A stretch of 64,000 nt of DNA from Spirometra erinaceieuropaei (taxonomy: Eukaryota > Platyhelminthes > Cestoda > Diphyllobothriidea > Diphyllobothriidae). The position numbers were made by a program, and so were the translations under genes. Shown here one piece after another: positions 1-64,000 of the stretch; the stretch's first letter is position 1; the number at the start of each line of letters is the position of its first letter. The notes below the pieces were generated by a model. The model searched no databases. It saw only the letters and a list, made by a program, of their open reading frames with translations, and was not told the origin of the DNA. The stretch spans positions 712,994 to 776,993 of the forward strand of contig CACRXP010000048.1 in the NCBI GenBank assembly GCA_902702965.1, given 5' to 3'.

Positions 1-3000
1 ACAAAAGCAGACAATGAAACATGTGTCACAGTTTTTTCAGCCTAAGCACACTAAAGGCATTCAGAATGATAATCTCAGGGCAGTCTGTGTTTAAAACGTA
101 AAAAACTGTTTTCGAAATTCTAATACATCTCTTGGTTGCAATGCCTCAAAGATCATGATAATTAGATACCTTGCTGATAGCCAAACATAATTAAACCCAT
201 AAATCCTTTAGTAAGATAACAACAATATAAACAAAGCTAAGTTAAACAGAACTGTTTACGAAATAAATTTCACAAAATTTTTCAGTGTCAGCCCGCAAAA
301 GACAATCCTGCAAACATTTTACACCGATAATAACTTTTGTTTGACACTTCTATCAAAAGTGCACAAATGACCGTACAAGAGACCTTTTGAATACGGACTG
401 TCGTCACATCTGTGGACGTTGTCTATAATTGCACACCACGATTGATGTGAAACAGGTGAGCAGAATCAAGTTCCGTGATCATTGAAATGCAATTACAACA
501 GTAATGGTAGAATATGGATCTTAATTTGGTGCCAGAATTTAAAAAAAACTCGTTAATTAACCATGTAGTTAATAATAATGCGCAGAAATTCGCTTTGTAA
601 ATAACAACGGACGTTGGTAAGCATGCGAGCACATATAATGAGAACGTTATTTAACAAAACACAATTCTGCTTCCGTCAACATGGGAAACCGCGCAGTGCA
701 ACCCATAAGGTTCTGAACTAAGTGTTTTATAATAATTTAAAAAGCCGCTTGTGTGATCTCTGCATCCTCTGATTCCTCTAGTTAATCGTTATTTTGCATT
801 GGGTTTATAAATTTTTAGCGAGTAACACTTAAGATTTTACATATATCTCGGTCACATGTGGACGTTTTAATCAGCAATATTTGCGCCAAATTCGCAGATG
901 ATCAGTGCAGTAGGTGGTCTATCCAAAAATAAACATAACAAAATTATATATATGGTAAATACAGAATAATCACGTAGACAACTTCGTAATATCCAATGTT
1001 TGCAAACAAATTTCCAATGCCTTTGTCACTCCATGACGTTATCTTTTGAATTTCTCCTTTTATCCCACCCGCTTAAACTTAACTCGTATGGCTCACTGAT
1101 GTCTTAACATTGATCTTCTTTGCCCAAAAAAAGTCGAATAAATTTTATAAAATCGACCATAATGATATAAATTCGTGCATTTATTTTCTGTATGGAAATA
1201 ATAAGGATAAGTGAAGAAAATATTAATTTGTGTCATCCTATGTGGACATTCTGCAACTCTATTGTCAAAAAGCGCATTGCTGTGCAGATAGGACATTAGA
1301 ATTAAAATGTCTGAAAAATATAGTTGTCAGGAAACCGAAAAACAAATCCGCTCAGGTAAACGTTAACAGACAAAATGGATCAGTTAATCTCATGTGGCAA
1401 TAGGTTAATCTGAGACCGTTTATTTCTGGAAGTAATAAAGGACAGGTGTAAACATCAGAATTCGTTGGCACAAATAAATCTTATTTACTGATCACTGTAG
1501 ACGAATAATAATTCTTAGGGATGAAACGTATCTAGGAAGTTTAATTACACCAAAAAAATTGCTAGGTGCACATAGTCTAATCGATAGCCGTCAAAAATTG
1601 CGTGACCTATCTCTTGAAACCCGATGAAAAAAATATAGAAAAAAATTTCGGACACCCTATAGGCTGCGCATTTTTTCGCTCGTCCGTTTACTTCTACCAA
1701 TATCATTTCATGGACAGAAAATACGTTTACACAATTAACAAGCATATTCCATGCTGACCTTTTCGCGGACGTCTATTTTAGTTGGCGATGAAGGTTATCG
1801 TATAGGTTGCTTTACAAAGGTAATCCAAGTTGCCTTTTCTATGAAAACAAATGCATCAAAATCCAACATTTCGGCAAATGCTTTCGGGAAGCACCTTTAT
1901 TTAAAAAATGCCAATGAGCAAACAAAACACGGGCTGTCTTTTTAGGGAATCGATTGAAAACACCTCTTGAACAAACAAGAAGTGTTTTTAGTTACACGAA
2001 TAAAAAGGCACAGTTATATACACAAATGAGATGCTTACGAGTACACCTGTAAATAATATTTAAGATTATTAGTCACTGATCGGCCTGGCAGCATGCATTC
2101 TTGTGAGAACCTTTTTCTACAACTTCACTATCAGCAAAATTAATCCAAAATCCTGTTAACACATATGAACCGCATTTCAATCAATTTAAATATGTGAGAG
2201 GTGCGACGAATCCTCAGGACGTAAGCCGCTGGCAGTCAGCCATACCTCAAATTACACAAATTATCAAGGTTAGCTAAATGTATCTTTTACGAAATTACCA
2301 TTTTTGAGAGCTTGTTCTGTTCATTTTGCGTATTTACTCACTTTTTTGGATAAAACAACATTCTATACCCAAGTCAATCAAATTAAAGCTATGTTAAATG
2401 TTCTTTTAGGTTTTTCATACTGCATTAACTTTAATTTTTCATTTGGGTTTTTTGTTCCCGTTACATTATTATTATAATGATGAGTTGGGTCCAGACATTG
2501 TTGTCCGTTTGTTGGTTACCAATCATTCGAAACCTTTCATGAGTGAGGTTACCCTCCTTTGATGCAGAAAGAAAGGGTCTCTGTAGCTGACGTTTTGAAA
2601 CAATGCAAAAATGTTCCAGTCGCTGTTACGACCGCGGCAACCCGCTGCATCATTCTTTTATTCCGACATTTACAAACGGCAAAGAATCAACACGCCGCAG
2701 GCAAGTCTAGCCATTTCAGCTTGTAGCACAGCCAGCAATTTCAGAACCGAAGAGTCCTGCACAGCATTTAAGCGCCGACGACACGCCAGCCATCTGCTTC
2801 GTTGGGCTCAGTAATCGGGCAATGTTTAAGTATGCATCATCTTTTTTTGAAGAACTAGAAACCCCGAGAGTCTTGCGAATAACGTTTGGACGCTTAGACA
2901 GTAGATACACATTGCCTCACAACTATCCCTCCTCGTCTAATAAGAAATAAAGAGTTACATGCAGTGGATATGAATACCAGACAAAGGCAATAAAATACGA

Positions 3001-3990
3001 AATTGTTATGCATTTTTTATTATCTTGACAATGTTGACCACGGTATGCTGTTCATTTGATAAAGGGCTGCATTTTTGGCGGTCAAAATTTGGCATAAGCT
3101 GCTTAAACGTCCGACCTTCTTTTATCTTGATAATGCCGTTAGCCCAGACGGTGATATTTAGATGGCTTTACTTTTTCGCGGAACTTTAAGGTCGTTGGGT
3201 GATTCGTATACGACAAATTGTCAATAATAAACCAAGTCTATACTACCAATAGTTTTTTTCTACGATTGTTGATGAAGACCGCCGCTGAAGATCAATCCAG
3301 ACATTTACTATCACCACTGAGCGGTCTTATGGCTTGCAGATGAGCTGATGAACGGAATAAATGTGACAAACCGCGACTATTTAGTTGTGATACTTAAGCA
3401 AACCCGTCGTGCTCGAGTTATTGTTTATGCGCCAAAATTGCATACACTTAGCAATACAATAACAAAGAGCGTGACAATATGGCGCGATTATATTTGCTCA
3501 AGAATACCACGGCGTGTGGGTTTTTTGCAGTTTTACTGGATTATTTTCTCTGTGTTGGTCCTCAAATATCTGACCCTTTACATTAATTGTTTGCCGGAAC
3601 ACTGAAGTGGGTTTTTGCTCTAACGAATGATTTAGGTGGGGTAGAAATCCCAATTATTTTACAGCATAATCCGGAGATAGTTCGGTTACGTCAAAACCCA
3701 GACTTTAATTAGGCGTCATCCCTATCCGCCGCACATCTCATACTCCGCCTACTTAATAACTATGACTTTCTATGCTATTTTAAATTTGGATAACTGTTCT
3801 AGGAAGAATGCATAGAAATATCCGAAAATTCATTTGATAAACATTAATGCAGGTTAACTTTGTATATCTAAAGGAGGGGTAGCCTTCAGTTTCAAAAGTA
3901 TATAATCCGGAAATTTTCAGGATTGCAATAGGTCAATTCATGCTGCATTATATCTCTGCTCCAATTAATTGTGCTTAAGAAGTATGCTTG
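1..3990. other. AT-rich region, no gene recognised
   Basis: No reading frame in this stretch resembles a known family, none exceeds about 85 codons, and none has a convincing pair of splice sites. The sequence is strongly AT-rich with short homopolymer runs. A slightly more GC-rich patch at about 2,600-2,820 has short overlapping frames on both strands, which argues against either being coding. It could be intron, intergenic DNA or very old repeat. Confidence 0.5.
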
Positions 3991-3994
3991 ATGT

Positions 3995-4090
3995 TCCACA
4001 TGCCCCACAAAATGTTATTAACACTATTTAATATATTCACAGTGGAAGAGAAATGTGTATGATTTTCCATACGCAGAAATTATAAAGCAC
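3995..4090 (-). repeat. Fragment of dispersed repeat R1 (reverse orientation)
   Basis: Read on the minus strand this stretch carries the R1 landmarks seen at 14,951, 26,804, 37,080 and 44,520: a 'TTTCTGCGTATGG' block, then a 'CCACTGTG' block and a GTTAATAACATT-like block, in the same order. It is heavily diverged, so the assignment rests on block order rather than on a continuous match. Confidence 0.4.
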
Positions 4091-4099
4091 GTAGGGTGC

Positions 4100-7000
4100 A
4101 GATCGAAATCAAAATGTTCTGAAAATCAAAAATGTTTTCATTTCAAGGATGCTAGTTAGTAAATTATGAAGCTTGAAGAAGATCACAAGTACCTACAGAC
4201 GAATGCAAGAAAATTATTCTGTATGTCTTCTACGGAATGTATTTAAGTAAAGAGGAAACAATATCATCGAGAAAACCGTATTAGATAAGTGGCCTTTTTA
4301 CGGAGTTTCATTTTCGCTGTTGGCCTGACAGATGCTTATATAAAGCCACTCGGAATAATTTTTGACTACGCTTCATGACTACTGAGACTCTGTTGAAGCC
4401 GTGTCTTCCCCGAAGAATTATAAACAAGGCGAAGACGAAGAAACATGTTAAACAAGACCCATAACACAAAAAAGACGGAAAAAAATTTAAATGACCCCAG
4501 ATAATTCCCTCCCCCCTTTCATTGAAGGGAGAACATCAGAATAAAACACTGGAAACCTTATCTGGATGAGGGTGAAATCGTTACGTGAAACGCAAACAGT
4601 AGACGAGAACATGGCATGACTGACTGCCGTTCAATCTAATTCACGTATGACTTGTTTTCACCGCAATGTAAACACGCTTACTGAGATAACTTCTCTCTCC
4701 TCTGCCCGCTTGCCATGCGCGGTCGTATAACAGACAAACTTTCTATGTTTTATATATCTATGATGTTTTTTCTATCTAGGCCTATCTTATATTGAACAGT
4801 TTACCTTATAAATACACAACGGCCGTGTGCAGTTGAAAAATGTCACGAAATTTAACGAAATAAATAAAATCTGCATGCTTCGTCGTCTTGTGTTGTTCAA
4901 AATTAATAGAATAATCGCCTAAGTATTTCTCCTGGTCGAGAATACTATTACGAATTTCGGTTAAAATTCTATTTCACGGCAAAGAAATTTCACAATGCTG
5001 CCGAAACCAACAACTATAAACAAAATTACTTGGGGAAACGTTTCAAAAAATGTCATAAACGAGACTATCCTGATTACATTGCAGGAGATTCAGTCAACCA
5101 TCCAGCACTTTCTCAAGGCGTTCTAAGTCACCAAATGCCTGCAATTGTGTAACACGTGCAAATCGTACCTGAGATCCAGTGTTGATGCACATATTAAACT
5201 TCCAAATTATGGTATTGTGGAGAGCGCTACCAACTGTGTGGTAAAACGTTTTTAATGGCATGTCATTTGGAGCTTTTGCCACGACTGCGACCTGGAGTGA
5301 AAATGCGGGTATACGAATTCCTTATATTGTAACAGCCAGGCTGTAGTTCATCACCGTGATTTCACCAGCAGCGTGGAACCAGGGACGGGGGCATCTGCGT
5401 GAATCCCTTCACATTGACAGTAGACTTGCGCAGAATCTACCTAACACGTTTATCGTCTCTCGACTGTACCCTGTGTCAAGAAATAATTAAAAAGAGGCAG
5501 CAGGTGGTTGACACGGTCTACCCAGAACCTAGGCTTACACCACACGCGCACGTGAAACGATAGCTCAAAAAAAGCTTTATTATCCTTGAAATTCAGTTTT
5601 TCGCTCGAATTCACGATGAAAAAGAAAGTGTGACCGTCGGTGTCAATTATCTGCACTCAGTTTCCTCAAACCCTATGATAATATCCGTAAATCTCATTTT
5701 TGAACTCCACGAAATATTCGAAAAAGCATTCTCCCTCACATAACGGGATCGATTAAGCGTTATGTTCACGCAATATGTAATACATCTAATCGAAATAAAT
5801 GTCCTTTAAAATCCGATATTGAGGTTGTGCGTGACATTTTCGGTTGAATCGCTTCTGTGTTTTACGGGAAAAATACGGCTAACTACTCAAACACATCCTA
5901 GAAAAAATTGACCCATAGAAGACAAATTATGCAATGGCAGGGTGGATTTGAGGGGTTCGATATTGCTTGCGTTATGAAAAACGTAGTCAATGCTAAAAAC
6001 CGATCCATGTATTTCACAGTATACATTGGTCTGTGGAAGAGAAATCCTTAATTGTCTTTGACCACACTTGCAGGAACAGGATCCTTCTACCCGGTCTGGT
6101 GTACATAAATGATCGCCTGCTCTAAGATGACTTCACTAACTAAATCGCTGTTATCGTTTTTAACCAGCATAAAACGTATGCGTTCGCAAATTTTTAAGAA
6201 ACCAAATCAACAACTGTGTCTGCAGACTTAAAAGTCATTAATGACTTTAAAATCTCTCAAGGAAATTATAAAAGGAATAACTCCAGAAAATATAAAAAAC
6301 ATTTAACTTGTTTGCGAATCTGTTAGTGCAAGCATGATTATATATCCGATTTTGTAGATTTTATAGGTCTAAAATGACTGCCGTTACGGCAGGTCAGCCC
6401 GTAAGCTCCAATACAAGCATATATGGCTACTGGTAGTTAGATGTCAGATGGAAGCGATCAGTGAATGTCCGTACTAGACGCTAAAATGCCGGATGTGTCA
6501 CTGCGATAAAAATGTGAGAATTGTTCTGTAACTACGCGCAAATCAACCACCTTCATTTTGTCTAATGTTCTGTATGAAAATCGCCTAGGATTGCTTTACA
6601 AAATAATATTGAGGATATATGAACTTAAAAGAATTGTACTAAATGAAATTTGCGATAGCGAAATCCATCTCTCTGCATATTAAATGTAAATATTACTATC
6701 GGAACTAACCGCCATATTTCTAGGAACGTCCGCCGATTGGCCTCAATCTGTTAATGTTAAAATTTTCTTGTTTGCAAAGAGGATGAACGCACAAATGTGT
6801 CGTCAATAGGCACAGGCGTAAAAACCTGACGGCCAACCGATCAAACCTAGGTATTTTACGCAACAACACGTAGAACAAAATGCAGTTCAAGTTCGCCGCT
6901 TCCCATTGCTAAACGTTTACGCAGTTATCTCAACTACGTCTTCATGATATAACATGCCTGTAGATATTGATTTATACTGGTTCAACACAAGAAAGGCACA

Positions 7001-7100
7001 ATCAGAGTTGTTGTCACATGAATGTAAACAATTGACGCGTTCTAACGTATTTCAGCGTATCAGGCCTATGCTGTAAGCCCAGAGTTACCTTGGTCGCGCA
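4100..7100. other. AT-rich region, no gene recognised
   Basis: There is no supported gene. Minus-strand frames at 5,094-5,282 and 5,450-5,656 are 62 and 68 codons, show no recognisable motif, and are best treated as chance. A C-rich run lies near 4,508. The region is probably intergenic or intronic. Confidence 0.5.
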
Positions 7101-8272
7101 TTCCTTTCGGTGACTTCATTCCTTCTTCATCCCCTGAAGTCTTTTGCGAGTTTTTAACAACAGTGATTCGTCACGGTGTTAAAGCGAATAGTGTTAATAT
7201 GACACGCATTAGTAGCGTAAGACTGAATTCCTAAGAGCGCATAGTTCACTGTTTATTTACGGGTTTTTTACCGAATGCCAAGTACCCGAAATATTGTTGA
7301 GTTCCGTAGACATCCATTACGAAGAAAACTGACATAGTGTATTATTATGATCACTTGCACAGCTCGTGAGTATGATCAATTTAAGCCGACGCTCGCTGCA
7401 GGCAGACAACTGCACGTATGCATACATGTTTGCAAAGTTAATATATGTCAATGGATGTTGCCACTTTTATACAAACCAAAACGTTATGTCGATTGCAATA
7501 TAAAATGACTTATTTCACTTTTTAGCATTTGGCCTACAGCTTTTTGATTAATAACAACACACCAACGATACTCAGACGGACAAGAACGACTGGATATCCA
7601 TGACCAACTGCTAAATACTCAGCGGGGGCGTAAGCGCCTTCACGGCGGGGAATCCGGACATACCATAAGTGTCATTCCTTTCGGTGACTTCATTCCTTCT
7701 TCATCCTCTGAGGTCTTTAGCGAGTTTTCAGCATCAAAGATTTATCACGGTGTTAAAGCGAATGACGTAGATAAGACAGGTACAAGTAGCGTTAGACTGA
7801 ATTCAAGGAGCGCATTTTTATATAGTTTGCAATTTACTTGGTGGGTATAATACCGAATGCAGAATACGGGAAGTAATGTTCAGCGCTCAACGGTGAATAT
7901 ATGCATAGTGAAGAAAACATATATAGTGTATTATTTTGATCATTTACACAGTTCTTGGGTATGTTCAATATAAGGCGACGCTTGCTACAGGCAGGCAACT
8001 ACAAGTATACAAACATTTTTGCAACGTTGATATATCTCAATGGACAGTGCGAAATTACCCCAAACCAAAACATAATGCCGAATCGCAACAGAAAATAAAT
8101 TATCTTAATTATTTGCAATTTGTGTACAGGGTTTGGTAAGAAATAAAACACCCTAACAGGGCTCCGGAGGACAAGAACGACTGGATAGCCATGCCCAAAA
8201 CCTGCTTACTCAGAGAGAGATGCGTATGCGCGTCTACGGGCAAGGAACCAGGATATGCCATACCTATCATTG
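7101..8272 (+). repeat. Two-unit tandem repeat, about 574 and 598 bp
   Basis: Unit 1 (about 7,101-7,674) and unit 2 (about 7,675-8,272) align end to end. Both begin TTCCTTTCGGTGACTTCATT, continue with CACGGTGTTAAAGCGAAT and a GTGTATTATT-GATCA block, and end with a GC-richer cassette containing ACAAGAACGACTGGATA. They differ by many substitutions and small indels, so the duplication is old. A 67-codon frame in unit 2 (7,936-8,139) has no open counterpart in unit 1 and is not supported as a gene. The terminal cassette is related to the GC-richer patches near 12,630, 13,183 and 17,757. Confidence 0.8.
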
Positions 8273-8529
8273 TAATTCGTGTTTAATTAAACATTCGGCA
8301 GTCTAGACGACGATAACTACGCCTGTACACGCGCACAAACATCTGTTTGCCTTCTTATCAGATATGTATGTGTGATATAATTTCGTCAAGATTAGGTGGA
8401 CCAAACCAGAAGAAAATATCGGAATGCAAAAGAAAAATGTTGTATTTCAAACCATTTTTCGCAGAATTCAATGGCTTTTGCTCATGCGTCTTTTCTACTT
8501 CAGAGCTAAAACGGCCAAACGGTGAAGAG

Positions 8530-8832
8530 TTACACGAAGCAAGTTAAGCCAACATTATTTGACGCCGCATCTGTTGCAAGCCGATTGAGCATTTTTAAAA
8601 TGTTTTTTCTCCAGGCCGCTTTAAAGGGCGTCAAAATATTCTCTTGTGCAAAAATGTCGTCCACATATAAGTCGTTGAATAGGAGTGCATCTAAATGAAA
8701 CACTCTTCTCTCTGCCAAATTGCTGGATAAAATGAAAAACTTGGCAACAGCAGACACATTCTCCACATCAAATTGCATGGAATTGATTGTCGTGAACTGG
8801 AAGCCACGAGAGCGTGTGCTGTGGGTCCTCGA
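8530..8832 (-). CDS. Terminal exon (exon Y) of unrecognised two-exon gene family, locus 3
   Basis: This is a 303-nt exon encoding 100 residues and a stop. It is preceded on the minus strand by a good acceptor (TCTGCTTTAG) and by exon X 797 nt upstream. It aligns without gaps to the exons at 28,923-29,225 and 61,068-61,370: 32 of 100 residues match, concentrated in N-x-SAVA-x-F-x-I-x-SS, R-x-x-H-x-D, WRK, LN-x-LA-x-x-AAS and a C-terminal LTC. The stop sits at the identical position. Equal length, phase-0 acceptor and shared stop support a genuine last exon rather than a chance frame. The function is unknown. The hydrophobic strand pattern around SAVA faintly recalls SEA-domain strands, but that is a guess. 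No AATAAA was noticed just downstream. Confidence 0.72.
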   Translation of the reverse strand, partial: SRTHSTRSRGFQFTTINSMQFDVENVSAVAKFFILSSNLAERRVFHLDALLFNDLYVDDIFAQENILTPFKAAWRKNILKMLNRLATDAASNNVGLTCFV

Positions 8833-9629
8833 CTAAAGCAGACATTAGAATGTACGACAACATCTTTACTTTCGTCCATCAATGAATAACGAGTCTACGT
8901 GTTCGACCTGAAGCAGTGGTTAGTGTGTTGGCATTTAGTTTGTCATGTCAGTCTAGTTTGGATGGATACAATGATAATTACACAAGGCAATCTAGTACGC
9001 TCTGTAAGTTAGGTGATCTCAAAGTATGAGAGAAACACCACCTCTATGATAATTGTGGTGCTTAAGTATAGATCAGCTTTTGAATCTAATATTCTGCACA
9101 GAGTTATACCTGGCTGCACGGATTTTCGACTAAACCAAACATGAACAAGAAAAAATAGTTGCCTTTTCGTTCCCTTTAATTAAACTGGCTGGACAATAAA
9201 CAGAAACTACTTCATCCGTTAATTCATCTCGAAATAACTGTGAACACCTCGGCGTCTCGGTGGGATTCGAAACGACGTCGGAGCGAATTATATCCCATTT
9301 GAGTCATCCGTTAATACGAATACTGATAATTACGCTATTTCGTGCCGTAAACAAATTCACAAGTTCGTTTTTTTTAATTTAATGGACATTTTAGCGGAAA
9401 GTCACTGCCTCTCTTCAATAACACCAGTCGTGCTATTTAACCGGCAAATTCAATTTATGCATTTAAGCGTATGATCGCTGGCAGTAAATCTCCTCATAAG
9501 ATACCGACTATGTGATTTGCATGAGAACGCATCTTGCCCTTAATTCAGGCAATTTTCAAATAAATTCATGCATTGTGAAAGAAAACTCTATATCTAGTTG
9601 CTCCCACCCGTCAACCTTATTAAGCTTAC
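8833..9629 (-). other. Intron between exons X and Y, locus 3
   Basis: This 797-nt interval begins GTAAGC and ends TTTAG on the minus strand. Introns at the corresponding place in the other two loci are 843 and 850 nt. All are phase 0. The intron sequence itself looks unrelated between this locus and the duplicated pair, as expected when only the exons are constrained. Confidence 0.6.
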
Positions 9630-9883
9630 ATTGAGAGAGACTTTAATGGTTATTCGTGGCAGCGTAAGATTGCATTCCAGTTGTATCATCCAGAACTCTC
9701 GAACGCCAGCAACCGTGCAGCATGAATGCAGTGTCGGATCGGTTTCAGCGGCCATCCAAAAATGCGTTACACTGTACCCCGTGTATTGCACTTTTACGGA
9801 AAATTCGGCATTCGCATGCAGTCTTTGCAGCAAAACATCGTATAAATGGAAGGTGTCTCGCGTGCCTGGACAAAACTTCCATG
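9630..9883 (-). CDS. Internal exon (exon X) of unrecognised two-exon gene family, locus 3
   Basis: This is a 254-nt exon read from a phase-1 acceptor (CTATTCTAG, with a pyrimidine-rich tract before it) to a phase-0 donor (CTCAAT followed by GTAAGC). It matches the exon at 59,964-60,217 over 85 codons with no gap and 28 identical residues. Shared landmarks are an initial AW, CP-x-T, LL-x-R-x-HA, E-x-S, YT, a cysteine at position 55, LEC and RI. Three cysteines (5, 55, 71) are conserved, suggesting an extracellular, disulphide-bonded product. The frame is open on both strands here, which could mislead a gene caller; splice-site and length conservation favour the minus strand. Upstream exons were not found. 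Confidence 0.68.
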
Positions 9884-11130
9884 CTAGAATAGAAATGTAT
9901 CCAGCATTTGAAAAAAACCCCACGTTGACTGAATGATATTTTAAACTGATGTTTACAAAAACAGTTGGAGAGATTAGTGATAATGAAAATGGTTAACATA
10001 CCTATGCCTTTTTTTTAAACGGCCCTACAATGCTTCAGCTTTAAATATTCTGTCGAATATATACTACTTTGCAGGGGATAATCGTATACACATAATCTAA
10101 ATACAACTTGGTACGTAATAAGGCATGAAGACCTTGAATATTTACGCGTACTGAAAAGGACGCATTTACTTAATGTTCATTTATATGTCCCTATGTTACG
10201 AATAAACGTTTGGATTCTCCAATACATAAATTGGTTTAGTAGTAAACGCCGTTCATATGCTCTTTATGTTGGGACTTTTAATTAAGGATTAATGCAGATT
10301 GACCGATGCGTTCCGCCAGCACATCGGCAAACAATGCTAAGATACAAGATTCATTATTTCCTTAGCATAAAATTTTGCATTAAAAGTTTCAACCAAACTT
10401 ACATTTATCCACTTTAGTCTTACAGGCCCTGTGCGATGGTAAATGCAGAAATAGCATAAATAATTTAATAAATAGGCTAAAGGACATGACTGATGATGAA
10501 GTAAAACTGTTTATTTTCGTATTTTAGAAACCATTTATACATGACACAGATAACCAATAAAATCATTTGGAGCAAGACTATGCGAAATTTTGCAGCGTTA
10601 TTTTACGCATATCGATAAAAGGTTACAGTTACCGCAGAACAGTAAGTACACCATCTTTTGGAAAACACCTAGTGCCATAGCCATCACACGTTATCATTGC
10701 GTAGTAAACTGTTCTCAGTAAACCGTAAATTTGAGTAGGAATGCAATTTTTACAATCTCTTGACGGCACCAGAATTCTTTTGTGTGATAAGTGGATATCG
10801 ATATCGTCGGATAAAGTGGATTGACGCTAGCTTGTGCAAACAGCGTTTTCATTCCACGCAGGCTCCAACGACTATTTCGACAGTAATTAAATTTTAATGT
10901 AAATTTCACATTATTTCAGGCTTGAAATCTTCAGCTTCGAGAGGATTGCTCCACACGCAGTAAGCCGTTTCTTTGACGACAACTGACTATGCCTGTGAAT
11001 GTATTTGTCAGGGAGGGAAATTAGAAAAGTTTGGAATTAAAAATTATCAGTAATTCAAAGTGAATGGCGTTCCGCGGACATTGCTGCTATTACTATCAGT
11101 ACTTCCATACGAATGCCAATAAAAATATTA
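9884..11130. other. No gene recognised; possible upstream intron of locus 3
   Basis: If locus 3 is a spliced gene, this lies in its 5' intron. A minus-strand frame at 10,715-10,909 (64 codons) has reasonable amino-acid composition, but I found no counterpart upstream of the paralogous exons, so it is not claimed as an exon. The rest is AT-rich and featureless. Confidence 0.4.
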
Positions 11131-11135
11131 TGGTG

Positions 11136-11212
11136 ATTGTGGTGGTGGTGACGGCGGTGTTGGCGATGTTGCTATTGTTGGTGGTTGTGTAAGTTGTGTT
11201 GTTGGAGGCGTT
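11136..11212 (+). repeat. Imperfect GGT/GTT trinucleotide repeat
   Basis: An interrupted run of GTGGTGGTG, GGCGGTGTTGG and TTGTTGGTGG-type triplets on the plus strand. It lies roughly 190 bp left of the copy-1 breakpoint of the segmental duplication, in sequence that copy 2 lacks. Confidence 0.7.
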
Positions 11213-12254
11213 CCTCTCTGCGGCCAGCGTCGTCCTGCCACGTTAACGCGCATACCAGGTGTCTAGACGCACCAGATCTGCACGAAAATGTGTGCTTAAA
11301 CCACAACCTGATGCAAAATTGGGGAATACCTTCATCGATTGCATTTTGCCGATGAAATACGGAAATAGGAACTGCTCCATGCAAGTGGACTTGCGCCTAA
11401 TTCCCGTGAGATTGGGATTCTGCTTAAGATTAGGTCGAGAGTTAAGCTAAGAACATACCGAAATTACGCTTCATGGTATTAAGCGAAATGCCGCTTACGT
11501 TTCTGAGGCGATGAGACGGTTATTGTTCACGTTTATGACTAGCATCAGCGAATGCACCTAGCGCGATTTAAGATTGCTTGCAATGAGTTCCAAGAAAAAT
11601 AAGAAGAAAAATATGTGTATTTTGAATACGCTGGTAATATCTCATGTCACACTAACATATAAGCGCTCCAACAAACCTTTGCATAAACGCCTAACATGCA
11701 TCAACTCCACAAATCTTAGAAAATGATTTCTGAAATCTCATGGCGAATTTAGACTTCTGCCCAAAGATGGTTTATTCCACGGCATATTTAATGGTAAAAT
11801 GTTGGTTGGTGAATTGTTGGTGAGAGTGGTTTTACTTGTTTTAGTTCTCTTGACAAATGTTTACAAAATAAGTAAGGGGCTGTAAGTGTTTAATAGAGAA
11901 TATGTATCCAGCTACTGCTATCGGCATGCCAATGGCTTTGTCACGCAATTTAACGCTTCAGTCAAAATCGTGTTTTATAACTGTTAGGACGAAACCCGAC
12001 AACAATTTTTACTAGCATAAAATTTCCTTAGCAACCCTATCATCCACACTGAGAAATTGGCCAATATTGTCACGTCAAATGTGCTCTTAATCCATTTGTT
12101 TAATCTGCTGTATTTCATCTTTACGATTCATGCGATGTATTCCGCTTACTGGTTTTTCATGAATTCAACATACAACCTTTTACTGTCTCTAAGTCAAATT
12201 GCACAGATTTCGCGATAAGCATAACGCATTCCAAATTGACAGATTTTGGTATTC

Positions 12255-13620
12255 CCAGGGTTGGTGACCTCTCGCCAAAACAGCCTTTTGAAAAATAAAC
12301 AGAAGCAAAGTGGCCGTCATGAAATGCCCCACAAAAGTATACAATATCATTGTTCTCTAATCAAAATATTTGATCTAGACACCCACGTTTGGAGCAACGC
12401 GCTTAAAACATTGACGGCATATTTCTTAATAAATCAGATACGCACGCTCCTTCCATCCCTAGGAGTATTAAATCATACCTTAAACATGCCCTCCCAAATA
12501 ACTCTGACATACTAACTATCACGAACTGCTCTTCTCCTTGGCTGATGATTGCATTTGCAATTCTAAAAATTTAGCCATCAGCAAATGACCATGAGTTTTA
12601 TCGACAAAAAATAGGTGGCCTAAAACACGAGAAGGACTGCCCAGCCATGCTCAATACCTGCATACCCAGTGGGATCAGCTGGACGTTCTCCAGAAAGGAA
12701 CACGCTGCCGGAGTACTGTCAGCGCACACAAGGCCATAAGCCCATGAATTGCCAAATCTGGGCATAGGAGACGCAAAATACCTTAGAGCCTAATTTTGGT
12801 CTTCTCTTGGATGATTGACCTCTCGAAGAACACGCGTTTTAAAAATAATCAGAAGAAAAGTGGCAATCACCGAAACTCCCATCAAAGTTTACAATAAATT
12901 TTTACTTTAATCAAAAAATTGGACCTATACACACATCTGGAGCGACGATCTTGAGACGTTGACCGCATATTTCTTAATAAATCTGAAGCGCACGCTCCTA
13001 CCATACCTTGTCGTATTGAATCAAAAATTAAATCGTCCATCCTAATAATTGCGATATTCCGATATTTACGAACTGCTCCTTTACTAAGCTTGATGATAAT
13101 ATTTTCAATCCTAAAAATTCTGCCATCATCCAATTATCAGTATTTAAACCGACAAAAAGAAAAAGGTGGTCAGAAACAAGTAGAGGACTGCCCGGTGCTG
13201 CTCAAGACCTGTATATCAGGCGGAATCGCAGGGACATCCTCCGGAGGGGAATCAGGCGCCGGAGTATTGTCAGCGTACACCAGGCTAAGTGTAGTCATAC
13301 GAGACGTGACAAAAAGTTTAGGCCAGATGGAATTCATAAAAAGCGGAATATAGGCTGGGTCGTCAACCTTCGAAAGGCCGTGTAACCAGTCAGTCATCGA
13401 ATTAGAGACGATGCCTAAATTTCAATCCAGACAATTACTTGTTGAAGCGATGAATCCGAAATATTGACTGCGTATTTCGAAGCCACAACTGTGCCCTGGA
13501 TTACTGAACCCATTCAAATAAATATTTTATGCTGGTGTTTACGAATCACTTTTCCCTTGGGTTGAAGATTAGCTTTCCAATGGTAAAAAATGTCGAAATC
13601 GATTTGTTTACGTGAAAAAC
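12255..13620 (+). repeat. Diverged tandem repeat, about 550-bp units, three units
   Basis: Unit a starts with CCTCTCG at 12,268 and unit b with the same block at 12,819. The block GCATATTTCTTAATAAATC recurs at about 12,417 and 12,963. A third, more diverged unit is visible from about 13,440 (GACTGCGTATTTC, TTTACGAATCACTTTTCCC). Each of the first two ends in a GC-richer cassette (12,630-12,745 and 13,183-13,290) with GGACTGCCC and a GCCGGAGTA-TTGTCAGCG-type end. Short frames at 12,246-12,515 and 12,882-13,133 fall in repeat DNA and are not credible genes. Confidence 0.75.
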
Positions 13621-14079
13621 AACAAGATTCGCATCGTCTGTTTCCTGCCAGCACGTTTTCATTAAACCTGATCATAATCCGCCTCCGAAAAACTGCACTT
13701 TCATTGGATATTCTCGTACTATGACCTATGACAAAGCGTAAGAATGGTAACTTGGGTTAGGAGCTTCAGAATACCTACATATGCTGTTCTCATATACGCT
13801 ATTTCATTATAGTCAAACAAGCTTTACTCGACGCCTAGACTTACAGTTTTCAAATAGGAGTAAAGGAAACCAAAGATGTTCCATCTCAACATGTTATTCT
13901 CTGAATTGTCGACATTAAGTCCAATCGAAACTAATAGTGATCTTACAGCGCATTGACCGAGGGTGTAACTGTCTGGGAAACGCAACCCGTCACCAGGCCG
14001 TTTCAGCAATCCCATGCCCTTAGTCTTCGCATCAAGACGGTGGGACTGCATTATCATATTTATCTAAGCATCAGCTGCA

Positions 14080-14340
14080 CGTGACCCAAATACGTTCTAA
14101 AAGTCTGCTTTTCCTACGAGACCGCATCATTTTTGTGAAAACCCTGGGTGTGTTTACACATCCGGATGCAAATAATCGTCCTAACAACCGCCTGCGCCCT
14201 CTTCCGCCTGCAGTCTTTGTGATACTTTTGTTACACCGATCACAGGTCGAGTGTGGAGAAGAGATTGCGGTAAATTCTAAGCCAGTTTCACTTCCATTAT
14301 AAAGGAACTCAAACGCAAGTCACTGTTGCTGCTTTCAACC
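14080..14340 (+). repeat. Diverged copy of dispersed repeat R3
   Basis: This shares blocks in order with 35,980-36,630 and 38,190-38,790: CTGCGCCCTCTTCCGCC, CAGTCTTTGTGATAC, and CCTGCTGTGGACATCGTCGTTA. It is followed, as at 36,962, by an A-type inverted-repeat module near 14,796 and then an R1 module, so R3, A and R1 appear to be parts of one long repeat. The 73-codon frame here is part of the repeat. Confidence 0.5.
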
Positions 14341-14795
14341 TGCTGTGGACATCGTCGTTAACAACGATTATTGAACAGTTCTGTGTGCGCAAATGAGGAG
14401 CGATGCTTTATAATTGGTACAAGGGGGCCGAAATCTATGACTTACAAGACTGCCAACTAAGGGGTAATGCGGTTCCCCAGAGATGATAGTGGATAAGCCT
14501 TCAATGTTGGCTTTACGCACTCCTACTCAATTGGGATCTGAGTCGCTTTAGGCATTTTTTCGTTCTCTCTGCATATTCTACACCATGCTTAGATCGGAGC
14601 TACCGATAAGACGATTTTCGACCGCATTGTCGCTTCTGGGATGCACAAGGATATCAAAGCAGTAATACAACCGTATCTCGGCTATCAACGAAACAAGGCT
14701 CAACGACAGAACAAAGTCCGCGTCGGAATCTTTACTGAACCTGATCCCAGACTCGACAGAATCCAAATAGATATGTTAGACAAGGTGAACGTAGT

Positions 14796-14870
14796 CATGA
14801 AACGTCAACTGCAATTCGGAAATGCATTTCCGTTTTGAAAAGATTAATTGAGTGGTCACAAAAAGAATGA
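14796..14870 (+). repeat. Inverted-repeat module, A orientation
   Basis: Contains CATGAAACGTCAACTGC then GGAAATGCATTTCCGTTTTG and GATTAATTGAGTGGT. The same string order occurs at 15,672, 18,430, 32,725 and 36,962, and in reverse complement at 16,890, 31,785, 35,600, 37,965 and 45,150. Confidence 0.55.
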
Positions 14871-14950
14871 TCATGCAGCAAAATCCAAGGATGAATCAGA
14901 TACCTCAGGATACCTTCTTCTGAACGACTGCATGCACGAATTACTTCCAG

Positions 14951-15440
14951 CAAAAAACGATTACTTTGGTATCATACAATTTTCTCATTGATTCTCGATG
15001 CCCAAGAAAATTCAGTCATAATTCATGAAAACAATGTGTAGAAGTATTCATTCTTTGCTAATTCGTTGGCAAATTACGCCTTCATCCAATTGTATATTCG
15101 ACGGAAGTGTATAATTCGGTTTTAAAAACTTTTATAATTCCGAATATTATTGAACCCCACTTACTGTTATAATTGCATGCGGGTTTTCAAGAGCGCAAGC
15201 CGTGTTATTTTCGTGTACGAAACTGCCTTTATTTTTCTTAGGGTATTAAAAGGAGATTATATGCGCCTCACCAAATGAGGCCGTGAATTTGACGAATATT
15301 GTCAACTTTACATCCCACATTAGTAAATGCAGATTCATAACGTTGTATGAACGTCCACCTCACGGTATAAAAAAATCTCACAAACAGAAGCTTATCACAA
15401 TCGCATCGTACTCGTTTTTCGAATATACAATTAAAAGCAG
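14951..15440 (+). repeat. Dispersed repeat R1, plus orientation
   Basis: Blocks in order: GATGCCCAAGAAAATTCAGT, CTTTGCTAATTCGTTGG, TAATTCGGTTTTAAAAACTT, GAACCCCACTTACTG, AGTAAATGCAGATTCATAA and GAACGTCCACCTCACGGTAT. The same blocks recur at 26,804, 37,080 and 44,520 and, reversed, at 15,955. The 60-codon frame at 15,283-15,465 lies in the repeat and is not supported as a gene. Confidence 0.65.
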
Positions 15441-15671
15441 ACGCAATTTTCTAGCGCATAGGTAAAGGAATTAAAAGTTTCATAAATTTTTGTACATGCA
15501 ATATAATTGAAATATTAATAACATTGAGAGTAAAAGAGAAAGTTTAATGCTGCCTAAATAGTCGATTTTACCAGCATAGGGCGGGTGTTTTAGAAGTTCA
15601 AGTCGTTTGGGGCTTGATTATTAATATGTACACAATTAACCAATTTACCGTAGATGAGCTAACTCATACCG

Positions 15672-15745
15672 TCCACGGAAATTAGGAAATGCATTTCCGT
15701 TTGCATACGATTAATTAGGTGTGGTAGCAAAACCAATCATAACTC
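15672..15745 (+). repeat. Inverted-repeat module, A orientation
   Basis: GGAAATTAGGAAATGCATTTCCGT followed by ACGATTAATTAGGTGTGG. It lies just right of the point where copy 2 carries its private 0.8-kb insertion. Confidence 0.5.
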
Positions 15746-15954
15746 AGCATGATTCTCTAATAACGCGGTCACCTCAGATTACCGGCTGCATGCGCAAATC
15801 ACGCTCTGTAAAAAGAACACATAATCAGAATACGTCTCTTTCACTTATTGACGATGTCCTTAAAATTAATTTATTTTTCATTTAAAAAATGCATAAGACA
15901 TATCTATTCTTTTACTCATATGGTATAATCCTACGTACCCTTCCACATGTATGC

Positions 15955-16205
15955 TGAAACGGTTAGTATCATTTGGCTTCAAGAAGTATCATATTGTGAG
16001 AGTTTTTAATAAACAGAAATGGCCGTTCATGAAACGCCATGTCTCTGCAGTTAACACTGTGGCCGGTAAAGTTAAGAATATGACTTAAATCCACTATTAA
16101 CATTCATAAATTCCTTACATTTTCCACTCAAAACCGTAGAATAATATATGGTTTTCCATATGCAGAAAATATATGGTTCGCAAGTCAAAAAGCCAGATTG
16201 CAATT
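15955..16205 (-). repeat. Dispersed repeat R1, minus orientation
   Basis: Read on the minus strand it gives AACCATATATTTTCTGCATA, a TGGTTTTCCATAT-like block, AGTGGATTTAAGTCATATTC, ACTGCAGAGACATGGCG and GAACGGCCATTTC. This is the R1 block order with fewer substitutions than most copies. It is paired in copy 2 at about 51,955-52,205. Confidence 0.6.
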
Positions 16206-17637
16206 ATAAATAAAATCAGGTTCAAAATAAGTAGACAGTAGAAAAAAATTTTAAAAAGCGAATTATGTCCTGTATTTGAAAACCATATTTTAAAACAACT
16301 GTATTATTCCAAATGAACATACACATGAATATGTTATGGATGTGCTTTATGCAGTATAACGGATTATTTAAGGGCTTCAAAAATCGATGCGTAAAATGCA
16401 TGCTATTTAAGTTTCCATTTTTGCAGGCATTCTATTTAGCATACAGCAGAAAATAAATACATTCAAAAGCTGGCATTCCAGGGTAACTGAATTATCTTAG
16501 AAATGTGCTATTTAATGATTAGCATTTAACCTCGTTTACTTATGATTTTCGAAGTAGAAACGTACGTAGGAATTTCGGTTAACATTTCGTGAGTTTGCAC
16601 ACCTATTCTATCTCTCTACGTCAATCAAATTTGGCCATATATGTGTTTGAAAAATCTAACAGTCAAGCTGTGCCATGCTGTCAACCTTTTATCAAACTAC
16701 AGCAAACACATACGTATAAGACCATAAAATATTAAAGAAAAAAATGTATGCGACTTAAGCAGTCGTTTCTTGCTGAGTATGATGTCTACAGAAGATTAAG
16801 AATAAGTACATTGACAATCGAAATAAAATAGGTAGTCTGATATGTTATAGGATAATACTGCAATATATTCAGTATTGAAAATTCACCTAAGTAATTCTTT
16901 CTAATCGAAAACGCATTTCAATTTAGGTTAGCATTTTATGAGGAAGGTCGCTCACCGTACTTCATGAGTGCATGATTGCATACACTAGTATGGTTTCAAG
17001 GCAAATGCGTGCTTTTTAAATATAGTTCTCCACCGCAGGTCTCATGTATCTTGTCAGAAACTTTTTCTAACTAGCAGAAAATCTAAAGGAGCTCGTTAGA
17101 ATGCTCTACATGAAGCAAAACTGATTCCATCAGTATTTTTTATTTTTCTCCCCAAAATAGCATTATCTGCGTTTAAGAAGTTTACTTTTCAGATCGGGAA
17201 ATGTCCACACAAAATTATCGTACTTGTCCGCCTAGCAATTTTTCTCCTGAATTACGCAACACAGATCAATAAGACAACAAGTTTGAAGAATCCCGCTATT
17301 ACGGTTTAGACAGACAAATAGAAATGACTTGTAAAGCGCAATTAAACCCGCCCAAAAAGGGGATGAATACTAATAGCAAAAGTTCCTAGAGCGGATGTTG
17401 ATATGCAAAATTTATGTATAAAACTAATATAATAAACGAATCAGAAAAAGCATACAAACCCGGTTCAAATGACTGAAAAGGTCTCATGCATGAAGATTTT
17501 ACACGTGCAGGCAGGTAAACAGAAATAGTGACAAATTATGCATTGCCGAGTCGATCAATTTGGCGTCAGATTAACTTTTGCAGAGTCCGATCGCAGGGGC
17601 GTTTTCAAAACTTAATCAATATACCGAAGGCGGAGGA

Positions 17638-17646
17638 GGGGGGGGG
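17638..17646 (+). repeat. G homopolymer run
   Basis: Nine G in a row after GGCGGAGGA. In copy 2 the corresponding site (53,639-53,664) is expanded and interrupted. Confidence 0.8.
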
Positions 17647-17890
17647 TTGGCACGACCGAACCCGCATTAGAACGCATCACAAAGTCTCGTGATTGACAAT
17701 AAACGGGTTAACGAAACTTTCGAATAGCAAACACAACAATTGAAAAAATCGAATGCTGGGCAGCCATGTACATGACCTGTTTCCCGTCGGGAACGCAGGC
17801 GCACCTACCGTCAGGGAGCCAGGCGGCAGAGACCTGTCAGCGCACACTACGCTGCAAGCTTAAGGGCTTGTTGAATCATGGCATGCAAGA

Positions 17891-17913
17891 TACACACACA
17901 CTCACACACACAC
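17891..17913 (+). repeat. (AC)n microsatellite
   Basis: Short AC/CA run interrupted by a T. The paired site in copy 2 is near 53,917-53,932 and is shorter and differently interrupted. Confidence 0.75.
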
Positions 17914-19335
17914 GTGCCCAAGGCCTCTGAGCAAATCGCATAGCCATTATTTGCTTCTATGCGCATACTTTTTGCTTATGTGATATTTTTACATAAATGA
18001 AGACAGACGTACAGAAAGACAGTTTATCCGCCTTTGAGAAGCATGACCTGCAGTTGGTTTATTGTACTGCTTACGTTGATTCAGCAAATGCGGCTAACGT
18101 TGACCTGTCGGAAGGTCATGGAGACGCGTAGGTTATATTACTGCGACTCATTCCTAAACTCTATCTACTATTGTACCATATTATTTATTTTAGTCTCTTG
18201 TTCGTCTACGAGCGTATTTTACATCGCAATATGGATTTATGTGCATGGGGGACCGTGCACTACAACAGTGTAAGATGTATCGAACTTTTTTGCCACTGCA
18301 TGAATTTTCGTGCAAAAAGAGTGCACTGACAGTGTAGTGCCGGATAGCCAGTATTTGGTTGGTAATAGAACCAGTAGATCTTTCATTTACATTTAATTTT
18401 GATGAGATTGGCTTTCAGTGAGTGACTGATTTTATGAAATGTTGTCCGAAGTTCTGATATTCTGAATTTCTGAAATTCAGATTAGAAAGTTGTTTATGGC
18501 GTGGCTGTAAAACTGCTTATCTTACGGCACGATACACTTATATGGGGCACGTAGATGGATATCGGCTTTAGAATTTACTTTCTTTTCATCTTTCTGTTAA
18601 AAGCGTAGTCGGCAATTAGTAGCCGCTTAGTAGCATGCATGCATTTTCACATTGATTGTCAGCGGTCCTATGCATTCAAATATGTGTTATTAATGTCATT
18701 CGCATACATGTGCTTTTTACTCGAGACGTACATATTTTACCCGACGAATGTGTATATTAAGGTTTTCAACAATCTTTCCACAAACCGTTAATTTTCGAAC
18801 CTGTTTAGATATTGCATTAGCGTTTTCCGGTTTTAAATGTGAAAAGCGCATTCCTCCCTCGTAAATAAAGTGAAATATTCATATTTGCCTTTAAGGAGAT
18901 ACTATATAGAGTTTATTAAATTTCGCAGTGAATGCAGATTATGTTGCCCATTTTTAAGGAGCATCTGCAAACGCACATGTACGGCTCTGTACGCATACCC
19001 GTCGCAAGGGATTAAAAGCTGATATCGAAACGTGTATTTAAACCAAAATGTCCCATTTTGCAGGGTATATAATTCGTTAACAATTTCATTTCCTAGGGAA
19101 CAAGTTACTAACAGTTTAACTTGTGCCAGTTTTCTGCAATGTATATTTGATTGAATATGACTGTTGAAAATGATTGTAAAAACGCGTGCATATGACGTGG
19201 TGATTGTTGCGGAGTTTGAATTTTGGCCGAAAAGACGTAAATTCAAAAGCCAAAAAGACTGAAAGAGAACAGAATTATACGGCAGGTTAAACAACATTAC
19301 CACATCGATAAAGGCAAAGAAGACTGAACTATTTA

Positions 19336-19500
19336 TTTCTGGCTTATTATTCGTCGGCAGCCAGTCATACCTAACCACGAAGTATGGAACATCCGGGGCA
19401 CCAATTCACTACCTCTTAGTAAGAATTGCACGCCTTCAACCACTGGGCAACGTTGCCTTGTCGGTTTCGATCGGGAACATAAAGAGGTGACGTGCGATCG
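19336..19500 (-). mobile_element. tRNA-derived SINE fragment, minus orientation (left arm of head-to-head pair)
   Basis: The minus strand reads AACCGACAAGGCAACG, an A-box-like CCCAGTGGTTGAAGGCG, a GGTAGTGAATTGGTGCC stretch in the B-box position, then GGTTAGGTATGACTGGCTG and CGACGAATAATAAGCC. The same string order appears on the plus strand from 19,500 to 19,670. Copy 2 of the duplication has lost most of this arm through a 104-bp deletion with CTGG microhomology. Confidence 0.6.
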
Positions 19501-19715
19501 GTGACCGCCCGCTACCATTGAATATTCCGGATCTAAACCGACACGGCAACGGTCTGGTGTCTCAGTGGTTACAGGCGTGGACTTCAAATAAACAGGTCGT
19601 GAATTGGAGTCTCAAGAATTTCACAATTCGGGGTTGGGTATGACTGGTTGACGACGTCTAATAAGCCAAACATGGCCATTATAGTCTTTCTTGCCTTTGT
19701 CTGTAATGTCATAAT
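19500..19715 (+). mobile_element. tRNA-derived SINE, plus orientation, 5' part
   Basis: The A-box-like TCTCAGTGGTTACAGGCG (about 19,559-19,576) and a degraded B box (GGTCGTGAATTGGAGTCTC, about 19,595-19,613) are spaced as in a tRNA-derived polymerase III promoter. The body continues with GGTTGGGTATGACTGG and GACGTCTAATAAGCC, then TCTTTCTTGCCTTTGTC. The SINE is interrupted at 19,715 by a Penelope-like insertion and resumes at 23,516 with GTATCATGCACCGCTGTGCG. The uninterrupted counterpart is at about 55,420-55,710. Confidence 0.65.
19706..19715 (+). repeat. Target-site duplication, left copy
   Basis: ATGTCATAAT immediately left of the Penelope-like insertion, repeated at 23,506-23,515. The empty site in copy 2 (about 55,627-55,636) has one copy reading ATGTCATTAT. 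Confidence 0.8.
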
Positions 19716-20858
19716 GTCTTGCGCAAGAGACTTGAAGAGGCGTACGATGAGACTCAGAATGCCCTCAAAATTGAACGCCTCATGAGGCTGTTTGAATTCT
19801 GCCAACAAACTTTCTTCACTTTTGCGGGAGAGACCTATGAACAAATCAAGGGAACCCCTATGGGCTCACCGGTCTCCGGTTTGGTGGCAGAACTGGTCCT
19901 ACAGGAGTTGGAAAAGATTGCCTTCCTCCAACATGAACCGGTATTTTGGCGACGTTACGTTGACGACACGTTCGTCATCGTAAAGAAGGACATGCTGCAA
20001 CATTTTCACAGCCTGCTCAACGCAGTCGTCCCGGATATAAAATTCACGAGAGAAGAAGAACAGGAGCAGCAGTTGCCCTTCCTGGATGTGCTCGTCTGAC
20101 GAATCCTTAACGGTGAACTTGAAACGACGGTTTATAGGAAGGCAGCGAACACCACACGGCTTCTCAGTTTTCACAGCAACCATCCGGTGGCTCACAAACG
20201 AAGCTGTGTGAAGACGCTCTTCAAACGGATCTAAACTCATTGCAGCAAACTGGAAGACAGAGCGCGTGAGGCCCGTTATCTCCGCGACCAGTTTGTGCAA
20301 AATGGCTATCCGAGGGCATTGATAAGTCGCTGCCTACGCGGTCGCCACCAGAGAACTCAAACATCAACGCCACCGACGATATGGCATGCTCTGCCATACA
20401 TCAAGGGTGTTTCAGAAGCGACCGAGCGCAATGCTGCGGAGCTAGGAGTTGGAATCGCACACCGCCCCAAAGCCACCATGCGCAACAGGGTCATGAAGAT
20501 CAAAGACCGGTTAAAACCTGAAGAGCAATCTGGAGTAGTGTATCGCATTCCGTGTCAAAATTGTCCTTGTAATTACACAGGACAGACTGGACGCATGCTC
20601 GGATCGCGCATACATGAACATAAGCTGGCTGTGCGGCGAGGCGACGCATTGTCACAAGTGGCTGCCCACACCTACGAAATGGGTCACGAGTTTGACTTCG
20701 CCGACACCAAAATAGTCGCCCACGCCGGAAACAAAACAGGCCGAGAATTGATTGAAGCCTGGGCCTCGGATGAGAACTCGGTCAATCGAGTTATCGATCT
20801 GGCGCCGGCGTACAGAGCCCTGCGTTGTCACCTCCAGTCGTGCGACGTCGGTCGCTGA
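19716..20858 (+). pseudogene. Penelope-like RT C-terminal part and GIY-YIG endonuclease, upstream truncated copy
   Basis: This single reading frame starts abruptly inside the RT (LRKRLEEAYDE), runs through GTPMGSPVSGLVAELVLQEL and RRYVDDTFVI, meets TGA at 20,097 and TAA at 20,232, and continues in the same frame through the linker to the GIY-YIG domain and a natural stop at 20,856. The domain shows VVYRIPC, a C-x2-C-x-C cluster, NYTGQTGR, R-x-HEHK and HTYEMGHEFDF. Unlike the downstream copy, it keeps GGA at the position equivalent to 22,351. The N-terminal half is absent by truncation. Confidence 0.9.
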
Positions 20859-20909
20859 TTGGGTCTACGTGCCTTATAACTGTCGCTTGTCCTGTTTCTG
20901 CCACTACCT

Positions 20910-20940
20910 CTGACGATGGACTCCTGTACGAGTCTGAAAG
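20910..20940 (+). ncRNA. Hammerhead-core-like hairpin in pLTR copy
   Basis: CTGACGA fits the CUGANGA core string. It is followed after one T by a 6-bp helix (GGACTC pairing with GAGTCT, one G-U pair) and then GAAA, as in a hammerhead's stem II flanked by its two core strands. Penelope-like elements are known to carry hammerhead motifs in their pLTRs. I could not place a convincing cleavage strand (UH plus stem I), so this may be a relic or another structure. Confidence 0.4.
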
Positions 20941-20948
20941 CTCAGGAT

Positions 20949-20954
20949 AATAAA
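20949..20954 (+). promoter_or_regulatory. Possible poly(A) signal AATAAA
   Basis: AATAAA 20 bp before the TTC tract that ends the element copy. It is repeated at 23,449-23,454. The position fits 3' end formation of the element RNA. Confidence 0.5.
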
Positions 20955-20974
20955 CGAATTGTTCCGGTGCTCGA

Positions 20975-20992
20975 TTCTTCTTCTTCTTCTTC
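20975..20992 (+). repeat. (TTC)6 at end of upstream Penelope copy
   Basis: Six TTC units at the junction between the two element copies. The outer 3' end at 23,475-23,501 has nine. Variable short repeats at the 3' end are consistent with target-primed reverse transcription slippage. Confidence 0.85.
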
Positions 20993-20996
20993 AAAT

Positions 20997-21287
20997 ATGT
21001 GTACACCTGGAACTCGAAATTTCGCCTTCATTCGTGAAACATTCGGGCGCTATGCGCTTCGGACAGCTCGCAGCTGGGAGTTATTCTCTACACGAGAGGC
21101 ATCAACATACGTGCAGCTACGTTTTCTGCACCGATGTCTCCAAGACGAACTAACCCCACGATGCCTGAGATATAAAGCTCCAGTTAATACGGCCATGGGA
21201 AGAGAAGTTGTGAGGCGGTTTGTCAAACAGATGACAAGAGTTCTGATCGACGACTGTCACCGGCGTTTGCAGAAGTACAAAGGCTGA
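20997..21287 (+). pseudogene. Penelope-like protein N-terminal region
   Basis: The frame opens with ATG right at the junction of the two copies and encodes about 96 residues, including RFLHRCLQDELTPRCLRYK and a RLQKYK end, the usual pattern of the Penelope N-terminal region. It then stops at 21,285. The continuing RT sequence (AEIEENRRQC and onward) lies in another frame from about 21,287, so a single frameshift separates this piece from the RT. The start position matches the expected protein length for the family (around 790 codons to 23,358). Confidence 0.8.
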
Positions 21288-22599
21288 GATCGAGGAGAAC
21301 AGAAGGCAGTGTGTCCACACTCTCGGCGATTCTATCGCCGCAGATCTTGGGAAGACGATCTCTGCTCTGGCACACCACAGGCAAGCCAAGAAGAGAGAAG
21401 TTTCGGAACGGAAACTGACTAAGCTAAAACCACCAGGCACAGAAAGCTCAAACTTGCTCCACAACCTCTCGTCTAAGCAGCTAACAGAGCAGCAACTACG
21501 AGTGTTGCAGCATGAAACGTGTTTCAACACTGCAGATGCCGATCCTGTCGACTTCATTGCAGCCCTGGAAGCCATGCTTGTGAGAAGTGAAACATCCGAC
21601 GACATAAAACACTCCGTCCGACAGCGTGTTACCTTTTTGCTGATGACACACAGACCAACCAAATGTATTTCACAGAGTGAGTCAAAGGCTATGAGAGAAC
21701 TGAGGAGGGACGACAGCATTATCATTCTACCTGCTGACAAGGGACGATCAACCGTCGTGATGAATAGAGAAGACTATAATGAAAAAGCTAAAGCCCTTCT
21801 TGATGACAGAGAATTTTACAGACCAGCACAGAAGTCACAAGCCAAAGCAGTGGCAGATCGGCTGAGTAAACTGCTTAGAGAATACCGACATAAAAATGTG
21901 ATCACGGAGAATGAATGGCACCAAATGAGGGCAACTGACACCGCTCTAGCCCGATTCTATGGTCTGCCAAAAATCCATAAAGCAAATGTCCCACTTCGGA
22001 CAATCGTTGCCCTCAAAGGCAGCCCCACCTACAACTTGGCAAAGTGGATGTACTCAAAACTGAAGTTCCTACAAGGCAATTCGACTACCTTAGTTCGATC
22101 AGCCTCTCAATTCCTCATAGACCTCCGAGGTCGGAGAATTCAATCGGACGAAGTCATGGTCTCCTTCGATGTGACGTCGCTATTCACATCTATCCCACCA
22201 AACGTGGCCCGCGATGTCTTGCGCAAGAGACTTGAAGAGGCGTACGATGAGACTCAGAATGCCCTCAAAATTGAACGCCTCATGAGGCTGTTTGAATTCT
22301 GCCAACAAACTTTCTTCACTTTTGCGGGAGAGACCTATGAACAAATCAAGTGAACCCCTATGGGCTCACCGGTCTCCGGTTTGGTGGCAGAACTGGTCCT
22401 ACAGGAGTTGGAAAAGATTGCCTTCCTCCAACATGAACCGGTATTTTGGCGACGTTACGTTGACGACACGTTCGTCATCGTAAAGAAGGACATGCTGCAA
22501 CATTTTCACAGCCTGCTCAACGCAGTCTTCCCGGATATAAAATTCACGAGAGAAGAAGAACAGGAGCAGCAGTTGCCCTTCCTGGATGTGCTCGTCTGA
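21288..22599 (+). pseudogene. Penelope-like reverse transcriptase, downstream copy
   Basis: The RT begins in the frame of 21,454. Visible motifs are ILPADKGRSTVVMNREDY, LPKIHKANVPLRTIV, motif A VSFDVTSLFTSIP, motif B PMGSPVSGLVAEL and motif C YVDDTFV. The frame is broken by TGA at 22,351 (GGA in the upstream copy, so a single G-to-T change), and by TGA at 22,597, which the upstream copy shares. The domain synthesises cDNA from element RNA at the target site. Everything except these breaks looks intact, implying recent insertion of an already defective template. Confidence 0.88.
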
Positions 22600-22734
22600 C
22601 GAATCCTTAACGGTGAACTTGAAACGACGGTTTATAGGAAGGCAGCGAACACCACACGGCTTCTCAGTTTTCACAGCAACCATCCGGTGGCTCACAAACG
22701 AAGCTGTGTGAAGACGCTCTTCAAACGGATCTAA

Positions 22735-23358
22735 ACTCATTGCAGCAAACTGGAAGACAGAGCGCGTGAGGCCCGTTATCTCCGCGACCAGTTTGTGCAA
22801 AATGGCTATCCGAGGGCATTGATAAGTCGCTGCCTACGCGGTCGCCACCAGAGAACTCAAACATCAACGCCACCGACGATATGGCATGCTCTGCCATACA
22901 TCAAGGGTGTTTCAGAAGCGACCGAGCGCAATGCTGCGGAGCTAGGAGTTGGAATCGCACACCGCCCCAAAGCCACCATGCGCAACAGGGTCATGAAGAT
23001 CAAAGACCGGTTAAAACCTGAAGAGCAATCTGGAGTAGTGTATCGCATTCCGTGTCAAAATTGTCCTTGTAATTACACAGGACAGACTGGACGCATGCTC
23101 GGATCGCGCATACATGAACATAAGCTGGCTGTGCGGCGAGGCGACGCATTGTCACAAGTGGCTGCCCACACCTACGAAATGGGTCACGAGTTTGACTTCG
23201 CCGACACCAAAATAGTCGCCCACGCCGGAAACAAAACAGGCCGAGAATTGATTGAAGCCTGGGCCTCGGATGAGAACTCGGTCAATCGAGTTATCGATCT
23301 GGCGCCGGCGTACAGAGCCCTGCGTTGTCACCTCCAGTCGTGCGACGTCGGTCGCTGA
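22735..23358 (+). pseudogene. Penelope-like GIY-YIG endonuclease domain, downstream copy
   Basis: Open from the TAA at 22,732 to the natural TGA at 23,356. Its protein is identical to that of the upstream copy. Key residues are VVYRIPC, CNYTGQTGR (the YIG-equivalent strand), an arginine and histidines in R-x-HEHK, H-x5-GHEFDF, and ELIEAW, which probably holds the catalytic glutamate. It is in the same frame as the RT part but separated from it by two in-frame stops. The enzyme nicks target DNA to start reverse transcription. Confidence 0.88.
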
Positions 23359-23409
23359 TTGGGTCTACGTGCCTTATAACTGTCGCTTGTCCTGTTTCTG
23401 CCACTACCT

Positions 23410-23440
23410 CTGACGATGGACTCCTGTACGAGTCTGAAAG
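23410..23440 (+). ncRNA. Hammerhead-core-like hairpin, downstream copy
   Basis: Identical to 20,910-20,940. Its presence at the 3' end of both element copies would place one motif on each side of the unit-length RNA. Confidence 0.4.
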
Positions 23441-23474
23441 CTCAGGATAATAAACGAATTGTTCCGGTGCTCGA

Positions 23475-23501
23475 TTCTTCTTCTTCTTCTTCTTCTTCTT
23501 C
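23475..23501 (+). repeat. (TTC)9 at 3' end of Penelope element
   Basis: Nine TTC units followed by AAAT and then the right target-site duplication. Confidence 0.85.
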
Positions 23502-23505
23502 AAAT

Positions 23506-23515
23506 ATGTCATAAT
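23506..23515 (+). repeat. Target-site duplication, right copy
   Basis: ATGTCATAAT, matching 19,706-19,715. The host SINE resumes immediately after it. Confidence 0.8.
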
Positions 23516-23592
23516 CTCTGTATCATGCACCGCTGTGCGTCTCCTAGTTGGACTCGGAAGAGAGCCCATAAGGCACAACGGAACGAATAATT
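23516..23592 (+). mobile_element. SINE 3' part, resumed after the Penelope insertion
   Basis: GTATCATGCACCGCTGTGCG, TTGGACTCGGAAGAGAG and CATAAGGCACAACGGAACGAAT follow directly, as in the uninterrupted copy at 55,637-55,712. Confidence 0.55.
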
Positions 23593-24087
23593 TCCTTATG
23601 AACTATCGGTCAGCGCTAATTACTATATCAACACCACCTTAATAATCCTTTATAATTGGAGACACCGTTTACACTTTCGGCCAAAATTTTATCAAGTCGG
23701 TGAATCACTCTATGGAAATATTTTGCATATTTCGGAATTATTCGAAAGCTTACCTTTATAAGTAATGTGGGTTGTTTGCGCCGCCACGTGCACATACATT
23801 GGCCACGCCTACATTTTAAAGCATTAAGGGACAAGCATTAGTTTTTTCGTCAAACATACCTTGGGATGATTTGCAGTTGGTAGGTTGCCACAAAAAAATA
23901 AATCGAATTTCCCACATGCGTTGCTCTTTCCACAATAGTCAAAAATTTGGGTTGTACGACTGAGTACTAAGGAAATGCCGGAAATGCTTCACAGCCAGGT
24001 AAGTGGCAAGTGCTTCACGGCCAAAATGTACTGTATCGTGTCTCAGCTGGTAAGACCTTTTTTGGAGAAAAAGGCAAGTGGTCGAGT

Positions 24088-24402
24088 CTAACCAGCAATG
24101 CGTTGTTGAAGGGCTGCACTTACGGCTACGGTCGAATCATCTTCCATCAGAGACAACTGAGCTTCGGGAGCGGGATGTGTGAGTAAGGTAGCATCAGCAA
24201 GGGAATTCTCGATTCTCTCAAAAGCAGTCAGTACTTCACCAGTTAGCTCGAGGGGACCATTGGGACAAGAAAACATGTTGGTGAGCGGCAGCATGAGGTC
24301 AGCACTGTTTGGTAGGAACCGACAGTAAAAATTGACCATGCCGAGGAACCGCTGTAACTGACGCTTGGAAGTTGGAGGAGGAAAATTACGAACTGCTTCA
24401 AC
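24088..24402 (-). pseudogene. Gypsy RT C-terminus and RNase H start, copy 1
   Basis: Continues the RT frame after a TAG at 24,403. MVNFYCRFLP is the conserved connection motif, and the stretch ending in LSLMEDDSTVAV is the start of RNase H. The copy-2 version reads MVDAS at the first catalytic aspartate, whereas this copy has E-D-D. A TAG at 24,088, shared with copy 2, ends the frame. Beyond it FGREALATYLAVKHFRHF can still be read before the truncation point. Confidence 0.78.
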
Positions 24403-25600
24403 CTAGGATGGGAGGGAATGCAAACATTTAGACTCGAACTTGTCACCAAGGAACTCCAGCGAAGGCACACCCAACACGCACTTGGAGGGGTTGATGACAA
24501 CGCCAAACTTGTCAAGGCGGTCAAACACCAAGGAAAGGTGTTCTTTGTGTTCTTCTTCATTCCGGCTGGCCATTAAGAGGTCATCAATGTAGGCGTACAC
24601 AAAGGGTAGGCCACGCAAGACATGGTCAATGAACCTTTGGAACGTTTGAGCGGCATTGCGAAGACCAAACGGCATGCGGACGAACTCAAAGAGACCGAAG
24701 TGTGTGGTGACGGCGGTTTCAGGGATGTCCGCAGTGGCGACTGGACTCTGATGAAAAGCACGCACCAGATCAATCTTCGAGAATACTGCTTTGCCAAAAA
24801 GGGCTCCAGCAAAGTTCTGAAGATGACGCACGGGGTACCGATCAGGAATGGTAGCGCTGTTGAGGGCACGATAGTCGCCACTGGATAACCAGTCGCCCGA
24901 TGTTGCCTGGGGCACCACGTGCAGTGGAGACGCCCAAGGTCTCTCGGAAGGTCGAATTATTCACAATTGCAGCATGTGTTCAAACTCCGCCTTTGCGTCC
25001 TAAAAACGCTCCGGTGATAGTCGTCTCGGTCGAGCAAACAGGGGAGGACATGAGGTGCGAATGTGGTGCACAACATCATTTTGAACTTCACCACTGCGAA
25101 TCTGTGGGTTAATTATTTTGGGATGACTAAGCACCAGTTGCCGAAAAGGACTAGCAATAACCGTATTCAAGAAAGATAAGTTGGTGGGGGCAGTAAAGAG
25201 ACTTAGTCCACGAAAAAACAAACCGGTAGTGCGGTCGAGGAGACGGGCACGTGGGCAGTCAACAAGGAGTTCGAACTCGGCAAGAAAGTCCGAGCCGAGG
25301 ATTGCATGAGGGACATCAACAATCAAAAAGGTCCAGGCAAATAACCGACGAAGGCAAATGTTCAGGGTGAGGAACGACTGTCAAAAGTGGGAACGGGGAA
25401 CAGTTAACAGCTTGAAGAATAAGACCAGTGCTAGGGAAACGACGATCAGCTGCAGTTGGGGGAACAACACTGATTTGGGCTCCAGTGTCCACAAGAAAAC
25501 GTCTGCGAGTCGCAGTGTCGGAAACATAGAAGGTGCTACCAGAGCCGGAACAGCCAGAAAAAACGGTCGCATCTATTCTCTGGCTGACTGGTTTCCCTGT
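24403..25600 (-). pseudogene. Gypsy protease and reverse transcriptase, copy 1
   Basis: The protease active site DTG is encoded at 25,489-25,481 within FLVDTGAQISVV, and ILGSDFLAEF marks its C-terminal part. The RT follows with DVVHHIRT, GDYRALNSATIPDRYP, FSKIDL (catalytic Asp), FVRMPFGLRNAAQTFQRF and YAYIDDLL. Stops interrupt it: TAG at about 25,000 (private; copy 2 has CAG), TGA near 24,965 (shared) and TAG at 24,403 (shared). These enzymes would process the polyprotein and copy the RNA, but this copy is dead. Confidence 0.88.
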
Positions 25601-25665
25601 TTCGGTTTAAAAGAGCAGGGTGAGGAACAATGACGGGCCTTTACGCCGAAATTAGTGTGATACCA

Positions 25666-26359
25666 TCAAGTATCAGCAGTCCGAGGTCGCGAACGAGAAC
25701 GACGACGGCTGTGTGAGCGACAGGAAGCTATGCGTTCGAGCTGTATTTTAAGGTAGGCCATGTCATCCGCCATGGCCGAAACCTGTTTCAATAAATTTTT
25801 ATTCACTGACGATGAAGATGAGGAGATCCTGGCAACGGATGGTGGCTGGAATCGCTGAACCTCTATTATTCGATCCGCCATCTCAGCCAGCTGTGAGACC
25901 GTAAGGTCTTCAGAGGCGGAAGCCAGGATTGCCTGAACATCTGCGGGCAGACCGTCTAGGAAAATGTCCCTGACAAGTTTATCGTCTACTTCCATGTCTC
26001 CAAAGAGAGATCGCATTCGACGTGGATGCTCTGAAGGCTTCCGATCACCCAGTGACTCCTCCTTAAATAACTGATGATACCGCTGTCGGTCAGATACAGA
26101 ATTAAGTCGTAGAATTTCCGCCTTTAACCTGGAGAAAGGAGCATCAACAGGAGGATTAGCTAGCAAGGACTGAACTTGAGAGATGACACTAGCGGGGAGG
26201 ACCTCCACAAGTTTGTGGTATTTTGCTAGTTCCTTGGTAAGGATGGCAGAATAAAAGGCTGATTCTATGCGGATGAAGTAAAGTTCTGGAGCGTGTTGCC
26301 GGAATTAAGGCAAGGTAAAATTGGGCGGGGACATCAAGTTGTTGATTGGAGTGAGACAT
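25666..26359 (-). pseudogene. Gypsy gag, copy 1
   Basis: It starts MSHSNQQLDVPAQF at 26,359, but a 17-bp deletion relative to copy 2 (near 26,325) shifts the frame. The rest, from MEVLPASVISQVQ, runs to a TGA at 25,666. That stop replaces the first cysteine of the zinc knuckle: the sequence resumes WYHTNFGVKARHCSSPC just downstream. The serine- and arginine-rich stretch before the stop (about 25,680-25,830) is a probable nucleic-acid-binding region. The Cys-to-stop change is shared with copy 2. Confidence 0.8.
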
Positions 26360-26364
26360 AATTA

Positions 26365-26682
26365 GAGAGAGGTGGCAAAATATCAGAATTCGTGAGGAAA
26401 GTAAATGCAAATTGGATAGATATTCACAAACAAAAAAACCTTAAATCTTATGCAGTACGACAGAAAGGTATAGTCTGCGTTAACGGCGGGAGTTATCAAT
26501 GTCGTAAGACGTAACGTTCTCACGAACTAGCGAGTTATATCTCACTAGCCCCTAGCCTTAAAGGCAGCAAGTAAAACGGAACAGTGAATAATATAGATAA
26601 TTTGAACGTTAAGAAAACTTAACAATAGAGCACGGAACACGGTAGCAAGGCGGGTTGTACATGTGTGTCGTTTCTTGTCACA
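26365..26682 (-). repeat. Probable 5' LTR and leader of gypsy element, copy 1
   Basis: The roughly 320 bp upstream of gag starts TGTGACAAGAAACGACAC on the minus strand, and TG is the usual LTR start. It carries a GATATAACTCG-like TATA region. A weak primer-binding-site candidate (TTTTGCCACCTCTC) sits just before the gag ATG. No second LTR exists to confirm the edges because the element is truncated. Confidence 0.45.
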
Positions 26683-26803
26683 TTCAAACAAGCAATCCGG
26701 TCAAAGAAAATGGGAGTAAGTTGTCAAAGGTAAATTAGTCAGGTACCTCACCACTTGGTCATCATACAGCATATGTCTACATCAATTTAATTACCCCAAG
26801 ATG

Positions 26804-27340
26804 CGGCCTTTCGAACGAAGTTTTGTCCGGTTGCATAGAAATGCCGCACTCTGTATCAAGTAAATACATTAAAAGGAGACATTTTTCCCATTGGTTTTCC
26901 GTGCCCAAAATAATTCAATTATATTGCATACGAAATATTATACGAATATTAAGTCCTTTGCTCATTCGATGGAACACTATGTTTTCTTTCAATGTTTACT
27001 GGAAAAAAGCGGATGATTCGGATTTTAAAACTTTCCTAATTCCCGAATATTTTTCTAACACGATTAGCCCTTACACTTGCGTTTTTTAATCTCCAAACTA
27101 CAAGATTCTTATATGATGCGTGCAGAAAACCATATGTTTCTCCACGGTATTGGAAGAAAAAATGGGGATCATAAAACTTATCAGTGTATTTGAGCCATTT
27201 TGGTGACCTTAAAGGCCAATTTGGTAGATGCAACTACATTAAATTTTATAAATGGACATTTGGCGATATTAAAGAATCGCAAATTTGAAAACTTTAAAAA
27301 CCAGATTATGTCCTTTTTGAATACAAGATTTGAAGAAGGT
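26804..27340 (+). repeat. Dispersed repeat R1, plus orientation
   Basis: Blocks in order: GTCCGGTTGCATAGAAATGC, CCGTGCCCAAAATAATTC, CTTTGCTCATTCGATGG, CTCCAAACTACAAGATT, AGAAAACCATATGTTTCTCC, CAATTTGGTAGATGCA, AAATGGACATTTGGCG and CAGATTATGTCCTTTTTGAA. The 88-codon frame at 26,823-27,089 is open in both duplication copies but lies entirely in this repeat. Confidence 0.65.
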
Positions 27341-27587
27341 GTAAGTTCCTACGAAATAAGAAAAATAATGAATATTATGAATTAAGCTTTGCATAAATAT
27401 AATTGCATTTTAAGCGTATCACCAATCAACAAGTAAGATGCATGCTGTATAAGTAGTCATTCTTTACAGGGTATATGCTTTTCATGCTTAAAATATCCAC
27501 CCAAACGTACGGCATCCTAAACTAACTGATTTATAAGAATAATACGCTGCACGCTGAACAATTTTCGATAAAAAGTTTTTTTGTCTT

Positions 27588-27620
27588 CGATGACGTATTC
27601 GAGTAGGAATCCGAAACGTC
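27588..27620 (+). other. Hairpin with GAAAC end, resembling the pLTR hairpin
   Basis: CGATGACG, an ATTC/GAAT helix with GAGTAG in the loop, then CCGAAACGTC pairing back to GACG. Its layout resembles 20,910-20,940 and 51,471-51,500, but it lacks the exact CUGANGA string. Copy 2 has it at about 59,726-59,760. Confidence 0.3.
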
Positions 27621-27824
27621 AGGCTAAAAAAGCTATTGTCCCGGCGATCGTGTCGCATTATTCAATATCTCGAGTTGGCCCACCTACTGCACATCTGTCG
27701 CATTTTCGCCTACTCAAAACGAATATGAACGTTGATTTGTTTTATAATTAAACAGTATTTTAACATTTAACAAGCATACCTAAATTGACTTCTACATGTA
27801 ACTTTCTTATGTCCGCTTAATAAG

Positions 27825-28079
27825 CCTGGCCACTCTGTCCACGTACCGGAGGGAACGTCTTTATTTCCGATATCTTACTGAATAGAATGCATGCGACTCC
27901 CGAATTTTCAGAAGACCTTCCGTACACAGACAACAGCAAAACTCAATTCCGAATGATTATTCAGCCTCACCCAGTACTTCGTGCATGCTTCCTTATAAAT
28001 AACACTGAAGGAGCCGCAATCGTAAGACTTGAATGTACTCTTATTTTTTTCACGCATTGACTGCAACGTTCTTCTGAAG
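27825..28079 (+). pseudogene. Exon X of unrecognised gene family, duplication copy 1 (frameshifted)
   Basis: Same exon as 59,964-60,217, with acceptor CTTAATAAG and donor AAG/GTAAAC, but one extra T in the run at 28,044-28,050 (seven T here, six in copy 2) makes it 255 nt and shifts the frame to a TGA a few codons later. Upstream of the insertion the reading is intact. Three of its residues (EFS, QFR, HPV positions) match locus 3 where copy 2 differs, so this copy keeps ancestral states despite being broken. Between the copies I count five non-synonymous and two synonymous changes. Confidence 0.68.
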
Positions 28080-28922
28080 GTAAACACTTTTAATTTGATT
28101 CGTATTTCTTTATGCCTATCATATGCTATTTTATCGTTTAATTGAAAAAGCCGGTTTAAATTATTCTATATGCGCATTTATCCAGAAAGGCAAAAACCGC
28201 CGAGTCACATTTGCTGCTGTTGGAACTGCTTGCTCACCTTAAATATCTGGGGCCTATAACAATTTGTATAAGTTTCCTCTGTATAATTGCAAAGCATGCT
28301 CGAAAGGAAACAAATATAGCGACCGACTAGGTCTATGCAGAATGGGTCTGCTCTGAAACGCGTTTGGCGTTGTATTTATTGTATGTCATATTTGGTGCCT
28401 GGACGTTGGCCTGATAAACTGCTACAAATATGTTTTTGGTATTCTCTGATCTGCTTCGTAAAAGTTTATTTTAAGGATAATAAGTAAACTCTATGCGTTG
28501 TTGGACTAATAGCTTCGGATAAAAGCAACACTTCCCAAAGATATGTAGTGTATCAAAGGAGACAGCGACCAGACTTTTATGCATTTATTATATGGAAAAA
28601 AGTTGCTCCTTGTGGTGCCACACGTATATACCTAAAGCGCTGTTGATTCATTTATGGAATCTGGATCACGACTGACTGGGCTGAAACAAGCTTTAGCTAT
28701 CATAGTATGGCAATCCCTGTTTAACAGGCAAGCTGCCTCACTTAAACGTAAACGTTTAATTTAACGCTGCAATGTCAACCGAAACGGTATAAAAGGAAAC
28801 GTTTTAGCTTTTATTGAAAATACGCGAGCAAAACAGAAGTTTGAAAGGCACTTGCATAATCTATGTCAAATTTATTTTGATGAATAAAAACAAAAACTAA
28901 ATCATGCCTAAACTGGGTTCAG

Positions 28923-29225
28923 GTAAACGATGGCCTGGCTAGGTTGCTTGGACTCCCGTATCGGACAGCGGATTTGATGAAATTTCACCTTCTGAACTTT
29001 TCTGCGGTCGCTGAATTTTACATCATTTCGAGTGAGCTGTCAAAGGAAAGAATATTGCATTTTGATGGAATTGTTTTTTCCAGAATAGACGCAGGCATCA
29101 CTCCGGGAAAAAGGACCACCCCATGGCCTGCGGATTTTCGGTGGAGAAAAAAAACCATTAATGAGCTGAACCAATTAGCATCAAATGCGGCTTCCAGCAA
29201 GTTATTTTTGACATGTCGCCTGTGA
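28923..29225 (+). CDS. Exon Y (terminal) of unrecognised gene family, duplication copy 1
   Basis: This is a 303-nt exon after AACTGGGTTCAG, phase 0, ending TGA. The frame is open throughout, although its partner exon X is frameshifted. Shared residues with locus 3 include N-x-SAVA-x-F, SS-x-L, R-x-x-H-x-D, WRK, LN-x-LA and the terminal LTC. Against copy 2 there are nine substitutions, five synonymous and four amino-acid-changing (E/A, F/Y, G/A, K/R). The intron before it is 843 nt (28,080-28,922). CAG/GTAAAC at its start also looks like a donor, but locus 3 has no GT there, so an acceptor is the better reading. Confidence 0.7.
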   Translation, partial: VNDGLARLLGLPYRTADLMKFHLLNFSAVAEFYIISSELSKERILHFDGIVFSRIDAGITPGKRTTPWPADFRWRKKTINELNQLASNAASSKLFLTCRL

Positions 29226-29719
29226 ACTAGAGGTTGCATGTGCAGGGGAACTGCAGCTGTGCGTATGTAATATGAAGGCGAATTGGGATTTACAATCGTT
29301 ACTCTTTACTGTGTTCTTTATTTCTGTCTTGGCATAAAACCAATCAAATAATTGTGCTGCAGCTTCAACATGAAATGATTTCTGAAAAGACATGCCAGCA
29401 ATTTTACATTTAGGAATACAGTCTATAGTGCCGAAGGTTTTATTGCCAGCTTTAAAAATTCACCGGTGGAGATGATATAGACGGTAGAATAGTCGGCTAG
29501 GCTAAACCAGAAACAAATAATGACCCGAATTGCATGAACACTCCCCGTAACGGCTACATCTGATCATGACATATTAAGATCTTCGTAGAATGATTGTGAG
29601 TACTTATGACTTATGTATGAAAACCAACAGTGTAGCATCGATTTAAATGACCTAAGCAGCTCGTATTGGGTATCCTGCAGAGAGACTTGATCAGATACCA
29701 TACCATACACGTCAGTCAT

Positions 29720-30655
29720 CCAGTCTGTAGACTTAGCATGCAGCACTTTGGAAAGTCTTTGTTTTTTGTGTGTCCAATGCCCTGGCCTATGCTTGCAGGT
29801 CACATTCAGTAGTTTCCATGGAATATGTTCGATAGAGCTGCCTCTCGGATACTCCACACATGTTCCACCACACACTTGGGATTGAATGATATCCAGTTTT
29901 CAGGTAGGCGTTTTGACATTTATGCCGCTTCTCCGCCCTTGCGATCTGCACCTCATACAAAAAATGGAAGAGCAGCTGTCCGTATTTGTAAACGACTTAA
30001 GCCGAAAGCTATTACAGACGGGATAATCAGCACTGTCTGACCGAACAGTTCGTTAACTCCGCAAGCATTAAACAATGTTGTTGTCCTTTGATGATTTCTA
30101 CAAAATTTAAAGCGGTAACACTTATTGCCGACTGGCAAATTATTAAAAATTACTGTTAATCTCCCTTTTTGGCGCAAATCGTCTCACGTCGCTCAGCCAG
30201 TCTGTAGACTTGGCATGCAGCACTTTCGAAAGTCTTTGTTGTCTGTGTGTCCTATGCTCTATTTGGTCTCGCATAAGGCTAGCCTATATTTGCAGGTCGG
30301 ATTCAACTGTTTCCATGAAATATGGTCTACAGGGTAGCTTCTCAGACATTCCACGCATGTTGAATGTAAATGACATCCTGTTTTTCAGGAAGAAGTTTTG
30401 ACATCAATTCCGCTTCTCTGTCCTTGCGATTTGCACTTTATCTAAAAATGGGACGGCGGCTGTTCGACGCTGACCGACATGATCACCAGCACCGTCTGAA
30501 CGAAAGTTTAATGGACTCTGTTCGCATTGAGAAATATCGCTGTCGTTTATTCTTTTCTGTAAAATTTAAAGCAGCATGACAAATTGCAGAAGGGCGAATT
30601 ACTAGCAGTAACCGTCTTTCCTCCTTTTTGCCGCAAATCGTCTCATCCTATTGTC
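29720..30655 (+). repeat. Two-unit tandem repeat, 477-bp period
   Basis: Units begin CCAGTCTGTAGACTT at 29,720 and 30,197. Both contain GCATGCAGCACTTT, GAAAGTCTTTGTT, TTTTCAGG-GTTTTGACAT, CCGCTTCTC-CCTTGCGAT and CGCAAATCGTCTCA, with roughly a quarter of sites different by eye. Frames at 29,825-30,040 and 30,370-30,579 occupy the same position in the two units (FSGR-x-FDI, A-x-S-x-x-LR) but diverge quickly and are probably repeat-derived. The same pair occurs in copy 2 from 61,865 and 62,342. Confidence 0.75.
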
Positions 30656-30659
30656 TCAT

Positions 30660-31784
30660 TATCTTCAAACGATAATGTATTTTTAAATTCTGGACACAAC
30701 CGGTTCATTCACTGAGTAAGCCAGTATTTTGTTACAATTTGCCGTGTGCATATTCTGTCTGCTGAATAATTAAACAGGCAGCACAATTTATTTAGCTGGG
30801 ACGTTAAGTTAAAATTTCAAGAAGCAAATGTAATCAATGAGAAGGTTAAGTAATGTATTCATCGTCATGCCAACTTGTACAGTTTACATTTGAGTCCAAA
30901 CGTGCGTCGTATCTGAATAATATGACAATTCTCAAGAGTCAAATTTGCGATAGTACAGATCAAAGTTATTAACGCTGTTATTTAAGTTCAGCGTAAACAC
31001 TTAAACAAACATTTGCAGATTATTCTGCCATATCATCTGTTTATGTATAGGTCTGTTGGTGAATAACTGAAAGTGAACAATGAACGAACGATTTCATAAA
31101 ATCGTGGCCTGAATTTTACAATGCGTTTCACTTCAGTAAGAATTAGTTATATTGGATTGCAGATTGATTGTCATGGCGCATAATTTAATAGTATTTCAGA
31201 CTTCTCAAAATGTTAACTTTTCAATGTACGTCATGTAAACTTCCCACAGAAACAAAACGCGGGAAAATGCAATGTAGGTTTAAGCATCCTTCTCCATTTA
31301 TTTTTTGATGGTCTTATAAATGCAAACATACTTTGCAGCTATATGGCAGAATAATATTCTTTCATTTACTCGTTTGGTAGAAAATGCAATCGTATCCGCA
31401 TTGAATGCCCTGCGATGAGTGATCCTCCGCAAATTTCTATGAACTATAATGTAATGGCTGCTTAGACTCACACAAATTCGGGAATTAAGAAACTTCTGAA
31501 ACCTTAATATGCTAATATTGCGATGTACAATGTAAATTCAATGTTAATTAATGCCGAACGAGAAAAATCTCACATTTCTGAGATATTTTCTGTAAAATAT
31601 ATTTGGATTGTATAAGAGATCGAAAATCAGTGTAAACATGCGCGCTAATAAGTAGCCTTTTTTACTGAGTGTGGTTTTTGCAAGAGGTTAAAACGAAGTA
31701 TATTCAAAAGCCTACATCTTGGAGAGTCCAGAATACTTTAGGATTCTGCCGGTGGATAGTCAATTACTAAACCCTACCTAATTA
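30660..31784. other. AT-rich region shared by both duplication copies, no gene recognised
   Basis: Collinear with about 62,800-63,950. No frame or motif of note. Small private indels occur (for example near 31,438 versus 63,585). Confidence 0.5.
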
Positions 31785-32800
31785 ATCCTTCCTAATCAAA
31801 AACACATTTCAGAAGTTCGGCAAACATTTCTTTGGTTCTGTTGAGCAAAGTACGTTTACTAAAATTGATTAACCTGAACATGATAATTATTAGTGAACAA
31901 TCACACCTATAAGTTTACAGTGGTATCGGAAGTTTTATTAACTGCAATGGACTAATTATTTGTCCGTGGACAAATATGAAGCGTTTTCTCTTTAGATCGG
32001 CAGGTATACATGTTGTCTCTATATCGTGGCTCTACTTTAGTACACAGATGGTACGCAAGCTGATAGGTCAGTTTTGCGGACATCAGTACTTCAGTTTAAT
32101 TTGATGTAAAAGCTTAAAGATAATGTTTGATAATCCAAGGCGTAGTGAGAGCATGTACTTCAACCATATATAAAAAGGTGCTTGCTAGTGTGTGCAATGT
32201 CACAGCTTCAGACTCGTAACGAAAATAAATTTCGGTTGTCCGAGTGCACACATAGCTGCTCCTAATAAAGTACTTACTGAAGTTAACCACCGACGATGCT
32301 GACGTTACATGTTGCATGCGTGGAATCATGTCTACTCAAGTCAACCATATCTCAATGTGATTTCAACATTTTCTTCAAGTACAGATTAATGCCATTTGAA
32401 GATTAGGTTTAGATCATAAGTATTTGCTCAGACTCAACGGACGGTCTTGTCGGTAGAAAAAAACGCAATGTTACGCTACAAGTGGGGTTATGTTCTAATC
32501 TGTGTTTCACCATTGGCGATGTTGCATATGAGTACTTGAAACAGTCACTGCTGGATTTTCGCTCTCTGGATAAGCTGGCAGTTTTTAAAGATGAGAATGT
32601 ATCACAGGGACTACCGTGCCATGGACTCAATGGCACAGTCGATGCCAACTATGAGGTGCTTTAGCACATCCAATCCATTCAACCTGGAGAAATAATTTAT
32701 GAATTAAAGTACAGTGAGTGCCCGATATCATGAAATGTTGGCTGAAATTCTGAAATGCGTTTTCGATTAGGAAGAATTACTTGGTCGCGGTTGTAAAACT
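31785..32800. repeat. Inverted-repeat-flanked interval (G module 31,785, A module 32,725)
   Basis: The left end reads TTAATCCTTCCTAATCAAAA, CACATTTCAGAAGTTCGG and AAACATTTC. The right end reads CATGAAATGTTGGCTGAAAT, TCTGAAATGCGTTTTCGATTAG and GAAGAATTACTTGG, which is its reverse complement with some mismatches. The 60-codon frame at 32,482-32,664 within it is not recognised. The left end marks the last base matched to copy 2 before the window edge. Confidence 0.5.
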
Positions 32801-33559
32801 GATTATCCTAAGGCATATTCTTATAACATTTCGGACTTTGCAGGATGTCGGCTTTTAAATCCACTTGTTTTTAATGTCCTGTAGAAAGCGTGCTCGGTAA
32901 AAATGACTACATAATTAGCATGCTTTTTCCCATTGATGTTTGATGGTCTTGCAAATTCAAATATATTTTATAGAAACCATAAACAAAATATGCTTTCTTT
33001 AAACAGTCAATAGACAATCACGTCTTCCTTATATTTTTTCCCCGGTATGAATTGAAAACAAGCATGTACAACAAAATTTATTGCGGTCAATAAATTTCGT
33101 GACGGCTTTTCAACTGCAGCCCGTCTCTGCATAAAATTGCTATCGAATGAAAGCGCACAGCACTAGGAATTTTTACAGAATAACAGTGCATAAGAGCAAA
33201 GACAAGGTTCAAGTCAATGAAAAATCAGATAAGACGTCCACATAAGCGGCATATAGGAATGAGGAAGACGAAATGTTAACAACAAATCACAGTCAGGGGA
33301 AATTAGAGGCGTGAGATTACCAGGGCAATTGCAGATTGATCACGTGATATAACTGCTTGCACAGGTCTGGTTTCTACCTCCGTATGTAAGCTGCTTCCAA
33401 ATAACGCAAGGTTCGACTTGTATGCGCTCGGACAAGAATTCGAAAAGATGCTCTCGTGTTGACAACATGATCGTTATCTAACAGGTGTTTCGTCATAGAC
33501 AAACGGCAGGGTTTTGTTTTCCTGTTTTCTTAAAGTTACAACAAAATCTTATGTCCAAA

Positions 33560-36500
33560 TTGCAGTTGTGCTAATACTAAGGATCTAATATTCACCTACC
33601 TTAAGCCTTCCATACAAGAAAATTAGACATTTACTTACGTTATTAAGGAAATCTCAGATAGGTTTCCATATATTTTAATATGAACATAGATCACGTCGTG
33701 CTATTCAAGAGCAGTGTTTTTGAATGGACAGATATGCCTCCGTATGAATAAACATTTTATTAATCTGGAAATGTTTAACGATTTAAAATGCATTCTAGTA
33801 CGAATGAAGTCAGATAGCATCTCATAAATGCTCCTGTATCTGGGACCAAATGTGTTATCAGTGGTTGTGCACAAACTATTTCTCACAGAATCCGATGAAA
33901 GCAGACTTAAACTGATTTCGCAATCACGCCTGCCCGTCGATGAGGCGATTTTATGGGAAAGTGAACTTCATCTCATTCACTACTAAGGCATTTTTCCTGA
34001 GTAGGCCGGTGTCCATATGCGTTGCTATACTTGGGCTAACTTGATCTAATTTTCCACGGCTGACAACTCCTCACTGGTTGTCAGTATATTATAATTAGTC
34101 TTGGCGGGATCCTTCTATTATGTGAAGAAATAGGGGAGCAGTTTACGGTGGAAACAGTCCCTCGTGTAAGCTGCCTTCGCAAACCCTAGGCGTGAATAAA
34201 TAATGAAGAATTCCAAGAAAGTGTCAAAATGCGTCAACTCAACTCGCCATGCAATGCTTGAATAATTAAGGACTTTGAGAGGTCGTATTCAATTGGATGG
34301 TTACGATACTGTATGGATAGACATATAGTAGCTTTCAAAATACCTTATATCTATCTTAAGGTAAAAGCGCAACCTCCACCAAGGTATAAACCAATTATGC
34401 GGTCATTTTACTCAACTCAGTCGTAAATACTCCCATTCAAATGTCAGCATCCCTGCGTGACTGGACGATGTTGAAATTACAATTCCATCAAGTAGCCACT
34501 GATACTCAGAGACATACTTCAACATTTCATGCAAGAAGGTCTACTTTGCTCGAAACTGCGCATTGCATAATGTGGTCAATTTCCAGCGTTCGTCATTGTC
34601 AATCCAGTAAAAGCTTACAGTTCCTGATCCAAACTGTCATCGTAGACGGAGAATTCTAAGAGGGTATATAAATGCCCCACTTAAACTGGCCATGAAATGC
34701 TCAAACAATTGTTGACTCCAAGGACCTAAATATTAGAATTCCTATGCAAAGTATAGTTCGATGTTGGCACGCTTATGTAATTGGATATTGCATTCCTTGT
34801 GATTTATTTACATATCCTGTAATAATACAACTACTTTATTCACGAAACATATGATACTTTTAAAAGATGAAGCGCAATTTTAACTTAATTGCTTTATTAT
34901 TTCTAAAGCCCTAAAGCTTTAGTACAAGTGAGTAAATCTTGTTTGCATATGAGTAAAAAGCAGGAACATTAGGTTGGAAATAGTTGAATGGTATTTTCTA
35001 CGATTTCCAGAGGATAATATGGGACATGCAAATTTCATTTAGATGCAAAAGATTAGTCTGACAAATACAGATATATCGGAAATAAAAGCAACTTACCTTG
35101 CTTTAAATTTCGAAGACATTAACGTGCGAACTTTGAGTTAACTATTCAGAACTAAAGTTGATATGAATATTTGACCCGAAATTAATCATTAAGGAGTAAA
35201 CAACGTATTGGAAACTCAATACCGTAGGTCAGCATTGATGTCAAATACGGTTTATAAAATTTCACGAAGAATGCCCAATATTTCATGAGTGGAATTACTA
35301 AGTGTTAACTACGATACTGTATGAATGGGCCTTTCACAGTATTAAAATACTGCACATTTATTGTAAAGAAAAACCCAACATTCCTTGGAGTAAGCACTTA
35401 TTAAGCAACCGTTGTACCAAACTCGGTCAAAATGAGTCCAATTCAAATGTCAGTACCGTAGCATGATTGAAACCTGGTAAATCTCCGCTGCATGCTAGTT
35501 AAACATGCTGTGATAACAACAAAACCTTGCTAAGCAAACACACATTTCAGCATATTAGTTAACATTTCATGTATTATGTCGCTATAAAATCAACATTGCA
35601 ACCGCTACATAGTAATCCTTCCTAATTGAAAACGCATTTCGGAAATTCGGTCCACATTTCATGAGAACGGTCACTCACTGTATCTCAACATCGAACTTAA
35701 CATTATATGCGACTCCACCGATCCAGTTGCTGACTACTTCATATTTCCCCACTAATAATATTGTCAAGAAACTTGTTCTGTTATAATCTGCAAAATCTTA
35801 CATTTGAATAATTTTTACTGAAGGTCTCTTTTTGATGGCGTATAATATAGAAAGGCAAAATTTGTCCTTGGCCTTAATTAAGACAGATTTTCAGTGGGCC
35901 ATGGGTCTAAAATAATTGAGAATGTTTTGCAAATAGTTAATATTTGCCTCTAAAATGACCAAAATTTTTCTAGATCGGAGTCCGATGGGTGTTTTCGGAA
36001 ATGTGCACGTGTATGTCATGGCCACACACTCTAGTTATCAATATTGAAGTCCTGTTATCAGGCCTAGCTGCAGGCACATGCCGCGAAAATCGTGATCCGT
36101 GCCGTTCCTCATATTATAGATCTTGTGTAAAATACCGGTGAGTAACTTATTGACCAGCAGCTGTGGTGGTACGTCTAGGTGGAGTTTTTGTCCTGTCAAC
36201 TATCTGCGTCCTCTGCCACCGCCGGTCATCTTGCCTCTTTGGTAACATCGGTTCCAAGTTGGCGGAAGTCGAGGCTGCGGTAGATCCTGCAGTAGCATTC
36301 TAAAACTAAAAACTGCCTCAAATGCTAGTTACTGTTCCTGTACTCATCCTGCTGTGGATCACACGCTGAACATCGTCGTCAGTGGCGGGGGAATCGGTCA
36401 CAATACTCAGCGCATTTGCAGTAGGATTAGCATAGAATATATGGAAGGTAAAATCTCCTGATGCATACGATTTTCGCAGAGTAAAGATGACGCATGTTGC

Positions 36501-38800
36501 GGTTTGAATCTATTGCCGATAAAGACAACGTGAAGGTATTACACAATTCTGACTTCTGACTCATGATCAATATTCCAGCTTCGTTTGAACCATTCAGAGG
36601 GAAATTAAGAAGCACCTCTCAGATAGAGTTATCATGCGGATTTCGAAATACGTCAACGGGATTCGTATTAAGCTGTAAATCATTTTTAAAGATTAGAATT
36701 AACGAGGTGTTAAGGTTCCTGAGTACCCGCCAGCAATTTTCTTGTTGACGTTGAGAGTTAATGTTGAGTGATAATATCTTAGAGCCGTGTTCGTCAAAAA
36801 AACGGTCACTAACCAGCATATTTTTAACTGAATCTTACCCATCATGTCTTCGCAGACGGTCTGCTCCTGAAGGGTTTGATAAAGTTTAGTGAGAGCACAA
36901 AATAAAAACTTTGTTATTTTGTCCTTTAAGCTATGCAACGCATGATCTACTGTAGGTGAGGCCACTCATGAAATGTCGACATAAATTCCGAATGCATTTT
37001 CAATTCGAAAAGATGAATTAATTAGGGTTGTTAAACTAGTCAGTTTGCAACATTATTTTATAATACTTTAATTACAGCTAAGTACCTCCTTCCGAATGAA
37101 CTTCCATCTGTTTGCATGCAAATGTATACTATGCACAAAATGACATAAAATGACAACACAGTTTGCATTAATTTTTCTCATAGACTTTCGGTGCCCCTAA
37201 CAGTCTAATTTTATTCCATGGTAAACATATAGGAACAATATCAATTTTTTTGCCGATACCGTAGTAAACCACGTCTAGCTCCAATACTATACTCGAAGCA
37301 AGAGCATAATTCGGTTTTCAAATACCTTTCAGGTTCCAAAATCATTTTGAACCCGCTCTATTCTTACACTTGGATTCAGATTTTCCAAACTACAAGCCGT
37401 ATATTTTCACCGAACGGATAACCGCACATTTCCATATGATAATTAAGTGGGGCAAATAGTGTTAGTACAATTTAACAGTGGATTTAAGCCATATTATTAA
37501 CATTACAAACTGCATTGGTAAATGTATAGACATGCCAATTTATGAACTGCCATTTCGAGTTATTTAAAAATCCAGCAATTAGATAATTTTCTAAGCAGAT
37601 ATTATGTTTTTGAGGAATACTCAGATAGGGTTTCTAAAATTTTACAGTAAATATAGATCATGTCGGGCTCTCCAAAGCAGCATTATTGTATGGATTGATA
37701 TGTGTCTGTATAAATGGACATTTTTTCAATCATAAAATGTCTAAAGATTGAACACATATTCTAATCCGACAGGTATCCTACTAACTCTCAAATAAAATCG
37801 GTCAGAAATAGCCCCCACACCAATGTCAATAAACAAACGTGCTGCATGATTATTAAACATACAGTTTTAACAAAAGCCTTGGTAATCCAAGACGTATTTC
37901 AGCAAATTAGTTAACTTTGCATGGATTATGCCGCAAGCTAATCAATTTTGCAACCGCCCTGGGTGCTCCTGCCTACACGAAAACGCATTTAGAATTACAA
38001 CTAAAGTTTCGCGAGATTACTCACTCCCTGTATTTCAACATCAAAGTTAACGCAACATGAGACAACATACATTTAGTTGCTGTGTACTTTGTATTTCCCA
38101 ATAAATGAGGTTAAACACAGAGTGTTTCTGTTCTAATTGCAGTGTGTGTCCCTAAAATGATCGCCGTAGATGCAGTATAATAAAATGTGTCTAGATCGAC
38201 GTCCGGCGGGTGTATCGGAAATGTGCACCTGCATGTCATGGACACACATTAAAGTTATCAACATTGAGGTTTTGTTCTCAGGCCTAGCTGCAGACGCATG
38301 CCGCGCCAATCGGGGCCCATGCCGATCCTCATATTGTATTTCTTGTGTAAAATTCCTGTCAAAATATGTTACTGACCAGCTGATATGGTGGTACATCTAG
38401 CTGATGGTTTGCCCCTTTCAACTATCAGCGTCCTCCACCACCTCCGTTCATCTTACCTTTTTAATGATACCGGATACAGGCGAGGCAAACGGCGAGGGTG
38501 CGGTAGATGCTAAAACTAAAACCTGCCTCTATTGCAATTTCCAGTTCCTGCTCTCGTCCAGCTGTGAATCACACGGTAGCAACGACGATCAACTTGGTCT
38601 CAATACTCATTACGTTAACGGTACAGATAGCATTAATGCTATGAAAGGTAACATCTCGTCATGCTGACACATTTCGCAAAATCAAGATGTCATCTGTTGG
38701 GGATGAAGTCAATGTAGAATTATGACTTAGACGTTTGATGCAAATTTCAACTTTTGTCGAACCATACAGAGGTAAATTAAAAAAACACCCTTCAGGCATA
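33560..38800 (+). repeat. Highly diverged long tandem repeat, unit about 2.2-2.4 kb
   Basis: Blocks recur in the same order. Block G (AACGCATTTCGGAAATTCGG) is at 35,620 and, diverged, at 37,982. The GC-richer R3 core (CTAGATCG, CGGAAATGTGCAC, TCAGGCCTAGCTGCAG, CATGCCGCG, TCCTCATATT, TCTTGTGTAAAAT) spans 35,970-36,630 and 38,190-38,790. Further blocks (AATTCAAATGTCAG at 34,436 and 35,440; GATACTGTATG at 34,305 and 35,315) extend the array leftward. Frames of 61-88 codons inside are not conserved between units and are not called. Confidence 0.7.
37080..37630 (+). repeat. Dispersed repeat R1, plus orientation, within the tandem array
   Basis: Contains CATCTGTTTGCATGCAAATG, TTCGGTGCCCCTAACAGTCT, ATAATTCGGTTTTCAAATAC, CCAAACTACAAGCCGTATAT, AACAGTGGATTTAAGCCATA and GGTAAATGTATAGACATG. 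It is among the better-preserved plus-strand copies, useful for a consensus. Confidence 0.65.
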
Positions 38801-40471
38801 CTTAAATTATGATATTTTAGCGTTGAGGAACAGTTGTGAAGAGCTCTCAGATGAGCATGTCTTCGGACACAGTGTTACCCGTTTCTGTCGTTTAAAACTA
38901 TGAACAACAGAAAACATCCTGTCACGAAATGGAAGAAAGCTTTGAAAATCATATCAATGAGACTTATTCTATGCTGGCTAATCACGAGCTGTTTTACATT
39001 CGTTATATTCTATCTGGAAAACAATTGCGTAACTGGTAGCTCAGTTATCGTGTCTGATGTTCGCTCATAACAAACGAAAACTTTTCACCGAAAATCATCC
39101 CCCTCCCGAGTAGATAAAGCGAGTATTTTGGGCTGTCAAAATATAGAAAAACCTTATTCGCCTATGTGCAATAGATAGTTGTAAACGTTTATTTAACATG
39201 AACTATTTTAATAAGTAAGGGATATATAAAAGGCAAAAACGCCATGCCGGGTGTTAAAATAAGCATGCTTGAGCTCATTATCGAAAATCTACTAGTTACT
39301 AATGTACGTACTAGTGAACCGAATAACGAACGCATTAGTTTGTGCAAAGCCTAAATATTCCGAAAAGCGTTTAGTAAATTTCCAACAGCTCCTTTAATAT
39401 TTTCCTGAAACTTAACTTAAAATGTACAAATTACTAGCCGTCATTTACAAAATACTGAGGAAAAACATGCATGAACTAAAAGGAAGAAGGTATTGCATTT
39501 GTGTGCGTGCACAGCGTAATAATCTCCCTCCAGACCTTTATTTGCTTCTGCAAAGAAATGGACTTGAAGGCAGATTTTTAAAAGCTACCGCACAAGATGC
39601 AGTTTGATTCAAATTTATATTTAGGCTCCCTTGTACTTATGACAAATTTTTACTTCCGAAAGTCAATTATGATTATATATCCCATAATTAAATTTTTTCG
39701 TGATTTTCAACCTAATGCTATGCTATCGCGAGTTTAGGTGATTTTTAGTTATTTTGATTGGTTTACACTTTTCCTGTCAAAGATATTTGTCCTACCCTAA
39801 TGTACAGTGACATTAGTTTGTGCATACGTCAATGCAACATGCCATGCAGAGTTCTGCTGCTCATGTTATGCTTTGTCAATGGGCACTACGCCTGTTCTTC
39901 ACTACCTCGTATGTTTTACCTATGTTAATGCCTGTTTGCTCTTATTGTAACCTAGAAATTCATTGATGGCAATTAAACTACTGATTTGAATGAACATATA
40001 GATATCCAAACGTCTGTTTTGCACGAGGTGTCATTGTCTTGTTGCGATCAAATTTGTCAAGTTTCAGGCTAAATAGCACACACGTTTTCTTACTATGTAT
40101 TTAATTATTTCTTTTCCGTAAAATTGTTCCTAAGTCGTCCAACTAAAACCAGACTTTTTCCAGAATCCTCATATTGTTGGGATTCTATCTCGATAGAGCT
40201 GCTATGTACTGTTTGACATAAGTAGTGCGAAGTTACTCCCTGTCTGATCTACTAAGTTTTATAGTTGTGTGTAAATGCGGCGACAAACAATTTTTATAGG
40301 AAATAATTGATAAGAATCTAGCAGACAGTATTAATACAGCTGTCGACTCTTATCTTCGACCCGAACGCATTATTCTAATGAAATTAAATTCATTGCCCTG
40401 CAGACGTTGAGAATTGCCCGCGCGATAACGATATTATTCAAGTCGGCACTGTTTCTGCACACCTCACCAAC
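38801..40471. other. AT-rich region; possible decayed exon remnant, otherwise no gene
   Basis: A plus-strand frame at 39,422-39,607 has no recognisable homology. On the minus strand around 39,480-39,600 short strings (AVAF, then WRE...NA-x-x-SS) weakly echo exon Y, at roughly the distance expected downstream of 40,472, but with stops and an apparent deletion. Not strong enough to call. Confidence 0.3.
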
Positions 40472-40725
40472 CAAATTTATTCGCTTATTATGACAGAAGG
40501 AGAATGTAAATGCATCAGACCATCTTATAACGCCAGCCTTCCTGACAGTACACGTGTTTATAATTGTCAACCGCCCTGGCCCGTACTGTATAAGCGTTCT
40601 AGGGCCTACTCCTGTGATGTCGTCTGGAATAGTGTCATATGCACTCGGAATCAGGTATACTTTTCTCTGAAGTAGATGCCTTACATTGAAGTTCATATGG
40701 TTTATTATAAAATAGGTTACACGTA
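40472..40725 (-). pseudogene. Possible fourth copy of exon X
   Basis: A minus-strand frame open over the whole expected exon aligns to the other exon X copies over 85 codons with no net gap. It keeps LLQR at the same place as locus 3, R-x-x-IQ and R-x-FSF-like strings, and ends exactly where a GT (GTTGGT) occurs in phase 0. The AG expected at its start is missing (AA instead), the initial AW and CP are lost, and the cysteines do not match in position. I read it as an old, probably decayed relative; it could also be coincidence. Confidence 0.33.
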
Positions 40726-43379
40726 TTGTAAATCTCGACTTCATTTAGGGTGGTACGAAAAGCTATGAAATTGGGCCGGCTAAAAGTCGAGTTTTTTTCG
40801 AAATAACAAACTGGAATACGTCAACGTATGGGCCAAACATCATAGGCGTTACCAAAATACATCACGCAGACTTTCTAACAGCCGCGCAAAAATTTCTGAA
40901 TCCAAACCGACCAAAAATGCTACACAAAGGAAGAAACCGGTGATGTCCATGAGGTCTATTCCCCTCAAACCAGTGCACTGCAAAATCTAGTCACTTCCCA
41001 TCATTTAACATTGTCACTCTTGTTAAATCCCACATTATATCCTTCAGCTGCGTTTAGATAATAAAGTATTTGCATAAGGCTCTTGAGACACGTTTTATCA
41101 TTGTTTGACTCAAAGTCCTCTTTATTTAACTAGTAATGGTTAGGTAAAATGAATGATTATCAACCAGTAAGTTTACTTCCTATGTTACCAATGGCCACTT
41201 TATAAATAACATCTGCTTCAAGGGTCAATCTTCCAGTAATTTCAGTGTGGCACAATTTCTTCTGAAAATAAATTAATGTTTGTTTCGAAATATGTATCTG
41301 TCTAGAAAAATCGTAGACAGTACTTGAAGCATACATCGTGAAATAAGGATAAATTTTATTAGCGATTATACGCAAAACAGCAGTGCTTCAGAAGGATAGC
41401 GAAAGCATAAAGCATAGCAGACTAAACTTCAAAATTTTACAATAGCGATTCGGTGTAAAGTAAGAATGTTTTTTTGGTTGTTTAGCCATATTCTCCTGCT
41501 AATTGCGTAAAAGAGATCCTCGGAAGCCCAGGAAAAGATATGTGCAGTTATAGAAAATTCGAAAGCTTTGTAGTGACTGAACGACTATGAAGTCGGCTAC
41601 GGCAATCTGTGCTGATGCGGCGACTGAATGTCAACAAATTACTTTTGTCGAACATGTCTCCGAATATTAACAATTACCCATATGGGCCTTTAAAGTATAA
41701 ACAGAACGAATATAAATTCCAGTTAACAAGCTTGATTTCCCTCTACATTAAACACCAACTCCTTACTGCTTTATCATCTTGTTAGCGACAAATGGACGTA
41801 GTTTGGTTTTGTCTCTCCTAAATGCAGAGTGGGTTATATTTAACTTAACCTTCTAATGAGGAATAGAGTTTGGTGTCCTATACCTAAAGGAAAATGTTAT
41901 TAAGTATAGAATAAAATTAATACGAACGGCATGCTTTTTCGCTTACATTAATTTATGATATGCTATCCGCAGCAGTATTGCTTTGAGCAGAAACACCTTC
42001 CCGGTTAGCAACCGCTGAAAAGTACCCTGATGAATAGCATGTGAATGTTTTCTCTACTGACATCAAGGATAGTGTTGAGTATGTGTTCTGTCATTGTGCT
42101 CCCGTCGAAGAAGCACTGGTACAGTATATTTATGGTCGCATGACAGCCTAGCACTTTGAAATAAAAACCCATGTATGTCACGTTTTATAGGCCTAGTGAT
42201 GTGTGAGCTGTCCAAATATGAATGACATAGGGAAACGCTAACAGTTAACTTTCGATCGGCAGCTGTTCAAATAAGTTCTCTTAAGGGTCAAATGTTAGAA
42301 TTAAATAGTAAATCACTCTTCTTAGTGGTGTAGATACGCGTATCTTTAGTAGAGTGCAGCAAATAAAATACTCTTTAGAATGCTGCCAACAATCATGCTA
42401 TTGTCTAAACCGAAATTCCCGGCGAACGTTACTAGAGAGAATGCAATTTGTACAGTTGGCATCGGAGTTCAGAGGAACCGTTTCCATACGCTCAAAATCG
42501 GTATAATGTGCATATGGGAGAGAAGGAAACCATTACTGTGGGCATCAATTTGTTTGAACTCGAGATTTCGTCGTTGGTGTCTCTGACATATGGCTTCTGC
42601 GATGAAAGCAGAATCACTTTCGGAGTTGAAAGATCCCTGTTATGTTGTGATAGATTGGCTATATTGCAGGATTGTATATGCGGTTCATGTACTTCCTATA
42701 TCTGTCCGACAGACGTTGACAAAATTGGATTGCGAGACCATTTATAAATTTACAGGGAGAGAGGATGAAGCATAGGAGGAACTACTACGAACCACTTAAT
42801 GCTAATGGTAACCAAAGCTCAATCTTTGATACACCAACGAATCAGGCAATGCACACATTATATTAAATATGCATGTTCCCGCAGTCTGAACGTTCGCTTA
42901 AAAATCTTGCCAAATAACAACGAGCACTTTCCCGATATATCTGTGTAAAAACTTGAACAGGATCATCAACACTTTGTACTTTTACTAGAAATCCTTTCTT
43001 CATACATTTAGCAGCTGACATATTCCGTTCCATTTTTATAAAAACTTTCTTTATACGTTTTTAGTATAGCGGATAACTAAGTTGCACAAATGCCAGGTTA
43101 CTTCAGTTACGACAGGATTTTCGCTATCAATGACCCCTGTAATTCATAATATGTAAAGGCCGCAGTCGGCAAAAGTGACAATTGAAAAAGTGCAAAAGAG
43201 ATTTACTGATATTTGATATCGTTGTAAATTTAAATGCGTTTCCTTCAAGGCACGCATAAAGGTATACATTAACGCATCCTTTTCAATTCTGATGTTACAA
43301 GAGAGGTATATATTTGGTTTGCATAATGTGTGTAACCATAACATTTCAGGCTTTTAGCACATGCTGTCAAGTAATATCC
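40726..43379. other. AT-rich region, no gene recognised
   Basis: Overlapping plus-strand frames at 42,380-42,775 lie in somewhat GC-richer sequence, but all three frames are open for a while and none shows a known motif or conserved counterpart. Nothing else of note. Confidence 0.4.
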
Positions 43380-43798
43380 GTTACGGTATTGCCGACAACC
43401 GTCATGGCTATGTCCGGTAAACTTGTGTTAAGGCCGCACTACCTCAAAGCGATCCTTTCCATGCACGCTGACCTGAAGACACACGACCGACTTTACCTCG
43501 GAGCGCACTGCGCTCACATGATCGCAGCGGCCCATGCGGCCACTTTAACGCATCTTTCTCCTGCCACCACAACATGAACCACATAAACACCACACCTCAG
43601 CGAGTGCAACAAACACCGAACCTACAAAATTGGCTGCTACCACTGTTTCTAGGACTCTCAGGCAGGACTTCGCGAAGAAAACACCGGCCCTCATTTTGCC
43701 AACATCTTCTGCCACCAGGGATGATAACCCTTAATTCTGTATACAACAAACCACTCATTCTGGCCGCTTTATATCATCTGTTTACAAGAGGGGATTAG
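43380..43798 (+). other. GC-richer patch with consecutive open frames, unrecognised
   Basis: Base composition changes visibly here (CCGCACTACCTCAAAGCGAT and following), and two plus-strand frames, to 43,577 and from 43,574 to 43,798, abut. The residues are alanine-, histidine- and threonine-rich early (HAATLTHLSPATTT) with no recognisable domain. It could be an unidentified exon or a fragment of a GC-richer mobile element. No repeat partner was found in this window. Confidence 0.25.
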
Positions 43799-44519
43799 GT
43801 CCAATTTTAGCGTTCTGACAACACTCTACGTAGTTTCTGTAGGACCATTTCATCAATGTTTCTCAAGAAGTGTAAGGCCTAGTCCACATTCACTGAAGTA
43901 ACTTTCGAGTCCTGCGTTGTATTGGGAAGTGTATGCATTTTATTACAGTGAGACTATAAAATATGAAGACTATAAGCTCGAAAAACAGATGAAGGAATTT
44001 TTGGGACTCGGAACTATTCGGGAAAGCGAAAGTTCTTAAAGTCTGCATTTTCCCGTCATTGAGAACGATATTTGAAGAAGAACTAAATGACTACTCAATG
44101 TCTGCGCGAAGAAGTACATTTGATCGTAGTTTCTTAAAGATAATTTTGAAGCTAAAAGGTGATCAGGAAAGGTTTTAAAATTTAGCTTACGCATACACTC
44201 AGCTTTTACGAAGTGTGATCTTTGTACGCAGTATCAAAGAAGCCAAGTCAAAAATCACCATCGTAACATGCCTGACATATATGTGGCATTAGGCTGCGGA
44301 TGACAATTATTAATATTCTGCATATAGTAGATTGGCTAGCTCATGAATTATCAACCGAAATTCCGATATGCGATGTCTTTTAAAAAGATTACTTAAGAAG
44401 TGCTGTTAATCTTATTCATTGCAACATAACTTTTCAATAAATCGGTCACCTCGGCAAGTCTTTCGATGCAAAAAAATAGAATTATATTTAGTAAAAATAT
44501 TTACCGAAACATGATTTTT

Positions 44520-44900
44520 TTATTCGGTGGGACATTACGTATGCATAAAAATTTAATCTTCAAAAAATGAGTATAATTTGATCTATATATAAACACTCGA
44601 ACGAAGGTCTAATTCGGTGTTTATTACTTCCCGTTCCCCGAATAATTTAAAGTGGACCTGCCGTTAAGAACGCATTTAGTGGTTCCAAACTGCAAGCTGT
44701 ACATTTTTTCCGCATACGTAAATTATAAATTTCTATACTGTGTTATTGGGAGACTATATGAGGTTGATAAATTAAAGCAATGGATTGAAGACATATGATT
44801 GACTTTACAAGTGATACTGGTAAATGCAGAGACATGAAGTTTTGTGAACGTCCATTTCACGGCTTCTAAACCCTCACAACAATGGATTCATTATAATCGT
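44520..44900 (+). repeat. Dispersed repeat R1, plus orientation, diverged
   Basis: Blocks TTCCAAACTGCAAGCTG, TTTTTTCCGCATACGTAAAT, GTAAATGCAGAGACATGAAG and GAACGTCCATTTCACGGC lie in the R1 order. A G-type inverted-repeat module follows at about 45,150. Confidence 0.55.
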
Positions 44901-45215
44901 GTTATAGCCTTCATTTAAGAACGAAGTTGGATGAAGACGTCATTTTCTACCGCATGAGGAAAAGAACAAATATTCACACATATATACTGTATGGCATGTT
45001 ATTGAATTTATAGGGGCATATAAAATCCATGTAATAAATGATGATATTAGGTAGTCATTTTTACGGCGTGTAGTTGTCATATGCGGTCGGAAAGATGTTC
45101 GTTCGAAAGCCAGCTTCCCGCCAGGAGTGATCTCATAAAGAATTTACAGTCCTTCTTAATTAATATGCTCGAAACGAAAACGCATTTCTGAATTTCGGTT
45201 GATATTAAATGAGTT

Positions 45216-46602
45216 GATCCACCTGCTGTACATAATCTGTTTTTAGTTGCAAATGAATTCCACAATTTTTGCCACCACTCAATTACATTGCTTACTGATC
45301 GTAACGACCATGACGGCTAAAACAGAAGGAAGGTGTACGTTAGGGTAGAATATATTTGAATATTTGAGAACACCTGACTGCTCCCCTAATTTTCGCCGTC
45401 ACGTGTACAGGCACTCATGAATGCTAGATCAGTGCTGAGTTTATGCACGCGTGTGCTATAGCACAGTTTGTGATCTGCGGTGCTTTGGTATGCATCACGA
45501 ACACCGTGGCCGTCTTAAACGATACAAAACGCGCGTCTCTTCTGCAGTCAAAGGTGGCGATAACAACTCGTATTCTTTTGCGCGTGGTATTTTTACTGTA
45601 AGATTGACCTCTCTGGCAGGTCAGAGCGTCTGAGATGGCGCAAAGCACAGCCGCAGGGACTCTGACAGTCAATGCAGCTGGGCGCCGACTGTTCAGCGCG
45701 GATATCCCTTGAGAGAGCTAGTTACACCCGCCCATCCGACTCTGCTATTCAAGGCGCTCAAAACACACAAAATAAGGACTCTTCAAACTTAATGTTGCCT
45801 TGGAGCGAAATTTCTGCCCGCTGGAGGCGGTCACAAAGCAAAATGTCAGCTGAGCACTGATCAACTGGAGATTGGCTACGCAATTACTAGAGACACTGAC
45901 AATCGCATAGGGGAAACATTGCGACTGCAATTATCGTACGGGGCGTAGAGATGGATTTTCTGAGACGATACCTTAATCAAGCTCTTTCTTCTGCTATTTA
46001 AGCAATATAAATTTAGGGAATAATCTAAACAAACCCTATTTTGAACGAAAATGTAAGTCTAGTTTGTGTAAGATGTGGTTTGCTAGCGCCATCTGATGGA
46101 TACCATACAGTGAGGGTAGAGGTGCAAGTTAGGGGTTAGGGTTAGGGGCTATGGCTACGGCTTTGAATTAGAAGTTATAGTTAGTTGTCAGGATTAGGAG
46201 TAATGGTTATTCCTAAAATTGCTTCTAAACAAATGTTTACATTAGTTACATGAGTAAATGTCTATCCAAAGAACACAGAAACACATTCTGACACAGTTGA
46301 TAAAGGGTGAAGTAAAAAGCCTAAATGGTGCAATCGCCGCACACATGATTGTTCCCAGGCAAAGTTTAGACCACAGAGGAATTTCCCGTCTTACTTGCAC
46401 TGTCTCACCAAATTGATGTAAGTTACTCGGACAGCGTCTGGCAGCACAAAAAAGGTCACCGTCATAAAGCTATGAAAGCCGGTCTCATACGCACAGAAGA
46501 ATCTGGTACAAGCTCCTCCACGTGTACAGCGAGCAAAGGTCGGTTAAATGCATGCACGGCTCCGCGACCTCTCTCGCCAGCCGTATCGTGCATAACATAC
46601 GT
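45216..46602. other. GC-richer unique region left of duplication copy 2
   Basis: From about 45,400 the sequence is GC-richer and CpG-containing, with overlapping short frames on both strands (45,424-45,672 minus, 45,672-45,860 plus), none recognised. It contains the short TTAGGG tract at 46,129 and a GCGCCATCTGATGG string near 46,086, and ends at the duplication breakpoint. It has no counterpart left of copy 1. Confidence 0.4.
46129..46148 (+). repeat. Short interstitial telomere-like tract
   Basis: TTAGGGGTTAGGGTTAGGGG: three TTAGGG units with one extra G. It lies about 450 bp left of the copy-2 breakpoint. TTAGGG is the common animal telomere repeat, including in flatworms. Three units can also arise by chance. 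Confidence 0.55.
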
Positions 46603-47469
46603 CTAATTCCCGTGAGATTGGGATTCAGCTTAAGATTAGGTCGAGAGTTAAGCTAAGAACATACCGAAAGTACGCTTCCTGCTATTAAGCGAAATGCCGC
46701 TTACGTTTCAGACACGATTAGACGGTAATTGTTCACGTCTCTTACCAGCATCAGCGAATGCATCTAGCGAGATTTAAGACTGCTTCCGATGAGGTCCAAG
46801 AAAAATAAGAAAAAAAACATATGTATAGAGAATACGCTGGTAATATTTCATGTAAACCTACCATATAAGCGCTCCAACAAATCTTTTTCGTAAACCCCTA
46901 ACATGAATCAACTCCACAAATCTTAGAAAATGATTTCTGAAATCTCATGGCAAATGTAGACTTCTGCCCAAAGATGTTTCCTTCCACGTCATATTTAATG
47001 GTAAATTGTTGTTAGGGGATCTGTTGGTGTAAGTGGTTTTAGTTGTTTTAGTTCTCTTGACAAATGTTTACAAAAAAAGTAAAGGGGCTGTAAGTGATTA
47101 ATAAGGGAATATGCATCCAGCTACTGCTATCGGCATGCCAATTTCTTTGTCACGCAATTTACCGTTTCAGTCAAAATCGTGTTTTATAACTGATAGGACA
47201 ACACCCGAAAAAAAATTCTTACAAGCACAAAATTCACTAAGCAGCCCTATCATCCACACTGAGAAATTGGCCACTATTGTCACGTCAAATGTGCTCTTAA
47301 TACATTTGTTTAATCTGCTCTGTTTCATCTTTACGATTCATGCGACGTATACCGCTTATCGGTTGTTCATGAATTAAACATACAACCTTTAACTGTCTCT
47401 AAGTCAAATTGCACAATTTTCGCGATAAGCATAACGCATTCCAAATTGACAGATATTGGTATTACCAGG

Positions 47470-48800
47470 GTTGGTGACCTCTCGCCAAAACAGCCTTTTG
47501 AAAAATAAACAGAAGCAAAGTGGCCGTCATCAAGTGCCCCATCAAAATATACAATATAATTTGTCTCTTATCAAAATAGTTGATCTAGACACCCACGTTT
47601 GGAGTAACGCACCTAAAACATCGACGGCATATTTCTTAATAAATCAGAAACGCACGCTCCTTCCATCCCTAGGAGTATTAACTCATGCCTTAAACATGCC
47701 CTCCCAAATTACTCTAAATATACTCATTATCACGAACTTTTCTTCTCCTTGGCTGATGATTGCATATGCAATCCTAAAAATTTAGCCATCAGCAAATGAC
47801 CAGGAGTTTAATCGACAAGAAAATGAGGTGGCCGTAAACACGAGAAGGACTGCCCAGCCATGCTTAATACCTGCGTACCCAGTGGGATCAGCTGGACGTT
47901 CTCCAGACAGGAACACGCTGCCGGAGTACTGTCAGCGCACACAAGGCTACAAGTCCATGAATTGCCAAATCTGGGCATAGGAGACGCAAAAAACCTAAGA
48001 GCCTAATTTTGGTCTTCTCTTGGATGAGTGACCTCTCGAAGAACACGCGTTTGAAAAATGATCAGAAGAAAAGTGGCAATCACCGAAACTCCCATCAAAG
48101 TTTACAATACATTTTTACTTTAATTAAAATAATTGGACCTATACACACATTTAAATCGACGATCCTGAGACGTTGACCGGATATTTCTTAATAAATCTGA
48201 AGCGCACGCTCCTACCATACCTTGGCGTATTGAATCATATCGTAAATCGTCCATCAAAATAAATGCGATATAGTGATATTTACGAACTGCTTCTTTACTA
48301 AGCTTGATGATTATATTTTCAATCCTAAAAATTCTGCCATCATCCAATTATCAGGATTTAAACCGAAAAAAAGAAAAAGGAGGTCAGAAACAAGTTAAGG
48401 ACTGCCCAGTGCTGCTCAAGACCTGTATATCAGGCGCCGGAGTATTGTCAACGTACACCAGGCTAAGTGTAGTCATAGGAGACGTGACAAAACAGTAAGG
48501 CCAGATGGAATTCATAAAGAGCGGAATATAGGCTGGGTCGTCACCCTTCGAAAGGCCGTGTAACTAGTCAGTCATAGAATGAGAGATGCTGCCTAAATTT
48601 CAATCCGGACAACTACTTGTTGAAGCGATGAACCTGAAGTCTTGACTACATATTCCGAAGCCACAACTATGCCCTGGAGTACTGAACCCATTCAAATAAA
48701 TCTTTTATGCTGGTGTTTACGAATCACTTTTCCCTTGGCTTGAAGATTAGCTTTCCAATGGTAAAAAATGTCGAAATCAATTTGTTTACGTAAAAAACAA
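47470..48800 (+). repeat. Diverged tandem repeat, about 550-bp units (copy 2)
   Basis: Partner of 12,255-13,620 with the same three-unit organisation. The second GC-richer cassette lacks 36 bp between ATCAGGCG direct repeats present in copy 1. Confidence 0.7.
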
Positions 48801-50127
48801 CAAGATTCGCATGGTCTGTTTCCTGCAGGCACGTTTTCATTAAACCTGATCATAATCTGCCTCCAAAAAACTGCACTTTCATTGGATATTCTCGTACTAT
48901 GACCTATGACAAAGCGTAAGAATGGTAACTTGGGTTAGGAGCTTCAGAATACCTACATATGCTGTTCTCATATACACTATTTCATTTCAGTCAAACAAGC
49001 TTTACTCGACGCCTCGACTTACAGTTTTCAAATAGGAGTAAAGGAAACCAAAGATGTTCCATCTCAACATGTTATTCTCTGAATTGTCGACATTACGTCC
49101 AATCCAAACTAATAGTGATCTTACAGCGCATTGACCGAGGGTGTAACTGTATGGGAAACGCAACCCGTCACCAGGCCGTTTCAGCAATCCCATGCCCTTA
49201 GTCTTCGCAGCAAGAAGGTGGGACTGCATATTCATATTTATTTAAGCATCAGGTGCACGTGTCCCAAATACGTGCTAAAAGTCTGCATTTCCTACGAGAC
49301 CGCATCATTTTTGTGAAAACCCCGGATGTGTTTACACATCCGGATGCAAATAATCGTCCTAACAACCGCCTGCGTCCTCTTTCACCTGCGGTCTTTGTGA
49401 TACTTTTGTTACACCGATCACAGGTCGAGTGTGGAGAAGAGATTGCGGTTAATTCCAAGCCAGTTTCACTTCCATTATAAAGGAACTCAAACGCAAGTCA
49501 CTGTTGCTGCTTTCAACCTGCTGTGGACATCGTCGTTAGCAACGATTATTGAACAGTTCTGTGTGCGCAAATGAGGAGCGATGCTTTATAATTGGTACAA
49601 GCGGGCCGAAATCCATGACTGACAAGACTGCCAACTAAGGGGTAATGCGGTCCTCCAGAAAGGATAGTGGATAAGCCTTCAATGTTGGCTTTAGGCAGTC
49701 CTACTCAATTGGGATCTGAGTCGCTCTTGGCATTTTTTCGTTCTCTCTGCATATTCTACACCATGCTTAGATCGGAGCTACCGATAAGACGATTTTCGAC
49801 CGCATTGTCGCTTCTGGGATGCACAAGGATATCAAAGCAGTAATACAACCGTGTCTCGGCTATCAACGAAACAAGGCTCAGCGACAGAACAAAGTCCGCG
49901 TCGGAATCTTTACTGAACCTGATCCCAGACTCGACGGAATCCAAATAGATATGTTAGACAAGGTGAACTTAGTCATGAAACGTCAACTGCAATTCGGAAA
50001 TGCATTTCCGTTTTGAAAAGATTAATTGAGTGGTCACAAAAAGAATGATCATGCAGCAAAATCCAAGGATGAATCAGATACCTCAGGATACCTTCTTCTG
50101 AACGACTGCATGCACGAATTACTTCCA

Positions 50128-50618
50128 GCAAAAAACGATTACTTTGGTATCATACAATTTTATCTTTGATGCTCGATGCCCACGAAAATTCAGTCATAAT
50201 TCATGAAAACAATGTGTAGAAGTATTCATTCTTTGCTAATTCGTTGGCAAATTACGCCCTCATCCAACTGTATATTCGACGGAAGTGTATAATTCGGTTT
50301 TAAAAACTTTTATAATTCCGAATATTATTGAACCCCACTTACTGTTATAATTGCATGCGGGGTTTCAAGTGCGCAAGCCGTGTTATTTTCGTGTACGAAA
50401 CTCCCTATATTTTCCTAGGGTATTAAAAGGATATTATATGCGCCTCACCAAATTAAGCCGTGAATTTGACGAATATTGTCAACTTTACATCCCACATTAG
50501 TAAATGCAGATTCATAACGTTGTATGAACGTCCACCTCACGGTATAAAAAAATCTCACAAACAGAAGCTTATCACAATCGCATCGTACTCGTTTTTCGAA
50601 TATACAATTAAAAGCAGA
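50128..50618 (+). repeat. Dispersed repeat R1 (copy 2)
   Basis: Partner of 14,951-15,440, collinear and only a few percent different. Confidence 0.6.
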
Positions 50619-50754
50619 CGCAATTTTCTAGCGCATAGGTAAAGGAATTAATAGTTTCATAAATTTTTGTGCATGCAATACATTTGAACTTTTAATAACA
50701 TTGAGAGTAAAAGAGAAAGTTGAATGCTGCCTAAATAGTTAATTTTACCAGCAT

Positions 50755-51576
50755 CGTTGGTTAATGCAATCGAAAATACTTTCATTCAAAAGAAGACACC
50801 CGGAGGTAAATGGATCATTATAGAATTATGCAAGATGTTGGTGAAATTTACAACCATATTTAATTAATCTTTTTGAATTTTCCGCCGACATTTTTTGAGT
50901 CCGCCAAATAATTTTAGGTTATTTGGCTCTGTCCAACAGTTGCTCCTGTCTCCTCACCTGTGTGGATCTTTTCACTAGGTGACCATAACGTTCGCCGTCA
51001 TGGTTGTCTCTCAGTAGATAAAGACGTTCAACATCAAGCGCAGAACTCGCGAGGTCGTCATGTGCTGATGTCATGGACACTTCTTCGGTCTAGACTCGTA
51101 GTGCTCCTTCACCGTACCATCCTCTATTTTCCATCTTGTTTCTTCCCTTTTTCTCAATTTCCGCTGCCGTTGACTTAAACCTTCTTATAAATGCCAAGCA
51201 CGAAATCAGAATTGTAATCCGGTTTTAACTTTTTATCTTCATTAATAACCCGCAGTGGGCATTACATTCATTTTTCTGACCGCCCATTACTCATATTGGA
51301 AATTCCACATATTCTTCCGGGTCGTTCTAGCACGCCTTCCGGGCTCGGCGGTACTGCTCCAAGGTGTCAGACGAACGTGACTTTACCTTTACTGGTTGTT
51401 TCGATAAACAGACACAGAGTCGTGCTGCACCGCACCTTTTCTCGACCATTAACCTTATCTGCGACTATTTGTGATGATGGGTTGGAGTAAGAATCCGAAA
51501 TGGTGGGCCAGAAACTTTCTTGTTCCAGTGATCGCATATTCGTCTTATGGAAACAGACCCGTTGTAGTTTCGTCAT
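50755..51576 (+). mobile_element. Private 0.8-kb insertion in duplication copy 2, unidentified
   Basis: Copy 1 reads continuously across this point (ACCAGCATAGGGCGGG at 15,570). Here CAT at 50,752-50,754 is followed by 819 bp of unrelated sequence and then CAT again at 51,574-51,576, so there is a possible 3-bp target duplication. The insert has no recognised protein (frames of 64-78 codons only), no clear terminal inverted repeats and no poly(A) tail. A hairpin with a GAAA end lies at 51,471-51,500. It could be a non-autonomous element, or sequence lost from copy 1. Confidence 0.65.
51471..51500 (+). other. Hairpin with CCGAAA end in the private insertion
   Basis: GTGATGATGGGTTGG with GGGTT pairing to AATCC, then GAAA. 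The layout parallels the Penelope pLTR hairpin (TGAYGATGG, helix, GAAA), but the first base of the CUGANGA string is G here. It may indicate a shared 3'-end structure among elements. Confidence 0.3.
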
Positions 51577-53638
51577 AGGGCGGGTGTTTTAGAAGTTCAA
51601 GTCGTTTGGGGCTTGATCATTAATATGTACACAATTAACCAATTTACCGTAGATGAGCTAACTCATACCGTCCACGGAAATTAGGAAATGCATTTCCATT
51701 TGCATACGATTAATTAGGTGTGGTAGCAAAACCAATCATAACGCAGTATAATTCTCTAATAACGCGGTTACCTCAGATTGCCGGCTGCATGCGCAAATCA
51801 CGCTCTGTAAAAAGAACACTTAATCAGAATACGTCTCTTTCACTTATTGACGATGTCCTTAAAATTAATTTAATTTTCATTAAAAAAATGCATAAGACAT
51901 ATCTATTCTTTTACTCATATGGTATAATCCTACGTACCCTTCCACATGTATGCTGAAACGGTTAGTATCATTTGGCTTCAAGAAGTATCATATTGTGAGA
52001 GTTTTTAATAAAGAGAAATGGCCGTTCATGAAACGCCATGTCTCTGCAGTTAACACTGTGGCCGGTAAGGTCAAGAATATGACTTAAATCCACTATTAAC
52101 ATTCATAAATTCCTTACATTCTCCACTCAAAACCGTAGAATAATATATGGTTTTCCATATGCAGAAAATATATGGTTTGCAAGTCTAAAAGCCAGATTGC
52201 AATTATAAAGACAATCAGGTTCAAAATAAGTAGGCAGTAGAAAAAAATTTTAAAAAGCGAATTATGTCCTGTATTTGAGTACCATATTTTAAGACAACTG
52301 TATTATTCCAAATGAACATACACATGAATATGTTATGGATGTGCTTTATGCAGTATAACGGATTATTTAAGGGCTTCAAAAATCGATGCGTAAAATGCAT
52401 GCTATTTACGTTTCCATTTTTGCAGACATTCTATTTAGCATACAGCAGAAAATAAATACATTCAAAAGCTGGCATTCCAGGGTAACTGAATTATCTTAGA
52501 AATGTGCTATTTAATGATTAGCATTTAACCTCGTTTACTTATGATTTTCGAAGTAGAAACGTAGGTAGGAATTTCGGTTAACATTTCGTGAGTTTGCACA
52601 CCTATTCTATCTCTCTACGTAAATCAAATTTGGCCATATATGTGTTTGAAAAATGTATCAGTCAACCTGTGCCATGCTGTCAACATTTTATCAAACTTCA
52701 GCAAACACATACGTATAAGACCATAAAATATTAAAGAAAAAATGTATGCGACTTAAGCAGTCGTTTTTTGCTGAGTATGAGGTCTACAGAAGATTAAGAA
52801 TAAGTACATTGACAGTCGAAATAAAATAGGTCAAGTCTGATATGTTATAGGATAATACTGCAATATATTCAGTATTAAAAATTCACCTAAGTAATTCTTT
52901 CTAATCGAAAACGCATTTCAATTTAGGTTAGCATTTTATGAGGATGGTCGCTCACCGTACTGCATGAGTGCATGATTGCATACACTAATATGGTTTCAAG
53001 GCAAATGCGTGCTTTTTAAATATAGTTATCCACCGCAGGTCTCATGTATCTTGTCAGAAACTTTTTCTAACTAGCAGGAAATCTAAAGGAGCTCGTTAGA
53101 ATGCTCTACATGAAGCAAAACGGATTCCATCAGTATTTTTTTATTTTTCTCCCCAAAACAGCATTATCTGCGTTTAAGAAGTTTAATTGCCAGATCGGGA
53201 AATGCCCACACAAAATTATCGTACTTGTCCGCCTAGCAATTTTTCTCCTGGATTACGGAACACAGATCAAGAAGACAACAAGTTTGAAGAATGCCGATAT
53301 TACGGTTTACGCAGACAAATAGAAATGACTTGTAAAGCGCAATTAAACCCGCCCAAAAAGGGGATGAACACTAACAGCAAAAATTCCTAGAGCGGATGTT
53401 GATATGCAAAATTTATGTATAAAACTAATATAATAAACGAATCAGAAAAAGCATACAAAACCAGTTCAAATGACTGAAAAGGTCTCATGCATGAAGATTT
53501 TACACGTGCAGGCAGGTAAACGGAAATAGTGACAAATTATGCATTGCCGAATCGATCATTTTGACGTCAGATTACCTTTTCCAGAGTCCGATCGCAGGGG
53601 CGTTTTCAAAACTTAATCAATATACCGAAGGCGGAGGA

Positions 53639-53664
53639 GGGTGGGGTTGGTGGGGGAGGGGGGG
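53639..53664 (+). repeat. G-rich tract with G-quadruplex potential (copy 2 only)
   Basis: Runs of 3, 4, 5 and 7 G separated by T, TTGGT and A. Copy 1 has only a nine-G run in this place (17,638-17,646). Confidence 0.7.
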
Positions 53665-55419
53665 TGTTGGCACGACCGAACCCGCATTAGAACGCATCAC
53701 AACGTCCCGTGATTGACAACAAACAGGTTAACGAAACTTTCGAATAGCAAGTACAACAATTGAAAGAAAATCGAATCCAGGGCAGCCATGCACATGACCT
53801 GTTTCCCGGCGGGAACGCAGGCGCACCTACCGTCAGGGAGCCAAGCGGCAGAGACCTGTCAGCGCACACTACGCTGCAAGCTTAAGGGCTTGTTGAATCA
53901 TGGCATGCAAGATACACAAACGCACACACACACGTGCCCAAGGCCTCTGAGCAAATCGCATAGCCATTAATTGCTTCTATGCGCATATTTTTTGCTTATG
54001 TGATATTTTTACATAAATGAAGACAGACGTACAGAAAGACAGTTTATCCGCCTTTGAGAAGCATGACCTGCAGTTGGTTTATTGTACTGCTTACGTTGAT
54101 TCAGCAAATGCGGCTAACGTTGACCTGTCGGAAGGTCATGGAGACGTGTAGGTTATATTATGGCGACTCTTTCCTAAACTCTATCTACTATTGTACCATA
54201 TTATTTATTTTAGTCTCTTGTTCGTCTACAAGCGTATTTTACATCACAATATGGATTTATATGCATGGGGAACCGTGCACTTCAGCAGTGTAAAATGTAT
54301 CGAACTTTTTTGCCACTGCATGAATTTTCGTGCAAAAAGAGTGCACTGACAGTGTAGTGCCGGATAGCCAGTATTTGGTTGGTAATAGAACCAGTAGATC
54401 TTTCATTTACATTTAATTTTGATGAGATTGGCTTTCAGTGAGTGACTGATTTCATGAAATGTTGTCCGAAGTTCTGATATTCTGAATTTCTGAAATTCAG
54501 ATTAGAAAGGTTTTTTTGGCGTTGCTGTAAAACTGCTTATCTTCCGGCACGATACACTTATATGGGGGACGTAATTGGATATCGGCTTTAGAATTTACTT
54601 TCTTTTCATCTTTCTGTTAAAAGCGTAGTCGGCAATTAGTAACCGCTTAGCAGCATGCATGCATTTTCACATTGATTGTCAGCGGTCCTATGCATTCAAA
54701 TATGTGTTATTAATGTCATTCGCATACATGTGCTTTTTACTCGAGCCGTACATATTTTACCCGACGAATGTGTATATTAAGGTTTTGAACAATCTTTCCA
54801 CAACCCAATAATTTTCGAACCTGTTTAGATATTGCATTAGTGTTTGCCGGTTTTTAATGTGAAAAGCGAATTCCTTCCTCGTAAATAAATTGAAATATTC
54901 ATCTTTGCCTTTAAGGAGATAGTATACAGAGTTTATTAAATTTCGCAGTGAATGCAGACTATGTTGCCCATTTTTAAGGAGCATCTGCAAACGCACATGT
55001 ACGACTCTGTACGCATACCCGTCGCAAGGGATTAAAAGCTGATATCAACACGTTTATTTAAACCAAAATGTCCCATTTTGCATGGTATATAATTCGGTTA
55101 CAATTTCATTTCCTAGGGAACAAGTTACTAACAGTTTAAATTGTGCCAGTTTTCTGCAATGTATATTTGATTGAATATAACTGTTAAAAATGAATGTAAG
55201 AACGCGTGCACACGACGTGGTGATTGTTGCGGAGTTCGAATTTTGCAAGAGGCCGAAAAGACGTAAATTCAAAAGCCAAAAAGACTGAAAGACAACAGAA
55301 TTATACGGCAGGTTAAACAACATTACCACATCGATAAAGGCAAAGAAGACTGAAATGTTTATTTCTGGGCAACGTGGCCTTGTCGGTTTCGATCGGGAAT
55401 ATAAAGAGGTGCCGTGCGA

Positions 55420-55712
55420 TCGGTGACCGCCCCCTACCATTGTATATTCCGGATCTAAACCGACACGGCCACGGGCTGGTGTCTCAGTGGTTACAGGCGT
55501 GGACTTCAAATAAACAGGCCGTGTGTTGGAGTCTCAAGACTTCCACAATTCGGGGTTGGGTATGACTGGTTGACGACGTCTAATAAGCCAAAAATGGCCA
55601 TTCTAGTCTTTCTTGCCTTTGTCGGTAATGTCATTATGTCTATATCATGCACCGCTGTGCGTCTCCTGGTTGGACTCGGAAGAGAAGCCATAAGGCACAA
55701 CGGAACGAATTA
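55420..55712 (+). mobile_element. tRNA-derived SINE, uninterrupted (copy 2)
   Basis: A-box-like TCTCAGTGGTTACAGGCG, a B-box relic near GGCCGTGTGTTGGAGTCTC, then GGTTGGGTATGACTGG, GACGTCTAATAAGCC, TAATGTCATTATGTC, GCACCGCTGTGCGTCTCC and GGCACAACGGAACGAAT without interruption. This is the empty site for the Penelope element at 19,716. The inverted left arm present in copy 1 is mostly deleted here. Confidence 0.65.
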
Positions 55713-56208
55713 GTTCCTTATGAACTACCGGTCAGCGCCAATTACTATATCAACCTCACCTTAATAATCCTTCATAATTGGAGACACCTTTTAGAATTTC
55801 GGCCACAATTTTATCGAGTCGGTGAATCACTCAATGGAAATATTTTGCATATTTCGGAATTATTCGAAAGCTTACCTTTATAAGTAATGTGGGTTGTTTG
55901 CGCCACCACGTACACATACATTGGCCACGCCTACATTTTAAAGCATTAAGGGACAAGCATTAGTTTTTTCGTCAAACATACCTTGGCATGATTTGCAATT
56001 GGTAGGTTGCCTCATAAAATGTAAATCGAATTTCCCACATGCGTTGCTCTTTTCACAATAGTCATAAATTTGGGTTGTACGACTGAGTACTAAGGAATTG
56101 CCGGAAATGCTTCACAGCCAGGTAAGTGGCAAGTACTTCACGCCAAAGGTACTGTATCGTGTCTCAGCTGGTAAGAGCTTTTTTGGAGAAAAAGGCAAGT
56201 GGTCGAGT

Positions 56209-57750
56209 CTAACCAGCAATGCGTTGTTGAAGGACTGCACTTACGGCTACGGTCGAAGCATCTACCATCAGAGACAGCTGAGCTTCGGGAGCGGGATGTG
56301 TGAGTAAGGTAGCATCAGCAAGGGAATTCTTGATTCTCTCAAAAGCAGTTAGTGTTTCACCAGTTAGCTCGAGGGGACCTTTGGGACAAGAAAACATGTT
56401 GGTGAGCGGCAGCATGAGGTCAGCACAGTTTGGTAGGAACCGACAGTAAAAATTGACCATGCCGAGGAATCGCTGTAACTGACGATTGGAAGTTGGAGGA
56501 GGAAAATTACGAATTGCTTCAACCTAGGATGGGAGGGATCGCAAACCTTTAGACTCGACCTTGTCACCAAGGAACTCCAGCGAAGGCACACCCAACACGC
56601 ACTTGGAGGGGTTGATGACAACGCCAAACTTGTCAAGGCGGTCAAACACCAAGGAAAGGTGTTCTTTGTGTTCTTCTTCATTCCGGCTGGCCATTAAGAG
56701 GTCATCAATGTAGGCGTACACAAAGGGTAGGCCACGCAATACATGGCCAATGAACCTTCGGAACGTTTGAGCGGCATTACGAAGACCAAGCGGCATGCGG
56801 ACGAACTCAAAGAGACCGAAGGGTGTGGTGACGGCGGTTTTAGGGATGTCCGCAGGGGCGACTGGAATCTGATGAAAAGCACGCGCCAGATCAATCTTCG
56901 AGAAAACCGCTTTGCCAAAAAGGGCTCCAGCAAAGTTCTGAAGATGATGCACGGGGTACCGATCAGGAATGGTAGCGCTGTTGAGGGCACGATAGTCGCC
57001 ACTGGATCGCCAGTCGCCCGATGTTGCCTGGGGCACCACGTGCAGTGGAGACGCCCAAGGGCTCTCGGAAGGTCGAAATATTCACAATTGCAGCATGTGT
57101 TCAAACTCCGCCTTTGCGTCCTGAGAACGCTCCGGTGATAGTCGTCTCGGTCGAGCTACACAGGAGGACATGAGGTGCGGATGTGGTGCACAACATCATT
57201 TTGAACTTCACCACTGCGAATCTGTGGGTTAATTATGTTGGGATGACTAAGCAGCAGTTGCCGAAAAGGACTAGCAAAATCCGTATTCAAGACAGATAAG
57301 TTGGTAAGGGCAGTAAAGGGAGTTAGTCCACGAAAAAACAAACCGGTAGTGCGGTCGAGGAGACGGGCACGTCGGCAGTCAACAAGGAGTTCGAACTCGG
57401 CAAGAAAGTCCGAGCCGAGGATTGTGTGGGAAATCAACAATCAAAAAGATCCAGGCAAATAACCGACGAAAGCAAATGTTCAGGTTGAGGGACGACTGTC
57501 AAAAGTGGGAACGGGGGAACAGTTAACAGCTTGAAGATGAAGACCAGGGCTAGGGAAACGACGATCAGCTGCAGTTGGGGGAACAACACTGATTTGGGCT
57601 CCAGTGTCCACAAGAAAACGTCTGCGAGTCGCAGTGTCGGAAACATAGAAGGTGCGACCAGAACCGGAACAGCCAGAAAAAACGGTCGCATCTATTCTCT
57701 GGCTGACTGGTTTCCCTGTTTCGGTTTAGAAGATCAGGGTGAGGAACAAT
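56209..57750 (-). pseudogene. Gypsy protease, RT and RNase H start, copy 2
   Basis: The RT spans about 56,524-57,170 with GDYRALNSATIPDRYPV, FSKIDLARAFHQIPV, FVRMPLGLRNAAQTF and YAYIDDLL; the protease is at about 57,560-57,700 with DTGAQISV. Shared stops are TAG at 56,524 and 56,209 and a TGA just upstream of the RT core. A private small deletion near 57,160 shifts the frame after HHIRTSCPP. MVDAS near 56,265 keeps the RNase H aspartate. Confidence 0.85.
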
Positions 57751-57784
57751 GACGGGCCTTTACGCCGAAATTAGTGTGATACCA

Positions 57785-58495
57785 TCAAGTATCAGCAGTC
57801 CGATGTCGCGAACGAGAACGACGACGGCTGTGTGAGCGACTGGAATCTATGCGGTCGAGCTGTATTTTAAGGGAGGCCATGTCATCCGCCATGGACGAAA
57901 CCTGTTTCACTAAATTTTCATTCACTGACGATGAAGATGAGGAGATCTTGGCAACGGAAGGTGGCTGGAATCGCTGCACCTCTATTATTCGATCCGCCAT
58001 CTCACCCAGCTATGAGACCGTAAGGCCTTCAGAGGCGGAAGCCAGGATCGCTTGAACATCTGCGGGCAGACGGTCTAGGAAAATGTCCCCGACGAATTTA
58101 TCGTCTACTTCCATGTCTCCAAAGAGAGATCGCATTCGACATGGATGCTCTGAAGGCTTCCGATCACCCAGTGACTCCTCCTTAAGTAACTGGTGATACC
58201 GCTGTCGGTCAGATACAGAATTAAGTCGTAGAATTTCCGCCTTTAACGTGGAGAAAGGAGCATCTACAGGTGGATTAGCTAGCAAGGAGTGAACTTGAGA
58301 GATGACACTAGCGGGGAGGACCTCCACAAGTTTGTGGTATTTTGCTAGTTCCTTGGTAAGGATGGCAGAATAAAAGCCTGATTCTATGCGGATGAAGTAA
58401 AGTTCTGGAGCGTATTGCCAGAATTTAGGCAAGGTAAAATTGATTGCATGAAGGAACTGGGCGGAAACATCAAGTTTTTGATTGGAGTGAGACAT
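57785..58495 (-). pseudogene. Gypsy gag, copy 2
   Basis: From MSHSNQKLDVSAQF at 58,495 through FWQYAPELYFIRIES and YHKLVEVLPASVISQV, typical of gypsy gag, to a private TAG at 58,010 (CAG in copy 1). The frame then continues MADRIIEVQRF to the TGA at 57,785, shared with copy 1, which replaces a zinc-knuckle cysteine. This copy gives the better view of the N-terminal half because copy 1 has a 17-bp deletion there. Confidence 0.82.
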
Positions 58496-58499
58496 AATT

Positions 58500-58817
58500 A
58501 GAGAGAGATGGCAAAATATCAGAATTCGTGAGGAAAGTAAATGTAAATTGGATAGATATTCACAAACAAAAAACGTTAAATCTTATGCAGTACGACAGAA
58601 AGTTATAGTGTGCGTTAACGGCGGGAGTTATCAATGTCGTAAGAGGTAATGTTCTCACGAACTAGCGAGTTATATCTCACTAGCCCCTAGCCTTAAAGGC
58701 AGCAAGTAAAACGGAACAGTGAATAATATAGATATTTTGAACGTTAAGAAAACTTAACAATAGAGCACGGAACACGGTAGCAAGGCGGGTTGTACAGGTG
58801 TGTCGTTTCTCGTCACA
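58500..58817 (-). repeat. Probable 5' LTR and leader of gypsy element, copy 2
   Basis: Partner of 26,365-26,682. Edges are inferred from the TG start and the gag ATG only. Confidence 0.45.
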
Positions 58818-58935
58818 TTCAAACAAGCAATGCGGTCAAAGAAAATGGGACTTAGTTGTCAAAGGTAAATTAGTCAGGTACCTCACCACTTGGTTATCAT
58901 ACAGCGTATGTCTACAGCAATTTAATTACCCCAAA

Positions 58936-59470
58936 ATGCGGCCTTTTGAACGGAGTTTTGTCCGGTTGCATACAAATGCCGCACTCTGTATCAAGTGAAT
59001 ACATTAAAAGGAGACATTTTTCCCATTGGTGTTCCGTGCCCATAATAATTCAATTATATTGCATACGAAATATTATACGAATATTCAGTCCTTTGCTCAT
59101 TCGATGGAATACTATGTTTTCTTTCAATGTTTACAGGAAAAAGGAGGATGATTCGGATTTTAAAACTTTCCTAATTCCCCAATATTTTTCTAACACGATT
59201 AGCCCTTATACTTGCGTTTTTTAATCTCCAAACTACAAGATTCATACATGCTGCGTGCAGAAAACCATATGTTTCTCCACGGTATTGGAAGAAAAAAATG
59301 GAGGTCATAAAACTTATCAGTGTATTTGAGCCATATTGGTGACTTTACAGGCCAAGTTGGTAGATGCAGATACATGAAGTTTTATAAATGGACATTTGGC
59401 GATATTAAAGAATCTCAAATTTGAAAACTTTTCAAAACCAGATTATGTCCTTTTTTGAATACAAGATTTG
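58936..59470 (+). repeat. Dispersed repeat R1 (copy 2)
   Basis: Partner of 26,804-27,340. The 92-codon frame at 58,946-59,224 lies inside the repeat and is not called as a gene. Confidence 0.6.
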
Positions 59471-59963
59471 AAGAAGGTGTAAGTTCCTACGAAATAAGAA
59501 AAATAATGAATATTATGAATTAAGCTTTGCATAAATATAATTGCATTTTAAGCGTATCACCAATCAACAAGTAAGATGCATGCTGTATAAGTAGTCATTC
59601 TTTACAGGGTATATGCTTTTCATGCTGTAAAATATCCACCCAAACGTACGGCATCCTAAACTAACTGATTTATAAGAATAATACGCTGCACGCTGAACAA
59701 TTATCGATAAAAAGTTTTTTTGTCTTTGATGACGTATTCGAGTAGGAATCCGAAACGTCAGGCTAAAAAAGCTATTGTCCCGGCGATCGTGTCTCATTAT
59801 TCAATATCTCGAGTTGGCCCACCTACTGCACATCTGTCGCATTTTCGCCTACTCAAAACGAATATGAACGTTGATTTGTTTTATAATTAAACAGTATTTT
59901 AACATTTAACAAGCATACCTAAATTGACTTCTACATGTAACTTTCTTATGTCCGCTTAATAAG

Positions 59964-60217
59964 CCTGGCCACTCTGTCCACGTACCGGAGGGAACGTCTT
60001 TATTTCCGATATCTTACTGAATAGAATGCATGCGACTCCCGAAATTTCAGAAGACCTTCCGTACACAGACAACAGCAAAACACAATTGCGAATGATTATT
60101 CAGCCTCACTCAGTACTTCGTGCATGCCTCCTTATAAATAATACTGAAAGAGCCGCAATCGTAAGACTTGAATGTACTCTTATTTTTTCACGCATTGACT
60201 GCAACGTTCTTCTGAAG
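59964..60217 (+). CDS. Exon X of unrecognised gene family, duplication copy 2 (intact)
   Basis: This is a 254-nt internal exon, acceptor CGCTTAATAAG (phase 1), donor CTGAAG/GTAAAC (phase 0), the same length as locus 3 at 9,630-9,883. The translated piece begins AW, has CP-x-T, DILLNRMHA, E-x-S, PYT, MIIQ, a cysteine at position 55, then RLECTLIFSRID. A TAA three bases before the exon closes the upstream frame, consistent with an intron boundary. The strand pattern near RLECTLIFSR recalls the GSV-containing strand of SEA domains, without the glycine; this is speculative. The T-run at 60,183-60,188 is six long, keeping the frame that copy 1 lost. Confidence 0.73.
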
Positions 60218-61067
60218 GTAAACACTTTTAATTTGATTCGTATTTCTTTATGCCTATAATATGCTATTTTATCGTTTAATTGAAAAAGCCGGTTTAAATT
60301 ATTCTATATGCGCATTTATCCAGAAAGGCAAAAACCGCCTAGTCACATTTGCTGCTGTTGGAACTGCTTGCTCACCTTAAATATCTGGGGCCTATAACAA
60401 TTTGTATAAGTTTCCTCTGTATAATTGCAAAGCATGCTCGAATGGTAACAAATATAGCGACCGACTTGGTCTATGCAGAATGGGTCTGCTCTGAAACGCG
60501 TCTGACGTTGTATTTATTGTATGTCATATTTGGTGCATGGACGTTGACCTAATAAACTGCTACAAATATGTTTTTGGTATTCTCTGATCTGCTTCATAAA
60601 AGTTTATTTCAAGGATAATGAGTAACCTCTATGCGTTGTTGGATTAATAGCTTCGGATAAATGTAAAACTTCCTTATGATATTTAGTGTATCAAATGAGC
60701 CAGCGACCTCTGCTTTATGCATTTATTATATGGAAAACGGTGTCCGGTTGCTCTTCCTGGTGCCACACGTATATACCTAAAGCGCTGTTGATTCATTTAT
60801 GGAATCTGGATCACGACTGACTGGGCTGAAACAAGCTATGGCTATCATAGTATGGCAATCCCTGTTTAACAGGCAAGCTGCCTCACTTAAACGTAAACGT
60901 TTAATTTAACGCTGCAATGTCAACCGAAACGGTATAAAAGGAAACGTTTTAACTTTTATTGAAAATACGCGAGCAAAATAGTAGTTTCAAAGGCACTTGC
61001 ATAATCTATGTCAAATTTATTTCGATGAATGAAAACAAAAACTAAATCGCGCCTAAACTGGGTTCAG
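60218..61067 (+). other. Intron between exons X and Y, duplication copy 2
   Basis: 850 nt from GTAAAC to TTCAG, phase 0. It is collinear with the 843-nt intron of copy 1; the largest differences lie around 60,660-60,760. Confidence 0.6.
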
Positions 61068-61370
61068 GTAAACGATGGCCTGGCTAGGTTGCTTGGACTC
61101 CCGTATCGGACAGCGGATTTGATGAAATTTCACCTTCTGAACTTTTCTGCGGTCGCCGAATTTTACATCATTTCGAGTGCGCTGTCAAAGGAAAGAATAT
61201 TGCATTTTGATGGAATTGTTTATTCCAGAATAGACGCAGGCATCACTCCGGCAAAAAGGACCACTCCATGGCCTGCGGATTTTCGGTGGAGAAGAAAAAC
61301 CATTAATGAGCTGAACCAATTAGCATCAAATGCGGCTTCTAGCAAGTTATTTTTGACCTGCCGCCTGTGA
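61068..61370 (+). CDS. Exon Y (terminal) of unrecognised gene family, duplication copy 2
   Basis: A 303-nt exon ending TGA at 61,368. It joins exon X in phase, giving at least 185 codons from the two exons. The residues conserved with locus 3 are clustered in the first third (MKF, N-x-SAVA-x-F) and last third (WR-K, LN-x-LA-x-x-AAS, LTC); the middle (positions about 53-72 of the exon) is free to vary but not in length. The frame is also open upstream to an ATG at 61,029, so a gene caller might choose that as a start. The aligned AG in all three loci argues for a splice acceptor instead. Confidence 0.73.
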   Translation, partial: VNDGLARLLGLPYRTADLMKFHLLNFSAVAEFYIISSALSKERILHFDGIVYSRIDAGITPAKRTTPWPADFRWRRKTINELNQLASNAASSKLFLTCRL

Positions 61371-61864
61371 ACTAGAGGTTGCATGTGCAGGCGAACTGCA
61401 GCTGAGCGTATGTAATATGAAGGCGAATTGGGATTTACAATCGTTATTCTTTGCTGTGTTCTTTATTTCTGTCTTGGCATAAAAACAATCAAATAATTGT
61501 ACTGCAGCTTCAACATGAAATGATTTCCGAAAAGACATGCCAGCAATTTTACATTTAGGAATACAGTCTATATTGCAGAAGGTTTTATTGACAGCTTTAA
61601 AAATTCACCGGTAGAGATGATATGGACGGTAGAATAGTCGGTTAGGCTAAACCAGAAACAAAAACTGACCCGAATTGCATGAACACTCGCCGTAACGGCT
61701 ACATCTGATCATGACATATTAAGATCTTCGTAGAATGATTGTGAGTACTTATGACTTATGTATGAAAACCAACAGTGTAGCATCGATTCAAATGACCTAA
61801 GCAACTCGTATTGGGTATCCTGCAGAGCGACTTGATCAGATACCACACCATACACGTCGGTCAT

Positions 61865-62800
61865 CCAGTCTGTAGACTTAGCATGCAGCACTTTAAAAAG
61901 TCTTTGTTTTTAGTGTGTCCAATGCCCTGGCCTATGCTTGCAGGTCACATTCAGTAGTTTCCATGGAATATGTTCGATAGAGTTGCCTCTCGGATACTCC
62001 ACACATGTTCCACCACACACTTGGGATTGAATGATATCCAGTTTTCAGGTAGGCGTTTTGACATTTATGCCGCTTCTCCGCCCTTGCGATCTGCACCTCA
62101 TACAAAAAATGGAAGAGCAGCTGTCCGTATTTGTAAACGACTTAAGCCGAAAGCTATTACCGACGGGATAATCAGCACTGTCTGACCGAACAGTTCGTTA
62201 ACTCCTCAAGCATTAAACAATGTTGTTGTCCTTTGATGTGGTCTACAAAAATTAAAGCAGTATCACTAATTGCTGCCCGGCGAATTATTAGAAATCATTA
62301 TTAATCCCCATTTTTGGCGCAAATCGTCTCACGTCGTTCGGCCAGTCTGTGGAATTGGCATGCAGCACTTTCGAAAGTCTTTGTTGTTTGTGTGCGCAAT
62401 GCGCTAGAAGGTATCTCATGAAGCTAGGCTATATTTGCAGGTCGAATTCAGCTGTTTCCATGGGATATGATCTACAGAGCAGCTTCTCAGACATTCCACG
62501 CATGTTGCATGTAAATGACATCCTGTTTTTCAGGAAGACGTTTTGACATCAATTCCGCTTCTCTGTCCTTGCGATTTGCACTTTATCTAAAAATGGGACG
62601 GCGGCTGTTCGACGCTGACCGACATGATCACCAGCACTGTCTGAACGAATTTTTAATTGACTCTGTTCGCAATGACAAATATCGCTGTCGTTTATCCTTT
62701 TCTGTAAAATGTAAAGCAGCATGGCAAATTGCAGAAGGGCGAATTACTAGCAGTAACCGCCATTCCTCCTTTTTGCCGCAAATCGTCTCATCCTATTGTC
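61865..62800 (+). repeat. Two-unit tandem repeat, 477-bp period (copy 2)
   Basis: Partner of 29,720-30,655, with the same period between CCAGTCTGT blocks (61,865 and 62,342). Confidence 0.72.
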
Positions 62801-64000
62801 TCATTATCTTCAAACGAAAATGTATTTTTAAATTCTGGACACAACCGGTTCATTCACTCAGTAATCCAATATTTTGTTGCTATTTGCCGTGTGCATATTC
62901 TGTCTGCTGAATAATTAAACAAGCAGCACACTTTATTTAGCCGGGACGTTTAGTTAAAATTTTAAGAAACAAATGTAATCAATGAGAAGGTTAAGCAATT
63001 TATTCATCGTCATGCCCACTTGTACAGTTTACATTTGAACCCAAACGTGCGTCGTATCTTAATTATATGACAACTCTCAAGAGTCAAATTTGCGATAGTA
63101 CTGATCAAAGTTATTAACGCTGTTATGTAAGTTCAGCTAAAACACTTAAACAAACATTTGCAGATTATTCTGCCATATCATCTGTTTATGTATAGGTCTG
63201 TTGGTGAATAACTGAAAGTGAACAATGAACGAACGATTTCATAAAATCGTGGCCTGAATTTTACAATGCGTTTCACTTCAGTAAGAATTAGTTATATTGG
63301 ATTGCAGATTGATTGTCATGGCGCATAATTCAATAGTATTTCGGACTTCTCAAAATGTCAACTTTTCAATATAAGTCATGCAAACTTCCCGCAAAAACAA
63401 ATCGCGGGAAAATGCAACGTAGGTTTTAAGCATCTTTCTCCAATTATCTTTAATGGTCTTATAAATGTAAACCTACTTTGCAGATATATGGCAGATTAAT
63501 ATTCTTTCATTTACTCGTTTGGTAGAAAATACAATTGTATCCGCATTTAATACCCTGCGATGAGTGATCCTCCGCAAATTCCTAGGAAATTTTATATAGT
63601 ATCTTCTCATTGACAAAATGTAATGGCTGCTTAGGCTCACACAATTTCGGTAATTAAGAAACTTTTGAAAACTTAATATGCAAATTTTGCGAGGTAAATT
63701 TCAAATTCAATGTTAATTAATGCCGGACGAGAAAAAATGTCATATTTCTGAGATATTGTCTATAAAATATATTTGGATTTTATAAGACGATCGAAAATCT
63801 GTGTAAAAAATGCGCGCTAATAAGTAGCCTTTTTACTGAGTGTGGTTTCTGCAAGAGGTTTAAACGAAGTATATTCAAAAGCCCACATCTTGGAGAGTCC
63901 AGAATACTTTAGGATTCTGCCGTTGGATAGTCAATTATTAAGCCCTACCTAATTAATCCTTTCAAATTAAAAAGACATTTCAGAAGTTCGGCAAACATTT

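Follow-up and report, generated by a model that had tools for sequence, protein, structure and literature searches.

Three loci of Spirometra erinaceieuropaei with a common exon geometry as probable members of a large family of predicted secreted proteins

The DNA analysed here, hereafter the window, is a stretch of 64,000 nucleotides from the genome of the tapeworm Spirometra erinaceieuropaei (contig CACRXP010000048.1, positions 712,994 to 776,993). At three places it carries an internal and a terminal exon of nearly constant lengths, and a sequence-only reading did not recognise the family. Are these exons parts of genes that have been kept as proteins, and what kind of protein would they encode? 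The overall result is best read, at a probability of about 0.6, as three loci of a large family with three predicted exons, encoding small secreted proteins that would likely act outside cells at the host-facing surface.

Exon geometry of the three loci

Of the three loci, the old one is on the minus strand and is called A-type; copy 1 and copy 2, both on the plus strand, are called B-type. Exon 2 of the old locus (9630–9883) is 254 nt long, begins with the final two bases of a codon and ends in phase 0. Its terminal exon (8530–8832) is 303 nt long including TAA. The corresponding exons are located at 27825–28079 (255 nt) and 28923–29225 (303 nt including TGA) in copy 1, and at 59964–60217 (254 nt) and 61068–61370 (303 nt including TGA) in copy 2. 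The same exon lengths had been given in the sequence-only reading, and they agreed with the coordinates re-read from the sequence. AG and GT at equal aligned positions and introns of 797–850 nt had also been claimed, and direct reading bore this out, with 797 nt at the old locus, 843 nt in copy 1, and 850 nt in copy 2 between exon 2 and the terminal exon. When splice sites were scored against a simple consensus, the donors ranked in the top 2% of the GT sites of the window and the acceptors in the top 3–22% of its AG sites. The stop had been described as the same at all three loci; its position is common, but the codon is TAA at the old locus and TGA in copies 1 and 2. One of the shared strings, WRK, had to be corrected as it reads WRR in copy 2. 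The frame is lost within the 255-nt exon of copy 1, and therefore this copy is broken as it stands.

The proteins encoded by exons 2 and 3 of the old locus and copy 2 were aligned. No gaps were required and 59 of 184 residues were identical, in line with the share of about one third proposed from the letters. The BLOSUM score was 270, far above the maximum of –61 from 20,000 shuffles (z 16). Identity by codon position was highest at the second position and lowest at the third. A weak match at 35387–35602 (E 0.24) was considered as a fourth locus and dropped, as exon profiles gave no confirmation. Exons 2 and 3 were also compared as a possible internal repeat, and this was rejected as well (hhalign probability 0.3, E 0.2, with 21 of 150 shuffles equally good). 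Tandem pairs of direct repeats of approximately 460–600 bp (66–73% identity) lie 3′ of all three terminal exons, at 7099–8271, 29708–30645, and 61853–62790; those of the old and the new loci had no DNA similarity in blastn. A piece of 50–60 bases in intron 2 of the old locus (approximately 9277–9220) occurs on many contigs at 81–90% identity and is likely a short dispersed repeat.

Copy 1 and copy 2 are held by the two copies of a segmental duplication. The left one (11394–31829), which is interrupted by insertions, contains copy 1, and the right one (46600–64000), which reaches the window end, contains copy 2. Their identity is about 95%, with 400 differences in 8315 aligned bases between 23506–31829 and 55628–64000. 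A 600-bp block that extends into and 5′ of exon 2 of the B copies (59422–60021 against 27286–27883) differs at 4 of 597 sites as compared with 4.8% over the duplication, which may reflect constraint on regulatory sequence or gene conversion. A retroelement (19706–23519) is located within intron 1 of copy 1; it has 1279-bp direct terminal repeats that are 99.84% identical and a 14-bp target duplication (13 of 14 bases alike). It gave a sub-threshold GIY-YIG match, its relatives carry reverse-transcriptase models, and we take it to be Penelope-like. Since this element is missing from copy 2, it was inserted after the segmental duplication. Retroelement remnants older than the duplication are located on the minus strand in intron 1 of both B copies (24403–26304 and 56212–58582); they match RVT_1, RT_RNaseH_2, and DUF7041 and are presumably Gypsy-like.

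A candidate first exon with a predicted signal peptide

The sequence-only reading overlooked the first exon of each gene, with its predicted signal peptide, and the genome-wide family. Upstream exons did not emerge when copy 2 was compared directly with the old region at the protein level. Comparison of five paralogues with the old locus gave low-divergence blocks at both known exons, upstream of them, and at several non-exon places. One of the upstream blocks consists of an ATG and 28 codons with a hydrophobic core, ending at a GTAAGT donor. At the old locus, this predicted coding exon 1 (10403–10487, minus strand) comprises 85 nt from the ATG to the donor, that is, 28 codons with a cysteine at codon 22 (Cys22) plus one base; exon 2 supplies the other two bases of this split codon. 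A signal-peptide scan found the first exons of A-type genes and of a further type, C, which is described below, and none for copies 1 and 2. The first exons of these two copies were obtained by a search for the 28-codon layout over 15 kb, carried out without the donor-score filter. They are located on the plus strand at 18043–18127 in copy 1 and at 54063–54147 in copy 2, and each has 85 nt, a predicted signal peptide, and the donor GTAGGT. The 85-nt layout thus recurs in A-, B-, and C-type genes, the B-type including one paralogue outside the window. Both strands of the window were then scanned for an open frame of 28 codons from an ATG, then one base and GT, with a hydrophobic core and a cysteine at codon 22, a pattern written after the exons had already been seen. 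Three sites only were returned, one at each locus, and these correspond to the first exons described above. In twelve random sequences matched in dinucleotide composition, the frequency was 0.08 per 64 kb.

The sequence 5′ of the predicted start was also inspected. At the old locus, TATAAAT lies 52–46 bases 5′ of the ATG (10533–10539, minus strand) and is a candidate core promoter. In the comparison of upstream sequences, ACATAAAT was found approximately 50 bases 5′ of the ATG of copy 2 on the plus strand. At about –50, TATAAAT is present in five of the six A copies shown and CATAAAT in all three B copies shown; in the two C copies shown, different A+T-rich strings are found there.

The predicted gene model is therefore composed of three exons encoding 213 residues. 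Over this length the A protein of the old locus can be aligned with the B protein without gaps, and 67 residues are identical. The old copy has two N-x-S/T sites, at residues 100 and 138, where N-glycosylation is possible. The signal peptide was called from hydrophobicity and position only. In three A copies (g3, g5, and g6) another ATG precedes the chosen start in frame, and in one C gene a rival exon 1 candidate scored higher; the start codon is therefore a choice. Between the old locus and g8 or g6, the difference in exon 1 is 0.22–0.25 against 0.26 in the introns. As exon 1 is as divergent as the introns, no constraint is demonstrated for it, and for this reason it is the least secure part of the gene model. 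Signal peptides often evolve fast. Exon 1 is presumably used, and its signal peptide presumably cleaved.

Family size, gene arrangement, and constraint

The sequence-only reading had made its proposal depend on homologous exon pairs in related genomes and on spliced reads; such pairs were found elsewhere in the same genome. The terminal exon of copy 2 was used as a query against the 758.7-Mb assembly, in which the window lies on contig C48, and gave 147 matches (150 of 153 candidates scored). At E ≤ 1e-3 there were 112 matches on 35 contigs, or 111 places as two of them overlap on C48, and 72 of the 112 lie outside contigs C48 and C42. No inner stop is present in 98 of the 112 matches, and stops occur in the other 14. 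An open frame of 96–100 residues was found in 63 of the 98 stop-free matches; in cases with an in-frame TAG as acceptor, this frame is as long as the exon. One match (G000:C52:1130763-1131002) is within an open frame of 3580 residues, which is possibly an effect of an N stretch. The 30 top loci, including the three of the window, were read with the terminal exon placed by an exon profile. The terminal exon has 100 codons in 28 of them, 99 in one, and 102 in one, with an inner stop in three. AG directly precedes it in 28 of the 30 (the exceptions are L039 and L041). Exon 2 was found within range in 25 of the 30 loci, four of these copies containing stops.

Most of the copies read have an exon 2 of 254 nt and a terminal exon of about 303 nt. 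Cys4, Cys54, and Cys70 of exon 2 are present in 24, 24, and 25 of the 25 copies, respectively. In nine diverse members, hand-picked among those read, Cys4, Cys54, Cys70, and Cys182 (numbered over exons 2 and 3) are invariant, and Cys22 is present besides in the A, B, and C types. At two distant loci, on C67 and C171, exon 2 spans 84 codons and is followed by a donor GT; the terminal exons comprise 96 and 100 codons. At C67, exon 2 opens in the same phase directly after an AG; at C171, no AG stands at exactly that position, and exon 2 is interrupted by a stop. When the complete old locus was used as a DNA query (40 of 225 candidates scored), paralogues were returned on C48 and C42 only, and matches on other contigs were confined to the intron piece of 50–60 bases. 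The C-type terminal exon was not found within 5–13 kb by reading the stretches alone. The genome search located C-type terminal exons just past the stretches read, for example at C42:580123-580416, and locus L047 carries both C-type exons.

Across 204 kb examined on C48 and C42, 19 loci were identified: ten A, four B, and five C, a broken locus at C42:424613 being typed as C. Sixteen of the 19 form eight divergent pairs, three of A with B and five of A with C, and such pairs recur in clusters. The loci outside such pairs are g8, g4 (for which a short flank was read), and copy 2. In the window, the old locus on the minus strand stands back to back with copy 1 on the plus strand. Their ATGs are 7.6 kb apart, so that a shared promoter is not implied. 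An exon 2 tree grouped B and C apart from A with a support of 0.986, as expected if an ancestral pair of A with B/C had been duplicated many times.

Selection was examined mainly in the A copies. Six of the ten A loci read are open throughout (212–213 codons) with all splice sites kept, and the other four (g2, g7, g9, and g10) have stops, frame changes, or no exon 2 in the stretch read. For exons 2 and 3 of the open copies (old locus against g3, g4, g8, g6, and g5, and g6 against g5), dN/dS was 0.27–0.68, and in the full table of A pairs it ranged from 0.27 up to 0.86. In six of six pairs, which share sequences and are thus not independent, pN was lower than the intron difference (p ≤ 0.0015 in five and 0.10 in one), and it was also lower than pS (p < 0.05 in four). 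The old locus differs from g5, g6, and g8 by 0.13–0.17 in exons 2 and 3 and by 0.26 in the introns, that is, the exon value is half to two thirds of the intron value. Against g4, the exon difference of 0.043 is nearly at the intron level of 0.050. Evidence of constraint between copy 1 and copy 2 is weak. In a neutral simulation at 14% change, 3% of the runs kept a copy stop-free. The A copies are under moderate constraint, as judged from these comparisons, with fast change and regular copy loss. The proposal of a spliced protein-coding family under protein constraint is thus upheld by the codon-position pattern and by the lower coding than intron divergence.

Relatives, competing explanations, and biological meaning

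Known relatives were sought in several collections. Full proteins and single exons gave only sub-threshold rows in Pfam at a maximum E of 10, where the HMMER filters drop most matches above approximately 0.1. ETX_MTX2 (PF03318) matched copy 2 at E 0.058 (13.7 bits against a cut-off of 22), one of seven full-length members at E 0.082, and none of five further proteins, and was treated as chance. Zn_ribbon_3 (E 0.28), Adeno_Penton_B (0.17), PUD1_2 (0.1), and DUF5484 (0.085) were likewise sub-threshold and taken as chance. A PDB search up to E 10 gave no relative; its single row, a cyclohydrolase at E 0.18, looks like chance. In a protein collection at E ≤ 10, copy 2 (184 aa) had no match among word-sharing proteins of about 101–322 residues, and the terminal exons had none among proteins of 0.55–1.75 times the query length, a limit that leaves out full-length A-type proteins. 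As a control, the retroelement protein encoded at 21247–22353 gave 937 matches in the same collection. Among the 120 listed, the best were from Sparganum proliferum and Spirometra erinaceieuropaei, with up to 90–94% identity, and the best Dibothriocephalus protein had 73%. The collection therefore contains proteins of close relatives, and the family itself had no match there. The same similarity places the window, most likely, in a diphyllobothriidean tapeworm near Spirometra. No relative was found in viral_contigs (queries A1, A2, and A5) or in genome_contigs (query A2). The former is uninformative here because the retroelement protein of the window also had no match in it. Rfam and tRNA scans of the 64-kb window were empty, and the literature searched held no paper pointing to the family or its exon geometry. 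The description of the family as undescribed accordingly holds within Pfam, PDB, one protein collection with its length and word limits, and the literature searched.

The fold was considered from single exons only. Their AlphaFold models had mean pLDDT values of 46.6 and 42.8, too poor for fold assignment. The strand-helix-strand stretch at the C terminus recalls, in our view, half of a SEA domain, and SEA (PF01390) had no Pfam match with full proteins or single exons at a maximum E of 10. The predicted succession of strands, then a helix and a final strand, which is of low confidence, would be reminiscent of a lipocalin. The hallmark of lipocalins is an eight-stranded barrel with a GxW motif. 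No lipocalin match was found by sequence in Pfam or PDB, and the single-exon models were too poor for a fold comparison.

Micro-exon genes (MEGs) are flatworm multigene families whose small secreted proteins are encoded by numerous symmetric exons, each only a few dozen nt long. The present family is likewise a flatworm multigene family of predicted small secreted proteins; its three coding exons of 85, 254, and approximately 303 nt, however, do not have the MEG architecture. Further parallels come from the Sparganum genome, in which orthogroups encoding secreted proteins without known function are reported to be expanded, among them the plerocercoid-immunosuppressive factor P-ISF (orthogroup OG0000083), described as a cysteine-rich glycoprotein (PMC8166898). 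P-ISF and the expanded Sparganum and Spirometra orthogroups, which come from the same group of worms, resemble the family in being multi-copy, lineage-expanded, mostly provided with signal peptides, and mostly without known function (PMC8166898). The family itself has Cys22 and, within a mature protein of about 190 residues, four invariant cysteines, and it is not strikingly rich in cysteine. The family may be one of the unnamed published orthogroups. The gene set of an Australian Spirometra is reported to have been predicted on a repeat-masked assembly (PMC12249497). Masking of this kind could, in our view, conceal a family of such high copy number.

An extracellular location is suggested by the predicted signal peptide, the two possible N-glycosylation sites, and the conserved cysteines. 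The family is read as fast-evolving and predicted to be secreted, with the host interface as its likely site of action. Exon 1 would encode a signal peptide that is cleaved off, leaving a mature protein of about 190 residues, possibly a domain of mixed beta/alpha type stabilised by the four invariant cysteines. Divergent pairs, with A back to back with B or C, would be duplicated as segments to give new copies, of which some would decay and others diverge. The products would be released at the host interface and diversify under host recognition or according to host targets. A bolder version, which we regard as rather doubtful, is a new-fold superfamily of more than 100 secreted proteins confined to diphyllobothriideans and missed through repeat-masked gene finding, a variable host-directed arsenal arising from duplicated gene pairs with two protein types each.

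Other explanations were weighed against the same data. The genes could be real and their products secreted yet serve the worm itself, as vitellarian or eggshell, tegument matrix, gland, or gamete proteins, with copy number and change reflecting dosage or reproductive conflict. The TATA-like boxes near the ATG in five of six A and three of three B copies agree with this, as such a box and a secreted design suit any highly expressed gland product. We consider it possible, and about half as likely as action at the host interface, that the products serve reproduction or the surface of the worm itself. It is improbable that the window copies are mostly relics of an old family, no longer making protein and bearing the marks of past constraint only. 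Copy 1 is broken, four of ten A loci are damaged, stops occur in 14 of 112 terminal-exon matches and 4 of 25 exon 2 copies, copies 1 and 2 show little constraint, and exon 1 shows none. Such decay, however, is hard to reconcile with six A copies open over 212–213 codons when 3% of neutral runs stay stop-free at 14% change, with exons 2 and 3 diverging half to two thirds as much as the introns between the old locus and g5, g6, and g8, and with pN below pS in all six pairs.

The sequence-only reading had also named a known transposon as the finding that would overturn it, and the exons gave no transposon sign. A transposable element carrying two or three exons would account for more than 100 matches dispersed on 35 contigs and for the segmentally repeated units. 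Nevertheless, DNA copies of the whole old locus were found on two contigs only (40 of 225 candidates scored), distant copies with about 30–47% protein identity to the query retain the two exons in the same splice phase, an arrangement that would be lost by retroposition, the retroelement domains detected lie inside intron 1, and no Pfam transposon model matched the exons. This origin is therefore very unlikely. A large family of predicted secreted proteins that likely act at the host-facing surface remains the preferred reading.

Large fast-evolving secreted families hold much of the host-facing biology of parasites. The present family is recognisable by its exon geometry, with more than 100 matching terminal exons and no relative within the limits of the protein-collection searches. 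The three-exon gene model, with its exact junctions, is directly testable against existing RNA-seq. Should the genes be expressed, current gene sets may lack an entire class of tapeworm secretions.
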